From an uncultured Verrucomicrobiales bacterium (GTDB lineage: Bacteria; Verrucomicrobiota; Verrucomicrobiia; Verrucomicrobiales; DEV007): a DNA stretch of 60,851 bases. Location of the stretch: assembly GCA_937891465.1 (NCBI GenBank), contig CALAHF010000227.1, positions 1 through 60,851 of the forward strand. Reading direction: 5' to 3'. The notes under the pieces were generated by a model. It did not search any database and was not told where the DNA came from. It was given only the letters and a program-made list of their open reading frames with translations. The translations under genes were made by a program, and so were the position numbers. Below, in pieces: positions 1 to 60,851 of this stretch. The stretch's first letter is position 1; each line of letters starts with the position of its first letter.

Positions 1-134
1 CTTTTTTATGAGGCAACGCGTTGATCGTTTAATACTCGTTAAATGATTTGACGAGAAGCCCTGTCACTGCTGAAATCGAGAGTTTAAGCAACACTTTAAT
101 TTCGCATTTCCGAGATTCCCTTTTTCGATCTGCC

Positions 135-2501
135 ATGAACGTCCGAACCACATTTTTCAAGACGCTTTTTCTAAGTGCAATTTTTGCGACCTCTCATGTC
201 TTGATTTCCGGCGAAGGCGGTGAATCCAACAAGAAAACTGCTACTGAAGAACTGGGGCGGATGAACCAGCCCTTTGCTACAGGCTTGGACATGCATACGT
301 TCAATGTGGACCGTGGAGACACCGGCGGTGGAGTTCCGGGAGAACTTTTATCGCTTTACGATGAGTTTCTCGAACTTCAGGGGATTTCGCAGGAAGGAAC
401 TCAGGACGATTTTAACAAACTTTATGCTCTGGTTAAGCGGGATTACGAGTTGTTGGAGCCTCTCGAAAAGGCGCTCGACGACCGCTATGATGATCTAAAA
501 GACAAATACGAGGAGCTTGAAGAAGACATCGAAGACGAGAAGAAGGACGCGGATTTGCCGAAATATCTGAAGCTGAAAGCCGAGGCGGATCCCATTAAAA
601 AGAAACGTAATTTGTATCGAACGTATTTGGATTCAGAAAAATCGCTTCTGAAAATCATGCAGGCCTCGAAAGCGAATCCGGCAAACGCTCGCCAGCGCGA
701 AGAGGCCTGTAACACGGCGATTCGCGTTTTGTATTCACTTTTTTCCAGCCAAATGTTGGATGAACGGGAGGAACATGTGCTTCCGTTGGTCACTCGGCAT
801 ATCATTGATCTGGTGAAGCAATTCATCGATCGGGCAGAGCGAAACTCGGCTCCATATCTTAGCCCGAACCATCAGCATCAGCGCATCGGCCCATTTCAGT
901 CAAAAAATCAGGCGGAGAATCTTTATAATCCCGCCAATCCATCTGATTACTTCACCCGAAGAGAAATCTCGAAAATGTCGCATGCAACTGTCGCGAATCT
1001 CGACGTATCTCCTAAAAATCCGATGTGGCATACGCGAGAGTGGATGGAAACGAAACGTCCTGACACGTGGAGTCAGATCGAGAAATGGGTCGAGGACGAA
1101 GTAAGCGAGGAACTTTTAGATAAGAAGAAGTTTAAAAAGAAGTATCCGGATTTTCAATATGATCTGAATGCCGCGCAGCGCGTGTTGTTTTTCGATGGTG
1201 TGAAGAGCACCGCGACGTCGCCAAAGATTGACGTGACGGACACCTTTGGACAGGAATGGAAGCTCAAATGGGGCGAAGAGACCGCCGCCGAGCCCGCGGG
1301 AAACCGCCTGCGAATGCTGCTCGGCGCGAAATACTGCGATCTAACATACGCTCAGGCGGGTGGCGATTCTCATCTGCTGATTCTGGGATCGGAGTTGGAT
1401 CGCAAGATGAATCCGGACAAAGACGTTCCTCTGACAACTGCTGATTTCAAAAAAATCATGATGGATTCGACTTACGAGTTCAATGTGACTCCGTTCATTC
1501 TCGGCACGGGAACCATCACTAAAGAGAATGCGGATTCAGTTTTGAAACATGTGCCTGAAGAAGCTGCCAAAAAATATCAGGCCAAAAATCTGGTGGGCCG
1601 CACCTGGATTCGCTTTAAGGAGTCCATGGTCGAGAGCAAGCATGATGTTATTGAACGCGGCGGACCGATTACGATTCATGCTCATGCCAGCAAAATAGAC
1701 CGCGCAATGCGTCAGTCATTGATCATTGCCCTATGGATGGAAGATACCGACGTGAAGGAGGATAACCACCGTTCGGCCTGGGTGAAAGATTTTGCCGGTG
1801 TCGAAGGCCGCCAATACGTCGAATTTTTTCATGACCCGGGTTCATCCCTCGGCGGCGAACGACGTTCGGGTGAGATAAATAACCTCAGCGCGAAACGCGG
1901 CACGGGAGAGTTTATGTGGGTCAGTCCTGATGCCCGAACAATCCTTTCCGCTGAATTCCAGATTTACCGCCCTGCAATCTGGTTTGGCGTCGCATTTACC
2001 GATCACCTTGCTGGCGCAAAACATATCGTTCGCATCAAAAAATCTGAAATTTGCGAGGTCGTGAAACACACTGAAATGCCGGATTTTTATCAGGAATGCA
2101 TGACGTGGCGGCTGGCCAAACGCCGCGATATTGTGGCTCATTTTTTCGGGCTTCCTCTTCCTGATAGCGGCGCAGAAGATGCACCCAACGTTTCCTTCCC
2201 ACTCACCACTCGGAGCGACCGGAGACACGCCGCAAACCACTACGGCATTCCGCTTCTCGAAATTGAAAAAGACCTCGTTCGCACCGGTTACCTCCCGGCT
2301 GAAAACTACGGAGCTGCTACCAGTGATCCTTTCATCGACGCCCTCGTGAAAGACGGCGAAATTCAATCCTACGAAGACACGGTTCTTCTCGGCATTATTC
2401 GCGATTTCCGCTATCCTTCGGGCTTTGTCGAAAGAATCCACCGAGAAGTCGATGACGTAGACTGGGTTTCCCGACGTTATAAATTAAAACAACAAAACTA
2501 A
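135..2501 (+). CDS. Large exported protein of unknown function
   Basis: A 788-residue protein. The ATG at 135 is preferred over the upstream TTG at 48 because it puts a typical signal peptide (basic start, hydrophobic stretch FFKTLFLSAIFATSHVLI) at the N-terminus. Residues about 90-180 are strongly charged and probably coiled coil (runs such as KYEELEEDIEDEKKD). The middle has a TFGQEWKLKWGEE stretch followed by an RL...LG element, which recalls the start of some large secreted acidobacterial proteins thought to be kinase-like; this is only a resemblance. No catalytic motif is recognised. It stops three bases before the DUF5706 gene, so the two are probably translated from one message. Real gene: confident. 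Function: unknown. Confidence 0.8.
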   Translation: MNVRTTFFKTLFLSAIFATSHVLISGEGGESNKKTATEELGRMNQPFATGLDMHTFNVDRGDTGGGVPGELLSLYDEFLELQGISQEGTQDDFNKLYALVKRDYELLEPLEKALDDRYDDLKDKYEELEEDIEDEKKDADLPKYLKLKAEADPIKKKRNLYRTYLDSEKSLLKIMQASKANPANARQREEACNTAIRVLYSLFSSQMLDEREEHVLPLVTRHIIDLVKQFIDRAERNSAPYLSPNHQHQRIGPFQSKNQAENLYNPANPSDYFTRREISKMSHATVANLDVSPKNPMWHTREWMETKRPDTWSQIEKWVEDEVSEELLDKKKFKKKYPDFQYDLNAAQRVLFFDGVKSTATSPKIDVTDTFGQEWKLKWGEETAAEPAGNRLRMLLGAKYCDLTYAQAGGDSHLLILGSELDRKMNPDKDVPLTTADFKKIMMDSTYEFNVTPFILGTGTITKENADSVLKHVPEEAAKKYQAKNLVGRTWIRFKESMVESKHDVIERGGPITIHAHASKIDRAMRQSLIIALWMEDTDVKEDNHRSAWVKDFAGVEGRQYVEFFHDPGSSLGGERRSGEINNLSAKRGTGEFMWVSPDARTILSAEFQIYRPAIWFGVAFTDHLAGAKHIVRIKKSEICEVVKHTEMPDFYQECMTWRLAKRRDIVAHFFGLPLPDSGAEDAPNVSFPLTTRSDRRHAANHYGIPLLEIEKDLVRTGYLPAENYGAATSDPFIDALVKDGEIQSYEDTVLLGIIRDFRYPSGFVERIHREVDDVDWVSRRYKLKQQN

Positions 2502-2504
2502 ATT

Positions 2505-3161
2505 TTGGAAACAATACCGCCCATTGATCCCACGGATCCGCCTCTCGAGGTCAAGAAAAAGAAGAAGAAAAAAAAACTCGGCACCAGCCGAGGGATCGAG
2601 ACGCTCTTTCGCAATACCTATCGCGTCCATGTCGAAGTCAGCGCGCTGGCTGATTCCAAGGCGAATTTTCTCATCTCGGTGAACAGCATCATTATGATTC
2701 TGATCGTGTCTCACGCGATGCAATATATCACTCACAAGGGACTTCTCATCCCCGTCGGCATTGTCATGGCGACCAGCATTGGCTCGATGATTTTTGCGGT
2801 CCTCGTCGCCCGTCCACGATTCAATAAGGGAAACGTTACGAAAACCCATTTCGAAAAAGGCGGATCGAACCTTTTGTTTTTCGGAAGTTTCACCAACATG
2901 AGCAAGGAAGATTTCGTCGCCAGCCTCAGCGAAACGATCATGGACGGCGAGCAGCTTTACCCGATGATGATGGGTGATATTTACGAACTCGGGCTCGTTT
3001 TGAAGCGAAAGTTTATACGCCTTCAAATCGCCTACGGTATCTTACTTTACGGCATGCCGGTTGGAGTGATAATTTTTGTGGTGATGCAGGCACTCATTAT
3101 TCTCAACGGGTTTGACAACCCAGTTCATATTCCCGCGCCGGGAATACCCACCCAACCGTAG
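2505..3161 (+). CDS. DUF5706 (Pycsar-effector-like) membrane protein
   Basis: A 218-residue protein. After a lysine-rich start, residues about 38-60 (NTYRVHVEVSALADSKANF, then LISVNSII) match the hallmark of DUF5706, where Ala-Asp-x-Lys-Ala-Asn leads into the first membrane helix. A second helix follows at about 77-97, then the conserved FFGSFTNMS segment, and two hydrophobic stretches near the C-terminus. In Pycsar defence, proteins of this family are membrane effectors triggered by cyclic pyrimidine nucleotides, but many family members have no known cyclase partner. No cyclase is adjacent here. The start is a TTG three bases after the upstream stop; the next ATG lies inside the first helix. 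The A-rich run encoding eight lysines could slip. Confidence 0.8.
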   Translation: METIPPIDPTDPPLEVKKKKKKKKLGTSRGIETLFRNTYRVHVEVSALADSKANFLISVNSIIMILIVSHAMQYITHKGLLIPVGIVMATSIGSMIFAVLVARPRFNKGNVTKTHFEKGGSNLLFFGSFTNMSKEDFVASLSETIMDGEQLYPMMMGDIYELGLVLKRKFIRLQIAYGILLYGMPVGVIIFVVMQALIILNGFDNPVHIPAPGIPTQP

Positions 3162-3190
3162 TGGGTGGGCGTTTGATCGATGACCAAACC

Positions 3191-3457
3191 ATGAAAAAAA
3201 GACGCACCCTAATCAGCCTGCTGCTGATCAATTTTGGCGCTTTCATTGGCGCGGCTGCACTTTTGCCGAGACGAAGCTCCTGGAGCCATAGCGGACCAGT
3301 AAGTTACTTTATCAATTGCCGGCAACATTGGGATGTCGCCTGGGGAATTCTTATCGCGCTTCTGATCATTTCAGCTGGCGTCTTTTTGTTGATGGACGCG
3401 AAAGGTGTGTTCGACCGAACCCCTACGGATATTGAAGAAAACGGCGCAGACCGTTAG
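3191..3457 (+). CDS. Small two-helix membrane protein
   Basis: An 88-residue protein starting at the ATG that begins MKKRRTLISLLLINF. A GTG at 3161 would add ten residues but overlaps the previous stop and lacks hydrophobic logic. Two membrane helices are visible, one at about residues 8-25 and one at about 50-68, with a short charged tail. It follows the DUF5706 gene closely on the same strand and is probably the last gene of this three-gene unit. No family recognised. It ends in TAG, as does the gene before it. Confidence 0.6.
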   Translation: MKKRRTLISLLLINFGAFIGAAALLPRRSSWSHSGPVSYFINCRQHWDVAWGILIALLIISAGVFLLMDAKGVFDRTPTDIEENGADR

Positions 3458-3764
3458 TTCGGGGACGATGGAGACGTGTTCGCGTCCGTCAAATTGCATA
3501 GCGAGTTGTCACATCCGTCTCACAGACGACAATATATTATGCAATGACCACGAATCACAGCACCCAAACGAGACAGAAAAACGCAATCCAACCCAACCGA
3601 AGTCATCTCAGCCTCAACGATGAATCATTCATTCATCTCGCTGCTGTAGTATTAGTCCAACCGGAGGAATCGATTGTAAAATCGCTTCTTAGTTTGCGAA
3701 GTAAAAACAAGCAGCGAATCAAAAATCGCCGTCGCAAAGCGTAAGTAGAACCGCTCTCGAAAAA
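3458..3764. other. Convergent intergenic region
   Basis: No convincing gene is seen. The two short plus-strand open frames here (about 66-72 codons) have basic, Gln/Ser-rich low-quality translations and no start context. A small stem (CGTCT and AGACG around 3512-3524) lies between the two converging transcription units and might help end transcription, but there is no T-run. Confidence 0.4.
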
Positions 3765-4748
3765 TCACGGCACTGGAGTGCGCTCGACGATCCGAGTGAT
3801 GATATCTTCACTCGTGATCTCCTCCGCCTCTGCCTCATACGAAAGCAGAATACGATGGCGTAGCACATCGTAGACGAGATTCTTGATGTCTTGAGGGACC
3901 ACATAGCCGCGTCCCTGCAAGAACGCCGACGCCTTTGCCGCCAGCGTTAAATTAATCGTTCCCCGTGGTGAAGCACCGGAACGTACTAGCGGTTTCAGAG
4001 CCGGATCCACAGTGTCAGGAAAACGCGTCGCATTGATCAACCGGACGATGTAATCCTTCACCCCATCGTCGACATAAATCATGTTCACCAATTGGCGACT
4101 TTCCAGAACGACCTCTGTATCTACCACCGGGTTGGTTTGAACCATCGGAGCTGATGTCGCCATCCGATCCAAAATTGCCCGCTCTTCTTCCATCGACGGA
4201 TACCCAACAGACACCTTCAGCAAAAATCGATCCAACTGCGCTTCAGGGAGCTGATAGGTGCCCTCTTGATCAATCGGGTTCATCGTCGCCAACACCAAAA
4301 ACGGATCCGGCAATCGATACGTCGTATCCCCGATCGTTACTTGCTTCTCAGCCATCGCTTCAAGCAGCGCTGACTGCACCTTTGCCGGCGCACGGTTAAT
4401 CTCATCCGCCAACACCAAATTTGAAAAAACCGGTCCCAACTTCGGCGTAAATTCGTTCGTTTGCGGATTAAAAATCAACGTTCCCACCAAATCCGCCGGC
4501 AACAAATCCGGCGTGAACTGAATTCGCTGGAACTGGGCCGAAAGCGCGCCCGCCAATGAGTTGACCGTCAACGTTTTAGCCAACCCCGGAAGACCTTCCA
4601 GCAATACGTGGCCGTTGGTCAGCAACCCGATCAACAAACGATCAACCAGATTATCCTGTCCGACGACCACATTTGCCATTTCAGCCCTGACCGCAGGAAC
4701 CCATTGGCCTTGCTGCTGAATTTGTTCGCCCAGTTGATTCGTATCCAT
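3765..4748 (-). CDS. MoxR-family AAA+ ATPase (stand-alone)
   Basis: A 327-residue AAA+ ATPase of the MoxR group. Walker A is GLPGLAKT at about residues 52-59. Walker B is VLADEINRAPAK, and the MoxR signature LATMNPIDQEGTYQLPEAQ follows. The C-terminal lid domain carries the usual SGASPRG motif. MoxR proteins are thought to act as chaperones that mature or assemble partner proteins, often with a DUF58 and vWA proteins encoded next to them. Here no such partner is adjacent; neighbours are small hypotheticals. The ATG at 4748 is chosen because the longer frame to 4904 adds residues unlike any MoxR N-terminus. It differs clearly from the second MoxR at 28.8 kb. Confidence 0.9.
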   Translation of the reverse strand: MDTNQLGEQIQQQGQWVPAVRAEMANVVVGQDNLVDRLLIGLLTNGHVLLEGLPGLAKTLTVNSLAGALSAQFQRIQFTPDLLPADLVGTLIFNPQTNEFTPKLGPVFSNLVLADEINRAPAKVQSALLEAMAEKQVTIGDTTYRLPDPFLVLATMNPIDQEGTYQLPEAQLDRFLLKVSVGYPSMEEERAILDRMATSAPMVQTNPVVDTEVVLESRQLVNMIYVDDGVKDYIVRLINATRFPDTVDPALKPLVRSGASPRGTINLTLAAKASAFLQGRGYVVPQDIKNLVYDVLRHRILLSYEAEAEEITSEDIITRIVERTPVP

Positions 4749-4956
4749 CGTCGTAAAAATAAGAGGGACGAAACATGCCGGAAATCCAGCCAACTTCAAG
4801 GGCTGGTTTTTTGGAGGGAAGGGGTGATTTGATGAACAGCTAAATGCTTCATTCGCACTTAGCATCAGAACCTTGTTCGGCTTTTGGCAGTATTGGGGCA
4901 ACAATATACCAGTCAGAATTGGGATACTTCTTTTTCCAGTGACCGGATAGCGGCAT

Positions 4957-5133
4957 CTAAATAGATCGAAGGAGCCGCTCAGAAAGGATCACTCTGTCAC
5001 CATCTTCCGAGACTATCAAAAATGTCTCACCGTCATGTTCGCCTCGTCCAGCATGTATTACCCGACAGTTCCGATCACCAATCGGTCGATCGAAAACTGC
5101 TATCCGAATACCATCAAATTCAACAGGGTTCAT
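4957..5133 (-). CDS. Small hypothetical protein
   Basis: A 58-residue frame starting one base after the stop of the upstream 102-residue gene, an arrangement that suggests coupled translation. The translation is balanced and globular-looking (FDGIRIAVFDRP, then GETFLIVSEDGDRVILSE) but no family is recognised. It ends at a TAG. Just past the end, another frame reads IYLDAAIRSLEKEVSQF before its own stop, so the true C-terminus may have been changed by a frameshift. Confidence 0.45.
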   Translation of the reverse strand: MNPVEFDGIRIAVFDRPIGDRNCRVIHAGRGEHDGETFLIVSEDGDRVILSERLLRSI

Positions 5134-5134
5134 G

Positions 5135-5443
5135 TCATCTCTCCCTCGTGTTGTTCGATTGGCCGCGAGCCAACCGCTTGATCCGACATTCTTCTGCAGT
5201 TGGTAGATGTTCTCGCTGAGCCAGAATATCCTTAACGAGCAGATGAGCTTCTCGCCACTCATCGCAATCCTTGAATTCGATAAATTCAGTCGCCAGTGGA
5301 TCAAGTGGGGCCTCGTAGCCATGTCTATCCGAAGCAGAGAACGATTCTTCGCAAGCTTGAAGCTTTCGCATGTGAGACAGCAGCGAACCAGTGTGCATCG
5401 CTTCAAGTGAGGTTCGATCTCGCAGCGGAACTCGGCTAGGCAT
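5135..5443 (-). CDS. Small conserved-looking hypothetical protein
   Basis: A 102-residue hydrophilic protein with a helical look (RTSLEAMHTGSLLSHMRKL, then EFKDCDEWREAHLLVKDIL). From memory it resembles short proteins found in other planctomycete and verrucomicrobial genomes, but no function is known to me. The ATG at 5443 has no Shine-Dalgarno sequence; the ATG at 5398 (MHTGSLL) is an alternative start. It is followed after one base by the 58-residue gene. Confidence 0.5.
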   Translation of the reverse strand: MPSRVPLRDRTSLEAMHTGSLLSHMRKLQACEESFSASDRHGYEAPLDPLATEFIEFKDCDEWREAHLLVKDILAQREHLPTAEECRIKRLARGQSNNTRER

Positions 5444-5560
5444 CGTTTTTCTTAGGAGGACGTATTAAAGACAGGGCATTCGCCACGGAGCAATCGCGTC
5501 TTCAAAGACACGCTACCGAATCTGCCAAAAAAAGTCAACACAGCGCGGGTAGCGTATCCC

Positions 5561-6101
5561 CTACTCCGTCGTGTTCGCTGCGTTTTTCCAGTAAATTTTG
5601 AATTCAGGATTGATCTGACGATCCTCGGTGAGGAATGGAGGCGCATCGACAAAAATGTATCGGATATTAGATGCTATGTGAATCAGTCTCCAACTGGAGA
5701 TTCTCCCTGATTCGAAATCGTCGATAATGCTGTCGAGCCGAGAATAGTCGCAGAAAGCACTTTGGAGTGTTGAAATTAAAAATGCGCGTTTGCGAGGATC
5801 CTTTTGTTTTTCGATGGCATCAGCCACTTCCGAGTGAGCCGATCCTCCAATCTCCTTGAGCGCGATTGGAAGGTAACAATGCCGTCGAACCCATGGCGAG
5901 TGCTCCTCAATACTTGAGATTACTGCCGGTATCGCACGTTCACCAACAGCTACGATCCGGTCGCATGCTTGTCGCGATGGTTCCCTCACCTTTCTTCTCC
6001 ACGAAGTTCAAAGGCGCCACAACCAGTCGACGCCAGAGTATCCATCCCGCGGCGCAAACGATGGCCGCGATTAAAAACAGAATGACAATTCGGCGGCGCA
6101 T
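5561..6101 (-). pseudogene. HEAT-repeat-like membrane protein, frameshifted
   Basis: Two frames fit together as one protein. The first, from the ATG at 6101, encodes a membrane anchor (MRRRIVILFLIAAIVC, then GWILWRR) and runs on to PLNFVEKK before drifting to a stop at 5940. The second, starting about 5989 in the next frame, encodes a HEAT-like helical domain (RIVAVGERAIPAVISSIEE, then PLALKEIGG-like repeats). Removing one G in the AAAGGTGAGG stretch near 5988-5991 would join them into a roughly 180-residue anchored protein. A stand-alone GTG start at 5989 is the alternative. The disruption may be real or a sequence error. Confidence 0.5.
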
Positions 6102-6152
6102 CACGTTCTCAGCGAACAGTATTGATTGTCAAATTTCACATCAGTTACTTAA

Positions 6153-6194
6153 CAACAGGGTTGGTTCATCGAACTTACCCTATTAGTTCGTGAA
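6153..6194. repeat. Dispersed palindromic repeat, copy 1
   Basis: A short copy of the window's repeat family, with CAACAGGGTTGGTTC on the left and a degenerate ACCCTATTAGTTCGTG on the right. It lies upstream of the damaged HEAT-like gene, in a 211-base gap. Confidence 0.7.
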
Positions 6195-6312
6195 ATTTAC
6201 TTTCTGCAGCTCAAGCCGCTTAATTTCGCGGCTCACGGAACGACGTCCCATTTCGAGCCAATACCAGATTCTGATCATTCTGCCGATCAGATGAGGTTCA
6301 CTTTTTCGGAAC

Positions 6313-8127
6313 CTATTTTTTAAAAACGGATTCCACCCATTCAACAATTGGACTCGGGTCATGCAGTGAATGGGGATGATGCCCGCCGTTCAACTTTACA
6401 ATCACGGTGATTGGTCCTCCCAATTCGTTGTAGCGTTTCTCCAGAATTCCCGAATTCTCCACAAAGGGAACGACGGGGTCGGCACCGCCACACACCGTTA
6501 AAACAGGAATCTTTGCATCCGCCAACGGCTTCAAATTATCCAGGGGGCCTTTCCATGAATCCGCGGTTTCCGGAGTCAGCCCGTGAGCCTGCATGCAATG
6601 CTCCCACGTTTTTCCACCGGCCGGCTTTGGCCACGAACGAATATCGAGAACCGGCGAATCAATATAAATCCCGGATACTTTTTCAGGATTCGCGATGGCC
6701 CAATTTGTCGCGGGCAATCCGCCACGGCTAAAACCTTCCATGATCGGTTTTTTGTTAAGCCCAAGCCTTTCTGTCGCGTGTTTGTAAAACGCATCGAATG
6801 CCGTGATCGCCTTTGGCCCGCCAAATTCATTGCCAACTTCAATCCAACCGATATGCCACCCTCGCGCGAGCAGTGCTTCGTCCGCCGCAGGGAAGGCTCC
6901 ATAAAACCGGGTCCGCCACATCCAGGGATTCCCTGGTGCCGCTTTTTCGGGCCGAGTCACGTGGGCTTTTCGCCCGTCGATTTCAAAAGCGTCTTTCTTG
7001 TAGGCATTCAGATCTTTCCGTGGAGCACCCGGAAGCCCCGTGATTTTTCGAATCTTATGAGTGTTGGTGTCTCCGATATAAAGATCTCCGGAAACCGGAT
7101 CAACTCCCACGCCGTGAAGCCGGTCCATCTTGCATTTCAGCGGATCTCCCGAATCAGGCCCGTCTCCTTTGGTTCCATCGCCGGCAATTAAGTCCAACGT
7201 CGGCGGCGAGTTGTTGAGATTAATCGCCCGGACGGAGTGCGATTCAGTGTCAGCCAGATAAATCAGCTTTCCATCGGGAGAAATCGCGACGCCCTTCGGC
7301 CCGGAAAGCGTTGCTTCCAGAGCGGGCCCGCCATTTCCGGTAAAACCTGATTTCCCCGTGCCGGCCATGTGATGCAGCGTCTTCGCGTTTGCATCAATTC
7401 GGTAAACGGCATTCCCCTCGCGGAGGGCAAGCCATAGATCTCCGTTCGGAGCGCGGTCCAATGCTCGAGGGCCTTTCAGCGGCACATTCGGACTGGCTTT
7501 CACACCATCTTTAGGGATCTCTTTTTTTCCGTTCCCACAAAATGTCGAAATCATTCCGCTATCTAAATTAATCATCCGAATTCGATTATTCGAAATGTCA
7601 CATACAAATAAATTCTCCCCCGCAGCATCAAAAACGATGGAGTGAGGACGATCCAATTTAGCGTCCGTCGCAGGTCCCCCGTCGCCGCTGAACCCTTTGT
7701 CGCCGGTGCCCGCCACGGTCGAGATCAGTCCCGTTTTCGCATCCACTTTGCGAATAATGTTGTTCATCATTTCGACAAAATAGAGATCTCCATTGGGGTG
7801 AAACCTCACCTCGTAGGGTTCAAACAGTTCAGCCTCAGTCGCCGGACCACCGTCCCCAGAATATCCCGATTTCCCGGTGCCCGCGACGGTCGTGATGACG
7901 CCGCCCTTTCGCGCAATTTTCCGAACAGCGTGATTTCCTGTATCACAAAAATAGATGTCTCCATCCGGCCCAACGATCACACCGAACGTCTGATTACAGA
8001 CCGCTGCGGTAGCAACCTTCCCGTCACCCGAGTAGGCTTGATTGCCGTTTCCAGCAACGGTTGAAATATCCGCCGCGGTAAGATGGAGTGAACAAAAAAG
8101 AAATAAAATAATTGAGAGCGCTTTCAT
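6313..8127 (-). CDS. Exported NHL-repeat propeller fused to an alpha/beta hydrolase
   Basis: A 604-residue exported protein with the signal peptide MKALSIILFLFCSLHLTAAD. Residues about 20-375 are NHL-type repeats, each with a glycine-rich element such as TVAGTGKSGYSGDGGPAT, expected to form a beta-propeller. From about residue 400 there is an alpha/beta-hydrolase domain: nucleophile elbow GFSRGG, acid region GGADPVVPF, and a late histidine in NGGHHPHS. The substrate is unknown; carbohydrate-ester or peptidase-like activity is possible. The start was moved from 8244 to the ATG at 8127 because only this gives a signal peptide at the N-terminus. Confidence 0.85.
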   Translation of the reverse strand: MKALSIILFLFCSLHLTAADISTVAGNGNQAYSGDGKVATAAVCNQTFGVIVGPDGDIYFCDTGNHAVRKIARKGGVITTVAGTGKSGYSGDGGPATEAELFEPYEVRFHPNGDLYFVEMMNNIIRKVDAKTGLISTVAGTGDKGFSGDGGPATDAKLDRPHSIVFDAAGENLFVCDISNNRIRMINLDSGMISTFCGNGKKEIPKDGVKASPNVPLKGPRALDRAPNGDLWLALREGNAVYRIDANAKTLHHMAGTGKSGFTGNGGPALEATLSGPKGVAISPDGKLIYLADTESHSVRAINLNNSPPTLDLIAGDGTKGDGPDSGDPLKCKMDRLHGVGVDPVSGDLYIGDTNTHKIRKITGLPGAPRKDLNAYKKDAFEIDGRKAHVTRPEKAAPGNPWMWRTRFYGAFPAADEALLARGWHIGWIEVGNEFGGPKAITAFDAFYKHATERLGLNKKPIMEGFSRGGLPATNWAIANPEKVSGIYIDSPVLDIRSWPKPAGGKTWEHCMQAHGLTPETADSWKGPLDNLKPLADAKIPVLTVCGGADPVVPFVENSGILEKRYNELGGPITVIVKLNGGHHPHSLHDPSPIVEWVESVFKK

Positions 8128-8222
8128 TGCAGTGTTCTCAAACTCTCTAGATTTCTCCCGCAAAACACAATGAGAAATCGGGGCGCGATCATTTCGTTTA
8201 CACCCGTCTTTGACAGCCCCCT

Positions 8223-9154
8223 CTACGTTTTCGGAAATGGCCAATCGGGATAGGTCGATTCCAGAATATTCAGAATTCGGTGGCGTTCGCTGCTCGTGAG
8301 ATAATCAAAATCCGGCCACAACGCCGCATTGGTCAAAACCCCATGGATTTGCGTAAGCACCCGCGACTTCAACTCATCGGGCAAATGAGAAAATACATCC
8401 GAATAAATCAAGTAGCTGCAGCGGTATTTAAAAACCCGCTCGAACAAGCGCAGATCTCGCAAAGACCGATGTTCATCATCTTTTAAGGCACCTTTGGTGA
8501 AGGCTTTTTGAAATTCAAGCGAGCCTTCGATGCCATCATTGTCCATGTGAAACTCATCCACAGAAAACAAAGCCCGAACAATTTTCGTAGCCTGACCATC
8601 GAGAATTTTTTGGTTTGTCTCCGACAACTCTTTGCCCACATCTTCATTGAAAGCTTTTCGCATTTCGGCATGAAGGTAAAGCGTTTGCTTGCCCGATGTC
8701 CCCGTGACATACCATCCGCCCCACCGTTCAGAAAGAGGGCTTTCCGGCCTCACGTTCGCGAAGTCTCACCATGTGGAAAACGGGCCCCAATTTTTCATCA
8801 AACGTCATCGCTTCGATGTTGCCATTTTGAACCCAGCCGACATAAGCATTGTCGGAAAAGTAAATCGCCCGCGGCGTGCGCGGCGAAATCCGGCTATTCT
8901 GCGCATTGGTCTTTGAATAAACCAAGACCTACGATTCCTTTGGAATTTCCAATAACGCAAGAAGTTGGCTCAGGACTTTTTGATCGGTTTTTCCATTCAA
9001 TAAAGGCTCTCCATTTGCAATCCGATCGGCAATCTTTGTGAGCGGTGTTACCGCTTTCGTGGCGGAATAATTGGTCGGAGCGCGCTCGAACGAAGGCTCA
9101 AATGCGAACGCGAGCGTCATCGACGATGACAACAGTCAGGAGAGTCAAAATCAT
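8223..9154 (-). pseudogene. Cytochrome-like exported protein, decayed (haem segment lost)
   Basis: Three pieces read as one protein. The first (down to 8932) contains FEPSFERAPTNYS and ends IPKES at a TAG (8929-8931). The same frame continues directly as VLVYSKTNAQNSRISPRTP and YFSDNAYVGWVQ. This is the N-terminal half of a family known to me from planctomycetes and proteobacteria. There, a PSF-type segment leads to a CxxCH haem site and later to SPLSERWGGWYVTG. In this copy the frame breaks at about 8727-8753 and SPLSERWGGWYVTG follows at once in another frame, so the haem-binding stretch is missing. A signal-like start MILTLLTVVIV at 9154 is also out of frame with the rest. A pseudogene is the best reading. 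Confidence 0.75.
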
Positions 9155-9232
9155 TTTCACAGTTAAAAGATATATATTAAATGCAACTTTAATCAACCTG
9201 AACTCATTTGTTAAATTGGCCGTAATAAAGTC

Positions 9233-9880
9233 TCATACTTTCCATTCTGCGAATTTATCAACGAGCCCTTCAGGTGTTTCTACGAGAGAACATGCATTGG
9301 CCGATTTCAATTCCTCAATGGTGCCAAATCCCCAAAGCACGCCCCAGCCGGTCACCTGATTTGCCTTCGCCCCTTCCATATCGTATTTCCGATCTCCAAT
9401 CATGATGACATCGGTTGAAGCCAGATTTTCGCGCTCCAAAATTCCTGCGATCAGGCTCGTTTTATTAGCTTTTTCGTCATTCATTTTCGCTCCATTGATC
9501 GATTTGAAAAAGGGCGCCAAATCAAAATGTTCGATGATCCGTTCGGCATAAATCGTCGGCTTCGAAGTCGCCACGCTCATTTCTATTCCCTGTTCCTGAA
9601 ACTCCACCAAGGCAGCTTCGATCCCCGGATAAACTTCGTTTTCAAAAATCCCAATCGTGCTGAAACGCTCGCGGTATTTTTCGACCGCAGCATTCAGTAA
9701 TTCCGAGTCCCTTGTTTTCAATAAGATCGAAAAACTCTCCCACAACGGCGGCCCCACACACCAGTTCAAGTCTCCTTCAGGAGCCTCATATCCCAGTGAG
9801 GTCAACGCATGAACGATGCATTTAGAAATCCCTGAATAGGAATTGGTTAACGTGCCGTCGAGATCAAAAAGGAGCTGCAT
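9233..9880 (-). CDS. HAD-superfamily phosphatase (phosphoglycolate-phosphatase-like)
   Basis: A 215-residue soluble HAD hydrolase. Motif I is FDLDGTLT at the N-terminus (nucleophile Asp6, general acid Asp8). Motif II is the SVATSKP segment, a lysine for motif III lies around DEKANKT, and motif IV is IMIGDRKYDMEGA. The cap between motifs I and II is helical, as in the Gph/PGP branch. The likely reaction is hydrolysis of a small phosphate ester such as 2-phosphoglycolate; the substrate is not provable from sequence. The ATG at 9880 is used because family members begin right before motif I. Confidence 0.85.
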   Translation of the reverse strand: MQLLFDLDGTLTNSYSGISKCIVHALTSLGYEAPEGDLNWCVGPPLWESFSILLKTRDSELLNAAVEKYRERFSTIGIFENEVYPGIEAALVEFQEQGIEMSVATSKPTIYAERIIEHFDLAPFFKSINGAKMNDEKANKTSLIAGILERENLASTDVIMIGDRKYDMEGAKANQVTGWGVLWGFGTIEELKSANACSLVETPEGLVDKFAEWKV

Positions 9881-9944
9881 CGCGGAAACAAGTCCATTCT
9901 CATCGGTTCGCAATCAACTTTGACAGCATAAATAGTCCGATCAG

Positions 9945-12224
9945 TTAAGGGGTCGAAAAAACCAGTTCACCGTCCTTTTCTCCCAGCGAAATCCGAATCG
10001 TTACATCACTTAACCCCGGCGAATCAGCCAGCCATCTGGCTAATAGCAACGTCACATTTTCTTCGATCGCACGCTACAAAGGCCGCGCGCCATAAACGGG
10101 ATCAAATCCCGCCTCAGCAAGAAATTTGCAGACCTCGTCATCCACTTTGAGCTTGAGATTTTTTGAAGCAAGCCCTTCTCGGTTCGTAATGTCGGAAAGC
10201 TCTTTGCGGGTGATAACTTCGATTGCAACTCGATCCAACGGGCTGAAATAGATTACCTGATCGAGCCGATTAAAAAATTCTGGCCGGAAAAATTGCATCA
10301 CAGCGCCGCGATCCACTTCCCTAATGGCAGTCTCTCCGTCGTTGCTAAAACCAAGATTTCCGCTGGAACCGGCGCCCAAATTCGAAGTCATCACAATCAG
10401 CGAACTTTGGAATGAAGTCAGCCGACCCAACGAATCCGTCAGCCGCCCTTCTTCGAAAACGTTCAGGAATAGGTCAAAAACCTCGTCGCTCGCATTTTCG
10501 ATTTCATCTAAGAGCAGAACAGAAAACGGATTTGCCCGCATTTTCCGAATCAATTCACTCGGCTCCCCCGTTTGGCTTCCCAACAGGCGTTCAGCCGCGT
10601 CGTAGCCTGCATATTCACTCATATCGAGACGCAACACCCGCTCTTTTTCCGGGCGATTGGGAAAAAGAAAGTCTCCTAACAATCTTACCAACTGAGTTTT
10701 ACCAACTCCGGTGAGTCCGCAAAAAAGCAAAACACCAATGGGACGGTTCGGATCGTTTAAACCTGCGGCAAATTTCGCAACCAATCGACACACCGACTCC
10801 ACCGCTTCATCCTGAGCGATGAGTTTTTCCTCAAATTGCGCCACAATCGATTCGTATCCAAGTACGGAATCTTCGCGAATCAAAAAGTCGGGCAAGCCGG
10901 TTGCGTCTGAAAAGCCAGCTTCCACATCACCACTTCGAATCTCCGGAGATCTTATGTTCGGCGCGCGATCCACCAAATTCCCTATGAATTGAATCACTTT
11001 TCCCGGAAATGCCACATACGGCTGAAAACGAGAGAACAAATCGTGGGTCCGCTCCGCAGCGGGCAGTCCGTAGGCGACATTGTCGTTTTGCGAGAAAAAA
11101 TCCGCCGCACGCGTCACGATGTTCTTCGATTGATCCGAGGTAAACTTTTCCAACTTCAGAATCTGCATTCGATCCAGCAATCCCGGCAACATCCGGTCCA
11201 AGGCATCAATCTCAGTCGGCGGTGCTTCGGCGACAATTCGCAATTCGCCGCTTTCCAAATACGGCACCAGAAATGCAGCCAAACTCGCGTCGGGCGTCTG
11301 CCCTCCGAGCCGCGTCAACTACATCAAGTTATCAATACACAACACTCCTGGAATTCCTGAAACACGCTGAATTACCTGCTCCAATAGCTCCTGCCACTGG
11401 CCGACCCACCGCATCCCCGCAACCAATCGCGAGCCACTCGTAATCCAAAATCGTTTCGGTTGTTCGCCCGATCCTGAATGCCAAGCTCGCTCAAGACGAC
11501 GCGCAGCATCAATCAAAATCGCCGTTTTTCCGCAACCGGATTCGCCCACAATACAGATGCTGGAACTGTCTTCGGCGAGCAGTCGGATCAATTCACTCAC
11601 CTCCCGTTCTCTTTCCCACGTGCGGGAAACCCGCCGAAATCCGCCACCACCCGGGTGATCAGCAACACCAGGGAGCGGTTTCAATGCTTTATCCTGCGAC
11701 TCGCGACCTTCCAAATCCTCCTTCAGCGTCACGCTTATTTGATCGAGCTTTAGATCACCCGCCGGAAAAAACCGTGATAACTCGGCTGGCGTTTTTCCGG
11801 ACAACTCACGTTGCGCAATGTGAATCGCCAGTTGCTGAAAACTGTCTTCTCGATGGTAATCAAAAAACACACCCAACGTCGGCAGAAACGCAATCAGCGA
11901 TCCGCTCTCACGTTTTCCAATGATGCACGGCAACCGATACCGCACCCCTTCCCGACACGGATAACTTCGCGGGCCCACCGTTTATTCAGGTAAAACCGAG
12001 AACTTCAGCACTCGCATTTGAGGCTCGAAGAAATCAGGATCAAACAGCCGCCACGAATTCAATTTGTTCAAATGCGTTAGATGTTCCTTGATCTGCGAGA
12101 CCGCGTCCTTCGAAGAACCGCTTGTCACGATCGCTTCGTCATACCCATCATCAACCACGCGCATCGTCACCGTTTCCGGCGTGCTCTGCCACGTGCAAAA
12201 AGAGAACCGGAAAATCTTCGCCAT
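9945..12224 (-). pseudogene. Clp-like AAA+ ATPase interrupted by three in-frame stop codons
   Basis: One reading frame of 760 codons from the ATG at 12224 to the TAA at 9945, broken only by TAA at 11982-11984, TAG at 11319-11321 and TAG at 10074-10076. Across all breaks the protein continues naturally: an N-terminal domain (MAKIFRFSFCTW start), a first AAA+ module with Walker A GESGCGKT and Walker B GVLCIDNLM, and a second ClpA/B-type module. The second module has Walker A GLTGVGKT, Walker B VLLLDEIENAS, TSNLG, and FRPEFFNRLD with its arginine finger. It ends with GARPL, stop, RAIEENV, exactly where Clp proteins read GARPLxRAI. No frameshift is present. It may be a recent pseudogene, split genes or a readthrough case. 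Confidence 0.75.
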
Positions 12225-12251
12225 TTCGGTGAAAGGTTAACACGGGTTTTC

Positions 12252-12295
12252 CGATCGAACAGGGTTGGTTCATCGTATCAACCCTATCAATTCAT
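12252..12295. repeat. Dispersed palindromic repeat, copy 2
   Basis: CGATCGAACAGGGTTGGTTC is followed by a degenerate right arm ATCAACCCTATCAATTC. It sits just upstream of the Clp-like gene and downstream of the long operon's last gene. The remaining ~100 bases to 12401 show nothing convincing. Confidence 0.65.
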
Positions 12296-12401
12296 GTATG
12301 GGGCAAACCGTTGAATTTGAGGTGAAACGTAGTCGTGAATCGATGGGGTTCAGACAGGCGTATGCCGGTTATTTATCGCTATTGAATCGTGGAAGCGCTT
12401 T

Positions 12402-15400
12402 TTACTCCAACGCAGCCTCAATCGCTTTTGCCAAATCCTGGCCCATTCCCTCTTTGTATCCACTGTGAACCCACGCCACTTTACCGTCTTTTCCAATCAC
12501 GACGGTGTGGGGAATTCCCTGAACTTGAAACTGATCTCCAATCGTTTGTCGCGAATCGAGCCCAACTGGAATTCCAGCCCATTTACGCTGCTCCAAAAAT
12601 TGCTCGATGATCGGTGCCGTCTCGCCTTGATTCACCGCGAGAAAAGAAATCTCATCTGCAAACGGTCCAATGCCTTCGAAAATTTCCGGCATCGCTCGGA
12701 CACATGGCCCACACCACGTTGCCCAAAAATCCAGCACCACGACTTTGCCTTTTTCGTTGCTCAATCTGAATTCGCCACCATCCAACATTGCTAATTTAAA
12801 GTCTTTAACCACCTCCCCTTTCAGCGGTGATGATTCGCCACCATCGTCGGTCGGGATCACTGGCTCCGGTGCGCGCTCAAGATTCCAATCGGCGTATGCA
12901 ACCATGATCGCTGACTTTTTCTTACTCGATTTTTCTTCTCCCCTGCCAATTTCTGAAACCTGCCGCAACGGAATTTCGCATCGCCCGAGGAGCGCGGACA
13001 TTCCGATAAATCGATCTCGATTGATTTCTTTCGCCTGCAAATTCACGCGCGTTCCGTCATGGAGCACAAACCGATGCGTCACCTCAAAAGGCTCGGCTGG
13101 CGCAACTTTTTTAGCTACTACCTTTTCTTTCTTTTCAGATTTTGCTTCTTCCTCATCTTCTTTCGGCGGAGGTGGCTTCAGCCAGACAATCGTTGATACC
13201 CGTTCGCGCGGGAAATTAAACGTCTCAAGTTTTGACGAAAACCGAACATTCTCGCCGCTTGCAGCAATCAATCGGCCGCGAAGTAAATCGCCATTCGGTG
13301 CGATCAAAACATGAGTCGCCGGATTGTCGCGACGAAAGCGTGGAATCCGCAGAATCGCCTTCTTCGCATCCGGGTCAATCACCCGGGTCGGCAGATAACC
13401 GGAAGTCCGCTGCACTTCAAAATTCGTAAACGTAATTTCCATCGTATTCCGATTGAACCCCTGCCAGCCGCCGCCTTCTTCAATCAACAACCCATTTCCG
13501 GACTGCTTGGAATTATCCAGCGGGATCGTGAGACGACGCGCGTCATTGACGAATACCTGCAACCGATTCCCCTGATGAGTCACCTTAATTTTCGCCTTCC
13601 CGTTGGTGATGGGGATTTGCTCATTGGAGAAATTGAACTGCCCTCCCCGCTTGGTTTCTCCGATATACAGGCGGCTCGACTGGGCCGCAAAAACGATATC
13701 GGTCGACGGGCTATTTTTCTCAAAATCGCTCAAGAAAAGCCGCAGCGTAAATGCTCCGACGTAGGGCTGCTTCCACGACGCATCGAATTCAACTTCATCA
13801 CCGGCTAATAACGATCGATGCCCGAATCCACCTTTTTTCAAAATCACCGAGTCCTTCTTCAATTTCACAGAGTCTTCCTTCAAAACTTCGTCCGGAAACA
13901 CTTCCCAACCGGCATCTCCAAATCCTTTCAGCTCCGCTGCCGTGGCCACAATATCAATGGCCCGCACATCCTTGGGATCCAGTTTAACAATCCCCGTGTA
14001 TTCGCTTTGAAAATTGATCGTCTTGGCATCAATCGAAATCAGCTTTCCGCTCAGCACCTCATCGTTTTCTAAATACACATAGCCGTGACCAAGCATCTTG
14101 ACTTCTCCCTTCGGCGCGGCTCGCACAATCTTGCTGACTACTCCCGGTTTCAACGCGCTGGCATTTTCAGAACCCGCCGGACGCCACATGACAAGTGCTT
14201 CAGCCCCTGCATCGTTTTTGCCTGGAGAAATACGCCCCTTCAGAACGGTTTTGTCGATGACCAATTCATCCGTGGCAACGCCCTCAATCGGTTCGTCTCC
14301 AAAAAATGCGATCTTCCGGGTCGATCCCAGATTCGCCACAATCGGCTCAGTTGTCCAAACGGGCTGCACTGAAACCGTCGTGCCATTCAATCCCGTAAGC
14401 TTTCCCGAAAGCACTGTTCCATCCAACCATGCCACGTAAATATCGCGCTCCTTAGGATTCTCCGGCAAATTCGGGTTTCGCGGATTCAGATCAAAAATAA
14501 TGTGATCAATGTCTCCGATCGCCTCCGATTTCCCTTTCGTTGTGGTCAGCTTGCCACCAGCGACAGATTTCACAGGATCGTAAATCGCCCCACCATCGGC
14601 CAACTCCACTCGTGTTTTTTGAGCACTGATTTCGGGCGGCAAAACACCGTTCCATTTGCGAATCCGAAAGTCACCGAAGTAGAGATCCGTCGTTTTGTTC
14701 AACAGCGAAAACCCCTCTTCTTTTACATTTCCAGTCCGGTTCGAAGTCCGCCGACGGCTTGATGCCTTGGCACTTCCCTCTTTCGAAACCCCTTTCACAT
14801 TCTCAAGTTTTGCCAGCTGCTTGCCATCGGCGTCATGAACGGAAACCAACCCGCTTTTTTTGTCCCAAAACATTTTGAGTCTTACATTTTTCGTTCCGGA
14901 AGAAATCTCCATGAGTGGTTCGAAGTCATTTCCATAACTCAGCACCAAGGTGTCATCCCACGTTTCAATCGAAGGCCCCATCGCAGGATCCAGATAAAAT
15001 CCGGCCGTAAACTCCAATGGATTGACCAGAGATTGAAGATTGAACTCCGCTTCCAGTTTTTCGGGATGCTTGAAGCTTCTGAACAAATCGCCATGCCACC
15101 GCTTTGTTCCGAGACGGCCTTCCGGTGTCGGAACCCAGTCGCCAATTTTGCGTTCCCTACCGACTGATTTCCAATCCCGCTGACTATGTGGCCCGGCCAA
15201 AATCAGATTCGGAGAATTCATTCGCTCAAGTGATGCTACTTTCTCGCGCGGGATTTTCAATTCCTCCCCGCCTTGAAGCCGCCCACTTTTTAAAACAACA
15301 TCCCCACTCGAAATCGAAATCAAATCTCCAGTGATGACATCACCCGACTTCATCGTGACCCGAAATGCTTCCGTCTCACCTTCAAGTTTCTTATCAGACC

Positions 15401-15659
15401 CAAATCGCACCATCTGAAGCTGCCCGATCTTGATATCGAAAGGCTCTGTGAAAAACTCCGACTGCCAACGAATCACATCTCCCCGCTCACTTGGCAACAT
15501 CGTCCCCTTTAGCGAATCGCCATTTTTCCAAAACAGCCATGCATCGTCATCTTCAGCTTGGGCAACACCCGAGACTAACATTGCCAAACTAACCAACGGA
15601 GTCAGTTTACCGAGCAGACTTTGTTGACTCGTGGAAACCTGTTTTTTGAAAATCACCAT
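12402..15659 (-). CDS. Giant exported protein with C-terminal TlpA-like thioredoxin domain
   Basis: A 1085-residue protein with a signal peptide after a basic start (LTPLVSLAMLVSGVAQA). The last ~140 residues form a TlpA/ResA-type thioredoxin fold: VVVLDFWATWCGPC, with the redox motif WCGPC at about residue 982, then the cis-proline region QGIPHTVVIGKDGKVAW. The first ~900 residues are beta-rich, with repeated short units of the kind L.NGD.L.G.L and sandwich-like stretches, suggesting several propeller or jelly-roll modules; no named family is recognised. It is the last gene of the MoxR operon, three bases after the preceding gene's stop. Role inferred: a periplasmic thiol-redox or structural component of the complex made by this operon. 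Confidence 0.8.
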   Translation of the reverse strand: MVIFKKQVSTSQQSLLGKLTPLVSLAMLVSGVAQAEDDDAWLFWKNGDSLKGTMLPSERGDVIRWQSEFFTEPFDIKIGQLQMVRFGSDKKLEGETEAFRVTMKSGDVITGDLISISSGDVVLKSGRLQGGEELKIPREKVASLERMNSPNLILAGPHSQRDWKSVGRERKIGDWVPTPEGRLGTKRWHGDLFRSFKHPEKLEAEFNLQSLVNPLEFTAGFYLDPAMGPSIETWDDTLVLSYGNDFEPLMEISSGTKNVRLKMFWDKKSGLVSVHDADGKQLAKLENVKGVSKEGSAKASSRRRTSNRTGNVKEEGFSLLNKTTDLYFGDFRIRKWNGVLPPEISAQKTRVELADGGAIYDPVKSVAGGKLTTTKGKSEAIGDIDHIIFDLNPRNPNLPENPKERDIYVAWLDGTVLSGKLTGLNGTTVSVQPVWTTEPIVANLGSTRKIAFFGDEPIEGVATDELVIDKTVLKGRISPGKNDAGAEALVMWRPAGSENASALKPGVVSKIVRAAPKGEVKMLGHGYVYLENDEVLSGKLISIDAKTINFQSEYTGIVKLDPKDVRAIDIVATAAELKGFGDAGWEVFPDEVLKEDSVKLKKDSVILKKGGFGHRSLLAGDEVEFDASWKQPYVGAFTLRLFLSDFEKNSPSTDIVFAAQSSRLYIGETKRGGQFNFSNEQIPITNGKAKIKVTHQGNRLQVFVNDARRLTIPLDNSKQSGNGLLIEEGGGWQGFNRNTMEITFTNFEVQRTSGYLPTRVIDPDAKKAILRIPRFRRDNPATHVLIAPNGDLLRGRLIAASGENVRFSSKLETFNFPRERVSTIVWLKPPPPKEDEEEAKSEKKEKVVAKKVAPAEPFEVTHRFVLHDGTRVNLQAKEINRDRFIGMSALLGRCEIPLRQVSEIGRGEEKSSKKKSAIMVAYADWNLERAPEPVIPTDDGGESSPLKGEVVKDFKLAMLDGGEFRLSNEKGKVVVLDFWATWCGPCVRAMPEIFEGIGPFADEISFLAVNQGETAPIIEQFLEQRKWAGIPVGLDSRQTIGDQFQVQGIPHTVVIGKDGKVAWVHSGYKEGMGQDLAKAIEAALE

Positions 15660-15662
15660 GCC

Positions 15663-16706
15663 TTAAAATCGTTCGTAAACCGGCAGGAACCGGTAGTTCA
15701 ATGCCATCGCCAGCAAACTCATTGCCGTGCCGTATCCCTGACCGTAGCTCCCCTGAAAACTCCCGTCAGCCGCCTGTTCAGCCGCGAGTTTTCTCGCCGT
15801 TAATTGATTCCACTTCTGCCACGAGTCGTAGTCGCCCTGGAAAAGCGCCTGCGCCATGTAGTAGATAAAATAGTGTTTGTGACCACTTTCACTGTGCTCC
15901 AGTTGCTTCGAAATGTGTCCAATCGTCGCTTTGTATTCATCCCAATCCCGCTTCTGCCCCACCGCGTATACCAGCGTCGCAACGGCTGAGCGATTCATGC
16001 TTTCGCCCATGCCACCAAAGCCCCCTGAGTAATTCACAAAACCACTCGTTCCCGTGCTGCGCCGCATGTATTCCAGTGCTTTATCGATCGCTTCATCCGG
16101 AACCTCAATCCCTGCGTTTCGACACGCGAGTAATCCCATCAACACCGAACCAGTGACCGATGTGTCGGCATCAGTCGACTCCGGCGAATAACGCCAGCCT
16201 CCCCAGCGATTATTTTTCTGAGAGGTCACCGCACAGCGAACCGCTAAATCGAGGGCCTTCGCGATCGGCCGCGTCTTGCCTTTTTCAGCACCCGTCCACA
16301 GTGTCGATTCATCAATCGCTCCGTAGACTTCAGCCAGCGCCAGCATGGCAAACCCGTGATGGTACATGCTACTTTCAAAATACCCCGTCTTAGAATCCTG
16401 CCCCAGAATCAGCGCGCGGACTGACCGGCCAACCGTTGAGCGATAACGGCCAAAATTAGGGTCCTCGCCACTCGCCAGAAAAGCCATCAAACAAAGCCCG
16501 GTAATTCCGTGCTCTCCGCGACCGTTCCACGTTCCTGTGTCGGCCTGACTTTTCACCAAATAACCCAGACCTCGCTCATAGATCGAATCGACCTCCGGAG
16601 GAATTTCTCCACCAAAACGGATTGCCCCGCCTTCAACCGGCGCCTGTGCAAAAAGCCCCCCGGAACAAACCAGACAAGCCGCACTAAAAATTAAGTTTCG
16701 CATCAT
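15663..16706 (-). CDS. Exported prenyltransferase/squalene-cyclase-like repeat protein
   Basis: A 347-residue protein with a signal peptide (MMRNLIFSAACLVCSGGLFA). The rest shows repeats of the alpha-barrel type found in terpene cyclases and prenyltransferase beta subunits: GLGYLVKSQADTGTWNG, then GWRYSPESTDADTSVTG, then AAEQAADGSFQGSYG, each with a Q..DG.W/F element. An export signal and lack of a DxDD motif argue against a true cyclase; such exported forms are common in planctomycete-type operons and may be binding scaffolds. It starts 28 bases after the upstream stop and ends 3 bases before the thioredoxin gene. The ATG at 16706 is chosen over the upstream TTG at 16730. Confidence 0.8.
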   Translation of the reverse strand: MMRNLIFSAACLVCSGGLFAQAPVEGGAIRFGGEIPPEVDSIYERGLGYLVKSQADTGTWNGRGEHGITGLCLMAFLASGEDPNFGRYRSTVGRSVRALILGQDSKTGYFESSMYHHGFAMLALAEVYGAIDESTLWTGAEKGKTRPIAKALDLAVRCAVTSQKNNRWGGWRYSPESTDADTSVTGSVLMGLLACRNAGIEVPDEAIDKALEYMRRSTGTSGFVNYSGGFGGMGESMNRSAVATLVYAVGQKRDWDEYKATIGHISKQLEHSESGHKHYFIYYMAQALFQGDYDSWQKWNQLTARKLAAEQAADGSFQGSYGQGYGTAMSLLAMALNYRFLPVYERF

Positions 16707-16734
16707 TCTAAAAAGTAGTTCAACAGCCAATCAT

Positions 16735-17724
16735 TCAATCGATCATGATCTGCATTCCATTGATTTGGACATTGCCACCCCAAAATCCGTTCTGACCTTG
16801 TTTGGGTTGTTTGATCAAATCATCCCAGCGAGCGAGTTGAGCTTCGGATAAAAATCCGGCCAACTTCTCCCGATCCAGCTTCTGAAGATTCGGGGCACCC
16901 TTTGGAGAATTAACCACCCCGTTTCCGACTCGGATCACCCCACCAGCGGCACGGATCTGCTGGCGAATAATAACCCGGCCGTTTCCCTGAATCGCCACAG
17001 GATTGGGATTAACCTTAACTTTCCCATCGCTTTTTTTTCCAGGTTCAAAACCATCAAGCAATTCAAAAAGTCGCTGCCTTTGATCATTGGTAAGCCGCAA
17101 CGTGTTGTCAGCCGTTTGCACCATCTGCGCAACTTGAAGGGAACGATTAAACTCTGTGCGTTGCGCTTTCGTGACCTCCCACGATTTTTTCTGATCGTCC
17201 GTCAGCGTTTTATCAATCGTGGCCACCCACAGCGGATTCGTCTCCGCAGTCCCCGGTTGCAACTGCCGCCCCCACTGCGCGATAATTTGGTCAAAATTCA
17301 CTTTCGGCTCTTTGCCATCATCATCCTTGTCGCCCTTGTTTTTCGCCTTCTGCGCCCGGATTTGATTGGCTGCCATTGCCTCCAACTGCTGAATCAATCC
17401 ATCCTGCCTTTCCAAATTCGCAATCCATTCTTCGATCGCTTTTTCGGCAGCCCCTTTGGCGCCGACTTTCAACTTAGTCTCCTGCACCATGTTCAAGTTG
17501 CTAGAGCGAGCAATCTCCGAAATGACCACCCCAAGATGACGAATGACGCCATCCCGATTCGTCTCGCGGACAGATTCCAGAACTTCTTCCCAGCGTTTCT
17601 TCTCGTCTTTTTTCCGAGCTTCTTCCTTGGCCTTTTCAGCTGCTTCCTCTGCACCGTCCTGAGCAAAGCCACTCGAAATTGCTAATAGCAACACCGGAAG
17701 TAAAAGTCTATGAAAAATGTTCAT
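16735..17724 (-). CDS. Exported helical LTxxQ-like protein (paralogue of the next gene)
   Basis: A 329-residue exported protein with signal peptide MNIFHRLLLPVLLLAISSGFA. The mature part starts with a highly charged helical stretch (EEAAEKAKEEARKKDEKKR). A motif close to LTxxQ (LRLTNDQRQRLFELL) recalls Spy/CpxP-type periplasmic helical proteins, but the fit is loose. It shares segments with the neighbouring gene: GVVISEIARSSNL against GVVIEDIARLSGL, and AAEKAIEEW against ATERSMQSW. The two therefore look like an old tandem duplication. The C-terminus is Asn/Gly-rich. It lies inside the MoxR operon 18 bases after the preceding gene. Confidence 0.75.
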   Translation of the reverse strand: MNIFHRLLLPVLLLAISSGFAQDGAEEAAEKAKEEARKKDEKKRWEEVLESVRETNRDGVIRHLGVVISEIARSSNLNMVQETKLKVGAKGAAEKAIEEWIANLERQDGLIQQLEAMAANQIRAQKAKNKGDKDDDGKEPKVNFDQIIAQWGRQLQPGTAETNPLWVATIDKTLTDDQKKSWEVTKAQRTEFNRSLQVAQMVQTADNTLRLTNDQRQRLFELLDGFEPGKKSDGKVKVNPNPVAIQGNGRVIIRQQIRAAGGVIRVGNGVVNSPKGAPNLQKLDREKLAGFLSEAQLARWDDLIKQPKQGQNGFWGGNVQINGMQIMID

Positions 17725-17742
17725 TCCAAAAATTGTCATCCC

Positions 17743-19128
17743 TTAAAACTTCGGCAGTGGTGAGAAAAAACGGGCGCCGCCACCGTCGATGTTCCCGACT
17801 TCAATTTCACCCTTCTCTTTCTCCTCGGCTTTTCCGCCTTTTTTGTTTTTCCCTTGTTTCTCAGCCTTCTTTTCCGCGGCGTGTTTTTCCTTTTTTTCTT
17901 TTCTCCGCTGATCCCAAAAGTGATCAAAATCTGCCGTGGAGCCTTCCCAGCGATCGTATTGCTTCTCTGTCAGCACCGATTTAATTTCATCCAAATCCGC
18001 CCCGCCAAGAAGCGACATCAGCATGCGCTTTTCGAAATAATCGCCCCAGTACTTACGAATTTGATCCAGATATTCGGTAGTCGCTCCTTCCGCCAGAGGG
18101 GTCAATTTAGCGTGTTGTTGCGGAGTTAACCTCAGGTGTTCATCCAGTGTCGCCATCACGACCATTGCGAATGCTTTTTCTGAATAGCGCTTCCGCTCAT
18201 CGACCACTTCCTTGTAATCATTCACCTGTTTGTCAGAAAGCACTTTTGCCAACGACTCCTTCCACAAATCCTCATCCTCCCCTTTCTTTTCAGCATCCCG
18301 GCCGCCGAAACTAACGTTTCCAATTGAAGCCAGCATTTGATCCGCATTGTCTTTCGTCGCCCCTTTCATCCGCCCTTGAACGTATCGATCAGCCTGATCA
18401 TACCAGCTTTGCATCGAACGCTCAGTCGCTCCTTTTGCAGCCACTTCGAGCCGCTTCGTCGCCGCCTCATCGAGCCCACTCAGGCGCGCGATATCTTCAA
18501 TCACGACGCCCATGAAAGACGAGCGCTTTTGGCGTTCTCCGTCAGACATCTTATCAAGCAGCTTCGAAATTTTTAGCTGAACATCTTCATCCTTATGCTT
18601 CAGCGGCTCGTTTTTCTCCCCGTCTTCCTTTTTTTCTTTCTTCGCAGCAACGAAACCGCCACCCACTTGGATTTCATCCATAACAATGCCACCGCCAGCT
18701 TCCATCATTTCCTCTGCAATGGCTTGAATCGCCTCCAAAGGATTTGCCGGAGTATCCGGGATTTCCTTCGCATCAGGATCCCCTTTCAAATCATTCATCA
18801 AAAACGGATCTGGCTCTTCCCCCGTCTCCTTAGCCTTTTTTAAAGCCTCCTTTTTTGCTGCATCTTTCTTTGCTTCAACCTTTTTAGGATCAGCCTTTAC
18901 GGGCGAGTTGGTTGCAAAAGGATCCGGCTCGTCCTGCGAGAATCCGGACGCACTGATTCCTAACAACCCCACTAAAAGACCACAAGCCGCTAGACGGCCA
19001 AATCGAACCAACAGGGAGACAAGCTGGCTCGCCAGCGGTCCGAGAAACGCCGGGAACCGGCTCGGCAGGACAGCCCTTTCTAAAAAGGTTGGTTCATCGA
19101 ACGAACCCTGTTGATTCGTGGGAATCAT
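17743..19128 (-). CDS. Exported helical protein whose N-terminus is read from a repeat element
   Basis: A 461-residue protein. Its ATG at 19128 overlaps the upstream stop (ATGA) and sits six bases behind a perfect AAGGAGG, so the start is well supported. Residues about 3-42 are read from the dispersed repeat at 19001-19122. A signal-peptide-like stretch, RFGRLAACGLLVGLLGISAS, follows only after it. A TTG at 19011 just before that stretch is the alternative start. The mature part is acidic and lysine-rich with Lys/Glu tails and an LRLTPQQHAKL motif, and is paralogous to the following gene. The role is probably periplasmic and tied to the MoxR operon. Confidence 0.8.
   Translation of the reverse strand: MIPTNQQGSFDEPTFLERAVLPSRFPAFLGPLASQLVSLLVRFGRLAACGLLVGLLGISASGFSQDEPDPFATNSPVKADPKKVEAKKDAAKKEALKKAKETGEEPDPFLMNDLKGDPDAKEIPDTPANPLEAIQAIAEEMMEAGGGIVMDEIQVGGGFVAAKKEKKEDGEKNEPLKHKDEDVQLKISKLLDKMSDGERQKRSSFMGVVIEDIARLSGLDEAATKRLEVAAKGATERSMQSWYDQADRYVQGRMKGATKDNADQMLASIGNVSFGGRDAEKKGEDEDLWKESLAKVLSDKQVNDYKEVVDERKRYSEKAFAMVVMATLDEHLRLTPQQHAKLTPLAEGATTEYLDQIRKYWGDYFEKRMLMSLLGGADLDEIKSVLTEKQYDRWEGSTADFDHFWDQRRKEKKEKHAAEKKAEKQGKNKKGGKAEEKEKGEIEVGNIDGGGARFFSPLPKF
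19001..19122. repeat. Composite dispersed repeat, copy 3 (inside coding sequence)
   Basis: The ends carry the repeat core in inverted form, TCGAACCAACAGGG at 19003-19016 and CGAACCCTGTTGATTCG near 19100-19116. Between them is a ~70-base module (GACAAGCTGGCTCGCCAGCG and onward). A related module appears in opposite orientation at 25143-25213. The whole unit is translated as part of the 461-residue gene. Confidence 0.75.
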
Positions 19129-19709
19129 TTTGATCCTCCTTCGAGTTTGTTGAAATACTTATCCAGTCCCATCCGGAATTCTTCTGGAAAATCACGTCCG
19201 GCACGACCGGTCGACTGACCGATATCACGCTGAGAAGGCTGAACTTCTTCTGCCGCTCCCGAACCGATGTCAGCCAGCGCCGCTGCCGAAGTTGAACCCT
19301 GGCCACCTCCGCCCGGGCTGCTGCCACCTCCGCCGCCGCCATTCGGATTCTGGCGTTTTGCCTGAAGCAAAAGCTCGATCGCTTCAGTCTCTGCCCCGAT
19401 CGCTTCCGGTCCCGTATCTGGACGAGAAAGAATTCCACGAGCCGCGCGCATCACGTCAGAAACCGCTGACAAAAGCTGAATCTCTTTACCAAATTTCTCG
19501 CCACCTTCAGGAAGTTCGAGAATATCGGAAATGATCTCGTCGGTTTTTTCGCGAAGATCGGACTGCGTCAATTCAAGTGGCGCGACCTTGTCCTCATATT
19601 CATCAGGCTGAAGCGCGGGACGAATTCCCTCCATCTCTCGCGTCTCATCACGAAGCTTCATTTCGCCGTGTAAAACCTGCATGACCTTTAATACGATTTC
19701 TGGCGACAA
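19125..19709 (-). CDS. Continuation or partner of the DUF4175-like gene
   Basis: A 194-residue frame in exactly the same phase as the upstream 941-residue gene, separated from its TGA (19734-19736) by only eight sense codons. There is no ATG near its start; the TTG at 19709 is the first possible initiator. The translation has helical segments (LSPEIVLKVMQVLHGEMKL), a VVSDVM-like core and a Gly/Ser-rich stretch (about residues 124-145). It could be an independent gene, or the C-terminal part of one ~1144-residue protein cut by a TGA. Its own end overlaps the next start (ATGA). Function unknown. Confidence 0.65.
   Translation of the reverse strand: MSPEIVLKVMQVLHGEMKLRDETREMEGIRPALQPDEYEDKVAPLELTQSDLREKTDEIISDILELPEGGEKFGKEIQLLSAVSDVMRAARGILSRPDTGPEAIGAETEAIELLLQAKRQNPNGGGGGGSSPGGGGQGSTSAAALADIGSGAAEEVQPSQRDIGQSTGRAGRDFPEEFRMGLDKYFNKLEGGSK
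19135..19141 (-). promoter_or_regulatory. Perfect Shine-Dalgarno site deciding the start at 19128
   Basis: The minus strand reads AAGGAGG six bases before the ATG at 19128. Most genes in this window lack such a site. It fixes the start of the 461-residue gene upstream of the repeat-derived codons, unless initiation occurs at the internal TTG at 19011. Confidence 0.7.
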
Positions 19710-19733
19710 ACTGTCGCCTGATCCGTCGCCTTG

Positions 19734-22559
19734 TCATGTCTTACCCTTGGCTGCCGAAACAAGCTCCTCAGCCCATCGGTCCAACGAATCCGCCCAGAAT
19801 TCCGCAGCAACAATCGAGCGGCCGTTCAAGTTCACTTTCACCGTCGCGCCGATGTCTTTCAGCTCCGTCACGATTTCCGTGTCGCGCATCCCATCGAGAA
19901 TCTTTTTGTAACGCACATCCTGCTTTCGCTGAAAATACGCCGCCAAATCAGTCTGAATTATGTAAACGTTTTTGCTCTCCGCTTCCTCACGCTCGGACAC
20001 GTTCTCACCGGTTTCGCGTAAGTCTTGTGCAATGCGATCTTTCGACATTCCGAATCCACCGTTCAAGGTCGTGTTCAAATCCGTGGCAATTTCCATCTGC
20101 TCACGCGATGCCGCTTTCAATCGTTTCACAAACGTGCTCGCCTCCAAACTCGCCAACAATTCCTGCAACTCATCTGCGACCTTGGCAAACTCGGCCAACA
20201 GCCCTTCCTGTTCAGTGATCGCTTCATCCATTTTTTCCTGAGCTGGTGATTCAGCCTCGCCAGCCTCCTCATCCTTCTTCTTGCTGGCAACGCCTTGCAA
20301 CACCGTTTGTGGCAATGTGAGCTTGCCTTTGCTCGGCTTTTTCTTGGGATCTTCCGGCGCATTTGGATCCGGCTTCACCTCTGGCATAAATCCTTTTTCG
20401 TTTTCGGCAATTGTCGGCACTGCCGGAATTTTTTCTTTCGAAGGCTCTTCCTCGGCCGCTTTTTTCGGCTTACCGCCCTCACCCGCTTTTCCAACCATCG
20501 GTCCGCTTTTGTTCGATGATTTTGACTTCGAAGGCTCGCCTGGTTTTTCACCTGGCTTGCCGGGTTTACCCGAACTCGCCTGACCTTCCGGCGGCTTCTC
20601 GCCCTTACCATTTTGAGCCTGCTGCGATGCCTCCCCCGGCTTTCCTGGCTTGCCCCCTTCTTTACCTGCAGCGTTGGCAGTTTGTTTCAACAATTCAGAA
20701 ACCGAAGGCATCCGATTTTTTGAAATATCATCCAATGACTCTAACATCTTCGCCCACGTTCCAAGACGCTGAGCATCAAACTCTTTGTTCTTCGTTGCCT
20801 GCTTCACGAGTTCAGTTCCGGAACCTGTCAGCGATTCCAAACGACGCCCGTTGCTTGCTTCGGCGTTGGCTTGCTTTTCGACCTTCCGCCGATTTTCCGG
20901 CCGATCCAATTCACCGGCATCCATCTTGCGCAGTTCCTTATTGGTCGAATAAAGCTGCTGTTCTTTTTCGTAAACTTCCCGCGCATTGCTGAACCATTTT
21001 CCAAATTCATCCGTGAGCCATTTTGCATGGTCATCCGGATTCATCACATGAATCACAAACGCTGGCGAATAAGAACGCGCTCGCTCTGGCTTGTAATCTT
21101 CAGCAAACGCACGCACCTGCAACGTCTGCGGCTTCACGCCCTCGCGCTTCGCTGAAAACGTCCCTTGAACGGCAACATCACGCTTCTGAGGATCACCTGC
21201 CGAAACCAATTTATCGCCCGAAGACGGATCCGGATTATGAATCGCGTCCTTCAAACCAACCCACTCAAGGCCGACTTTTTTTACGCCAAAATCATCACCC
21301 GCTGAGATATCAAAATTCACCACTTCGTCTTCCAACACGACTTGCTCCCGCGTCAGTTTTTTCGCAAACACATCCGGTGCCGTATCATCAACCGCATTGA
21401 TCCGCAGCTTGAGCGGCTCCTTCGGCGTCAGCCCATGAATATCTTCCCAATCCAACAACCGCGTCTGCGACTCAGTCACTTCTGCAGCGATCGTTTGAAA
21501 CCAATTCTTTTCTGCCATCGTGCGACTTCCGTCTACTTCGACCCGTTTCAGATCGCGATTCGCCGTTCCTTTGATCGTTGCCTTGCCGCCTTTAACAACT
21601 GACACCGAACCACCGCGAACTTCGATCTCCGGATCGTGATCGTAGCGCAAATAATCCGGCAATTGAATGATCGCCAACAACCCTTCCAACTCAGGGCGCG
21701 TCATTGGCAGAACTTCGATATCTTCCCGCACATCACCAATCCGCACTTTCATCGCACCGTCCTCTTTCAGCGGAGGCGAATTGAACTCAAATTTTCCTTC
21801 AACGTTCGACGCCTCAAGCGGAAGCTCGCCGCCCGGCACATGCAGCTTACCCGTTTCAGGATTCCACTCCGTGTCGTTTTTCATCTGCGCCGCGACATCA
21901 AATGGCTCCGCGTATGGCACGACCATTTTGTCAGGAAGCTCCTGAACCTTCGCAAACGTGTAACGATCCGTATCTTTCCACGGCATCATCCAACGACTCA
22001 GCGCATTGCGCGCCGCATCCGATACGAAAAAAACTGTCAGCATCGCCACGCCCAGCGCCGCGAAGGCACCCACCATCCACGCCCGATGATGATTATCCGG
22101 CACCGCATTTGAAAAATCCTGATCCCGCACTTTTTCATCCACCTGCGCCATCGCCGCCCGAACCAGCGTTTTCGAATGCGCCGTTTCATCACCGCGCTTC
22201 GCCAGTTCCACGATACCGAGCAACTGATCTCCCAGCCGGGGAAACTTCAGTTTCAAAAGCTTCGAAACCGATTCCAGCGAACGCTGTTTCCAAACCCACT
22301 TGTGCCAACGCAACGGAAGCCCCAGCCCCAGAACAGCCGCACCCGCGATCAAAATCAGCGCTCTCAACCAGCCAGGCGTATCAAAAGCACGATCTAGACC
22401 GAAAACTACGAGATACGAAATCGCCAATCCAACAATCGCCGCCAGCGCTCCTTCAGCAATTTTCACCGCCCATAATCGGCTCCGAAATTCTTCGAGTTTC
22501 GCTTGCAGGCCCTCAGGCAAATGCATCTCAGCGGGGTTCGGTTGCGGCTCGTTTTTCAT
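19734..22559 (-). CDS. DUF4175-like large membrane/periplasmic protein
   Basis: A 941-residue protein. Two membrane helices lie near the N-terminus (LAAIVGLAISYLVVFGLD, then LRALILIAGAAVLGLGL), followed by a cytoplasmic-looking KFPRLGDQLLGIVELA stretch typical of DUF4175/TIGR02302-type proteins. A long beta-rich region is followed by a helical, Lys/Pro/Gly-rich low-complexity part (about residues 610-760) and a final helical domain. Such proteins accompany MoxR/DUF58/vWA genes in many planctomycete-type operons. The start at 22559 is preferred to the TTG/ATG at 22628 because the extra 23 residues are simply the translated repeat copy 4. It stops at TGA with an in-frame continuation. Confidence 0.8.
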   Translation of the reverse strand: MKNEPQPNPAEMHLPEGLQAKLEEFRSRLWAVKIAEGALAAIVGLAISYLVVFGLDRAFDTPGWLRALILIAGAAVLGLGLPLRWHKWVWKQRSLESVSKLLKLKFPRLGDQLLGIVELAKRGDETAHSKTLVRAAMAQVDEKVRDQDFSNAVPDNHHRAWMVGAFAALGVAMLTVFFVSDAARNALSRWMMPWKDTDRYTFAKVQELPDKMVVPYAEPFDVAAQMKNDTEWNPETGKLHVPGGELPLEASNVEGKFEFNSPPLKEDGAMKVRIGDVREDIEVLPMTRPELEGLLAIIQLPDYLRYDHDPEIEVRGGSVSVVKGGKATIKGTANRDLKRVEVDGSRTMAEKNWFQTIAAEVTESQTRLLDWEDIHGLTPKEPLKLRINAVDDTAPDVFAKKLTREQVVLEDEVVNFDISAGDDFGVKKVGLEWVGLKDAIHNPDPSSGDKLVSAGDPQKRDVAVQGTFSAKREGVKPQTLQVRAFAEDYKPERARSYSPAFVIHVMNPDDHAKWLTDEFGKWFSNAREVYEKEQQLYSTNKELRKMDAGELDRPENRRKVEKQANAEASNGRRLESLTGSGTELVKQATKNKEFDAQRLGTWAKMLESLDDISKNRMPSVSELLKQTANAAGKEGGKPGKPGEASQQAQNGKGEKPPEGQASSGKPGKPGEKPGEPSKSKSSNKSGPMVGKAGEGGKPKKAAEEEPSKEKIPAVPTIAENEKGFMPEVKPDPNAPEDPKKKPSKGKLTLPQTVLQGVASKKKDEEAGEAESPAQEKMDEAITEQEGLLAEFAKVADELQELLASLEASTFVKRLKAASREQMEIATDLNTTLNGGFGMSKDRIAQDLRETGENVSEREEAESKNVYIIQTDLAAYFQRKQDVRYKKILDGMRDTEIVTELKDIGATVKVNLNGRSIVAAEFWADSLDRWAEELVSAAKGKT

Positions 22560-22593
22560 AACAGGGATACTAAGTTCGACGCGGTTTACGCTC

Positions 22594-22635
22594 CAACAGG
22601 GTTCATTCATCAAACCAACCCTGTTCAATCGTTGA
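22594..22635. repeat. Dispersed palindromic repeat, copy 4
   Basis: CAACAGGGTTCATTCATC with right arm CCAACCCTGTTCAATCG. It fills the gap between two genes of the MoxR operon. The 22636-22774 remainder shows nothing recognisable. Confidence 0.75.
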
Positions 22636-22774
22636 TTAACCTACCATTTTGAACGGATTAATGCTCCATTCTTTTAGTAAAAAATTTGTCAGTAATTCTT
22701 GGAAGTAGAACGCTGTAGAGCGACGCAATTTTTCAAAAATGTTTACTTAATTGGCTCGCAATGACGTTGCTAAT

Positions 22775-24985
22775 TCACACAGCCCCAATCACTTTCCGGC
22801 CAATCCAAAAAATTGCCATCATCACCAAAATAAAGGTCGCCCAGCCCCAGTGAGCCCAAAGTTGGAATCGCTTCTCGCGCAGTTCAGGCTCAGGCATTTC
22901 GGCAATCGCTACGACGATCGCGGCTGGATCAGCAGTGGCAGAAATCATCTTGCCCTTAGTGACGCGAACAATTTCTTCGAGGACATTAATCCGCGCGGGC
23001 TGGCCGAGTTTTTCGCGCATGGCCCCTTGAACTGAAATTGTGGTTTCAAGCGTGCCGCCGTTCTCCGCACAAGTCATCAGCATCTGATACTCACCCGGTT
23101 CGGTCGGGGCAAAGGTGCCTGAAAACAGGCCCCACATTTCTTCGCCGCCGGGCTGAAGCCGAATCGATTCTGTTTTTCCAGAAGGGGCGGTCGCCTGAAC
23201 AATCACCGTGGCCTGCTGCAACGGTTCACCGCCAATACTCATCACGTTGGCGTTTAGCGTCAGTACTTCGCCAGTTCGCGGGCGATCTGGAGAATAGAAA
23301 AGTCGCATCGTTTCGCCCTGAGCCATGTTTCGCTGATACGCCATCCAGCGAGCGACCTGCCCCCAAAAACGATAGTGATACCGATCCTCAACGCCTTTCC
23401 GCCAACGCCACGCGCCGTCAGTTCCCATGAACAAAATTTTGCCCGTTCCAAAGGTCTTCGTCACGATCAGTGGAATACGGCCATACCGATTTGATTCCGA
23501 ACTGTGCGTCGCCAAAACCTCGGTTCCCGCCTTGGCTCGCTCAACTCCGGCAAACCACTGAAAGCCCGGCAGCGAGGCCCAGACATTCGCGTTCTTATCA
23601 TCAGAATCTTCCAATTTAGTCAAGAGCGAGCGCTCACCGAGATCGGTCAAATCAAACTGGCCCGGCGCGGGAGATCCCCATCCGCGCGGCTGAGCCTGAT
23701 CATAGACCACTGGCAACAAATCGCTCAATTCCGAATTCAGCAGCGTGTTTTGATTTCCCTGAAAGCCGGGCAAAAACACCAAGCCACTCGCTTGGTTCGC
23801 CACCTGCTTCCGAATCGCATCGATATTGTCCTCCGTGAGTTGATCCGGCACCAAACCGACATCGCCAAGAAAAATCACATCGTATTTCGTTAACGTTTCC
23901 GGCCCGGGAAACTCTTTCAAATAGCCTTTTCCGCCGCCGACTTTATCCAGCCCTGGATGAAACAGCAGGCAGTTCACCTCCACACCCGGATCCCGCTCGA
24001 GCGCGTTTCTCAAATACCGATATTCCCAGCGCGGCGTGGATTCGATCACCAGCACACGAAGCTCTTCTTTCCTAATTGCCAACGGTGCGGTCAGTATATT
24101 GTTATCCGGAAACCGCTCCAAATCTGATGGCGGAACATCCAGCGTCAATTCGACTTCCCCTTCTTTCAGCGGCCGCCAGGTGAAGGTATCCTGCACCCGA
24201 CCCATCGCAGGAATTGTGACCACCTTCGTGACCGATTCCCCGTCGGACGTCTTCATTTCAACCGTCACGGTGTAATCCTGCGGCAGCGAACTTTCCAACG
24301 CGAACGGAATTCGCACCGGCTTACCACCGATTCCAAAAGCCGGCACATCAAAACCAGCGATCGTCACATCCGGAAGCCGCGTTTCACTACCTGCCGAAAC
24401 CGCAAACACCGGCGTTTCCCGCATCCGCATTTGCGTCGCGGCCCGCTCCGGCGGCTCACCCGTGTTCCAATCACCATCGGTTGCCAACACCACGCCGCGC
24501 AGATTTCCATTTTCTTCCAAAACACGCGCCAAAGCCGCGTTCAAATCCGTCCCCGATTCCGGAGGCTGCATCCCTGAAGAAAACGGCTCGATCACAATAT
24601 CCATCCGATCCTCCAACGATTTCCACATCTTCGCATCCGCCAACGGCATGATCACTTCCAAACGCGTTTTTGGTGCCTCCGTCGGTTTATCCGGGTTCAG
24701 CACATCCGCCGTTTCCATCGACTTCGACGCGTCATACAACACCGCCAAAACCGGTTTCGTATCCGGCTTAAATTGCTCCAACCACTCCGGCTGATTGAGC
24801 GAGAACGCAATCAGCGCCACGATCAAAATTCGCAACAACTCGAGCAATCCAAATCCCTTCGCAAAATGCGCCCGCCGCCATGACAGAAACGAAATCACAC
24901 ATGTCACCAACACCGCCAGCACGCCAAAAACGACGATAGCCGGTGGCGAGAGAAAAGTGAGTTTGCCTGTGGATTCAGCGAGCAT
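22775..24985 (-). CDS. vWA-domain membrane protein of the MoxR operon
   Basis: A 736-residue protein. Two N-terminal helices (AIVVFGVLAVLVTCVISFL and LLRILIVALIAFSL) are followed by a von Willebrand A domain whose MIDAS motif reads DASKS. Further on is a glutamine-amidotransferase-like fold with VLVIESTPRWEYRYLRNAL, which is typical of these large membrane proteins in MoxR clusters. A last helix lies near the C-terminus (GWATFILVMMAIFWIG). vWA proteins of this kind bind metal through the MIDAS site and are thought to be clients or partners of MoxR ATPases in assembling envelope complexes. The ATG at 24985 is the only sensible start. A 260-base gap with repeat copy 5 separates it from the upstream gene. 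Confidence 0.85.
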   Translation of the reverse strand: MLAESTGKLTFLSPPAIVVFGVLAVLVTCVISFLSWRRAHFAKGFGLLELLRILIVALIAFSLNQPEWLEQFKPDTKPVLAVLYDASKSMETADVLNPDKPTEAPKTRLEVIMPLADAKMWKSLEDRMDIVIEPFSSGMQPPESGTDLNAALARVLEENGNLRGVVLATDGDWNTGEPPERAATQMRMRETPVFAVSAGSETRLPDVTIAGFDVPAFGIGGKPVRIPFALESSLPQDYTVTVEMKTSDGESVTKVVTIPAMGRVQDTFTWRPLKEGEVELTLDVPPSDLERFPDNNILTAPLAIRKEELRVLVIESTPRWEYRYLRNALERDPGVEVNCLLFHPGLDKVGGGKGYLKEFPGPETLTKYDVIFLGDVGLVPDQLTEDNIDAIRKQVANQASGLVFLPGFQGNQNTLLNSELSDLLPVVYDQAQPRGWGSPAPGQFDLTDLGERSLLTKLEDSDDKNANVWASLPGFQWFAGVERAKAGTEVLATHSSESNRYGRIPLIVTKTFGTGKILFMGTDGAWRWRKGVEDRYHYRFWGQVARWMAYQRNMAQGETMRLFYSPDRPRTGEVLTLNANVMSIGGEPLQQATVIVQATAPSGKTESIRLQPGGEEMWGLFSGTFAPTEPGEYQMLMTCAENGGTLETTISVQGAMREKLGQPARINVLEEIVRVTKGKMISATADPAAIVVAIAEMPEPELREKRFQLWAHWGWATFILVMMAIFWIGRKVIGAV

Positions 24986-25042
24986 TAGTGAGATTAAAAA
25001 GGAGTCGGATATTGGTGTTTTGTTTTAGAGAACTTTCGTTTT

Positions 25043-25143
25043 CACGATCGAATAGGGTACGTTCAACGAACCAACAGGGTACGTTCGTGAAGCCGTTTCG
25101 ATCCGATAGGGTATGTTCGATGAACAGACCCTGTTGGTTCGTA
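25043..25143. repeat. Dispersed palindromic repeat, copy 5 (long form)
   Basis: A ~100-base double form: AATAGGGTACGTTCAACGAA, CCAACAGGGTACGTTCGTG, CCGTTTCGATC, GATAGGGTATGTTCGATGAA, and then ACCCTGTTGGTTCGT. The same order of elements occurs in copy 8 at 55.6 kb, so this long form is a defined unit. It lies between two genes of the MoxR operon. Confidence 0.8.
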
Positions 25144-25213
25144 ACAGAGACATCTTGCTCTGCCGTTTCCCGGACAGCTTCAGACCGCTGGCAAGCCAGC
25201 TTTTGTCTCTGTT
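25143..25213. repeat. Second repeat module with AACAGAGACA/TGTCTCTGTT ends
   Basis: A ~71-base element bounded by a 10-base inverted repeat, AACAGAGACA at 25143-25152 and TGTCTCTGTT at 25204-25213. Its reverse complement aligns with the middle of the composite repeat at 19012-19082, for example sharing GCTGGCTtGCCAGCGGTC with one difference. Confidence 0.75.
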
Positions 25214-25245
25214 GTTTCGTGAAAAAGGAGCGGGAGAAAAAGCCA

Positions 25246-27294
25246 TCATGCTTTCGCCTCCTTCTTTTTCGGGACGACTTTCTTCTCGGTTTTTGCCGGA
25301 AAGCAAAGCGCCGCTTCGATAATCAGCGCGAGTGCCATCGTGATCAAAAAGGCGCGCCAAATCTCGCTGGCCAAACTTGAACTGTCGCCGACTTCGTCTT
25401 TAATCTCGCGATAGTTCAAACCGGAGAACAAATTCTCGATTTCGCTGGAGTCGATTTTTCGAATGCTGTCTTCGTCCAAGCTGCGGTTCACCGCGACAAG
25501 CTGTTTGCGAGGCTGATTTTCAAATGCTCCCGCGAGCAATCCTTTTGTCAGCGATGTCTCATCCGGATTCGAAGTTTCACTGATTTCAAAAGCTTTCCAG
25601 CCGGTTTCGTCACCCGCAAAAAGCCCGCCTTCAGCACTGCGCTGCTGGGCTTTAGCGAGCGCTTTTGCCCCCTGATCCAATGCCCGGTGCAACATCACAA
25701 AAAACACAACACCTTCGCGGGCAAGGCTCGAATAGCTCGGCGATGGCAACGTTCCGCAAAAGTAGATTGCACCGCGTGTGTCAGTCGGAACCCGTGTCAT
25801 GATTGGCTCACCCGGCTCAGTTTTCAAAAGCGGCTGACCTTCTTCGCCGACAAATTTTCGCACGCGAAACATGTTCAGCTTCCCAACCGGCAGCGCATCG
25901 CCGTTTTGAGTATTGGCTAACAAATCAGATTCGGTTCGCCACCAACCCACCGGAATTGCATCAGTTGACTCGGGAACCCACTCGCCCCAATTTCCACCCA
26001 TGAAACCACTCGCGCTTGGGCTCGCGTCGGTTGGTAGAAAAATCACGGTTTTGCCCGATTCGACAAATTGCTTCAACTGCACGCCGTCGGGAGTTCCTGG
26101 TTCTGGAATCGCGGTGTGCCAGAGAAGAAGAGCCGTTTCAGTCCACGGAATTTCGGCGATTCGTGAGGGATTGATCACTTCCGCCACGTAATTTCGACCG
26201 GGATCAATTTGCGAAGAAACGGCTGCTCGAATCGGCTCGATGACTTGGGCTTCATCAGAAACGATGACCGTTTTCTGAGACGGCGCTTCATCGAAAACGA
26301 AGTAAAACGAATTGTCGCGCGGGTTTGAATCAGCGGGGACGGAGATTTTTCCCCACCCGCGTTCGGTTGTCGCGCCAATAGGAATTGTGTGGCCTTGCAT
26401 CGCCAAATCGAGACCTTCGATCTTCACAGTACCGGCAGTTCGCACGCCATTGATGACATATTCGATCGGCACATCAATCGGTTTTGGCTCGGCCCCGACG
26501 GGCATGTGGCGGCGCAGATAAATATCCATCTGCAGCTGAGCCTGATCGCCAATTTTCCGACGCTTCACGTTTTCGACGGTCACCGCGATATTATCCGGCG
26601 CGACATCGGGGTAATTCAAAAGATAAAACCGAACCCCTTCGAGCGATGCAAACGCGGCGCGAAGGGAATCCCACCGACCACTCGCCGGGCCCCAATCCTG
26701 AGTTCGTAAATCTGAAGCGAGCCATACATCCGTCCGGCCAGAGCCATTCACCGTGATGTAATCCAGCGCAGTCTGCATCATCCCCGCCACATCAGCAGTC
26801 GCATCCGTCGGCCACGTTGCTGGCAGGTCGTTCAAGTTATCCGCTTCCGCAATTTCGATCGGCCGGTTCTCGACACTTTCGATCAAAACAACCCGAGTTC
26901 GTTTGCCGACTTTTTCGATGAGATCCGAGATTTTCTTCAACGAAGTGGACCGTTTCGATTCACCCGTCAGTAAATTCTGCTGCTCCATCGAAGCGGATCG
27001 ATCCAATAAAACCAGCACCGTATCCGGCGCGCCGCCTGCCGTCAGGGCAACCCATCCCGAAGCCAACGGCCGCGAGATTGCAAAAATCAATGCCAGCAAT
27101 GCCAGCACTCGCATTGCCAAAATCAGAATTTGACGAAGCCGCGCCATTCCCTTCGTCATCCGTTTTGCATCGAGCAAAAACATCATTGCCCCCCATTTTA
27201 CCGTGCGATGACGATGCTGGTTGATCAAATGAATGATCACCGGCAAAATCGCGAGCGGGATGGCCCAGAGTAGGAATGGAGCGAGGAAAGACAC
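25246..27294 (-). CDS. BatA-like vWA membrane protein
   Basis: A 682-residue protein starting at a GTG. The N-terminus (FLAPFLLWAIPLAILPVII, then HLINQHRHRTVKWGAMMFL) is the BatA N-terminal membrane motif of aerotolerance-type operons. A second helix follows at about 58-75. A vWA domain then shows DRSAS as its MIDAS motif. The middle is beta-rich, and one helix lies near the C-terminus before a lysine-rich tail. With MoxR and DUF58 upstream, this is the expected third member of the cluster. It starts 26 bases after the small exported gene. Confidence 0.85.
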   Translation of the reverse strand: MSFLAPFLLWAIPLAILPVIIHLINQHRHRTVKWGAMMFLLDAKRMTKGMARLRQILILAMRVLALLALIFAISRPLASGWVALTAGGAPDTVLVLLDRSASMEQQNLLTGESKRSTSLKKISDLIEKVGKRTRVVLIESVENRPIEIAEADNLNDLPATWPTDATADVAGMMQTALDYITVNGSGRTDVWLASDLRTQDWGPASGRWDSLRAAFASLEGVRFYLLNYPDVAPDNIAVTVENVKRRKIGDQAQLQMDIYLRRHMPVGAEPKPIDVPIEYVINGVRTAGTVKIEGLDLAMQGHTIPIGATTERGWGKISVPADSNPRDNSFYFVFDEAPSQKTVIVSDEAQVIEPIRAAVSSQIDPGRNYVAEVINPSRIAEIPWTETALLLWHTAIPEPGTPDGVQLKQFVESGKTVIFLPTDASPSASGFMGGNWGEWVPESTDAIPVGWWRTESDLLANTQNGDALPVGKLNMFRVRKFVGEEGQPLLKTEPGEPIMTRVPTDTRGAIYFCGTLPSPSYSSLAREGVVFFVMLHRALDQGAKALAKAQQRSAEGGLFAGDETGWKAFEISETSNPDETSLTKGLLAGAFENQPRKQLVAVNRSLDEDSIRKIDSSEIENLFSGLNYREIKDEVGDSSSLASEIWRAFLITMALALIIEAALCFPAKTEKKVVPKKKEAKA

Positions 27295-27320
27295 TTTTTG
27301 GAGTGATTAGTGGATGGTGA

Positions 27321-27767
27321 TTAGTTTTTAGACTTGGCTAGTTTTGGATGACAACTAAGAGGAACGACAATGTCTCTTCTAATGCCGTCAGAAATCAGAA
27401 TGTATGAAGAATTCACCCACTTTTTATAAATTATGAAATCAACTACCAGTGCGTCTCTGTCTTTCGTTGGCTTCGCAAGATTCATGTAGTTGAGACTGTT
27501 CTGAGATCCAATCGTGTGCTTTTTGATATCTACACTTTCGGCATAAGAACGGAAAGTCATCCGAACCGAAGGCCCTTTTGATTTTTTCCAGACAGCAGTT
27601 GCCGAGTAATGATCACCTTCATCGACGGCCGTAATCTTAACCCTTTCGTTTTTTTCAGGATCGATCCAAATCACTGCGGGTGCGCCCTGAGCCGATGCTC
27701 CAGCGATGAACCCCGCTATTGCAAGAATCTGAAAACCGAAAACTGAAAACTGAAAACTTTTTCCCAT
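27321..27767 (-). CDS. Small exported protein with a heptamer repeat in its signal sequence
   Basis: A 148-residue protein beginning at the ATG that shares its A with the DUF58 stop (TGATG). The signal peptide (MGKSFQFSVFGFQILAIAGF, then an ASA-type cleavage region) is encoded partly by four tandem 7-base units. The mature part is beta-rich (IWIDPEKNERVKITAVDEGD) with no family recognised. It is coupled to DUF58 and precedes the BatA-like gene by 26 bases. The presence of a 7-base array near the start means unit loss or gain would shift the frame. Confidence 0.65.
   Translation of the reverse strand: MGKSFQFSVFGFQILAIAGFIAGASAQGAPAVIWIDPEKNERVKITAVDEGDHYSATAVWKKSKGPSVRMTFRSYAESVDIKKHTIGSQNSLNYMNLAKPTKDRDALVVDFIIYKKWVNSSYILISDGIRRDIVVPLSCHPKLAKSKN
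27731..27758. repeat. Heptanucleotide tandem repeat in a coding start
   Basis: Four consecutive 7-base units, GAAAACC then GAAAACT three times, lie within codons 3-13 of the small exported gene (read on the other strand as TTTTCAG-type units). Seven is not a multiple of three. Confidence 0.85.
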
Positions 27768-28684
27768 CACTTTTTCGTCTTCGGAGTTCTCCCGAGTAAA
27801 AACCGAGCCAGCGTGTTGTCGTAAGCGTCACTCAACTTCGTCCGGTGATAATCGATTCCGGTGTCACGGACGAGGGTATCGACCTGGCCGAGGTAGTTTT
27901 GAACGGCTTTTCGATACTGATTTGCGATCAGTGTTGGGTCAGCCAGAATTGGCGAGCCACCTTCCAAATCCATGAATCGAGTCGGGCGATCAAAATCAAA
28001 ATCGATCTCGTTTTGGTCGAGAAGGTGAAAAAGCGTCACATCGTGTTTTCGAAATCGAAGGTGCTGAAAACCTTCGCGCAGCGATTCCGGATCAGTGAAC
28101 ATATCGGAAATGATGACCACGAGCGCGCGTTGCGAAATTTGCTCGGCAGCATCGTGAAGCGCAGTCGCGAGACCAGTTTCGCCGACGGCTTGCATCTCCG
28201 CTATTTTATCGAGAACCACGCCAAGATGAAGCGCTCCTCGTTTCGCTGGAATCTCGCTTTTGAATTCGGTGCCTGCGCATGAAAGACTAACGGCATCGCC
28301 CTGATGCGCCGCCAAATATGCCAGCGTGCCGGCCAATTTCCGGGCGTAATCGAGTTTTGTGTTCGTTTCGCTTCCATCCGCCCCGAAATTCATCGAGCCT
28401 GACGTATCAACGATGAGGCAAAGCCGGAGGTTGGTATCCGCTTCAAATTCCTTGATGTAATAGCGATCGGATCGCCCCCAGGCTCGCCAATCGAGACGGC
28501 GAATATCATCACCGGGGACATATTTTCGATACTCCGCGAACTCCAACGACGAACCACGAATCGGCGAACGGTGTCGACCGGAGACAGCTCCCAGCATGGG
28601 ATGCCGTGCGTGCATCGGAAGGCCCATGAGTCGTCCGACGACTTTGGGATCGATGAAATCGCGTTTGGAGTTTGGTTCGGACAT
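27767..28684 (-). CDS. DUF58-domain protein
   Basis: A 305-residue soluble protein of the DUF58/vWA-like family that regularly follows MoxR. The hallmark segment SLEFAEYRKYVPGDDIRRLD, then WRAWGRSDRYYIKEFE, lies at about residues 46-80, followed by a vWA-type start LIVDTSGSM and a FTDPESL segment later. No membrane helix is seen, as in the short planctomycete-type forms. It likely works with the MoxR ATPase encoded just upstream; an 89-base gap with repeat copy 6 separates them. Confidence 0.9.
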   Translation of the reverse strand: MSEPNSKRDFIDPKVVGRLMGLPMHARHPMLGAVSGRHRSPIRGSSLEFAEYRKYVPGDDIRRLDWRAWGRSDRYYIKEFEADTNLRLCLIVDTSGSMNFGADGSETNTKLDYARKLAGTLAYLAAHQGDAVSLSCAGTEFKSEIPAKRGALHLGVVLDKIAEMQAVGETGLATALHDAAEQISQRALVVIISDMFTDPESLREGFQHLRFRKHDVTLFHLLDQNEIDFDFDRPTRFMDLEGGSPILADPTLIANQYRKAVQNYLGQVDTLVRDTGIDYHRTKLSDAYDNTLARFLLGRTPKTKK

Positions 28685-28705
28685 GAAGATAGATTTTTCT
28701 ATAAA

Positions 28706-28750
28706 ACGATCGAACAGGGTCTGTTCATCGATCGAACCCTATTGAAACGA
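28706..28750. repeat. Dispersed palindromic repeat, copy 6
   Basis: ACGATCGAACAGGGTCTGTTC with right arm GATCGAACCCTATTG (about four mismatches to a perfect hairpin). It sits between the moxR and DUF58 genes. Confidence 0.75.
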
Positions 28751-28773
28751 ATTGGATCAAAAAACGCGTGAAA

Positions 28774-29796
28774 TTACCCCTGAGCATTCAATCCATCGAT
28801 CAGACGGGAAACGACGTCTGAACTGGCGATCCCCTCGGACTCAGCGGTGAAAGTCGTGATGACACGGTGCCGCAGAACCGGCTCGGCCACGGCGGCCAAA
28901 TCTTCTTCGCGGACCATGTAACTGCCATGCAGTGCGGCGCGAGCGCGGGCTCCGAGAATGAGATATTGAACGGCACGAGGACCTGCTCCCCAGCCAACGA
29001 GCGGCTCCATCCAATCGGGTGATTCTTCGGTGCCTGGGCGGGTCTGGCGAACGAGATCAACTGCGTAATGATAAATATGATCCGGCACCGGCATGCGGCG
29101 AACAAGCTCTTGATAAAAAATAACCTGCTCACCGGAAAGGATATGATTCAGCTCGGGAATTTTCGCGCCGGTCGTGGTCCGAGCGATTTGAATTTCCTCA
29201 TCACGAGTCGGATAATCAACGCCGATCATAAACATGAAACGGTCAAGCTGGGCTTCGGGAAGCGGGTAGGTTCCCTCCTGCTCGATTGGGTTTTGCGTCG
29301 CCAATACGAAGAACGGCTGCTCCAATTCGTGGCTGTGGCCGGCAATTGTCACGCGGTGCTCCTGCATCGCCTCAAGCATAGCTGCCTGAGTTTTTGAAGG
29401 CGCCCGGTTGACCTCATCGGCCAGCACGATGTTTGCAAAAACAGGGCCTTTTTGAAATTCAAATTTCCGCTTTCCGTCTTCGCCTTCCTGCAGAATTTCC
29501 GTTCCGGTAATATCCATCGGCATCAAGTCCGGTGTGAACTGAATGCGGCTGAACGAGAGCGACATCGTTTCGGCAAGTCGGGAAACGAGCAATGTTTTCG
29601 CCAACCCGGGAACACCCATCAGTAAGCCATGGCCGCGGGCGAAAAGACAGATTGCGAGTTGTTCGATGACCAATTCCTGACCGACAATGACTTTTGCAAG
29701 TTCGGTTCGGAGCTGATCGTAGGCGCCGCGAAGCTGATCGATAGCGGCGACGTCGTCGGATTGGAGTGCGGCCTGAGGGACTTGTTCTGCTGACAT
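28774..29796 (-). CDS. MoxR-family AAA+ ATPase, first gene of the large operon
   Basis: A 340-residue AAA+ ATPase. Walker A is GVPGLAKT at residues 61-68. Walker B is [14 protein letters not shown], with the MoxR signature [19 protein letters not shown], and the lid has WGAGPRA. It heads a run of minus-strand genes down to 12402, including DUF58 and two vWA proteins, the standard setting for MoxR. Expected role: ATP-driven maturation or insertion of a metal cofactor or assembly of a complex in the envelope. The ATG at 29796 gives the usual short N-terminus. Confidence 0.92.
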
Positions 29797-29906
29797 ATGA
29801 TAAAGTTACGTTCCAAATTCGCCATTCTTAGCGCGAATCGAGGCTACTAGAACAGAAAACGCCGAATCTAACAATCCCGTAAATTGTAAAAAGGGTGTCA
29901 GCATCT

Positions 29907-30707
29907 TTAGCTCGATTTCGAACGAGAGGTGATTGCCATGAAAAATGCGACGATTCCGGAGAAAACGATGAATCCAAAAGTCGCGGTGGAGAGAAGTAAG
30001 AAACGACTCAGGAGTTGAGCTATTTCGCTCGGATCGATTCCACTGGAATCAATTCCAGATGTCATGCCTGCGATTGCTGAATTGCCTCGGCCTAGTTGGC
30101 TCAGGCAAATTCCAACAAGAAAGAGCCCGAGAAATACGACGCCCACTTTTTTAGCGGCTGATGTTTTTTGAATTAATCGTTCTCCACGCAAAACAAGTAC
30201 CGAAGCGGCAACGAGGGAAAAAGCTGCAATTACTCCCGAAATGGTAGCTCCTTGCATTGCTGGGAATCCTTCTGTCAGAGCCCAACCCAACTCAGCGGGA
30301 TCACCGCCGCTACTATTGGCCAGTGCTGAAAAAGCTTTGACGAGCCCGGTTGTTAGCCACCAATTGAGAAGACCGAAAATGACAATTCCCAGAGTCGCGA
30401 TTGCTAAGAGTAGCTTTTCCAGGCCAGAAAACGTCTTTTTTCCGAGAAAAATCGAAGCCAGCGCCACAAAGCAGCCCGACGCAAAAAGTATCACACCTCC
30501 AGCAAAATACCGATTATCGCGATGAGCATTGGTGATATCGATCATTTCATCCTTTGCGGCCTCAACCATAACCGTTTCAGACATCCCCGGATCGAGAGTC
30601 GCATAAATTGGATAAACAACAGGACTGTTCGCCGCCGTATAATATTGCAGACAAAGAACGGCTCCGACAAGAGTTACGATGGAACCAATGAGCGGGAGCA
30701 ATTTCAT
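29907..30707 (-). CDS. Multi-pass membrane protein of unknown function
   Basis: A 266-residue membrane protein with about six hydrophobic segments, for example MKLLPLIGSIVTLVGAVLCL, AGGVILFASGCFVALASIFL, LLLAIATLGIVIFGLL, and FGFIVFSGIVAFFMAI near the end. No family is recognised. The ATG at 30707 gives a direct membrane start; the upstream TTG at 30728 is less likely. It is divergent from mutL with a ~155-base gap and lies 110 bases upstream of the MoxR operon on the same strand. Confidence 0.7.
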   Translation of the reverse strand: MKLLPLIGSIVTLVGAVLCLQYYTAANSPVVYPIYATLDPGMSETVMVEAAKDEMIDITNAHRDNRYFAGGVILFASGCFVALASIFLGKKTFSGLEKLLLAIATLGIVIFGLLNWWLTTGLVKAFSALANSSGGDPAELGWALTEGFPAMQGATISGVIAAFSLVAASVLVLRGERLIQKTSAAKKVGVVFLGLFLVGICLSQLGRGNSAIAGMTSGIDSSGIDPSEIAQLLSRFLLLSTATFGFIVFSGIVAFFMAITSRSKSS

Positions 30708-30862
30708 ATTTTGCTGAAAGGTAATCAACTCGAAGAATAGATGTCGATGCTGAATTCAGTCCGTTTATCGGATGCGACGGCACCTTTAAAAAAATTCCTC
30801 ATCTCATTCGAAGCCTCGTTTTTCAATTTTACATCGCCCCTCCCCTCGCTACCCGTATTGGT

Positions 30863-32779
30863 ATGGGAAAAATTCGTCTGCTCTCCGATGCCCTCGCCAG
30901 TCAAGTCGCGGCCGGTGAGGTCGTGGAGCGCCCCGCTTCTGTGGTCAAGGAACTGGTCGAAAACTCGATCGATGCCGGAGCGAAAAATATCGAAATTCTG
31001 ACCCAGCGCGGCGGCATTGCCCTGATCCGCGTTGTCGATGACGGGAGTGGCATGAATCGCGATGATGCCCTGATGTGTCTGGAAAGGCACGCCACTTCGA
31101 AGATTCGGACCAAGGAAGATCTCGCCGCGATTCACACGTTGGGCTTTCGCGGGGAAGCGATGCCGTCGATTGCGTCGGTCGCAAAATTTCGCCTGACGAC
31201 TCGCGAACCGGAAGCGCTCAGCGGGACGGAAATCATCGTAAACGGCGGAAAAATGGTGTCGGTGAAAGATTGCGGTGAACCTCCGGGAACGCAGATCGAA
31301 GTGCGCTCGCTGTTTTTTAATATCCCCGCTCGCCGAAAATTTCTCCGCACGGAAAATACCGAATTTTCCCACCTTGAAACGACGGTAAGGACGCAGGCGA
31401 TTGCTCATCCTGACATTCGGTTCACCTTGGTGCGCAATGACCGGATTTCCTTCCAGCTTCCCGCCACCAACGATCAGCGTGAACGCATCGCCGGTCTCGC
31501 CGGTCGCGATTTAGCCAGCCGGTTGTTGGAAATCAAAGAACAAACCCATCACGGCGTGACCGTGTGGGGTTACATCGGGCCTCCGGGGATGGGGCAGAGC
31601 GATCGCCGCAAGCAACAAATTTTCCTGAATGGACGCCCCGTCGAAGCCGCCATGCTTACCTACGCCTTGCGCGAGGGCTATCACACGGCCCTGATGAAAG
31701 GTCAGTTTCCTGTGACGTTTTTGTTCATGATGACGGATCCCGCTGCCGTTGACGTGAATGTTCATCCCGCGAAAAAAGAAGTCCGCTTTCACGATGGAAA
31801 CGGAGTCCGTGACGCCGTGATCGCCGCCGTCCAAGACACCTTGCAAGGATCGATGAAACGCCCCGTTTCCGGCGTTGGCCTGACCGGAATGGACAAGCCC
31901 GAAGCCCAGGTTCCCACTGCGAAACAAGATGAATTGATCCCCGTTCAGGAACAGCAATCGATCCGCCATAATTGGGCCGGTTTTGCTCCCGTTCGGCAGG
32001 AAGGCGAACGCCACACCGCGCCTCCACGAACCGACGCTGGAGAGAAGGAGTCAGGAGTTGGAAGTCAGGAGTCGGAATCCGGGCCAAGCGAAACTGCGCC
32101 GGAATCTGGGAAATCATCGGAATCTATTCAATCGACCGGATCACCGGAATCGCCTATTTTAAAGGCGCAAAATGACGACGATCTTCCGCCGATGCGGGCT
32201 GCCGATTACCGGCTGATGGGCGTGATAGGGAAGCTCTACGTTTTGCTGGAGCACAAAGAAGGCCTTGTGCTGATGGATCAGCACGCGGCTCACGAACGGG
32301 TTTTGTTTGAAGAAATGCGACGTCGCATGGAAACCGGCGGGGTTCCTTCGCAGGGGCTGTTGGTTCCGCTGATGGTTGAGCTTGCGCCCAAAGATTACGA
32401 TTTGGTTTCGCAGAATGTCGAGACGCTCACCAAACTGGGGATCGCGGCAGAACCTTTTGGTGGCAACACCCTGAAAATCGACAGCTTGCCGACCTTTCTA
32501 AAAAGCGACGATCCTGAATCATTTTTGCAGGATGTGATCGATGAAATTCGCAAAGATTCCGATCGCATGTCCAAAATGCGCCTCGGCGAAGACATGGTCG
32601 CCACGACCGTGTGTCGTCATGCCGTGAAAGCGAACGACCCGCTCCACGACGCCGAATTGGTCAAGTTGCTGGCAGATTTACTCGAATGCGAAATGGCCTA
32701 CTGCTGCCCTCATGGTCGCCCGACGTTGATCCAGATTTCGTATGCGGAACTGGATAAGAAATTCGGGCGGAAGGTTTGA
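30863..32779 (+). CDS. mutL: DNA mismatch repair protein MutL
   Basis: A 638-residue MutL. The N-terminal GHKL ATPase domain shows VAAGEVVERPASVVKELVEN, DDGSGMNRDD, RHATSKI, TLGFRGEAMPSIASV and the DVNVHPAKKEVRF element before residue 320. A Ser/Glu-rich linker (about 370-435) holds a short tandem repeat. The C-terminal dimerisation domain has DQHAAHERVLFEE, the DQHA(x)2E(x)4E endonuclease motif, followed by TVCRHAVKAND and CPHGRPT. This is therefore a nicking-type MutL, as expected outside the enterics, and it couples MutS mismatch recognition to strand incision. No mutS is in the window. Confidence 0.95.
   Translation: MGKIRLLSDALASQVAAGEVVERPASVVKELVENSIDAGAKNIEILTQRGGIALIRVVDDGSGMNRDDALMCLERHATSKIRTKEDLAAIHTLGFRGEAMPSIASVAKFRLTTREPEALSGTEIIVNGGKMVSVKDCGEPPGTQIEVRSLFFNIPARRKFLRTENTEFSHLETTVRTQAIAHPDIRFTLVRNDRISFQLPATNDQRERIAGLAGRDLASRLLEIKEQTHHGVTVWGYIGPPGMGQSDRRKQQIFLNGRPVEAAMLTYALREGYHTALMKGQFPVTFLFMMTDPAAVDVNVHPAKKEVRFHDGNGVRDAVIAAVQDTLQGSMKRPVSGVGLTGMDKPEAQVPTAKQDELIPVQEQQSIRHNWAGFAPVRQEGERHTAPPRTDAGEKESGVGSQESESGPSETAPESGKSSESIQSTGSPESPILKAQNDDDLPPMRAADYRLMGVIGKLYVLLEHKEGLVLMDQHAAHERVLFEEMRRRMETGGVPSQGLLVPLMVELAPKDYDLVSQNVETLTKLGIAAEPFGGNTLKIDSLPTFLKSDDPESFLQDVIDEIRKDSDRMSKMRLGEDMVATTVCRHAVKANDPLHDAELVKLLADLLECEMAYCCPHGRPTLIQISYAELDKKFGRKV
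32050..32077. repeat. Heptanucleotide tandem repeat within mutL
   Basis: Four 7-base units, GTCAGGA, GTTGGAA, GTCAGGA, GTCGGAA, forming two copies of a 14-base unit in the region encoding the MutL linker. Changes of one 7-base unit would shift the frame. Confidence 0.75.
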
Positions 32780-32949
32780 GTGTGGTTCCCGTTTATTTTT
32801 CGAGAGATTTCGGGTAAAATAGATCAATGATCGCTCTGGCTAATTTTTTAACGCCTCACCACATTGGTGATCAGGAATTTTATTTAAAATGCGATCTGAT
32901 TTTAACGATTTTGAGTCGATTTAAGAAACGATTTTAGCAAAATTTTATC

Positions 32950-33249
32950 ATGACCACTGAGGAGATTCAGCAATACGTCGACGCAGCTATCAGCTCAAAT
33001 TTTGAAGGTTTCACCTCGGAATCGGGAGAGATGATGACAAGCACTGAAGGGGACGGTCGATTCATGGGAAAGGTAATTGCCACTCTGTATACCGGGCTTC
33101 CCGGAGAAAGGCAGCTATATCTGGCTATCGGTGAGACCGAGCTAAAAGCGCAGATCGTAAAATTCGGAAAAGCGGAGTGCCTGAAGCCCCAAAAAGACGA
33201 CCTCGATGCAATACTTCTCAAGGAGCTGGGGATTGCAAAGGAAGAGTGA
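32950..33249 (+). CDS. Small hypothetical protein
   Basis: A 99-residue acidic protein (MTTEEIQQYVDAAISSNF start, ending LLKELGIAKEE). No signal peptide, helix or known motif is seen. A 170-base gap separates it from mutL; it is followed by a PQQ-gene relic. It reads as a real short protein by composition, with modest confidence. Confidence 0.5.
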   Translation: MTTEEIQQYVDAAISSNFEGFTSESGEMMTSTEGDGRFMGKVIATLYTGLPGERQLYLAIGETELKAQIVKFGKAECLKPQKDDLDAILLKELGIAKEE

Positions 33250-33256
33250 GCCCCCC

Positions 33257-33295
33257 TGGCAGATCGACATTCCGGTTCAGGGAAGTAGATCACTG
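33257..33295 (+). pseudogene. Short relic of a PQQ-propeller gene
   Basis: About 39 bases here match the region near 38.14 kb of the intact propeller gene, with roughly 32 identities, and would encode WQIDIPVQGSRSL against WEIDLPVQGSSSP. No frame extends beyond it. Confidence 0.55.
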
Positions 33296-33366
33296 ATCAA
33301 TCGGCTCGAAGGAAAATCGAAACAATATTTCCAAATTTCCGGTAAAAATGCGGAGGTAGTTTGAAT

Positions 33367-33891
33367 ATGAATCCCGAATCAGATTTCGTCCGACTGTGGA
33401 CCTGTCATCAGGCGGAGGTGGAGCGCTATGTCTTTTCAATGATTCCCCGCCGTGTCGATGCAGCTGAGGTGTTGCAGAACGTCTCCGTTTTGCTTTGGAA
33501 AAAATGGGACAAATACGACCCTGAACGACCGTTTGTGCCGTGGGCGATCCGGTTCGCGTATTTGGAGATTTTAAAATGGCGGCAGAAGCTTGCGCGTGAA
33601 AAGCTGGTCTTTTCGGATTCGTTGCTTGAGCAATTGCACACGCGTCATGACGAGGAAATGCCACTGATGGAAGCGCGGCAAAATGCGCTGACGGGTTGTA
33701 TGAAATTGTTGACCGATCAGCAGCGAAAATGGGTTGAACTTCGGTATGGACGTCATGGTGCGGTGAAACGGGAGGCAGAAGAATCGGGAATCAGCATGCA
33801 TAAAATTTACTACGCTCTGGAAAAAATCCGCGACCAACTTCAGTTGTGTATCGAACACCGTTTGCAAAAGGAGGGCTGGAGCGATGCCTGA
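33367..33891 (+). CDS. ECF sigma factor, Rhodopirellula/Verrucomicrobium type
   Basis: A 174-residue sigma-70 family factor. Region 2 reads DAAEVLQNVSVLLWKKWDKYD then PFVPWAIRFAYLEILKWR. Region 4 is LTDQQRKWVELRYGRHGAV then SMHKIYYALEKIRDQL. The pattern, with a short region 4 helix and no DNA-binding signature of the RpoE type, matches the subfamily found in planctomycetes and verrucomicrobia. It overlaps the FecR-like gene by eight bases, so the pair is co-translated, and the FecR-like membrane protein probably controls it. The ATG at 33367 is preferred over the TTG at 33361. Confidence 0.9.
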   Translation: MNPESDFVRLWTCHQAEVERYVFSMIPRRVDAAEVLQNVSVLLWKKWDKYDPERPFVPWAIRFAYLEILKWRQKLAREKLVFSDSLLEQLHTRHDEEMPLMEARQNALTGCMKLLTDQQRKWVELRYGRHGAVKREAEESGISMHKIYYALEKIRDQLQLCIEHRLQKEGWSDA

Positions 33892-35173
33892 AGAACTCAC
33901 ACTCAATACCCTGCTGGCGAAACTGGTCGATGAAACGATTGAGGCTGATGAGCTGCTCCAGCTTGAAAATTTGCTCGATGGAATTCCCGACGCGCAGAGC
34001 CAGTATTTGCGCTATCTCGATTTGCACGCGGAGCTGATTCAGAGCGGCGGTGAAGTTCCCGTTTCAGAAAGTCAGACGACTCCGAAAAAATTGCGTTGGT
34101 TGCCTGCGGCGGCATTGACGGCTGCGGCGGGAATTGCAATTGCAGGCGTCGCATTCTTTTTCTCTGAATCAAAACCACAACCCGTCATCGAGATTGTTGA
34201 CAGCGGCGGCTCGACGGAATGGGAAGGCTGGAATGGCGAAACGAATTCAAATCTGACGGCGGGCACTCCCCTTCCCGCCGGCACGATTGAGACATTTGCG
34301 GCGGAATCATGGATTGAATTGGCGTTTCCGGACGGCACTTCAGCATCGCTGACCGGCCCATCTGTTTTGACAATCGCGGTCGTCGATGGGCGAAAAGTGC
34401 TTCGATTAAAAAAGGGGAATCTCTCGGTCGATGCCGCGAAACAACCCAAGGACCGCGCCATGAAAATTCACACGCCTTCTGCAGAAGCGGAGGTCGTCGG
34501 GACGCGTTTTAATATCGCGACGAACGCGCTTTCCACCCAGCTGACAGTGAACGAAGGCAAAGTGCGAATGACGCGACTGGCTGATGGAAAAATCGAGGAT
34601 GTGGTTGCCAATGAAGAACTGGTCGCGGCATTGGAAAAGGGAACGTCTTTTGCAGCGGCTCCGCGCCGGGTGGCAGTACATGCGTGGACGAGTAAAATTC
34701 CAAGGGATACCATTCAGGGGCAGCACGAAATTTCCGAGTCGGGTGTCGATGGAATTCGGGCCGAAGCTCACATTTGGAAAGGTGAACCAAATAATCCCCG
34801 CGATCCAATTTTACTCCACAGCGTCGTGTTCGATCCCTCGTCGCGAAAATCCCCGCCGCTGCAACTTGTTGCCGGAAGTCGAGTCATTATTCGTGGACGA
34901 ATGGATCGTTCGCACCAAATTCATCCTGGTTTTGCGACGAAAAAAGAGCGCGGGGGTTTTGCCGGAAAATATGCGGTGAAGAACGGTTCGCCGATTAAAA
35001 TCGATAAGGGCGGCCGTTTTGAAGCAGAATTTCCGCTTATCTCATTTGTCTCGACGAATCCGCGTTTTCCCAAATCACCCGTCGGGCAGGAAATGATGTA
35101 TCTCTGGATCAATACCGTGAAATCAGATGCGGGATTGGTTGTCGAAAGCATCGAATTAAAGAAACCGAAGTAA
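33884..35173 (+). CDS. FecR-like anti-sigma membrane protein with a novel C-terminal domain
   Basis: A 429-residue protein. A short N-terminal helical part is followed by a membrane helix at about residues 70-90 (AALTAAAGIAIAGVAFFF) and a FecR domain (IELAFPDGTSASLTG, then GTRFNIAT, then LTVNEGKVRMTR). The last ~130 residues form a separate domain with RVIIRGRMDRSH and RGGFAGKYAV, shared with the other FecR protein at 44.7-45.9 kb. Its ATG lies nine bases after AAGGAGG inside the sigma gene. It probably senses an envelope signal and holds the sigma factor inactive. Confidence 0.85.
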   Translation: MPEELTLNTLLAKLVDETIEADELLQLENLLDGIPDAQSQYLRYLDLHAELIQSGGEVPVSESQTTPKKLRWLPAAALTAAAGIAIAGVAFFFSESKPQPVIEIVDSGGSTEWEGWNGETNSNLTAGTPLPAGTIETFAAESWIELAFPDGTSASLTGPSVLTIAVVDGRKVLRLKKGNLSVDAAKQPKDRAMKIHTPSAEAEVVGTRFNIATNALSTQLTVNEGKVRMTRLADGKIEDVVANEELVAALEKGTSFAAAPRRVAVHAWTSKIPRDTIQGQHEISESGVDGIRAEAHIWKGEPNNPRDPILLHSVVFDPSSRKSPPLQLVAGSRVIIRGRMDRSHQIHPGFATKKERGGFAGKYAVKNGSPIKIDKGGRFEAEFPLISFVSTNPRFPKSPVGQEMMYLWINTVKSDAGLVVESIELKKPK

Positions 35174-35174
35174 C

Positions 35175-35921
35175 ATGGCCCGATTGTTACACCACGCGTT
35201 TGGGATTCTATTTTTCGCAGCCGGTGCGAACGCGGAAGATCCGTCTTCGAATCTTCCTTCGACCGTTGATGCCCATCATTTTTCAGCTTTGATGGATCAC
35301 TCGCCCTTCACCAGAATCGTGGTCATCTCAGATTCGCTAATTCTAACGGGGATCGCGAAAGTCGGCGGCAAACCGATTGCCACGCTCATGGATACCGAAG
35401 TCGTCGAAACCATCGCGGTTTCGGAAATTCCAACAATACAGGGCTGGAAGCTGGTTGAGATTTCAGGAACGGAAGACATCGAAACTGCAGTGGCAGTCAT
35501 CGCTATTCCCGGCGGAGACGTTATCAGAATTCGCTACAACAAAGAGCGAATGAAAACGGCAAGCCAACGAAGAAAATTTGCCGCACAAGCAAAGGCTCAA
35601 CGCGCTGCCGCTCAGGCCCGGGCACAATCCGGAAACGCGGGAAATCACGGCGTTCCGCAAGAGCGAGTCACCATGTTGAAGAAAATTGACCAGAGGGAAT
35701 TGCCTGAGGGCTACAATCCCGGCAGAGGTAAAAGCCGCGAGGAATCGCACACGCTTCACCAGTCCTACGTTGATCGCCGGCTCGGCGGGATGAGCGATCG
35801 GCAGAAGGGAATGGTCGGCCAAATGTGGAAGCAGAAAACAGCGGTCGAACCCAACATGCCGAATCGCGGCGCGTCATTTGTGCGGATCATGGAGCACGTC
35901 GCGGAAAATGAGAAACGATGA
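35175..35921 (+). CDS. Exported protein of a sigma-FecR unit, with the shared RILDYV-type module
   Basis: A 248-residue exported protein. An N-terminal hydrophobic stretch (LLHHAFGILFFAAGANAE) is followed by a domain with SPFTRIVVISDSLILTGIAK and GWKLVEISG. This domain is shared with the next gene. The C-terminus carries a module with ELPEGYNPGRG, then QSYVDRRLGGM, then NMPNRGASFVRIMEH. A closely similar module occurs twice in the 1658-residue protein at 55.7 kb. No function is recognised. It starts one base after the FecR gene stop. Confidence 0.7.
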   Translation: MARLLHHAFGILFFAAGANAEDPSSNLPSTVDAHHFSALMDHSPFTRIVVISDSLILTGIAKVGGKPIATLMDTEVVETIAVSEIPTIQGWKLVEISGTEDIETAVAVIAIPGGDVIRIRYNKERMKTASQRRKFAAQAKAQRAAAQARAQSGNAGNHGVPQERVTMLKKIDQRELPEGYNPGRGKSREESHTLHQSYVDRRLGGMSDRQKGMVGQMWKQKTAVEPNMPNRGASFVRIMEHVAENEKR

Positions 35922-35936
35922 CGAGTGTTTCGCAAA

Positions 35937-36842
35937 ATGATTGAGATAGCACAGAACTCAGATTCACTTGCCCCCACGCGATGGGGTCGTCGGCTGGGCA
36001 TAGGGCTTCTAGTTTTAAACGGCACCCTTTTCGCGAAAGAAGCGGAAACAAAAGCGATTCGCTTTCTTCCTCAATCCGTGACGGAACAGCATTTCGACGT
36101 GCTTAAGAAGCAATCGCCCTTCACCCGTTCGGTCAATCTCTCCGATACACTTGTCCTCAGCGGAATCGCAGAACTCAACGACGAGCCGGTCGCCACTCTC
36201 ATTGACACAGCAGACGGCCAAACCTTTGCCATTTCTGAATCCCCAAACCATCTGGGCTGGAAGCTGATCGAGTTTGAAAGGCCTGACGATCTTGAAGTGG
36301 CCATTGCTTCCATTGCGATCGAAAATGGAGAGATCATCCGGGTTTATTACGACAAAGAACGTGTCGAAAAAGCGAGCCAGTTAGCGGCTCGTGGCGCCAG
36401 GGATCAAGCGCGAAAATTCGCCGGACGGATGATCGCGCGCGCCCTGCCGGACTGGATCAACAAGATCGAAGACCCCGTCGAAAAAGGCCAGGCCATCGCA
36501 AAATATATCGAAGGCGGTGGCTTTGACAAATCGCCGATGGATGCGGTGAAAATGGCACTTTCGCAATCGGACGCACAAGTTCGCGGAACGGTTATGTCAG
36601 CCGCATTCGGCAAGCTCGGAGGAGGTGTCGGAAACACGCCAATCGATGACGCTGTCAGCCGACTGAATTCTCTCGAAAACGGACGGGACCGCGATTTTGC
36701 AATCAATGGACTGGCCCACGGCCTTGCAGGTAAAGACCCGAAGGGAGCATTGAAATGGGCTAATTCTATCTCCAACGAAGGATTCCGAAAAGTCGTTGTT
36801 GGGAATGTCAGTCGCCGGATCAACGCGCAGTCGTCTCGTTGA
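35937..36842 (+). CDS. Exported paralogue of the preceding protein
   Basis: A 301-residue protein; the ATG at 35937 is used, with a GTG at 35925 as an alternative. A signal-like segment (LGIGLLVLNGTLFA) is followed by the domain SPFTRSVNLSDTLVLSGIAE, then GWKLIEFE and VYYDKERVEKASQ. It aligns along most of the domain with the preceding gene's SPFTRIVVISDSLILTGIAK segment. The C-terminal half is helical with HEAT-like repeats (DDAVSRLNSLENGRDRDFAI and similar). It likely belongs to the same transcript as the sigma factor. Confidence 0.7.
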   Translation: MIEIAQNSDSLAPTRWGRRLGIGLLVLNGTLFAKEAETKAIRFLPQSVTEQHFDVLKKQSPFTRSVNLSDTLVLSGIAELNDEPVATLIDTADGQTFAISESPNHLGWKLIEFERPDDLEVAIASIAIENGEIIRVYYDKERVEKASQLAARGARDQARKFAGRMIARALPDWINKIEDPVEKGQAIAKYIEGGGFDKSPMDAVKMALSQSDAQVRGTVMSAAFGKLGGGVGNTPIDDAVSRLNSLENGRDRDFAINGLAHGLAGKDPKGALKWANSISNEGFRKVVVGNVSRRINAQSSR

Positions 36843-36867
36843 AAGCAAATCGCCGCGTTTTCTAAAC

Positions 36868-37338
36868 TCACCAGTAGGCAGATTCCTGATAAGTCAGTCC
36901 GGTTTTCGGATCATGATAGTAGCTGTGAACGCCCCCGTTCCCCGCGATGTAGGAGCCCGAGAGGGCATGCTTTGGAGCAATCCAACCAAGATTGCCGATG
37001 ACTTTTCCAGCCGTTCCTGTGGAATCGGGTGAAAGTTTACTGTCAGGATCGAGCGTGAGAAGGAATGCGTTCAGATCTGTCGTCGAAATCGTATAGGTGG
37101 CGTAGTGATCCAGAAAATCCTGGCGCAGCGTGATATCGGTCGCGGCCGGTGGGATCAAATTCCTCCCTCTCTCGGTCCACCAGATGGTATTTCGACTGGA
37201 GTGATGCGTGTCAGTTCCATAGGTCCAGAATAGAACCATTCCAATCACGATTGGAATGGAGAGTATGACGGCGCACACCGTGAGAACCAATTTGCGTTGC
37301 GATTTTTTCGGCCGGGAAGGTGAAGCAGTTTGCTGCAT
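36868..37338 (-). CDS. Membrane-anchored hypothetical protein
   Basis: A 156-residue protein. The ATG at 37338 starts a short basic segment (SRPKKSQRKL) and a single membrane helix (VLTVCAVILSIPIVIGMVLF), followed by an exposed domain with a conserved-looking end (AGNGGVHSYYHDPKTGLTY). The longer frame to 37449 adds a Cys/Arg-rich stretch unlikely to be real. It ends 26 bases from the convergent plus-strand gene. Confidence 0.65.
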   Translation of the reverse strand: MQQTASPSRPKKSQRKLVLTVCAVILSIPIVIGMVLFWTYGTDTHHSSRNTIWWTERGRNLIPPAATDITLRQDFLDHYATYTISTTDLNAFLLTLDPDSKLSPDSTGTAGKVIGNLGWIAPKHALSGSYIAGNGGVHSYYHDPKTGLTYQESAYW

Positions 37339-37450
37339 TGGTAGACGGTCCCATTTTCTCGTGAAATCGGTATGAAGACAAGAAGAATTCTCTGTGAAAA
37401 TTTCCGGGGTGATAAAGCCTTCTGCGCTTGGCCTCCTAAAACACACCAAT

Positions 37451-37795
37451 CTATGAAGAGAGGGACTCCAGAGTTCCTTTCGATGAGGAATTTCTCATCT
37501 GTTTGACGATTGCGCACCAGTTCAGCGTGCAAGCGACAGCGAACAGCACCAGAGCCAACAACTTTATCGGTGAGGGAGCCAAAACCACTGCCCCTGCCGA
37601 AATTACGACGGGGATTATGGATAGAATTGCGACTAAAAGGAGGGTTTTCCGTTTCTTTTCTCCGGCGTTCGGCATTGAAGCAGCCGCATTCTCCCCGGGC
37701 AGCAAGAGTGCCTTTGCATTCTCAAATTCAGCTTGAGAAAGGTCGCCACGATCTTTAAGCGACGTCAGTTTTTTGAGTTCGGAGGTAATACTCAT
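37451..37795 (-). CDS. SHOCT-like small membrane protein
   Basis: A 114-residue protein. The N-terminus has a SHOCT-type helix pair (ELKKLTSLKDRGDLSQAEFE), which is normally a short oligomerisation or targeting motif. Two membrane helices follow (TLLLVAILSIIPVVISAGAV and LLALVLFAVACTLNW). The ATG at 37795 is preferred to 37861 since it puts the SHOCT-like motif first. It lies about 110 bases upstream of the preceding minus-strand gene. Confidence 0.65.
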   Translation of the reverse strand: MSITSELKKLTSLKDRGDLSQAEFENAKALLLPGENAAASMPNAGEKKRKTLLLVAILSIIPVVISAGAVVLAPSPIKLLALVLFAVACTLNWCAIVKQMRNSSSKGTLESLSS

Positions 37796-37991
37796 TCTGG
37801 TCGCAGAGGTTAGAACACTGTCATTCGGGATAGGCTCCTTAGTAGAATTTTGCTGCCGCACACATCGCCCGGAAACAAGACTCGACGAATCAACAGGAAT
37901 GGGTTGAAAATTGTATTATTCTTGAAACATCATGGATTTGAATTGAAAGACTCCCGCCCCTACTTTGATCCTTCCGCTCTATCCGACAGAC

Positions 37992-39272
37992 ATGCGTTCG
38001 CTTCTCTCCATTCTCATCCTGATTTTCCTTTGTTCCCACTCAACAGCGCAGGAGTGGACGCGGTTTCGCGGGCCGAATGGATCGGGCATCAGCCCGGCGA
38101 CGGGGCTCCCGGTGATCTGGATGGAGGCGGATTACAACTGGGAGATCGATCTTCCGGTTCAGGGGAGTAGCTCGCCGGTTTTGTGGGGGAAGAAAATTTT
38201 TCTGACCGGGGATAACACCGAAAAAGGTGAGCGCAGTATTCTCTGTATCGATGCGGACAGCGGCTCGGTTCTGTGGCGGCGCGATTACGATTTTGAAGAT
38301 CACTATTTGCACCGGGACAATGATTTTGCCTCCGGCACACCGTGTGTCGATGAAGACGGTGTCGTCGTGGTGTGGTCAACGCCGGAGCAGGTGCTCATGA
38401 TCGCGCTGGACCTCAACGGTGAGGAAAAATGGCGGCGCGATCTCGGCCCCTACAAGGGACTGCACGGCTCGGCGAGTTCTCCGATCATTGCCGATGGATT
38501 GGTCGTCCTCGCGAATGACCAGATGGATCCGAAGCGTTTTTCTTTCTATCTACCCGAGGATACCAATATGGATCCCGGCAAGAGTTTTTTGATCGCGCTG
38601 GATCGACAGACGGGCAAAACGCGTTGGAAAATCGACCGGAAATCCGAACTGGTCGGCTACGCAACGCCGTGTATTCGCCGGGTGGGTGATCGGGCGGAAG
38701 CGATTTTCACCAGCACCGTTCACGGAGTGACGGCGGTCGATTTGCAAAGCGGAAAAATCAGCTGGGAGATCGATCAGCTGTGGGACAATCGCACGGTCAC
38801 CTCGCCGCAGCTTTACAACGATCTGGTGTTCGCCAGTTTCGGCAAGGGTTTGTCCGGGCAACGCTTCGTCGCGGTTCGACCGGAGGAGAAAGCCGGCAGC
38901 ACGAAGAAAGGCGAGCTGGTTTACGACATCACCAAGAGCGTGCCGCTGGTTCCCTGTTTTGTGGTTAAAGACGGCCTCGCTTTTCTCTGGACCGATGGCG
39001 GAGTCGTCACCTGCATCGATGCGGCGACGGGCAAAGTGCATTGGCGCGAGCGAATTGAAGGCGACTTTTACAGTTCCCCGCTTTGGATCGAAGGCCGCGT
39101 CTATGGCATCAGCAAACGCGGCGAAGTTGTCGTCCTCGCCGCCAGCAAGGAGTTTAAAGAATTGGGCAGAACAGATCTCGGTGAAAAGACGTTTGCGACG
39201 CCAGCGATTGTTAATGGCGTGATGTATCTGCGCACGCAGTCGCGTTTGTTGTCGCTGGGGAAGGCGGAGTGA
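37992..39272 (+). CDS. Exported PQQ-like beta-propeller protein
   Basis: A 426-residue protein with signal peptide MRSLLSILILIFLCSHSTAQ. The mature part is a WD40/PQQ-like propeller, with blades carrying ALDLNGEEKWRRDLGPYKG, SGKISWEID, ATGKVHWRERIEGDFYSS, and repeated YFSSPLWI-type segments. Such proteins are common in the group and often lack a real quinoprotein activity, so a binding or scaffold role is as likely as an enzyme. It is convergent with the hydrolase gene. Two degraded copies of parts of this sequence are found at 33.26 and 40.6 kb. Confidence 0.85.
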   Translation: MRSLLSILILIFLCSHSTAQEWTRFRGPNGSGISPATGLPVIWMEADYNWEIDLPVQGSSSPVLWGKKIFLTGDNTEKGERSILCIDADSGSVLWRRDYDFEDHYLHRDNDFASGTPCVDEDGVVVVWSTPEQVLMIALDLNGEEKWRRDLGPYKGLHGSASSPIIADGLVVLANDQMDPKRFSFYLPEDTNMDPGKSFLIALDRQTGKTRWKIDRKSELVGYATPCIRRVGDRAEAIFTSTVHGVTAVDLQSGKISWEIDQLWDNRTVTSPQLYNDLVFASFGKGLSGQRFVAVRPEEKAGSTKKGELVYDITKSVPLVPCFVVKDGLAFLWTDGGVVTCIDAATGKVHWRERIEGDFYSSPLWIEGRVYGISKRGEVVVLAASKEFKELGRTDLGEKTFATPAIVNGVMYLRTQSRLLSLGKAE

Positions 39273-39288
39273 GTAGTTTGGACCGTGT

Positions 39289-40461
39289 TTACTTTTTCGG
39301 CGGTTTCCCCAGAATCTCGCGGGCGTGCTTTTCAAATACTCCGAAAGTAGGGGCGCTGTATCCCCAGGTCTGGACCATGAAAACGCCGTAACCGTTGTCC
39401 TTGGTATCAACCCAAAAACGGGTTCCAGCCGCGCCGCCCCACTGGTAACCGCCCTTGCCATTGACCATACCACCAAGCCCGTAGATTTTTTTGATCTCCT
39501 TAAGGTGATTTTGAGTCATCAATTCGACGGTCTCCTTTTTCAAAACCCGCGCGCCCCGGTATTCGCCTTTGTTAGCCATCATGGCGCAGAACCGCGCGTA
39601 GTCTTCCGTCGTCGACATGAGCCCCTGGCCGCCCATCATGCGGGCTGGCTTCTTCATGACATCGTCGATCTTCATTGCAGGTTTCAGCTTTCCGTCTTTG
39701 CCTTTGGCGTAGGCCGTTGCAACGCGTCCCCTGTCCCCGGCATTTCGCACCCAGAATTCGGTGTCGTTCATGTTCAATTTATCGAAGACACGTTCCCGCA
39801 TGACGACGTCGAGCGGCTTGCCCTCAACAGCCTCAATGAAGCGCCCCAGAATATCAGTCGAGTATCCATAGGTATATTGGGTGCCGGGATGAAACTTCAG
39901 CGGCTTCTTCGCTGCCGAGATAGAAAATTCTTCCAGCGTTGCGGTCGGCGACAAGTCGAGGCCTTTGCGATCATAAGTCAGCCCGGATGAATGCGTAAGC
40001 AGCTGGCGAACGCTGACGGGATTGCGGGCAGATTCTGTCTCCCCGCCTTTTTGCACGAGTGCCGCTTTCCATTCCGGGCAATGTTTGGCAATCGGATCGT
40101 CGAGCTTGAACTTTCCCTCTTCCCAGATCGCCATCGCGGTGACAGCGACGATGGGCTTGGTCATTGAGTAAATTCGAAACAGCGTGTCTTTCGCCATCGG
40201 CTGGTCCTGATCGATAGACTGTTGCCCGTAGGTTTCGTAGTAACCAACTTTCCCATCTCGTGCGATCAACCCGATCAAACCAGAAACCTTCTTTTCGGCA
40301 ATCTGTTTCTCCATCGCAGCATCAAGTTTCCTAATCGTGTCTTTTTTAAATCCGACAGCGTCGGGGTCAGGTTGGAATTCCAGTTTTGCTTCCTGCGCAA
40401 ATGCCGCAGACGATCCAAGGAATAGAAAAATAAGAGAGAAAGTTGCCCGTTGGAATTTCAT
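39289..40461 (-). CDS. Exported serine beta-lactamase-like hydrolase
   Basis: A 390-residue protein with signal peptide MKFQRATFSLIFLFLGSSAA. The class C beta-lactamase/esterase fold is marked by the catalytic S-x-x-K motif S99-M-T-K. Before the SHLTS-type segment a Tyr motif (HPGTQYTYGYSTDILG) stands in the place of YxN, and the third motif area reads WGGAAGT in place of HxG/KTG. The usual roles are beta-lactamase, D-aminopeptidase or EstB-like esterase; substrate not known. Start chosen at the second ATG (40461), two codons in, because the first adds only MI. Confidence 0.85.
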   Translation of the reverse strand: MKFQRATFSLIFLFLGSSAAFAQEAKLEFQPDPDAVGFKKDTIRKLDAAMEKQIAEKKVSGLIGLIARDGKVGYYETYGQQSIDQDQPMAKDTLFRIYSMTKPIVAVTAMAIWEEGKFKLDDPIAKHCPEWKAALVQKGGETESARNPVSVRQLLTHSSGLTYDRKGLDLSPTATLEEFSISAAKKPLKFHPGTQYTYGYSTDILGRFIEAVEGKPLDVVMRERVFDKLNMNDTEFWVRNAGDRGRVATAYAKGKDGKLKPAMKIDDVMKKPARMMGGQGLMSTTEDYARFCAMMANKGEYRGARVLKKETVELMTQNHLKEIKKIYGLGGMVNGKGGYQWGGAAGTRFWVDTKDNGYGVFMVQTWGYSAPTFGVFEKHAREILGKPPKK

Positions 40462-40581
40462 GATCATGATGATGGATTATTTGTTCTAACTTTCACTCAA
40501 CCTTCGGCTTTGCAACGTCCCACGTTTATTCTGAATCCGAATCAACAAACGGTCACCAACCATTGCGGGACTGGCCACGCG

Positions 40582-40733
40582 GGCATCAAAACGCGCGGCG
40601 AAGTTGTCGTCCTTGCTCCGAACCAGGAGTTCAATAAAATCGGCAGATTGGATCTCTGAGAAAAAAGACTTTTATAAGTCTGGCGATTGTTGAAGGGGTT
40701 ATGCATCTGCGGGCACACCCGCGTCTGGGAACT
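40582..40733 (+). pseudogene. Relic of the C-terminus of a PQQ-propeller gene
   Basis: About 150 bases here match the end of the intact propeller gene (39.11-39.26 kb), for example GGCGAAGTTGTCGTCC, and translate as TRGEVVVLAPNQEF then, after a frame change, KTFISLAIVEGVMHLRAHP. Indels and stops break the frame. It ends inside the start of the opposite gene at 40734. Confidence 0.75.
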
Positions 40734-41189
40734 CTATTTCATTTCCTTCAGAAAACCGGGGAGATCAACAGTGTAGAACGTCCCATCATCAAAGTGACCA
40801 ACAAAAACGATGTATGATCTGAAGGCCATATCTCGGGTCATCTGGATCTTAGCGAATCCTTTTTCTTCAAATTTAATAGGGGTGACCAAATTGATATCCT
40901 GCTTGTTCGCCTTGGATTCCGGCCAATGGACTTCGTACCGAAAGTTTCGGCGTCCTTCGCCTCTTGCTTTCTCGCAGACTACGAGCCAAGCCTCAAGATC
41001 GGAGTTGCCATCAATCTTAGGCAACGTCAGTAAAATGTTGCCCTCCCCATATTTCTCAAGTTGAAGCTTGGTGTGGTAGCCCTCGGGATTTTCAGAAGGA
41101 CCGATCTCTACGAAAACATCGATGATAGCGAAGAGAGAATTTGATGCAATGCATAGGCTAAGCGCTGCGATGACAATGGCGTTTTTCAT
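40734..41189 (-). CDS. Small exported hypothetical protein
   Basis: A 151-residue protein with a signal peptide (MKNAIVIAALSLCIASNSLF). The mature part is beta-rich and ends in a VDLPGFLKE motif. No family is recognised. It sits between the hydrolase and repeat copy 7, with room for its own promoter. Confidence 0.65.
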   Translation of the reverse strand: MKNAIVIAALSLCIASNSLFAIIDVFVEIGPSENPEGYHTKLQLEKYGEGNILLTLPKIDGNSDLEAWLVVCEKARGEGRRNFRYEVHWPESKANKQDINLVTPIKFEEKGFAKIQMTRDMAFRSYIVFVGHFDDGTFYTVDLPGFLKEMK

Positions 41190-41365
41190 AAAAAATTGGA
41201 TGATCGTTTTTTGGCTTCTTGTCTGGCAACTGTCTTTCGGTGGTGCGTCTTATTGCACAAATTCCAGATTGAATTAATCCCGCCGTATGGTGATTCCATA
41301 GTAACATCGGAGAAAGGTTTCGGGTGTAAGGAAAATGTAAAGTTCAGCCTCACCTGAGAAGCTCC

Positions 41366-41413
41366 AAACGAAGCAACAGGGTCTGTTCGATGAACCAACA
41401 GGATTGGTTCGTA
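41366..41413. repeat. Dispersed palindromic repeat, copy 7
   Basis: AACGAAGCAACAGGGTCTGTTC followed by ATGAACCAACAGGATTGGTTCG. Here the right arm is in the same orientation as the left, so this copy is a partial direct form rather than a hairpin. It lies just downstream of the propeller/dihaem/ankyrin gene. Confidence 0.75.
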
Positions 41414-41415
41414 AA

Positions 41416-44400
41416 TCAGCGTTTGTGCTCGCGCAGGAGCTTTTCCATCTCTGGACGTCTTTCCTGAATCGCTTTCATGTCCAATTCGAGGTTTCCAGCT
41501 TTATCGAAATAGCGGTAAATCCCTGCCAGGGTGTCATCCCATTTTCCGGATACAATATCGATTGGTGTTTCGCCTCGACCATTCTTTTTATCAACCGAAG
41601 CGCCTCGTTCCAGAAGCAGTTTTACGATTTCTGTCCGACCGAAAAACGCAGCGGTGTGGAGCGACGTGGTTTCGTCCCGGGTGGTGGATGAAATGTCGGC
41701 CCCGCGGTCGAGCAGGAATTTCACCATTTCAAGTTCGCCGTGAAAAGCGGCATCGTTCAGCGGAGTTGAGCCGTTATCGGGGTGGCGACCGTTCAGCGTT
41801 CCGCCATCGCGAATCAGCCGTTTCACTTCGGCGATTTTTCCTTCAGAAATCGCGGTGCCAAGGGCGCGGCGATGCCGGTTGGTGCCTGCTGCGCGTTTCA
41901 GTTCGTTGGCGGCGGTTTCGCTGGCGGCAACATGGAAAATGAAATCGTTGCTGAACAAACCGCTCTGATTTTGCACCTGCAGAAAATGCAGGCCGACCGC
42001 CGGAAGTGATTTCAAATCGATCTGGATGTGTTCGTTTTCGCCGTGGCGAATTTCAGCCTCGACTCGATGCCCGTCGACGATTATCCGGGCGTTTTCGCGG
42101 ATGTGTCGCCCGCTAATTTTGATCATTTTCGATTCACCAAACAAAACCGGAAACGCCTGCTTGCCCCGCTGTGAGTGGATTGGCCCGCGAGTCCAGAGGG
42201 CGGGTTGTGGGTGTTCGTAATCGGCGTGTTCACCGTGCCGGCCTGTAAAAGTGCCTAGAAAGGAGCCTTCGCCGGCGCGCGTGATTAGTTCGGTGCGGGT
42301 GAATTTCTCATCGTTCCCGTCAATTGCGGCGTAGGCCTCGCCATCGAACTGGAAGGTGACCGAGCTGCTTTTTTCCTGATCGATGAAAACTCCGTCGCAT
42401 TGCAAAACGATGCCGCCTTCACGGGCGGACGCTTCGAGAGCGGTGAGCATATTTTTCGTTTCATCCGTTGAGGCCGTGGATTGATTCACGGTCACCTGAC
42501 GGGCAAACGCACCGGAAAATCCGGTGCTCCCTTCGAGCACCATATTCCAAACCGGATCGAACTCGGCTTTGCTCCGCCACGAAAAACGCCAGATGTCGCG
42601 TTCAGGAATTCCGCGCTCGGCAACGCGTTGATAGAAATCGAGATCAATCACATTGAGCCGTCCCTGAGGCAGAATCAGGAATCGATCATAGGCACCCCGC
42701 CAGGTCGGCGCATCCATCCCTGATCCCGGCGTGTTGGTGCTGACCCAAAACGGCATCCGGTGACAATTTCCGCAGACATTGCGCCGTGGCTTGCCTTCCT
42801 CATTGCCGGTGATGTGAAACAGCTCGAATCCCTTTTCGGCGCGATCTGACAGCTCGTTGGTGTAGGCCCGCTTTTGAGCAGGCGGATAAGTGACATTCAG
42901 CAAAAATTTGGCCATGTCATCCCGCTCGGCGGCGGACAAAAAGCCGGCTTTCTCCTCATCGTTTTTCGTTTCATCTCCGACCCGCATCATGGTCGAAGCG
43001 AGTCCGCCATCGATGAGATGCCGTGTCGTGCTCTCGGGTTTTTCTATATCTGAATTCGGTTCGACGTGCCCCCGGACATTGGCGCTATTACTGCCTCCGT
43101 AGGGATCGCCGGGAATGCCGTCCCAATGAAAAGGCGCCGTATCCCGCAGTCCGCGAATTGGCATGGTCGAGCGGGGCATGATCTGATTTCCGCCCGTCAC
43201 GATCGGAGTTTTTAGCACCCAGAGAAGCTGATCGGTGTGCCCGTCCGGATGACAGCTGGCGCAGGAAAATGATTTCGTCGAGGAGGCTTTGGCGGTGTTG
43301 AATGCAATTCGTCCGCGTTTAAAAGCAGGATGAGAAGGGTCTTCCAGCGGGATCGTGGTCTCGTTTTTTAAAGCGGCCGGATCTGAAACATCGACCAGCG
43401 AAACGGTGTTCGCGACCGCGTTCAAAACCCACGCCCGTGATGCCTCCCCTGAATCATTCGATTCAAGCACAATTCCACGCGGCACAGCATCAACGTCCAC
43501 GCGACCGATCACCTCGCCGCTTTTTGCATCAACGGTGAAAATTTTGTCAGAACCGGCGGCCGATGCGACCAGCGTTGTGTCATCCTCGCTGATCTGGATC
43601 GCGAATGGTGTGGCCAGTGCCTTGTCTGGATCCGGGTGATGAGGCGGACTTGGTTCGAGATCGAAAAATTCCGGCGTAGCTTTTTCATTGCCGTCTCCGA
43701 TTTTCACCTGCGTAATTTGATTCAGGAAAGCGCGATTCTCCAACTCCGCCAGCCCGTGCTTTTTCGTGCCGGAGCGACCATTGGCATCGTTCCGTGCATC
43801 GGTTTGGGCAATGAAAACCTGCCCCTTCGAATCGACCGTGAGGCCATACAAAAGCGTCCCCAGCGTATCGACCGTTTGGATCAATTGATCCGTTTTCGTA
43901 TCGAACACATACAGATCACGATCCGGAACACGAGGATGTTTCACGATATCCGTTACATGCCCAATCGACAGAACGTTGTTGTTTTGAACGGAATGATCGT
44001 AGATATCGAAGGTGACGAGATCGCCATCAATGTCGCGCTTTCCCCCTCCGGAGAGCTGAGTTTTGTTGTTCGATTCGAAGGGAAGCACATAGAGTTTTCC
44101 ACCACGCACCGTGATCGCCCGTGGATCCTGCGCATTGATAAAAAGCCGTTTCGTGACCTTGCGAGTCTTCACATCGACAACTGCAATTTGGTTTTCCGAC
44201 GACAGCGCAACGTAAGCCTTTTCATTATCTGCAAAAGCAATGCCGACCGGCTCATCGAAACGAGTCGCTTTCGTTTCCTGATCGAATTCCTGGATCGTCG
44301 CAATGACCTGCAAATACAACGGGCTTTCCGAATCGTTATCAATCACGCTCACTGAATCGGAAACATGATTCGAGATCCAAACTTCCATTCCATCCGGTCG

Positions 44401-44679
44401 GATCGCAACACTCACCGGATCGATCCCCACACTTACACGGGCAACGATCTCCCGAGATTCCGTATCGATCACATCAACCGTATCTGAAGGAGTGTTGACA
44501 ACAAAAAGTCGATTGTCGTGGAGAGCAATCGGAGCCGCATGTGGACTCATCAGTGGAGGGTGGCCGATCTCGACAGGCACCGCCGGAATATCTCTTTTGC
44601 TTTCCGCTGAGTCGCCCAAGACAAGTGATAAGCCCAAGATTAGGGCGGCGGTAGTGGTGGTGAGTTGAATTATTTTCAT
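41416..44679 (-). CDS. Exported propeller-dihaem-ankyrin protein
   Basis: A 1087-residue protein with a signal peptide (IIQLTTTTAALILGLSLVLG). Residues about 40-440 are a YncE-like propeller with SV.V-type blades (DVIDTESREIVARVSVG). A cytochrome-like part follows with haem motifs CASCH at about residue 473 and CGNCH at about 636. Next comes an Ig-like or carbohydrate-binding region near residues 880-950. About three ankyrin repeats follow near 960-1060 (GSTPLNDAAFHGELEMVKFL, then TSLHTAAFFGRTEIVKLLLE). The set suggests periplasmic electron transfer tied to surface interaction. It is the last gene of the sigma-FecR unit, with FecR starting six bases upstream. Confidence 0.85.
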   Translation of the reverse strand: MKIIQLTTTTAALILGLSLVLGDSAESKRDIPAVPVEIGHPPLMSPHAAPIALHDNRLFVVNTPSDTVDVIDTESREIVARVSVGIDPVSVAIRPDGMEVWISNHVSDSVSVIDNDSESPLYLQVIATIQEFDQETKATRFDEPVGIAFADNEKAYVALSSENQIAVVDVKTRKVTKRLFINAQDPRAITVRGGKLYVLPFESNNKTQLSGGGKRDIDGDLVTFDIYDHSVQNNNVLSIGHVTDIVKHPRVPDRDLYVFDTKTDQLIQTVDTLGTLLYGLTVDSKGQVFIAQTDARNDANGRSGTKKHGLAELENRAFLNQITQVKIGDGNEKATPEFFDLEPSPPHHPDPDKALATPFAIQISEDDTTLVASAAGSDKIFTVDAKSGEVIGRVDVDAVPRGIVLESNDSGEASRAWVLNAVANTVSLVDVSDPAALKNETTIPLEDPSHPAFKRGRIAFNTAKASSTKSFSCASCHPDGHTDQLLWVLKTPIVTGGNQIMPRSTMPIRGLRDTAPFHWDGIPGDPYGGSNSANVRGHVEPNSDIEKPESTTRHLIDGGLASTMMRVGDETKNDEEKAGFLSAAERDDMAKFLLNVTYPPAQKRAYTNELSDRAEKGFELFHITGNEEGKPRRNVCGNCHRMPFWVSTNTPGSGMDAPTWRGAYDRFLILPQGRLNVIDLDFYQRVAERGIPERDIWRFSWRSKAEFDPVWNMVLEGSTGFSGAFARQVTVNQSTASTDETKNMLTALEASAREGGIVLQCDGVFIDQEKSSSVTFQFDGEAYAAIDGNDEKFTRTELITRAGEGSFLGTFTGRHGEHADYEHPQPALWTRGPIHSQRGKQAFPVLFGESKMIKISGRHIRENARIIVDGHRVEAEIRHGENEHIQIDLKSLPAVGLHFLQVQNQSGLFSNDFIFHVAASETAANELKRAAGTNRHRRALGTAISEGKIAEVKRLIRDGGTLNGRHPDNGSTPLNDAAFHGELEMVKFLLDRGADISSTTRDETTSLHTAAFFGRTEIVKLLLERGASVDKKNGRGETPIDIVSGKWDDTLAGIYRYFDKAGNLELDMKAIQERRPEMEKLLREHKR

Positions 44680-44684
44680 GGTGA

Positions 44685-45950
44685 TTATTTCAAGAGTTCC
44701 ACTTCGATGATTTCAAGGCCGACATTCTTTTCGATAGTGAGCGCCCAGAAGTCCGCGAGTTCAAGTCCCAGTGGCGATGATGGGAACGATTCCTTTTCCC
44801 GCTTGAACTTCTCGATGGGGACTTCGACTTCGAACCCGGCGTCGTGGTCGGTTTCAATCGGCGTGGTGAAGAGATATTTTCCAGCGAACCCGCCTTCCGC
44901 GTGCAAAGTCGTAAGGCCAAAGAACACCCTGTGACCACGGTTCAGCCGTCCCCGAATCTGGAGCCGTGTGCCGGACGTCAGCCGGACCGGTGGGCTGTCT
45001 TTCGGAGACGGATCGATCGATGCGACGTGGAGAAGTAACGGCTTCTCCTGGTTTTTCTGCCAAAGCATCGGGCGAGCCTGTTGCGCTCCGGGCAATCCAT
45101 CGATGGGTGACCGCCACTCGCCATAGCGGCGATCGCGGGGCAGATCACTTTTCCAGGTCTCGACAAACCCACGCCTCGGGACCGCCTTGAACTCGGTTTC
45201 CCCTTCGAGCGCAGCGATCACTAGGTGATTTTCAGGCACATCCTGAACCGATCCGTCCGCGAGACGCTCCACTTCTACGAGGCCTTCGTTGACGGTCACG
45301 CGGGTTGTGAAATCATCGGCACTGACGTTAAATTGCGTTCCGAGGACCCGGGCTTCCGCCGAGGGTGTCATCAACAGCATCGGCAAACCTGCAGGCTGTT
45401 CTGCAGCATCGACAGACAGGGATCCCTCCCGCAGCCGCATGATCTTCTGTCCCTGCTGTTCCGAAATCGTGATCGCGGAATTTCCCGAAACTGCCATCGT
45501 CGTTCCATCGGGAAACGCAAACTCTGCCCAGGCATCCGCGGCGAGAGTTTCCAGCGTGCCGCCACCGATGGCGTCGCCAGCATCGAGATCGTGAATCACC
45601 TCGCCGCCATCACCAGTCCACAGGACGGCTCCGGCTTTTCCTGTGACGGTGGCGATCACGCCCGGGCGGGCAGGCCAGAAAATGAAAACACAGGCAAGCA
45701 GCGCCGCGAATGCTGCCGTCAGGGAGGCCACAGCATAGCTCTGCCACGGTCGCCGGATGGGCTGACCAATGAATTCCGGGACGACGGAGGTCGCTCGCAG
45801 AGCTGACTCGGTCGCGCGATATTCGAGAAAGAGACGTCGGGTGTCGGGCGATTGGCGCAGGTTTTCCTCCAATTCGGAGAGGGAGGACTCGTCCAGGTCT
45901 CCCGAGCACCAAGCGTTGATTAGTTCTCTGAAACGTTCGTCGGAGTTCAT
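44685..45950 (-). CDS. FecR-like anti-sigma membrane protein
   Basis: A 421-residue protein. A membrane helix at about residues 72-92 (VASLTAAFAALLACVFIFW) is followed by a FecR domain (AEFAFPDGTTMAVSGNSAI, then GTQFNVSADDF, then TVNEGLVEVERLADG). The C-terminus has RLQIRGRLNRGH and GGFAGKYLF, the same extra domain as in the FecR protein at 33.9 kb. It overlaps the sigma gene by four bases (ATGA) and precedes the propeller-dihaem-ankyrin gene. Its likely role is to restrain the sigma factor and to be inactivated by an envelope signal. Confidence 0.85.
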   Translation of the reverse strand: MNSDERFRELINAWCSGDLDESSLSELEENLRQSPDTRRLFLEYRATESALRATSVVPEFIGQPIRRPWQSYAVASLTAAFAALLACVFIFWPARPGVIATVTGKAGAVLWTGDGGEVIHDLDAGDAIGGGTLETLAADAWAEFAFPDGTTMAVSGNSAITISEQQGQKIMRLREGSLSVDAAEQPAGLPMLLMTPSAEARVLGTQFNVSADDFTTRVTVNEGLVEVERLADGSVQDVPENHLVIAALEGETEFKAVPRRGFVETWKSDLPRDRRYGEWRSPIDGLPGAQQARPMLWQKNQEKPLLLHVASIDPSPKDSPPVRLTSGTRLQIRGRLNRGHRVFFGLTTLHAEGGFAGKYLFTTPIETDHDAGFEVEVPIEKFKREKESFPSSPLGLELADFWALTIEKNVGLEIIEVELLK

Positions 45951-46507
45951 GTCTTTTCTTCAGTCAGAGTTTTTGTCAGGGCTCGCTCGATACATATCTG
46001 CAAGCTGTCGCGAATTCGCGCGAGCGCTTTGTATAGAGCAGTCGGCGTGCGTCCCAATGTGTTGGAGGCATCCTTGATCGAAACTCCACTGCCGTAGGTT
46101 GCCTCGATCAGCTCCCGCTGGGCCGGTTTAAGTTTCTTCAGACAGTCTTGCAGAGCGTGCTCTCGCTCCGACTGAGTCGCCGCGACGGACTCTGCCTCGG
46201 CATCCAGCAGTTGCTGAACGTCATCGCTGAAGACCAGCCGATCCCGGGCAATCCTGCTCCGGTATTTCAGCACCTCGAAGCGGGCGATCATAAAGGCCCA
46301 GTTGAGAAAGCCGGATTCCGGACCGCTGCGATCGAACTGGTCAAATTTCCGCCACATCACAAGGCTTGCCGCCTGGACGACCTCATCGACAGCCGACCAG
46401 TCGTGCAACAGGGATGCGACAAAGGCCCGCACGTTGCCCTCGTATTTCGAGAAATAGCGCACGAACACTTCGCCGTCGTCGAACTTGGCCTGAAATTCTG
46501 TTTCCAT
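45947..46507 (-). CDS. ECF sigma factor, Rhodopirellula/Verrucomicrobium type
   Basis: A 186-residue sigma-70 factor. Region 2 has DEVVQAASLVMWRKFDQF then FLNWAFMIARFEVLKYRSR. Region 4 has LKPAQRELIEATYGSG and TALYKALARIRDSLQICI. It is the partner of the FecR gene that overlaps its end, and together with the propeller-dihaem-ankyrin gene it forms one unit read toward lower coordinates. The likely regulon includes its own operon, by analogy with the family. Confidence 0.9.
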   Translation of the reverse strand: METEFQAKFDDGEVFVRYFSKYEGNVRAFVASLLHDWSAVDEVVQAASLVMWRKFDQFDRSGPESGFLNWAFMIARFEVLKYRSRIARDRLVFSDDVQQLLDAEAESVAATQSEREHALQDCLKKLKPAQRELIEATYGSGVSIKDASNTLGRTPTALYKALARIRDSLQICIERALTKTLTEEKT

Positions 46508-46826
46508 TCAACTGGGAAACCTCACATGCTCATCGAAATTGCCCGTTTTTTTTTATCTTTTTTGAATCCGGCGCGAAAAGGCAGCAAAAAGCCGTCCCAG
46601 AGCAGGGCCTCTATCCCAGGGGGAACGTCGCATAAATTGAGGGGCTTTGATTTTTTCATTGGGAGAAGCGTTTCATAGAATGACGAAAGGTTATCAATCT
46701 CCGCCCGGGACGCGCGAAATTCGGAAATTTATTCGAGCGTAAATGACTTCCAATTATTGAAGAGGGTGGTTGCCACGTTTGGGTGGTTTCCATTCGCACA
46801 GGCGTTGTGTAGGATCTTCTCGCTTT
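46508..46826. other. Divergent intergenic region
   Basis: A ~319-base gap between the sigma unit and the sulfatase gene, facing opposite ways. It must hold both promoters. No clear -35/-10 pair, repeat or short gene can be named with confidence; the 46536-46556 stretch is T-rich. Confidence 0.35.
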
Positions 46827-49034
46827 ATGAAACCGATTCTATTGATTTTGATCTGCCTTCTGTTTTCCATGTCACCGGCTGCCGGGGAAGACCGGCCCAA
46901 CATTCTCTGGATCACCAGTGAGGATAACAGCATCTCGTGGGTGAGCTGTTATGGATCAAAAAATGCGAAGACACCACACATCGATCAGCTCGCAAAAGAA
47001 GGATTTCGTTACACGCACTGTTTTGATAATGCCGCAGTTTGTGCGCCGACCCGCTCAACGTGGATCACCGGACACTATGCGATTTCCATCGGGACGCAGC
47101 CAATGCGGAGCCGCTACGCGATTCCACATGACCGGATTCCCTACTACCCCGATCAGCTGAAAAAGGCCGGCTATTTCGTCGGAAACGGCGGGAAAACCGA
47201 TTATAACGTTGGCAGTCGAGACGACAAAGACACTTGGAAAGATAGCGGATCCTGGGAAAAACGCGGGGATGGCCAGCCGTTTTTTACCATCAAAAATATC
47301 GGCGACAGCCACGAAAGCCGCGCGTTTCCGAAACCCGAGCCGACCCGGAATGATCCGGCAAAAATGGTCCTCGCAGCTTATCACCCGGATCTGCCGGACG
47401 TTCGCCAGACCTATGCCCGTTATACCGATGCCGTTGAAAACATGGATAAAAAGGTCGGTGAAGTTATCGCTTCACTGAAAGATGATGGGCTCTACGACGA
47501 CACGATTATCATCTACAATTCCGATCACGGTGGTGTCATCGCACGGAGCAAACGCTTTGTTTATTCCAGCGGAACTCACTGTCCGCTCATTGTTCGCATT
47601 CCTGAAAAGTGGAAATCCTGGTGGCCTGCTGAGAAACCGGGAATGACGGTGGATCGGATCGTGAGCTTCGTGGATATGCCCAAAACATGGCTCAGTCTTG
47701 CCGGAGCGGAGATACCGGATGGCTACCAGGGAAGCACCTTTCTTGGCCCGAATGTCGATCCCGCACCGGACTACCATCTCAGCTTTCGGGAGCGGGCGGA
47801 CGAGGCTTGCGACATGGTTCGCGGGATGCGCGACGAACGTTTTGCCTACATCAAAAACTACATGCCGTGGGCGCCCAACGGCCAAAAACTGCAATACATG
47901 TACACGATGAAAGCAACCCGGGCCTGGCACAAACATCACCGTGAAGGCAAGACCGATGCGATTACGGGACGATTTTTTCGCCCGCGCATGTCCGAGGAAT
48001 TTTACGACACGGTTGAGGATTTCGACAACGTCCACAACTTGATTGATGAGCCCGCGCATCAGGAAAAAATCATCGAGCTCAAAACCGCGTTGAGAAAAAG
48101 ACAGCTCGAATTGTTTGATTCCGGCCTGCTTCCCGAAGACATGCGGTTGCGGCGCGCGAAAGAAAATAACCTCACGATTTATGAAATGGTTCGTGATCCG
48201 AAACTCTATCCGCTCGAGCGGTATCTCGATATTTCAGATCTGGCACTTGCCCGCGATCCCGGAAATCTCGATATCTTTATTGAGGCGCTCTCGGATTCGG
48301 ATGAAGGGATGCGTTATTGGGGAATCTGCGGGCTGTTTCTTCTGGAAAAAAAGGCGAAGCCTTCGCAGGAGAAAATTAAGGCGGCACTGAAAGACGAAGC
48401 CGGCGAAGTAGGCATGATGGCTGCCTGGACTTTAGATAAATTAGGACATAAAGAGATGGCTAACGTAGCTCTGGCAGATCTCGCGGATCACCCGCGATCC
48501 GACAAACGATTTTACGATTGCCTGCTGCGCTGGATCGGGCGTGAGGTTTATAATCCGGAAGCACCTCGACCGAAAAAACGCTCAGGGAAGGGCAACGGGG
48601 CGGCACCAGTCGCCGGCCTCATCAAAGAATGGCAAATTACCGGGCCGTTTTTGAACGATAAGGAAACGGGAAATCTTGAGGCATTTGCTGCGGCGTTCGC
48701 GGGTGAGACCAAATGGCAGCCGATCAAAAAAGGTTTCGAGCCTGACCGAATTGATATTCAAGCGACGATTGGCGAGCACGACGATTGCAGTGCTTTTGTA
48801 CGGACCACAGTGATTTCTCCCGTAGAACAGAAGGCGACCCTTTTTCTGAGAGCGGACGACCTCGTGAAAGCAGTTCTCAACGGTGAGCTGATCGAGGGAA
48901 AACAGGTCAATTTGGAGAAAGGGAGAAATGATCTGGTTCTCAAAGTCGTCGATCACAAAAAGGGATGGCGGTTTACCTGCACATTGACCAATGGCGGAAA
49001 ACCGGTCGAAGGACTAAAATTCGAGGCGGAGTGA
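46827..49034 (+). CDS. Exported sulfatase with helical and jelly-roll-like C-terminus
   Basis: A 735-residue protein with signal peptide MKPILLILICLLFSMSPAAG. The sulfatase start (NILWITSEDN) supplies metal ligands. The formylglycine motif C-x-P-x-R occurs as CAPTR with Cys72, and a second metal site appears as NSDHGG. After residue about 480 there is a helical HEAT-like part (SDEGMRYWGICGLFLLEKK), then a beta-rich domain at the end. It needs activation by a formylglycine-generating enzyme or anaerobic maturase, not seen here. The likely substrate is a sulfated glycan, as for most sulfatases in this group. The ATG at 46827 begins the signal peptide. Confidence 0.9.
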   Translation: MKPILLILICLLFSMSPAAGEDRPNILWITSEDNSISWVSCYGSKNAKTPHIDQLAKEGFRYTHCFDNAAVCAPTRSTWITGHYAISIGTQPMRSRYAIPHDRIPYYPDQLKKAGYFVGNGGKTDYNVGSRDDKDTWKDSGSWEKRGDGQPFFTIKNIGDSHESRAFPKPEPTRNDPAKMVLAAYHPDLPDVRQTYARYTDAVENMDKKVGEVIASLKDDGLYDDTIIIYNSDHGGVIARSKRFVYSSGTHCPLIVRIPEKWKSWWPAEKPGMTVDRIVSFVDMPKTWLSLAGAEIPDGYQGSTFLGPNVDPAPDYHLSFRERADEACDMVRGMRDERFAYIKNYMPWAPNGQKLQYMYTMKATRAWHKHHREGKTDAITGRFFRPRMSEEFYDTVEDFDNVHNLIDEPAHQEKIIELKTALRKRQLELFDSGLLPEDMRLRRAKENNLTIYEMVRDPKLYPLERYLDISDLALARDPGNLDIFIEALSDSDEGMRYWGICGLFLLEKKAKPSQEKIKAALKDEAGEVGMMAAWTLDKLGHKEMANVALADLADHPRSDKRFYDCLLRWIGREVYNPEAPRPKKRSGKGNGAAPVAGLIKEWQITGPFLNDKETGNLEAFAAAFAGETKWQPIKKGFEPDRIDIQATIGEHDDCSAFVRTTVISPVEQKATLFLRADDLVKAVLNGELIEGKQVNLEKGRNDLVLKVVDHKKGWRFTCTLTNGGKPVEGLKFEAE

Positions 49035-49186
49035 TCCTGCCCAATTGTCTGAGAAGACAGTATTTTCATCACGACAGCGATCAACAAGGACAAGGTCGAT
49101 TCTTCAAAACCGAAGCCGTAGGATCGGCTCTGACGTACCGTGTCGAAAACGATCATGCTGCATGAGGTAATCGGTACAATGTGGGT

Positions 49187-49214
49187 TGAGAAGTATGGCC
49201 TAATAGACTTCTCA
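49187..49214. terminator. Possible hairpin overlapping the end of the DUF1552 gene
   Basis: TGAGAAGT (49187-49194) and ACTTCTCA (49207-49214) can pair as an 8-base stem with a 12-base loop. It overlaps the DUF1552 stop. There is no T-run after it in the minus-strand direction, so a terminator role is uncertain. Confidence 0.4.
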
Positions 49215-50555
49215 CAAGACCAACCCCTCGTCCGCATCGGCAAAGCGGGTTGTGGCCATTCCCATTTTTTGCATCATGGAAAGATGCAGTCTGGACATCG
49301 ACGTATCTCTACGGAAATCGTGAAAGCGACCTGTCTGCAATGAACCCGATCCGCCTCCAGCCACGAGGATGGGGAGGTTTTTCTCGGCATGCTCGTGTCC
49401 GTCGGCAATGCTGGAACCATAGACGATCATCGAGCGATCGAGGACGGTTGATCCATCGGCATTCTTCAACGCTTTGAGCCGCTTGAGGAACCAGGCGAGT
49501 TGCTCGTGATGCCAGCGTGTCACGGCGTTATATTGATCGCGTTTGGTCTTTACGTCATTCCAGGAGGTTTTTCCGTCGTCGTCTTCGGTTCGACCGCTGG
49601 AATCTTTCCAGTGGGAAAGCGCATGCCAGGTGCCTTTGACGCCCGGCACGAAATTGAAGTAACGATTGCTCTGCCCGTGATCGAGCATGAAGGTGGAAAC
49701 GCGAGTCGCACCGGACCAGAATGACAGGGCCATGAGCTCCAGCATTTGTTTTACATAGTCGCCATGATTGATGGGAATACCAGCGGTCGGTCGCTGAAGG
49801 GTATCGGTCAGGGCTTGATCGCTCGCCGCTCGGCGGGCCTGGTTTTCTGCAAACTCGACACGCTTTTCGACCGAGCGAACCGCTTCGAGATACTCGTCGA
49901 TTTTTCGTGAGTCTGCAGAACTGGTCCGTCTTTTCAGTGCCTTGGATTCTTCGAGGATTAAATCGAGAACGCTCTGGTCCACGAAGCCTTCGTTGGACCG
50001 GCGAAACAATTTATCGAAGATGGCACGAGGCACGGTTTCACGTGCGGCCGGAATGTCGCGGGCGGTCCACGAAAGGCAATTGCGTGGGAGGCTGCCGGCA
50101 AAACTCCCCTCGCCAGAGGTGCTGATTTCTAGGGAGGGCAGAGGCGTTCCCTTAGATAAATGCCGGGCAACGAGTTGATCGACGGAGGGACCGCCAACAT
50201 CGTTTTTCCGCCCATTGTAACGACCGCCTGTCAGCCAGGTCGCGGTTCCTGCACCGTGACCGTTGCCGCGTGGCGTCCACAGATTTCTCATGAGGATGAG
50301 TTCAGATTTCAGCTCATCGAGCGGTTTCATCCAGGAGTTCAATTCGTGCAGTTTCCCATCAGGGCCGACTCTTTCAGGAGTCCACGACCCCTCGGCGCTG
50401 CCGTTGGGGAAGTAGAGATAGGCGAGGTTCGTGGCGGGTCCGTTTTTTCCAGACACTTGTCCGAAGCTTTCCAACGCCGGCAAGGCGAGACAGGCCCCGA
50501 GATTGCGGAGGAAAGCCCGGCGATTTCCGAAGTTGTTCTGAGATGGGAAATTCAT
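49212..50555 (-). CDS. DUF1552 exported protein (Tat signal)
   Basis: A 447-residue protein of the DUF1552 family. A twin-arginine leader (NRRAFLRNLGACLALPALE) is followed by NLAYLYFPNGSAEGSWTP, RNLWTPRGNGHGAGTATWLT and a C-terminal VYGSSIADGHEHAEKNLPIL typical of the family. DUF1552 proteins regularly pair with PSCyt/PSD proteins in planctomycetes and verrucomicrobia. Here it overlaps the PSCyt gene by four bases (ATGA), so the two are co-translated. The biochemical role of the pair is not known. It is last in the sigma-led operon. Confidence 0.9.
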   Translation of the reverse strand: MNFPSQNNFGNRRAFLRNLGACLALPALESFGQVSGKNGPATNLAYLYFPNGSAEGSWTPERVGPDGKLHELNSWMKPLDELKSELILMRNLWTPRGNGHGAGTATWLTGGRYNGRKNDVGGPSVDQLVARHLSKGTPLPSLEISTSGEGSFAGSLPRNCLSWTARDIPAARETVPRAIFDKLFRRSNEGFVDQSVLDLILEESKALKRRTSSADSRKIDEYLEAVRSVEKRVEFAENQARRAASDQALTDTLQRPTAGIPINHGDYVKQMLELMALSFWSGATRVSTFMLDHGQSNRYFNFVPGVKGTWHALSHWKDSSGRTEDDDGKTSWNDVKTKRDQYNAVTRWHHEQLAWFLKRLKALKNADGSTVLDRSMIVYGSSIADGHEHAEKNLPILVAGGGSGSLQTGRFHDFRRDTSMSRLHLSMMQKMGMATTRFADADEGLVL

Positions 50556-53500
50556 AGCGAGGTTGTTTCAACTTTAGCAGGGAGTCGACGTGTCGTGAAT
50601 GGGTAGGAATTGGCAACCTCCATCACCAAGTCACGAAGCGGATAGCCTTTTGGTTTTAGCCTGGCAGCGATTTCACGAACGACGGCTTCATCGTAGTATT
50701 CCAGTTGCCGACCGAGGGCATAGGCGAGCATTTTGCGAATCACCTGAGAACCGAGATCGTCGAGGCGGTTATCAATCAGCGCCAGCTTTAGACCCGCCGG
50801 GCCGCGAAATGTCGCGCCGTTTGGAAGCGTGCCTCGACTATCGATGTCGTTTCGCCATTGGCCGAATTCAGCATAGTTTTCCAAAGCAAATCCGAGCGGA
50901 TCGATTTGAGCGTGGCACCCGGCACACTGTTTCGATTCGCGATGGTGCTCCAATTTACGACGTAAGGTCACAGCTGCTTTTCGTCCCCGACCTTCGACTT
51001 CGATTTCATCCACATTCGGCGGAGGTGGAGGCGGCGGTGTTCCTAGCAATGTTTCAAGAATCCACGCCCCTCGAACAACCGGGCTGGTTCGGTCTGGGAA
51101 CGAAGTGGTCGCGAGCACACTCGCCTGGCCCAAAAGGCCTCCACGGTTCTTCGTTTTTAGAGAAACCCGCTGCATTTCATCGCCCTCGACTCCGCCGATT
51201 CGATAAAACCGCGCCAGCTCCTGATTGAGAAATGTGTAGTCTGCCTCGAGAAGGCTGGAAACAGGTGCGTTATCAACAATCAGTGAATGCACAAAATGGG
51301 CGGTTTCATTTCGCATCGCTGCCATAAGCGATTCGGTGCACCAGGGATTGTCGATCGGATCTTTTCGGATTCGCGGGCCTAGGTCATCGGTTCCCAGCCA
51401 TTCTCCGGCAAAAATCTCGCCGAGTGCAAAACTGCGCGGATCGTCAAGCATTCGGAGCACGTGAGCGCGCCGCTGACCCGACGTGTTCAGCTCCTTCAGT
51501 TCAGCCGCCACGAACAGTGCTTCGTCAGGTAACGATGCCCATAAAAAATAGGACAATCGCGATGCGACATCGTAATCGAGGACAGGCTGATCCTGGGGGT
51601 TTTCATCGTCGAGCTGCTCCGTTCGCAGCAGGAAGTTTGGAGAAATCAGAATGAATTTCAACACTCGGGCGAAAGCATCGTCATCCGATTCCCCTGCATC
51701 TTTCGCTTTGGAAAACTGACTCAGAACTAGCGCCAATTCCTTTTCGCTCGGCGGTCGGCGATAGGCCCGGCGAAGAAATGTTGCGAGCGCGGCATTAATT
51801 ACACTGTCTCTTTTCAGACTTTGCCACGCCCCGTGTGGATCTTTCTGAACCGCATCAATCACATCATCCGCCGCGGTCATATAGCGGTCCAGATGAGCGG
51901 TTTGCAGAAAGAGCGTGTTCGCAGAATTCGAGAATCCACTCGTCCCGCTGAAATCCATCGGGAAATCATCTGCCGGCCGCAAATCGAGGCCGACCAGATC
52001 GCGGATCGTCCGGTTGTATTCCTCTCGGGTCAATCGGCGCGGCGGCACATGGCCGGGATTTCGAACCGAAGCATAATCAAACTTATCAATCTCCCGCGTC
52101 AGCCAGGCAAGAAGTTGCAGCCGCTGCTTCGCTGACGGTTGCGTCTCATCCTCCGGAGGCATGTCTTCGTTTTTGATTCGCTCCGCCACATTTCTCCAGT
52201 GATTGAGGTTCCGAACCAACGGCCTCTGATCGAGCGCCGATTCAATATCGATATCGCCTTTGGCGGAGTCCCGGTCGTGGCAGTCAAAACAAAATTTCTC
52301 AAGAACGGGAGCAATGCCTTTGTCGAAATCGTAGGTCACCGAAGCAAGCTCCGCCTTGCCCGAATCTGTATTCTGCCTTGGTGAGGGAGTGTAGATCGCA
52401 CCCCTGGGAAGTTCGTCCTCTTCCCGGTCAAAACCCTCAAGCAATTCTTCCATCCATTCCGCGATGATCTCATCAGCCCGATCCTCGCGTTCCTCGATTT
52501 CCTCCTCCAGATTTTCAACCTCCTCCAGTTCCTCCATCTCAAGGCGATTGGCCCGCGTATGAATGGCGAGCCTCTCGCGGAGCAGTATGAGGATTCTCTT
52601 TTCCGCCTCGTCTTCCCCGATTTTCTCTTCCTCAAGCAGCCACATCGTAAATTCGACGAGAGCTTCGCTTTCCAATTCAGCCACTTCGAGCAAGGCCCAT
52701 TTTTCACCTGCGTCCTCTTTGACTTCGAGATAGGCTTCGCGCAGTTCCGCCATCCGCTCACGAACTTCTTCGAGTTCCCCGGCCGCCAGTTCTTTTTCCA
52801 GTTCACGATAGACCTCGACAATTGAGGGAGCGTTTTCCTGTAGAAACTTTCCGAGTTCATCGTCGAGTCCATCGGGCAAGGGCTTATCTTTTTTCCGATC
52901 ATTCTTTTTTGGCAGGACATCCTCAGCGGGGAGTTTCAGAAATCTGAGCAGCTCCTTTTCTTTGAGCGCGCCACCTGCTCCATGCCCTTCGTCCTTCACT
53001 TTGATGTGAATCGCATCTCCGTCCAGATAGACAAATTTTTCAATTTCACCCTCGATCCTCGTGGGCTTTGTCAGTTTCCTTCCCTCATAACCAAAATGCT
53101 TCGCCCACAAAAAGATGGATTCCTCAGCAGCAACAAAAGACAACTTTCCGCCCTTTGCAGGAATACCTTTGGACGCTCCGCCGTTATAAGGAACAAGATG
53201 ATCGTCCGTCCCTGATACATTTAGAATCCGCTTTCCAGGCATCGGACGGGCGATCTTCGTGTAGTTATTATCCTCACCTTTGGCCTTAAAATTTTCCCCA
53301 TCGTGCTGAAACCCATTCAACGGACTGACCAGAGAAACGTAATTCTTGATCTGAGGCAGCGTTGTCTCGATCGCAATCTGATTCACCAACGCAGCGCCGT
53401 TGGAGCTCCCCACAATCGTGAAATTCTCACCCTGAACATTCTCGTATTTCGTTAACGTCGTGACGATTTCCTCGATAAAACCGAGATCATCAGATCTGGC

Positions 53501-53815
53501 CCGTTCTGAGACAATGTTCCAACTTTCCTTGTAGCCCTGCGCAAAGACGAGAATGCAACGGGAGGAAACCGTCCGATAACGATTCATGAAACCTTTCATG
53601 GCACGCTCCGCATTTCCTCCATTTCCGTGGAGAAAAATCAAGACGGGAAGTGCTCCAGAATCCGAAACGTCGGGAACACTCACAAAATACGGCCGATCAA
53701 AATCGCGTTCCTGTGACCAGCTCTGGGTTACGAAATACTCGCCGCTCTTGATTTCGTCAGCCTGAATGTTCAGGGAAAAACACGCCACAGAGAGAAATAG
53801 GAATAGTCTTTTCAT
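50552..53815 (-). CDS. Esterase / coiled-coil / planctomycete-cytochrome (PSCyt-PSD) fusion
   Basis: A 1087-residue protein with signal peptide MKRLFLFLSVACFSLNIQA. Residues about 20-310 are an alpha/beta-hydrolase esterase: nucleophile elbow VGSSNGAA, late histidine in DEGHGAGG. A long acidic coiled coil follows (about 310-470). Next come PSCyt1 with haem motif CFDCH at about residue 509, PSD3 (RRLTREEYNRTIRDLVGLDL), PSD5, PSD4, PSCyt3 with CAGCH at about residue 964, and PSD2. An esterase at the head of a PSCyt protein is unusual. The ATG at 53815 is preferred to 53851, which overlaps the upstream gene and adds acidic residues before the signal peptide. Confidence 0.85.
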   Translation of the reverse strand: MKRLFLFLSVACFSLNIQADEIKSGEYFVTQSWSQERDFDRPYFVSVPDVSDSGALPVLIFLHGNGGNAERAMKGFMNRYRTVSSRCILVFAQGYKESWNIVSERARSDDLGFIEEIVTTLTKYENVQGENFTIVGSSNGAALVNQIAIETTLPQIKNYVSLVSPLNGFQHDGENFKAKGEDNNYTKIARPMPGKRILNVSGTDDHLVPYNGGASKGIPAKGGKLSFVAAEESIFLWAKHFGYEGRKLTKPTRIEGEIEKFVYLDGDAIHIKVKDEGHGAGGALKEKELLRFLKLPAEDVLPKKNDRKKDKPLPDGLDDELGKFLQENAPSIVEVYRELEKELAAGELEEVRERMAELREAYLEVKEDAGEKWALLEVAELESEALVEFTMWLLEEEKIGEDEAEKRILILLRERLAIHTRANRLEMEELEEVENLEEEIEEREDRADEIIAEWMEELLEGFDREEDELPRGAIYTPSPRQNTDSGKAELASVTYDFDKGIAPVLEKFCFDCHDRDSAKGDIDIESALDQRPLVRNLNHWRNVAERIKNEDMPPEDETQPSAKQRLQLLAWLTREIDKFDYASVRNPGHVPPRRLTREEYNRTIRDLVGLDLRPADDFPMDFSGTSGFSNSANTLFLQTAHLDRYMTAADDVIDAVQKDPHGAWQSLKRDSVINAALATFLRRAYRRPPSEKELALVLSQFSKAKDAGESDDDAFARVLKFILISPNFLLRTEQLDDENPQDQPVLDYDVASRLSYFLWASLPDEALFVAAELKELNTSGQRRAHVLRMLDDPRSFALGEIFAGEWLGTDDLGPRIRKDPIDNPWCTESLMAAMRNETAHFVHSLIVDNAPVSSLLEADYTFLNQELARFYRIGGVEGDEMQRVSLKTKNRGGLLGQASVLATTSFPDRTSPVVRGAWILETLLGTPPPPPPPNVDEIEVEGRGRKAAVTLRRKLEHHRESKQCAGCHAQIDPLGFALENYAEFGQWRNDIDSRGTLPNGATFRGPAGLKLALIDNRLDDLGSQVIRKMLAYALGRQLEYYDEAVVREIAARLKPKGYPLRDLVMEVANSYPFTTRRLPAKVETTSL

Positions 53816-53843
53816 TTTCAATTTGCTGACACCAGAATCCAAC

Positions 53844-54404
53844 TCATTCATCCTTCTTCTCGCGAAGCCGATCCTTGAGTTCCGCGTTTACAATAACTTC
53901 GCGTTTTTCCTTTTCTTCGGCGATTTCCGCCTCGTGGTCCTCGATCTCCTGACGCAACATGTCAATTTTTGCGGCGTTCAAATCCTGCTCAATGTCAAAG
54001 AGCTCACCGATCGATTCCCTAAGTTCATTTTTGGTTTCGGCTTTTTCCGCGCCTTCCACTTCATGCCATTCGTGGGTCAAACGATCGATCCGGCCTTCGA
54101 CTTTATGGAGCTGGAGAAACAATATTGCTTTGCCTTTGTTGTGCTCCGCCATCTCCTGATATTCCATGAAAAGCTTCCCGGCTTTCTCTACGCCCTCGTG
54201 ATATTCCAACCAGTTTTCCTCCTTCGCTTCATTCAGCCACTCCGCGTAAACCGGAAGGTGCTCCTCAAGGAATTCTTCAACTTTGGTGAAGCCCGGAAAC
54301 TCTTTATCCTTCCAGTCCTCTTTGTCGTTTTTGTGATCATCTGAAAGGCATGTCGTTGCGAATGCCAGTAGGGTGAGAGCGGTAGCAATGGATTTTTTGA
54401 TCAT
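53844..54404 (-). CDS. Exported acidic coiled-coil protein
   Basis: A 186-residue protein with signal peptide MIKKSIATALTLLAFATTCL. The mature part is almost all charged helix (ENWLEYHEGVEKAGKLFMEY, and DHEAEIAEEKEKREVIV). It resembles in composition the coiled coil inside the next gene's product, so the two may pair. It lies between the anti-sigma gene and the esterase/PSCyt gene on the same message. The earlier ATG at 54428 adds eight residues before the signal peptide. Confidence 0.75.
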   Translation of the reverse strand: MIKKSIATALTLLAFATTCLSDDHKNDKEDWKDKEFPGFTKVEEFLEEHLPVYAEWLNEAKEENWLEYHEGVEKAGKLFMEYQEMAEHNKGKAILFLQLHKVEGRIDRLTHEWHEVEGAEKAETKNELRESIGELFDIEQDLNAAKIDMLRQEIEDHEAEIAEEKEKREVIVNAELKDRLREKKDE

Positions 54405-54448
54405 GGATAGATTGGTTTTTGATTTCATGACTGCGAATTTTTAGAGGG

Positions 54449-54862
54449 TTACCGTTTGAATTTTCGAGTTGATGCGAAGTCAGAACTTGGTGTGATACGA
54501 GCCAGTTTCTCGCGAGTCTCCGAGAGCTTAGCCGCGACACTACTGACTCGGGGAGTCGAGCTTGGAGCCGCCGCTATTTCTGTGGCCTCACGCTTCAATG
54601 ACCTCGGATTCGAAAGCACCAGCAATGCAAACGCGACACACGCAGCGACGGCAAAAACAGCTGCGATACGCCAGCGACGCAGGCCCGACTCCAGTTGTGC
54701 GATACGATTTGTTGTCGGCAAAAAAACCTCAGCGGTCACCTTATCTGCAATGGTGTTCTCACCAGGAAGTTCTCCGATTTCGTCCACGAGGGCCCGTTGA
54801 ATTTGCTGCCCCTCTTCGGATTCGAGCCAGAGTTCCAGTTCATTTTCAGTTGGTTCATTCAT
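54449..54862 (-). CDS. Probable membrane anti-sigma factor
   Basis: A 137-residue protein: an acidic helical N-terminal half (ENELELWLESEEGQQIQ), one membrane helix at about residues 65-85 (WRIAAVFAVAACVAFALLVL), and a short outer tail. It overlaps the ECF sigma gene by eight bases, the classic setting of a cognate anti-sigma factor, although no zinc-binding HxxxCxxC motif is present. It would hold the sigma factor at the membrane until a signal arrives. Confidence 0.75.
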   Translation of the reverse strand: MNEPTENELELWLESEEGQQIQRALVDEIGELPGENTIADKVTAEVFLPTTNRIAQLESGLRRWRIAAVFAVAACVAFALLVLSNPRSLKREATEIAAAPSSTPRVSSVAAKLSETREKLARITPSSDFASTRKFKR

Positions 54863-55478
54863 GGCAATTCGATGAGTTGGATGGATTGGATGGAATAGAT
54901 TCCGCCCCTAAAATGGGCATTAAAGATTTTCGAAGACGCTCACGAGCCTTACTCATCCGGCTTAACACGGTTCCCAGCGGCGCATCCGTAAGCTCAGCGA
55001 TTTCGCGAAAAGAGAGCCCTTCCCGCATCCTCAAAAATACGACCTCGCGCTCGGCGGGCGGAAGCTCCTGGACCGCTGAGGCAATCGCTGCGACAGAGCC
55101 CCGGGACTGAACCTCCTCAGCCGTTGAGGGCGCACCGAGGTCCTGCTCACTCAATTCACGTTCAATCTGAGGGCGAGCTCCCTTCTTTCTAAGCAATCCC
55201 AATGCCTCGTTCTTTGCGATGCGAAACAACCAGCTTCGGAATCGATCTTCATCGCGATAGGCAGGGAGCGCCGAAAAGGCGCGCGTAAAGGCCTGCTGGC
55301 AAACGTCTTCGCTGTCCTCCATATTCCCCAATATCGAAAAGACAAATCGGTAGACACTTTTCGCATGACGCTGAATCAAAGCCTCGCCGGCCTGATCATC
55401 ACCCTGCCCCAGATAGCATTCGATCAACGAACGATCGCTCGCAGAATCGAGTTCCGGATTGGATGATGAGAGTGACAT
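54855..55478 (-). CDS. ECF sigma factor (RpoE-like)
   Basis: A 207-residue sigma-70 factor. Region 2 shows EDVCQQAFTRAFSALPAYRD then SWLFRIAKNEALGLLRK. Region 4 is LPPAEREVVFLRMREGLSF then EIAELTDAPLGTVLSRMSKA. This is the standard RpoE-like arrangement, distinct from the two other sigma factors in the window. It heads the operon of anti-sigma, coiled-coil protein, esterase/PSCyt and DUF1552, so the operon is likely under its own control. Confidence 0.92.
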   Translation of the reverse strand: MSLSSSNPELDSASDRSLIECYLGQGDDQAGEALIQRHAKSVYRFVFSILGNMEDSEDVCQQAFTRAFSALPAYRDEDRFRSWLFRIAKNEALGLLRKKGARPQIERELSEQDLGAPSTAEEVQSRGSVAAIASAVQELPPAEREVVFLRMREGLSFREIAELTDAPLGTVLSRMSKARERLRKSLMPILGAESIPSNPSNSSNCHE

Positions 55479-55561
55479 ATTGGGTGCGCACCGTTTCCAA
55501 TGCGTAGAATCATGAGATTATTGGATTTTTTTAAGAAAATTTACAGGCACCAGTTTTCGTT

Positions 55562-55670
55562 TAATCGAAGCAACAGGGTCAGTTCGACGAATCAACAGAA
55601 TACGTTCGTTTTACCGTTTCGATCAAATAGAGTACGTTCGATGAAGCAACCCTGTTCGTTCGTAAACAGG
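55562..55670. repeat. Dispersed palindromic repeat, copy 8 (long form)
   Basis: A long form with the same order of elements as copy 5: GAAGCAACAGGGTC, ATCAACAGAATACGTTCG, CCGTTTCGATC, ATAGAGTACGTTCGATGAAG, CAACCCTGTTCGTTCG. It lies in the 260-base gap between the divergent sigma gene and the large mosaic gene. Confidence 0.8.
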
Positions 55671-55738
55671 AGGAAATATTTTCTCTCCTTATTTTCCGAA
55701 TACTCGCCTGCTCTGCGGAGAAAAGGAAAGCCATCATC

Positions 55739-58700
55739 ATGAAAATTTCGATTCTCCTGACTCTTTCCATTTTCGCAGTATCCATTGCCCATGCTCAGTC
55801 CAATGCCGACAACTGGCACCAATGGCGCGGACCGGAGAACAATGGGGTTTCAAAAACGGCAAAGCCGCCGCTTGAGTGGAGCGAGAAAAAGAATCTGGCG
55901 TGGAAAGCGGAAATCAAAGGTCATGGGACTTCCAGCCCTATCGTGTGGGGTGATAAAGTATTCGTCACGACGGCGATCAACACGGGCAAGGTGGATCCCA
56001 AGTTGCCGAAACCCGAGGATCAGCCGGAGCGGGTTTTTGGGATCAAACATCCCAACACGACTTATGAAATGGTGGTGCTGTGCTTCGACCGGAAATCAGG
56101 AAAGCAGCTGTGGCGCGATGTCGCAAAAACAGTCGTGCCGCACGAAGGGCACCACAAAGATGCGAGTTTTGCTTCGGCTTCGCCATTTTGCGATGGGGAA
56201 CGAATCTATTTCTGGTTTGGATCGGCGGGGATGTATGCCTATTCGCTGGATGGGAAAAAGGTGTGGGAACGCGATCTCGGCCCAGCGAAGATGGGCGCCA
56301 GTTTGGGCGAAGGCAGCTCGCCGGTGGTGCATGATGGGAAGCTGATCATCGTTCGCGATCACGCGGGGCAATCAACGATCAAGTGTCTGAATGCGGAAAC
56401 GGGAGAAACACTTTGGAAGAAGGAGCGCGATGAAGGCAATACCTGGGCCACCCCGGCGATTGCTGAGCATGATGGAAAAACCCAGGTCATCACCACCGGA
56501 ACGAATGCGGTGCGCAGCTACGATTTGAACAATGGCGAACTCATATGGCGCGCGGCTGGATTGACGAACAACAGCGCGCCCTGCCCCATCGTCGAGGGTG
56601 ACACAGTCTATTGCATGACAGGTTACAAAGGCCATGCGCTGCTGGCGATCCCGATCACGGGCACAGGTGATGTGACCAGTCAGATCAAATGGAAAGCAGA
56701 CCGGGGAACGCCATATGTGCCGTCGCCGATTCTTTATGAGGGGCAGCTTTATTTTACGCAATCGAATCAGGGAATCCTAACATCCATAAAATCTGCAGAC
56801 GGCAGCGAGGTGATTCCGCGCACGCGGGTTCCGGATCTCGGCGATATTTATGCGTCGCCGGTTGGAGCGGATGGCCGGATTTATTTTACCGGCAGGAAAG
56901 GAACGACGATCGTGATTGAGCCGGGCAATGAATTCAAAGTGCTGGCGACAAACCAGCTCGACGACAACTTTCACGCATCCCCCGCCCTCGCCGGGAAACA
57001 GATTTTTCTGCGCGGGATGCGATTTCTCTACTGCCTAGTGGAAGGCGGGACGATCGATGGCAATGCAATGAAGTCCTCAGCCGCTCCTGAACCAAAGGCC
57101 CGGGCGAGCACACCTGCAGACCCGAAAAAGGGGCTCGGTGACAAGCTCCGGAAGATGGTCGAGGCCGGAAAAATCACCGGCGAGGAATCGATCGAGATTT
57201 ATCTCGCTGCTTTCCCCGGGGAGGAAGAGAATGTGAAACAATGGCTCGCTGGACTGAAAGCCGAGGCCGAGCTCCGCCAGCTACTCGAGTCTATTTCGAA
57301 GCGCACAATTCCCAAGGACTATGAGGGCGGTGACAAACATCAGCCATTCGTCGACAAATGGCTCGCCTCGGCACCGCCCGAAAAAGGCGGTGAAGTTGCC
57401 CGACTCTGGAAAGAACAAGTGCGTCTCTTCCCGGAGATGAAAAACCGCGGAGAGTCTTTCATCCGAATTCTCGACTACATCCGATCAAACGGAAAGCCAC
57501 CAGCCAAAACCCAGCCAAAGCCGCAGGGAAATCCGAACATCAAACGGAAAGTGAAAGCTGAAATTCGTCGCGAACCCGGAAAGCCCCCCGGCAAAAGCGG
57601 ATCAGTTTCCGGAATCGTGAAAGACTCATCCGGAAAGCCGATGGGCGGCGTCATGGTTTCCGCTTTCGATGACGAACGTCGCCAGAGCACCTCTGTTTTC
57701 TCACAGCCTAATGGCAGCTTCCAAATCGATGATCTAGCTGACGCTGTTTTTAAAGTCCGCGCCCGTTTGCCCGGCCAACAAGACCGATTGATCGAAAAGG
57801 TGAAGCTCGGCCGGGATGATATTTCCATCGCGATGCAGCCTGCCACTGGCGAAGCCCTGGAAGAGCAACGCCCGGCGACGAGTGCTTTCTCTCAGTTGCA
57901 GTTCGACAGCCCACGCGACCGCCTCAATTTCAAAATGATGTGCACCTACTGTCATCAAATCGGAACGCCCGGTTTCCGCTCCCCGGAGAAGCCGGTCGAC
58001 TGGGAAACGATGATTACGAGGATGGATGGCTTTGGCGGTCTCTACCCCCACACCAAAGACACGATCGTTCAGCGAATCATCGAAACCTACAAAGGTGACG
58101 CCGTTACCCGTTGGCCGGCTTATGTCCCGCCCCCGGCTCCCACCGGAATGGTGACTCAGGCAAAAATCACTTCCTGGGAAATGGGTGAACATTATGTAGG
58201 TTCCTTCCACGATTTGGAGATTGGCGATGACGGCCTCGCCTATCTCGTTCATATTGGAAAACAATATACCGCGACACTCGATCCGAAGACGGGTGAGCGA
58301 ATCTACTATCGGCTCCCGCGCGGCTCACACGGTCCACATTCCATCGAGCCGGACAATCAGGGCGACATGTGGCTGACCCTCTGCGTCTCCGGAGAAATGG
58401 CGAAGTTCGATCTTGAAACCAAGGAATACACCATCACTTCGAGTGCTGAAGCGCCGGCCGAAAGAGGATCCTGGCCACACACCCTGCGTATCGATCCGAA
58501 GGATAAGATAGGCTATATCTGGTATACCGATGCGGGAAGGAACTCGGTATTTCGCCAGCACCCGAAAACATTTGAACGAAAAGAATATAAACTTCTCGAC
58601 GCAGGTCAGGTCAAAGCTGGCGGCAAAGGCGAGTCTCGTGGAATCACCCCCTATGGACTCGATTACTCTCCGATTGACGGATCGATTTGGTATTCAAAGT

Positions 58701-60715
58701 TAAACGGCAACCGAATTGGACGCATCGATCCCAACTCGCCCGATGGAAATATCACTGAGTGGAATCCGCCGTTTCGCGGGCCAAGGCGACTTCATGTCGC
58801 ACCGGATGGAATCGTCTGGGTGCCGGGATTCGGATCCGGCGTGTTCGGAAAATTCGATCCCAAAACGGAAAAATGGACCACCTATCCGCTGCCCGATTAT
58901 CTGAATCAAATCCCCTACGCGCTCAACGTCGCACCCGATGGCATGGTGTGGATTTGCGGCACGGGAAATGACACTTTATATAGATTTAATCCGAAGACCG
59001 AATACCTAGTCGAATTCCCCCTGCCTCACCGCGTCAGTTACACCCGGGAGATCGAATTCGACAACGAAGGCAATGTTTGGACAAGCACCAGTGGCCCAGC
59101 TCGACATATGGAGAACGTTTGCGGGACCGTCATCAAGTTGGAAATTCTCGCCGACTTCAATGAAGAAGTCGGCGGGATGAAAGTGAAGCCCATTCAACTC
59201 AGTGAAGCTGAGCAGGGAATCCTGACCGAATCTCAACAGCAGAAACAAAAGCAAGAGCGAAGCGAACAACTCGGCTCTTTGTTAGCCAAGATCGAGGCGC
59301 GGAAAATCCCCGAGGACTACGATGGCAAAATGCACCAGCAGTATGTTGAACGGGTCATGGCAACCCTGCCCGAACAACAGCGCGCACGAGTCGGGCAGCT
59401 CTTCAACCAGCGACGTCAGAATGGGGCGAAGATGGAAAATCCAGGGCACACCTTCATTCGCATTCTTGACTACGTCGCCAATGGCGGCAAAGCCACTGAG
59501 ATGCCGGCCGAACCCGGGCCGGGAACGAACGCAAAACCTCAGGCTGGTTCCTCGAAAAAAATGATGGAGAAAAATACGGGAATCCACCGTCTCGAAACGC
59601 CTCACCGCTCTGCCTTTGATGCCTTTATCTACGTCAACCGCCTTCCCGAAAAGCCACGCGAAGGAGAAACTCCGCATCAGTTTGCCGGACGGATCCACGG
59701 ACGACTTGCCAACCAGGAGGGACGCGTCCTGCTTAAACTCCCACCGGGAATGAATCGGGCGGGTTACGACGGGTTCAAAACATTTCTCGGTTCGGAGGGG
59801 AACGCGAAAGTCACCAACTGTGCTACTTGTCACTCGTCTCCAGATTTCAAAATCGAAGGGGAGAAATCTCTTCGTAATCGAAGTTGGTCACGGGGCGAGT
59901 TTGAAACGATTCTAAAAAGTAAGATCAAAAAGGCAGCCGGAGGAAATGCCGACTACGCCGGGCTGAAAATCAATGCGGCCGACATCCCCAACCTCTTCGC
60001 TTTTCAGGAGACGCTCACTCAAGTCACCGATCCAGCCTTTCGCGATCTCATTCTCAGCGCCGAAGTCGTCGATGTAACGAAGGCCTCAATCAAAAATCCG
60101 AGCCTCAACGGAGTCGTTCGTTTCGAAGGATCGCAGCCAAAGCGGACCCGCCTCCCACTCGACGAGGCCAGCAAAAAACTCTACGGCGACGATCATCCTC
60201 TCGATGAAACGATTCTCATCAACGAATCCGGAGGGCTCGCCAATGTATTCGTCTACGTGAAAAATCCGCCGAAAGGCAAATGGTCTGTGCCTTCGAAACC
60301 AGCCGTCATTGATCAACAGAAATCGGTGTTTCGTCCCCGCGTTCAGGGAATCCGCGTCGGCCAAAAGGTCGTCATGAAAAACGGCGATCCGTTCATTCAC
60401 AACATTCGTTCCCTATCGAAAAAGAACCGCCCCTTCAACATCGCCCAGCCCGCCTATTCGGAGGACCGCGAGAAAATCTTCGAAACCGCCGAAGGTCCGA
60501 TCACGATCAAGTGCGATTTTCACCCTTGGATGACCGCGCATTTTCACGTGATGGATCACCCGTTTTTTGCGGTGACTGATGCAGACGGAAAATTTGAGAT
60601 TCCAAATTTACCCGAGGGGGAATACACGCTCGGCGCCTGGCATGAGAAATTTGGCGAGCAGGAAATCAAGGCGTCCGGATCGGGCGTGAAAATTCAGTTT
60701 GGGCCCGAAGAGTAA
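55739..60715 (+). CDS. Giant exported mosaic: PQQ-like propeller, Vgb-like propeller, haem and cupredoxin domains
   Basis: A 1658-residue protein with signal peptide MKISILLTLSIFAVSIAHAQ. Order: PQQ-like propeller (about 25-440); a helical SAP-like part; a module ending FIRILDYIR (about 515-580). Then comes a carboxypeptidase-regulatory-like domain (about 625-695), and haem motif CTYCH (Cys735). A Vgb/streptogramin-lyase-like propeller follows (about 800-1130), then a second copy of the module ending FIRILDYV (about 1180-1245). Last come haem motif CATCH (Cys1361) and a cupredoxin-like domain with CDFHPWM (Cys1592), followed by a final beta-sandwich. Such proteins may bind substrate and move electrons outside the cell; no substrate can be given. 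It ends against repeat copy 9. Confidence 0.85.
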   Translation: MKISILLTLSIFAVSIAHAQSNADNWHQWRGPENNGVSKTAKPPLEWSEKKNLAWKAEIKGHGTSSPIVWGDKVFVTTAINTGKVDPKLPKPEDQPERVFGIKHPNTTYEMVVLCFDRKSGKQLWRDVAKTVVPHEGHHKDASFASASPFCDGERIYFWFGSAGMYAYSLDGKKVWERDLGPAKMGASLGEGSSPVVHDGKLIIVRDHAGQSTIKCLNAETGETLWKKERDEGNTWATPAIAEHDGKTQVITTGTNAVRSYDLNNGELIWRAAGLTNNSAPCPIVEGDTVYCMTGYKGHALLAIPITGTGDVTSQIKWKADRGTPYVPSPILYEGQLYFTQSNQGILTSIKSADGSEVIPRTRVPDLGDIYASPVGADGRIYFTGRKGTTIVIEPGNEFKVLATNQLDDNFHASPALAGKQIFLRGMRFLYCLVEGGTIDGNAMKSSAAPEPKARASTPADPKKGLGDKLRKMVEAGKITGEESIEIYLAAFPGEEENVKQWLAGLKAEAELRQLLESISKRTIPKDYEGGDKHQPFVDKWLASAPPEKGGEVARLWKEQVRLFPEMKNRGESFIRILDYIRSNGKPPAKTQPKPQGNPNIKRKVKAEIRREPGKPPGKSGSVSGIVKDSSGKPMGGVMVSAFDDERRQSTSVFSQPNGSFQIDDLADAVFKVRARLPGQQDRLIEKVKLGRDDISIAMQPATGEALEEQRPATSAFSQLQFDSPRDRLNFKMMCTYCHQIGTPGFRSPEKPVDWETMITRMDGFGGLYPHTKDTIVQRIIETYKGDAVTRWPAYVPPPAPTGMVTQAKITSWEMGEHYVGSFHDLEIGDDGLAYLVHIGKQYTATLDPKTGERIYYRLPRGSHGPHSIEPDNQGDMWLTLCVSGEMAKFDLETKEYTITSSAEAPAERGSWPHTLRIDPKDKIGYIWYTDAGRNSVFRQHPKTFERKEYKLLDAGQVKAGGKGESRGITPYGLDYSPIDGSIWYSKLNGNRIGRIDPNSPDGNITEWNPPFRGPRRLHVAPDGIVWVPGFGSGVFGKFDPKTEKWTTYPLPDYLNQIPYALNVAPDGMVWICGTGNDTLYRFNPKTEYLVEFPLPHRVSYTREIEFDNEGNVWTSTSGPARHMENVCGTVIKLEILADFNEEVGGMKVKPIQLSEAEQGILTESQQQKQKQERSEQLGSLLAKIEARKIPEDYDGKMHQQYVERVMATLPEQQRARVGQLFNQRRQNGAKMENPGHTFIRILDYVANGGKATEMPAEPGPGTNAKPQAGSSKKMMEKNTGIHRLETPHRSAFDAFIYVNRLPEKPREGETPHQFAGRIHGRLANQEGRVLLKLPPGMNRAGYDGFKTFLGSEGNAKVTNCATCHSSPDFKIEGEKSLRNRSWSRGEFETILKSKIKKAAGGNADYAGLKINAADIPNLFAFQETLTQVTDPAFRDLILSAEVVDVTKASIKNPSLNGVVRFEGSQPKRTRLPLDEASKKLYGDDHPLDETILINESGGLANVFVYVKNPPKGKWSVPSKPAVIDQQKSVFRPRVQGIRVGQKVVMKNGDPFIHNIRSLSKKNRPFNIAQPAYSEDREKIFETAEGPITIKCDFHPWMTAHFHVMDHPFFAVTDADGKFEIPNLPEGEYTLGAWHEKFGEQEIKASGSGVKIQFGPEE

Positions 60716-60716
60716 A

Positions 60717-60761
60717 ACGAACCAACAGGGTCTGTTCGATGAACCAACCCTGTTGGTTCGT
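60717..60761. repeat. Dispersed palindromic repeat, copy 9 (perfect hairpin)
   Basis: Perfect 15-base arms, ACGAACCAACAGGGT (60717-60731) and ACCCTGTTGGTTCGT (60747-60761), with a 15-base loop that itself holds GTTCGATGAAC. It begins two bases after the stop of the giant gene and could act as a transcription terminator there. Confidence 0.9.
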
Positions 60762-60851
60762 GAAATGATTCGAGGAAGAATTCTTCATTTGAATGCCGAG
60801 AGCACTTGATCGAATGTCTTTGACTGAAATTGAAAAATGTTGACTGCCCCG

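Follow-up and report, generated by a model that had tools for sequence, protein, structure and literature searches.

Unfoldases of the Hsp100 type, such as ClpA, ClpB and ClpC, are built on two AAA+ rings, the second of which (D2) comprises a large and a small domain. Unitary nonsense pseudogenes of bacteria are characterised by orthologues that stay intact in relatives, by stops confined to a single lineage and by the loss of partner genes, and stop-codon recoding, by pyrrolysine, suppressor tRNAs or alternative codes, may present itself as an indel-free frame with TAG inside it. The locus described here shares features with each of them. It lies in the window, the whole 60,851-nucleotide contig C227 (CALAHF010000227.1) of a 5.97-Mb draft genome of 229 contigs and 95.6% completeness from an environmental member of the Verrucomicrobia (G000), and its closest comparison is a sister species of the same genus (G001), which matches a contig of the Verrucomicrobiales MAG SS_bin_30. 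On the minus strand, positions 12224 to 9945 form a single frame of 760 codons, 756 of them sense, with internal stops at 11982–11984 (TAA), 11319–11321 (TAG) and 10074–10076 (TAG), and a terminal TAA at 9945–9947. Reading the frame confirmed exactly what the preliminary description had given, and its statement that no frameshift is present was borne out as well, since the frame aligns end to end, without gaps and with 78% identity, to an uninterrupted protein of 757 aa in the sister species. Given this alignment and the 16–42 stops found in each of the other five frames of the stretch, we take it to have been a genuine coding frame once, rather than a product of chance. Only 80 codons precede the first stop, which prevents synthesis of the full-length protein. 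In our view the stretch 9945–12224 is very probably a young unitary pseudogene of a two-ring Clp/Hsp100 unfoldase, hereafter gene C, the third member of a three-gene Clp-like set.

The ancestral protein contained two AAA+ modules and a D2 small domain, all of them still recognisable on the minus strand. The N-terminal part of the first module (D1; PF00004, residues 141–218 of the middle open segment) spans 11325–11558, carries the P-loop GESGCGKT and is interrupted by the second stop. The D2 large domain (PF07724, E 7.5e-32) occupies 10257–10745, followed by the D2 small domain (PF10431) at 10077–10238, where the match ends at profile position 52 of 81, cut by the third stop. PDB matches of the protein were ClpB, ClpC and ClpA, and its best NCBIfam matches were the ClpB and ClpA models. 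Nevertheless, the intact protein of the sister species reached 283–295 bits against curated ClpA/ClpB cut-offs of 993 and 1232, about a quarter of what an equivalog-level match takes, so gene C belongs to a Clp-like family and is not ClpA or ClpB itself. Unlike ClpA, ClpB and ClpC, the family has an N-terminal domain of its own, which found no match in Pfam or PDB. It also differs from ordinary ClpC in the Walker B motif of D1, where the catalytic Asp-Glu pair (DE) is replaced by [ED][NS] across relatives and the broken gene reads CIDNL; the earlier claim that both Walker B motifs are kept therefore holds for D2 but not for D1. On the other hand, a Gly-Phe loop within the D2 large domain lines up with the region of ClpC that holds its ClpP-docking loop, a likeness that suggests a ClpP-linked unfoldase. 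Two residues of D2 have changed in the broken gene: its Walker A motif reads GLTGVGKT instead of the GPTGVGKT of the family, a substitution absent from relatives, and a strongly conserved Lys just after Walker B has been replaced.

Besides the sister species, gene C is open in 14 further, more distant relatives, two of which belong to the Planctomycetota, and the stops were private to G000 among all the genomes searched. All three fell on conserved columns. The first stop, inside the family-specific N-terminal domain, and the third, inside the D2 small domain, replace residues identical in 15 of 15 relatives, and the column of the second, inside D1 just past the Walker B region, is acidic in all 15. 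These positions bear on split translation, one of the options of the preliminary description, by which the four open segments would be made separately through restart at GTG and TTG and would then assemble. The restart codons are present as described, with TTG directly after the second stop and GTG two codons past the first. Inspection by eye, however, revealed no purine-rich ribosome-binding site suitably spaced ahead of the GTG or the TTG, the second and third stops would break the protein within folded domains, in both cases ATPase domains, and no orthologue split in the same way was found among the relatives searched. Split translation thus appears to us scarcely credible.

In five verrucomicrobial genomes (G010, G041, G051, G004 and G005) gene C is the last of three adjacent genes on the same strand, here called A, B and C (L042:7591-16539, L043:7848-16629, L044:3240-12293, L045:7135-16075 and L046:5966-14423), which in their intact form encode proteins of about 1090, 1130 and 760 aa, respectively. 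B and C are likewise neighbours in Verrucomicrobium sp. BvORR106 and one planctomycete, so that the set occurs in Verrucomicrobia and, at least as regards B and C, also among Planctomycetota. In the sister species the three genes lie on different contigs, A being cut by a contig end. Both A and B bear C-terminal extensions of several hundred residues; that of A showed no Pfam or PDB match, and a release-factor-like (PCRF) domain considered for it was discarded for want of support from either source. None of the family libraries searched lists the set under a system name, and a literature search for a three-gene ClpA/ClpB-like operon gave no match. Filing it among defence systems was rejected, the PADLOC matches being modest in score and due to shared AAA+ cores only, and so was a link to the published MoxR/vWA conflict systems, as the passages on Clp in PMC7159879 mention no three-Clp set.

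In the genome under study the set is broken as a whole, as far as an assembly of 95.6% completeness can tell. A search with the B protein of the sister species recovered about 100 codons at C48:119-424, with 78% identity, carrying internal TGA and TAG; homology stops on both sides of this relic and a different gene starts at C48:508. Full-length A was not found in the 229 contigs. The nearest match to it is a separate ORF of 147 aa on contig C73 (L080:757-1200), similar to the C-terminal part of A at about 50% identity and with no Pfam match of its own. Two TGA codons reported there lie upstream of the start of this ORF and carry no meaning. The housekeeping ClpC of the same genome, in turn, is intact (C162, 851 aa).

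Errors of sequencing or assembly are known to inflate the number of internal stops in public genomes (PMC11017572), and false stops of this origin, or arising from a mixture of strains, could be suspected in a draft assembly that is probably metagenome-derived. Yet gene C has three stops in 760 codons, and the other long open genes of the window, about 17,160 codons in all, appear to have none. The chance that three random stops would all fall in gene C is 8e-5, or about 0.003 after allowing for about 35 genes. Moreover, base miscalls do not cause the loss of most of a gene, as seen in the truncated partner B, and the missense changes at conserved sites point in the same direction. Random error is unlikely, given the concentration of the stops in a single gene and the physical truncation of partner B, and error of any of these kinds seems to us a very unlikely source of the stops.

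As a test for relaxed selection, substitution rates were compared with those of four control genes: MutL, a MoxR, the neighbour encoding 1085 aa and the housekeeping Clp. In the protein tree, the ratio of terminal branches between the two sister species (G000/G001) was 3.2 for the broken gene and 1.15–1.94 for the controls. Parsimony counts for the broken gene were 46:26, a ratio of about 1.8 that was about the same in MutL and the housekeeping Clp, and private departures at conserved columns showed the same bias towards G000 in these two controls. Relative-rate tests were therefore set aside as a sign of relaxed selection, given that no clear excess over the control genes was seen and that the G000 lineage is fast in the controls too. 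A codon branch model gave an omega of 0.056 on the G000 branch, with no significant excess (2dlnL 2.3), a result that has to be read against synonymous saturation, with 57% of third positions differing. This model was likewise abandoned as evidence of relaxed selection owing to that saturation and to unstable splits of branch length.

The preliminary description had considered an indel-free frame with stops unusual on the premise that decay usually adds indels. As calculated from the codon make-up, 3–4% of random substitutions (about one in 27) create a stop. If the whole tree-based excess is assumed to be neutral, 3–6 stops would be expected, and the probability of zero frameshifts would be about 0.001–0.19 at assumed rates of 0.05–0.02 frameshifts per substitution, that is, mildly to clearly unlikely depending on the indel rate assumed. 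With a smaller number of neutral changes, which is what the parsimony counts point to, the missing indels are easy to accept. With about one substitution in 27 producing a stop, and with indels indeed present in a neighbouring relic (8223–9132), the premise appeared weak, three stops and zero frameshifts being no more than slightly unusual in a pseudogene of recent origin. After a long decay, the lack of a frameshift over 760 codons would be mildly unexpected. In this respect gene C differs from other unitary nonsense pseudogenes of bacteria, in that no small indel has arisen in it so far, which places it at an early stage of decay. The stops are private, the partner genes are gone or broken, and the sequence between the stops has diverged mostly as a constrained gene would; taken together, a sound reading of these data is that most of the divergence of gene C predates its loss, and that the loss is young.

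The indel-free frame and the low overall omega on the G000 branch could also be expected if the stops were tolerated, with near-cognate decoding or a suppressor tRNA still yielding a full-length Clp protein, and in-frame stops that persist briefly have been reported as common in bacteria (PMC7918605). A weak tRNA-like element with a CUA anticodon is present in the genome. This element of 67 nt lies on the minus strand at G000:C199:247-313 (L152:148-214), displays a CUCUAAA loop and was called by ARAGORN as tRNA-Pyl with a low score. It reached 30.7 bits, in contrast to the 52–76 bits of 34 clear tRNAs with ordinary anticodons among the 38 candidates of the genome. Its anticodon stem contains mismatches, its T-loop is of the ordinary kind, and none of the ORFs on its contig was recognised as a pyrrolysine gene. 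The element is probably a degenerate tRNA, and as it was the one CUA candidate among the 38, a suppressor tRNA was rejected. Among the remaining candidates, one on contig C131 scored below the family cut-off and was not called by ARAGORN.

The stop codons themselves argue further against readthrough. The first stop of gene C is TAA, which a tRNA with a CUA anticodon is not expected to read, and the relic of B contains TGA, so that each of the three stop codons takes part. In the window TAG serves as a normal terminator, ending 5 of the 36 long ORFs, or 3 of 34 when two pieces of gene C are left aside, and these include intact long genes. Conserved motif residues between the stops have changed as well. 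Since gene C holds TAA and TAG and the relic of B holds TGA, the reassignment of one codon does not account for the pattern, and the combination of one reassigned codon with a tRNA that decodes it was not found. The likeness to stop-codon recoding thus ends with the indel-free frame and its internal TAG, and tolerated readthrough, the second proposal of the preliminary description, appears highly improbable. A broader version of it was considered with regard to a MoxR-like paralogue at G000:C204:44926-45801 (about 6927-7802 of L111, G000:C204:38000-52000), which contains an in-frame TAG and TAA, is otherwise open over about 290 codons and has its N-terminal part out of frame. According to this version, the lineage would tolerate in-frame stops through a weak amber-reading tRNA together with general readthrough, and both the Clp gene and the MoxR paralogue would make low amounts of full-length protein; we give it hardly any credence.

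Of the three options originally put forward, very recent mutation is hence the one that fits, in view of the private stops and the lost partners, and we read the locus as a case of common gene decay of recent date, with no novel use of the genetic code. We propose that an ancestor of the lineage carried an intact gene C within the three-gene set. As judged from the two AAA+ rings and the Gly-Phe loop in D2, the products of the set were probably substrate unfoldases of the ClpA/ClpC type working with ClpP. The set would then have lost its use in the G000 lineage, B would have shrunk to a remnant, A would have been lost or left unassembled, and gene C would have gathered three nonsense substitutions together with missense changes at conserved sites. 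We infer that no function remains in gene C, and that the set was lost before the stops arose in it or together with them. As a pseudogene it is ordinary in itself, but it may be useful as a natural marker, in which a three-gene Clp-like set has been caught while being lost together. This joint loss suggests that the three genes function as a single unit, one that a cell with the housekeeping ClpC can do without.

The broken gene sits at a break in synteny. Positions 12402–29805 of the window are collinear with contig C480 of the sister species, but this collinearity does not extend to the Clp gene and the sequence that follows it, and in the sister species gene C is located on a contig other than C480, beside a fumarylacetoacetate hydrolase-like gene. 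About 0.8 kb downstream of the broken gene, on the minus strand at 8223–9132, lies the remnant mentioned above. The sister species has the corresponding protein intact (440 aa), but here the reading frame is interrupted by a stop and shifts, and the middle segment is missing. The intact counterpart displays a CLNCH haem-binding-like motif. The window also contains a dispersed repeat of about 22–50 nt with a consensus near CGAACCAACAGGGTCTGTTCGATGAACCAACCCTGTTGGTTCGT, mostly intergenic and sometimes in tandem, with copies for example at 6145–6203, 12258–12307, 19082–19131, 25042–25154, 41366–41415, 55563–55666 and 60715–60764. As far as can be judged by eye, a sequence similar to this repeat seems to adjoin the relic of B on contig C48.
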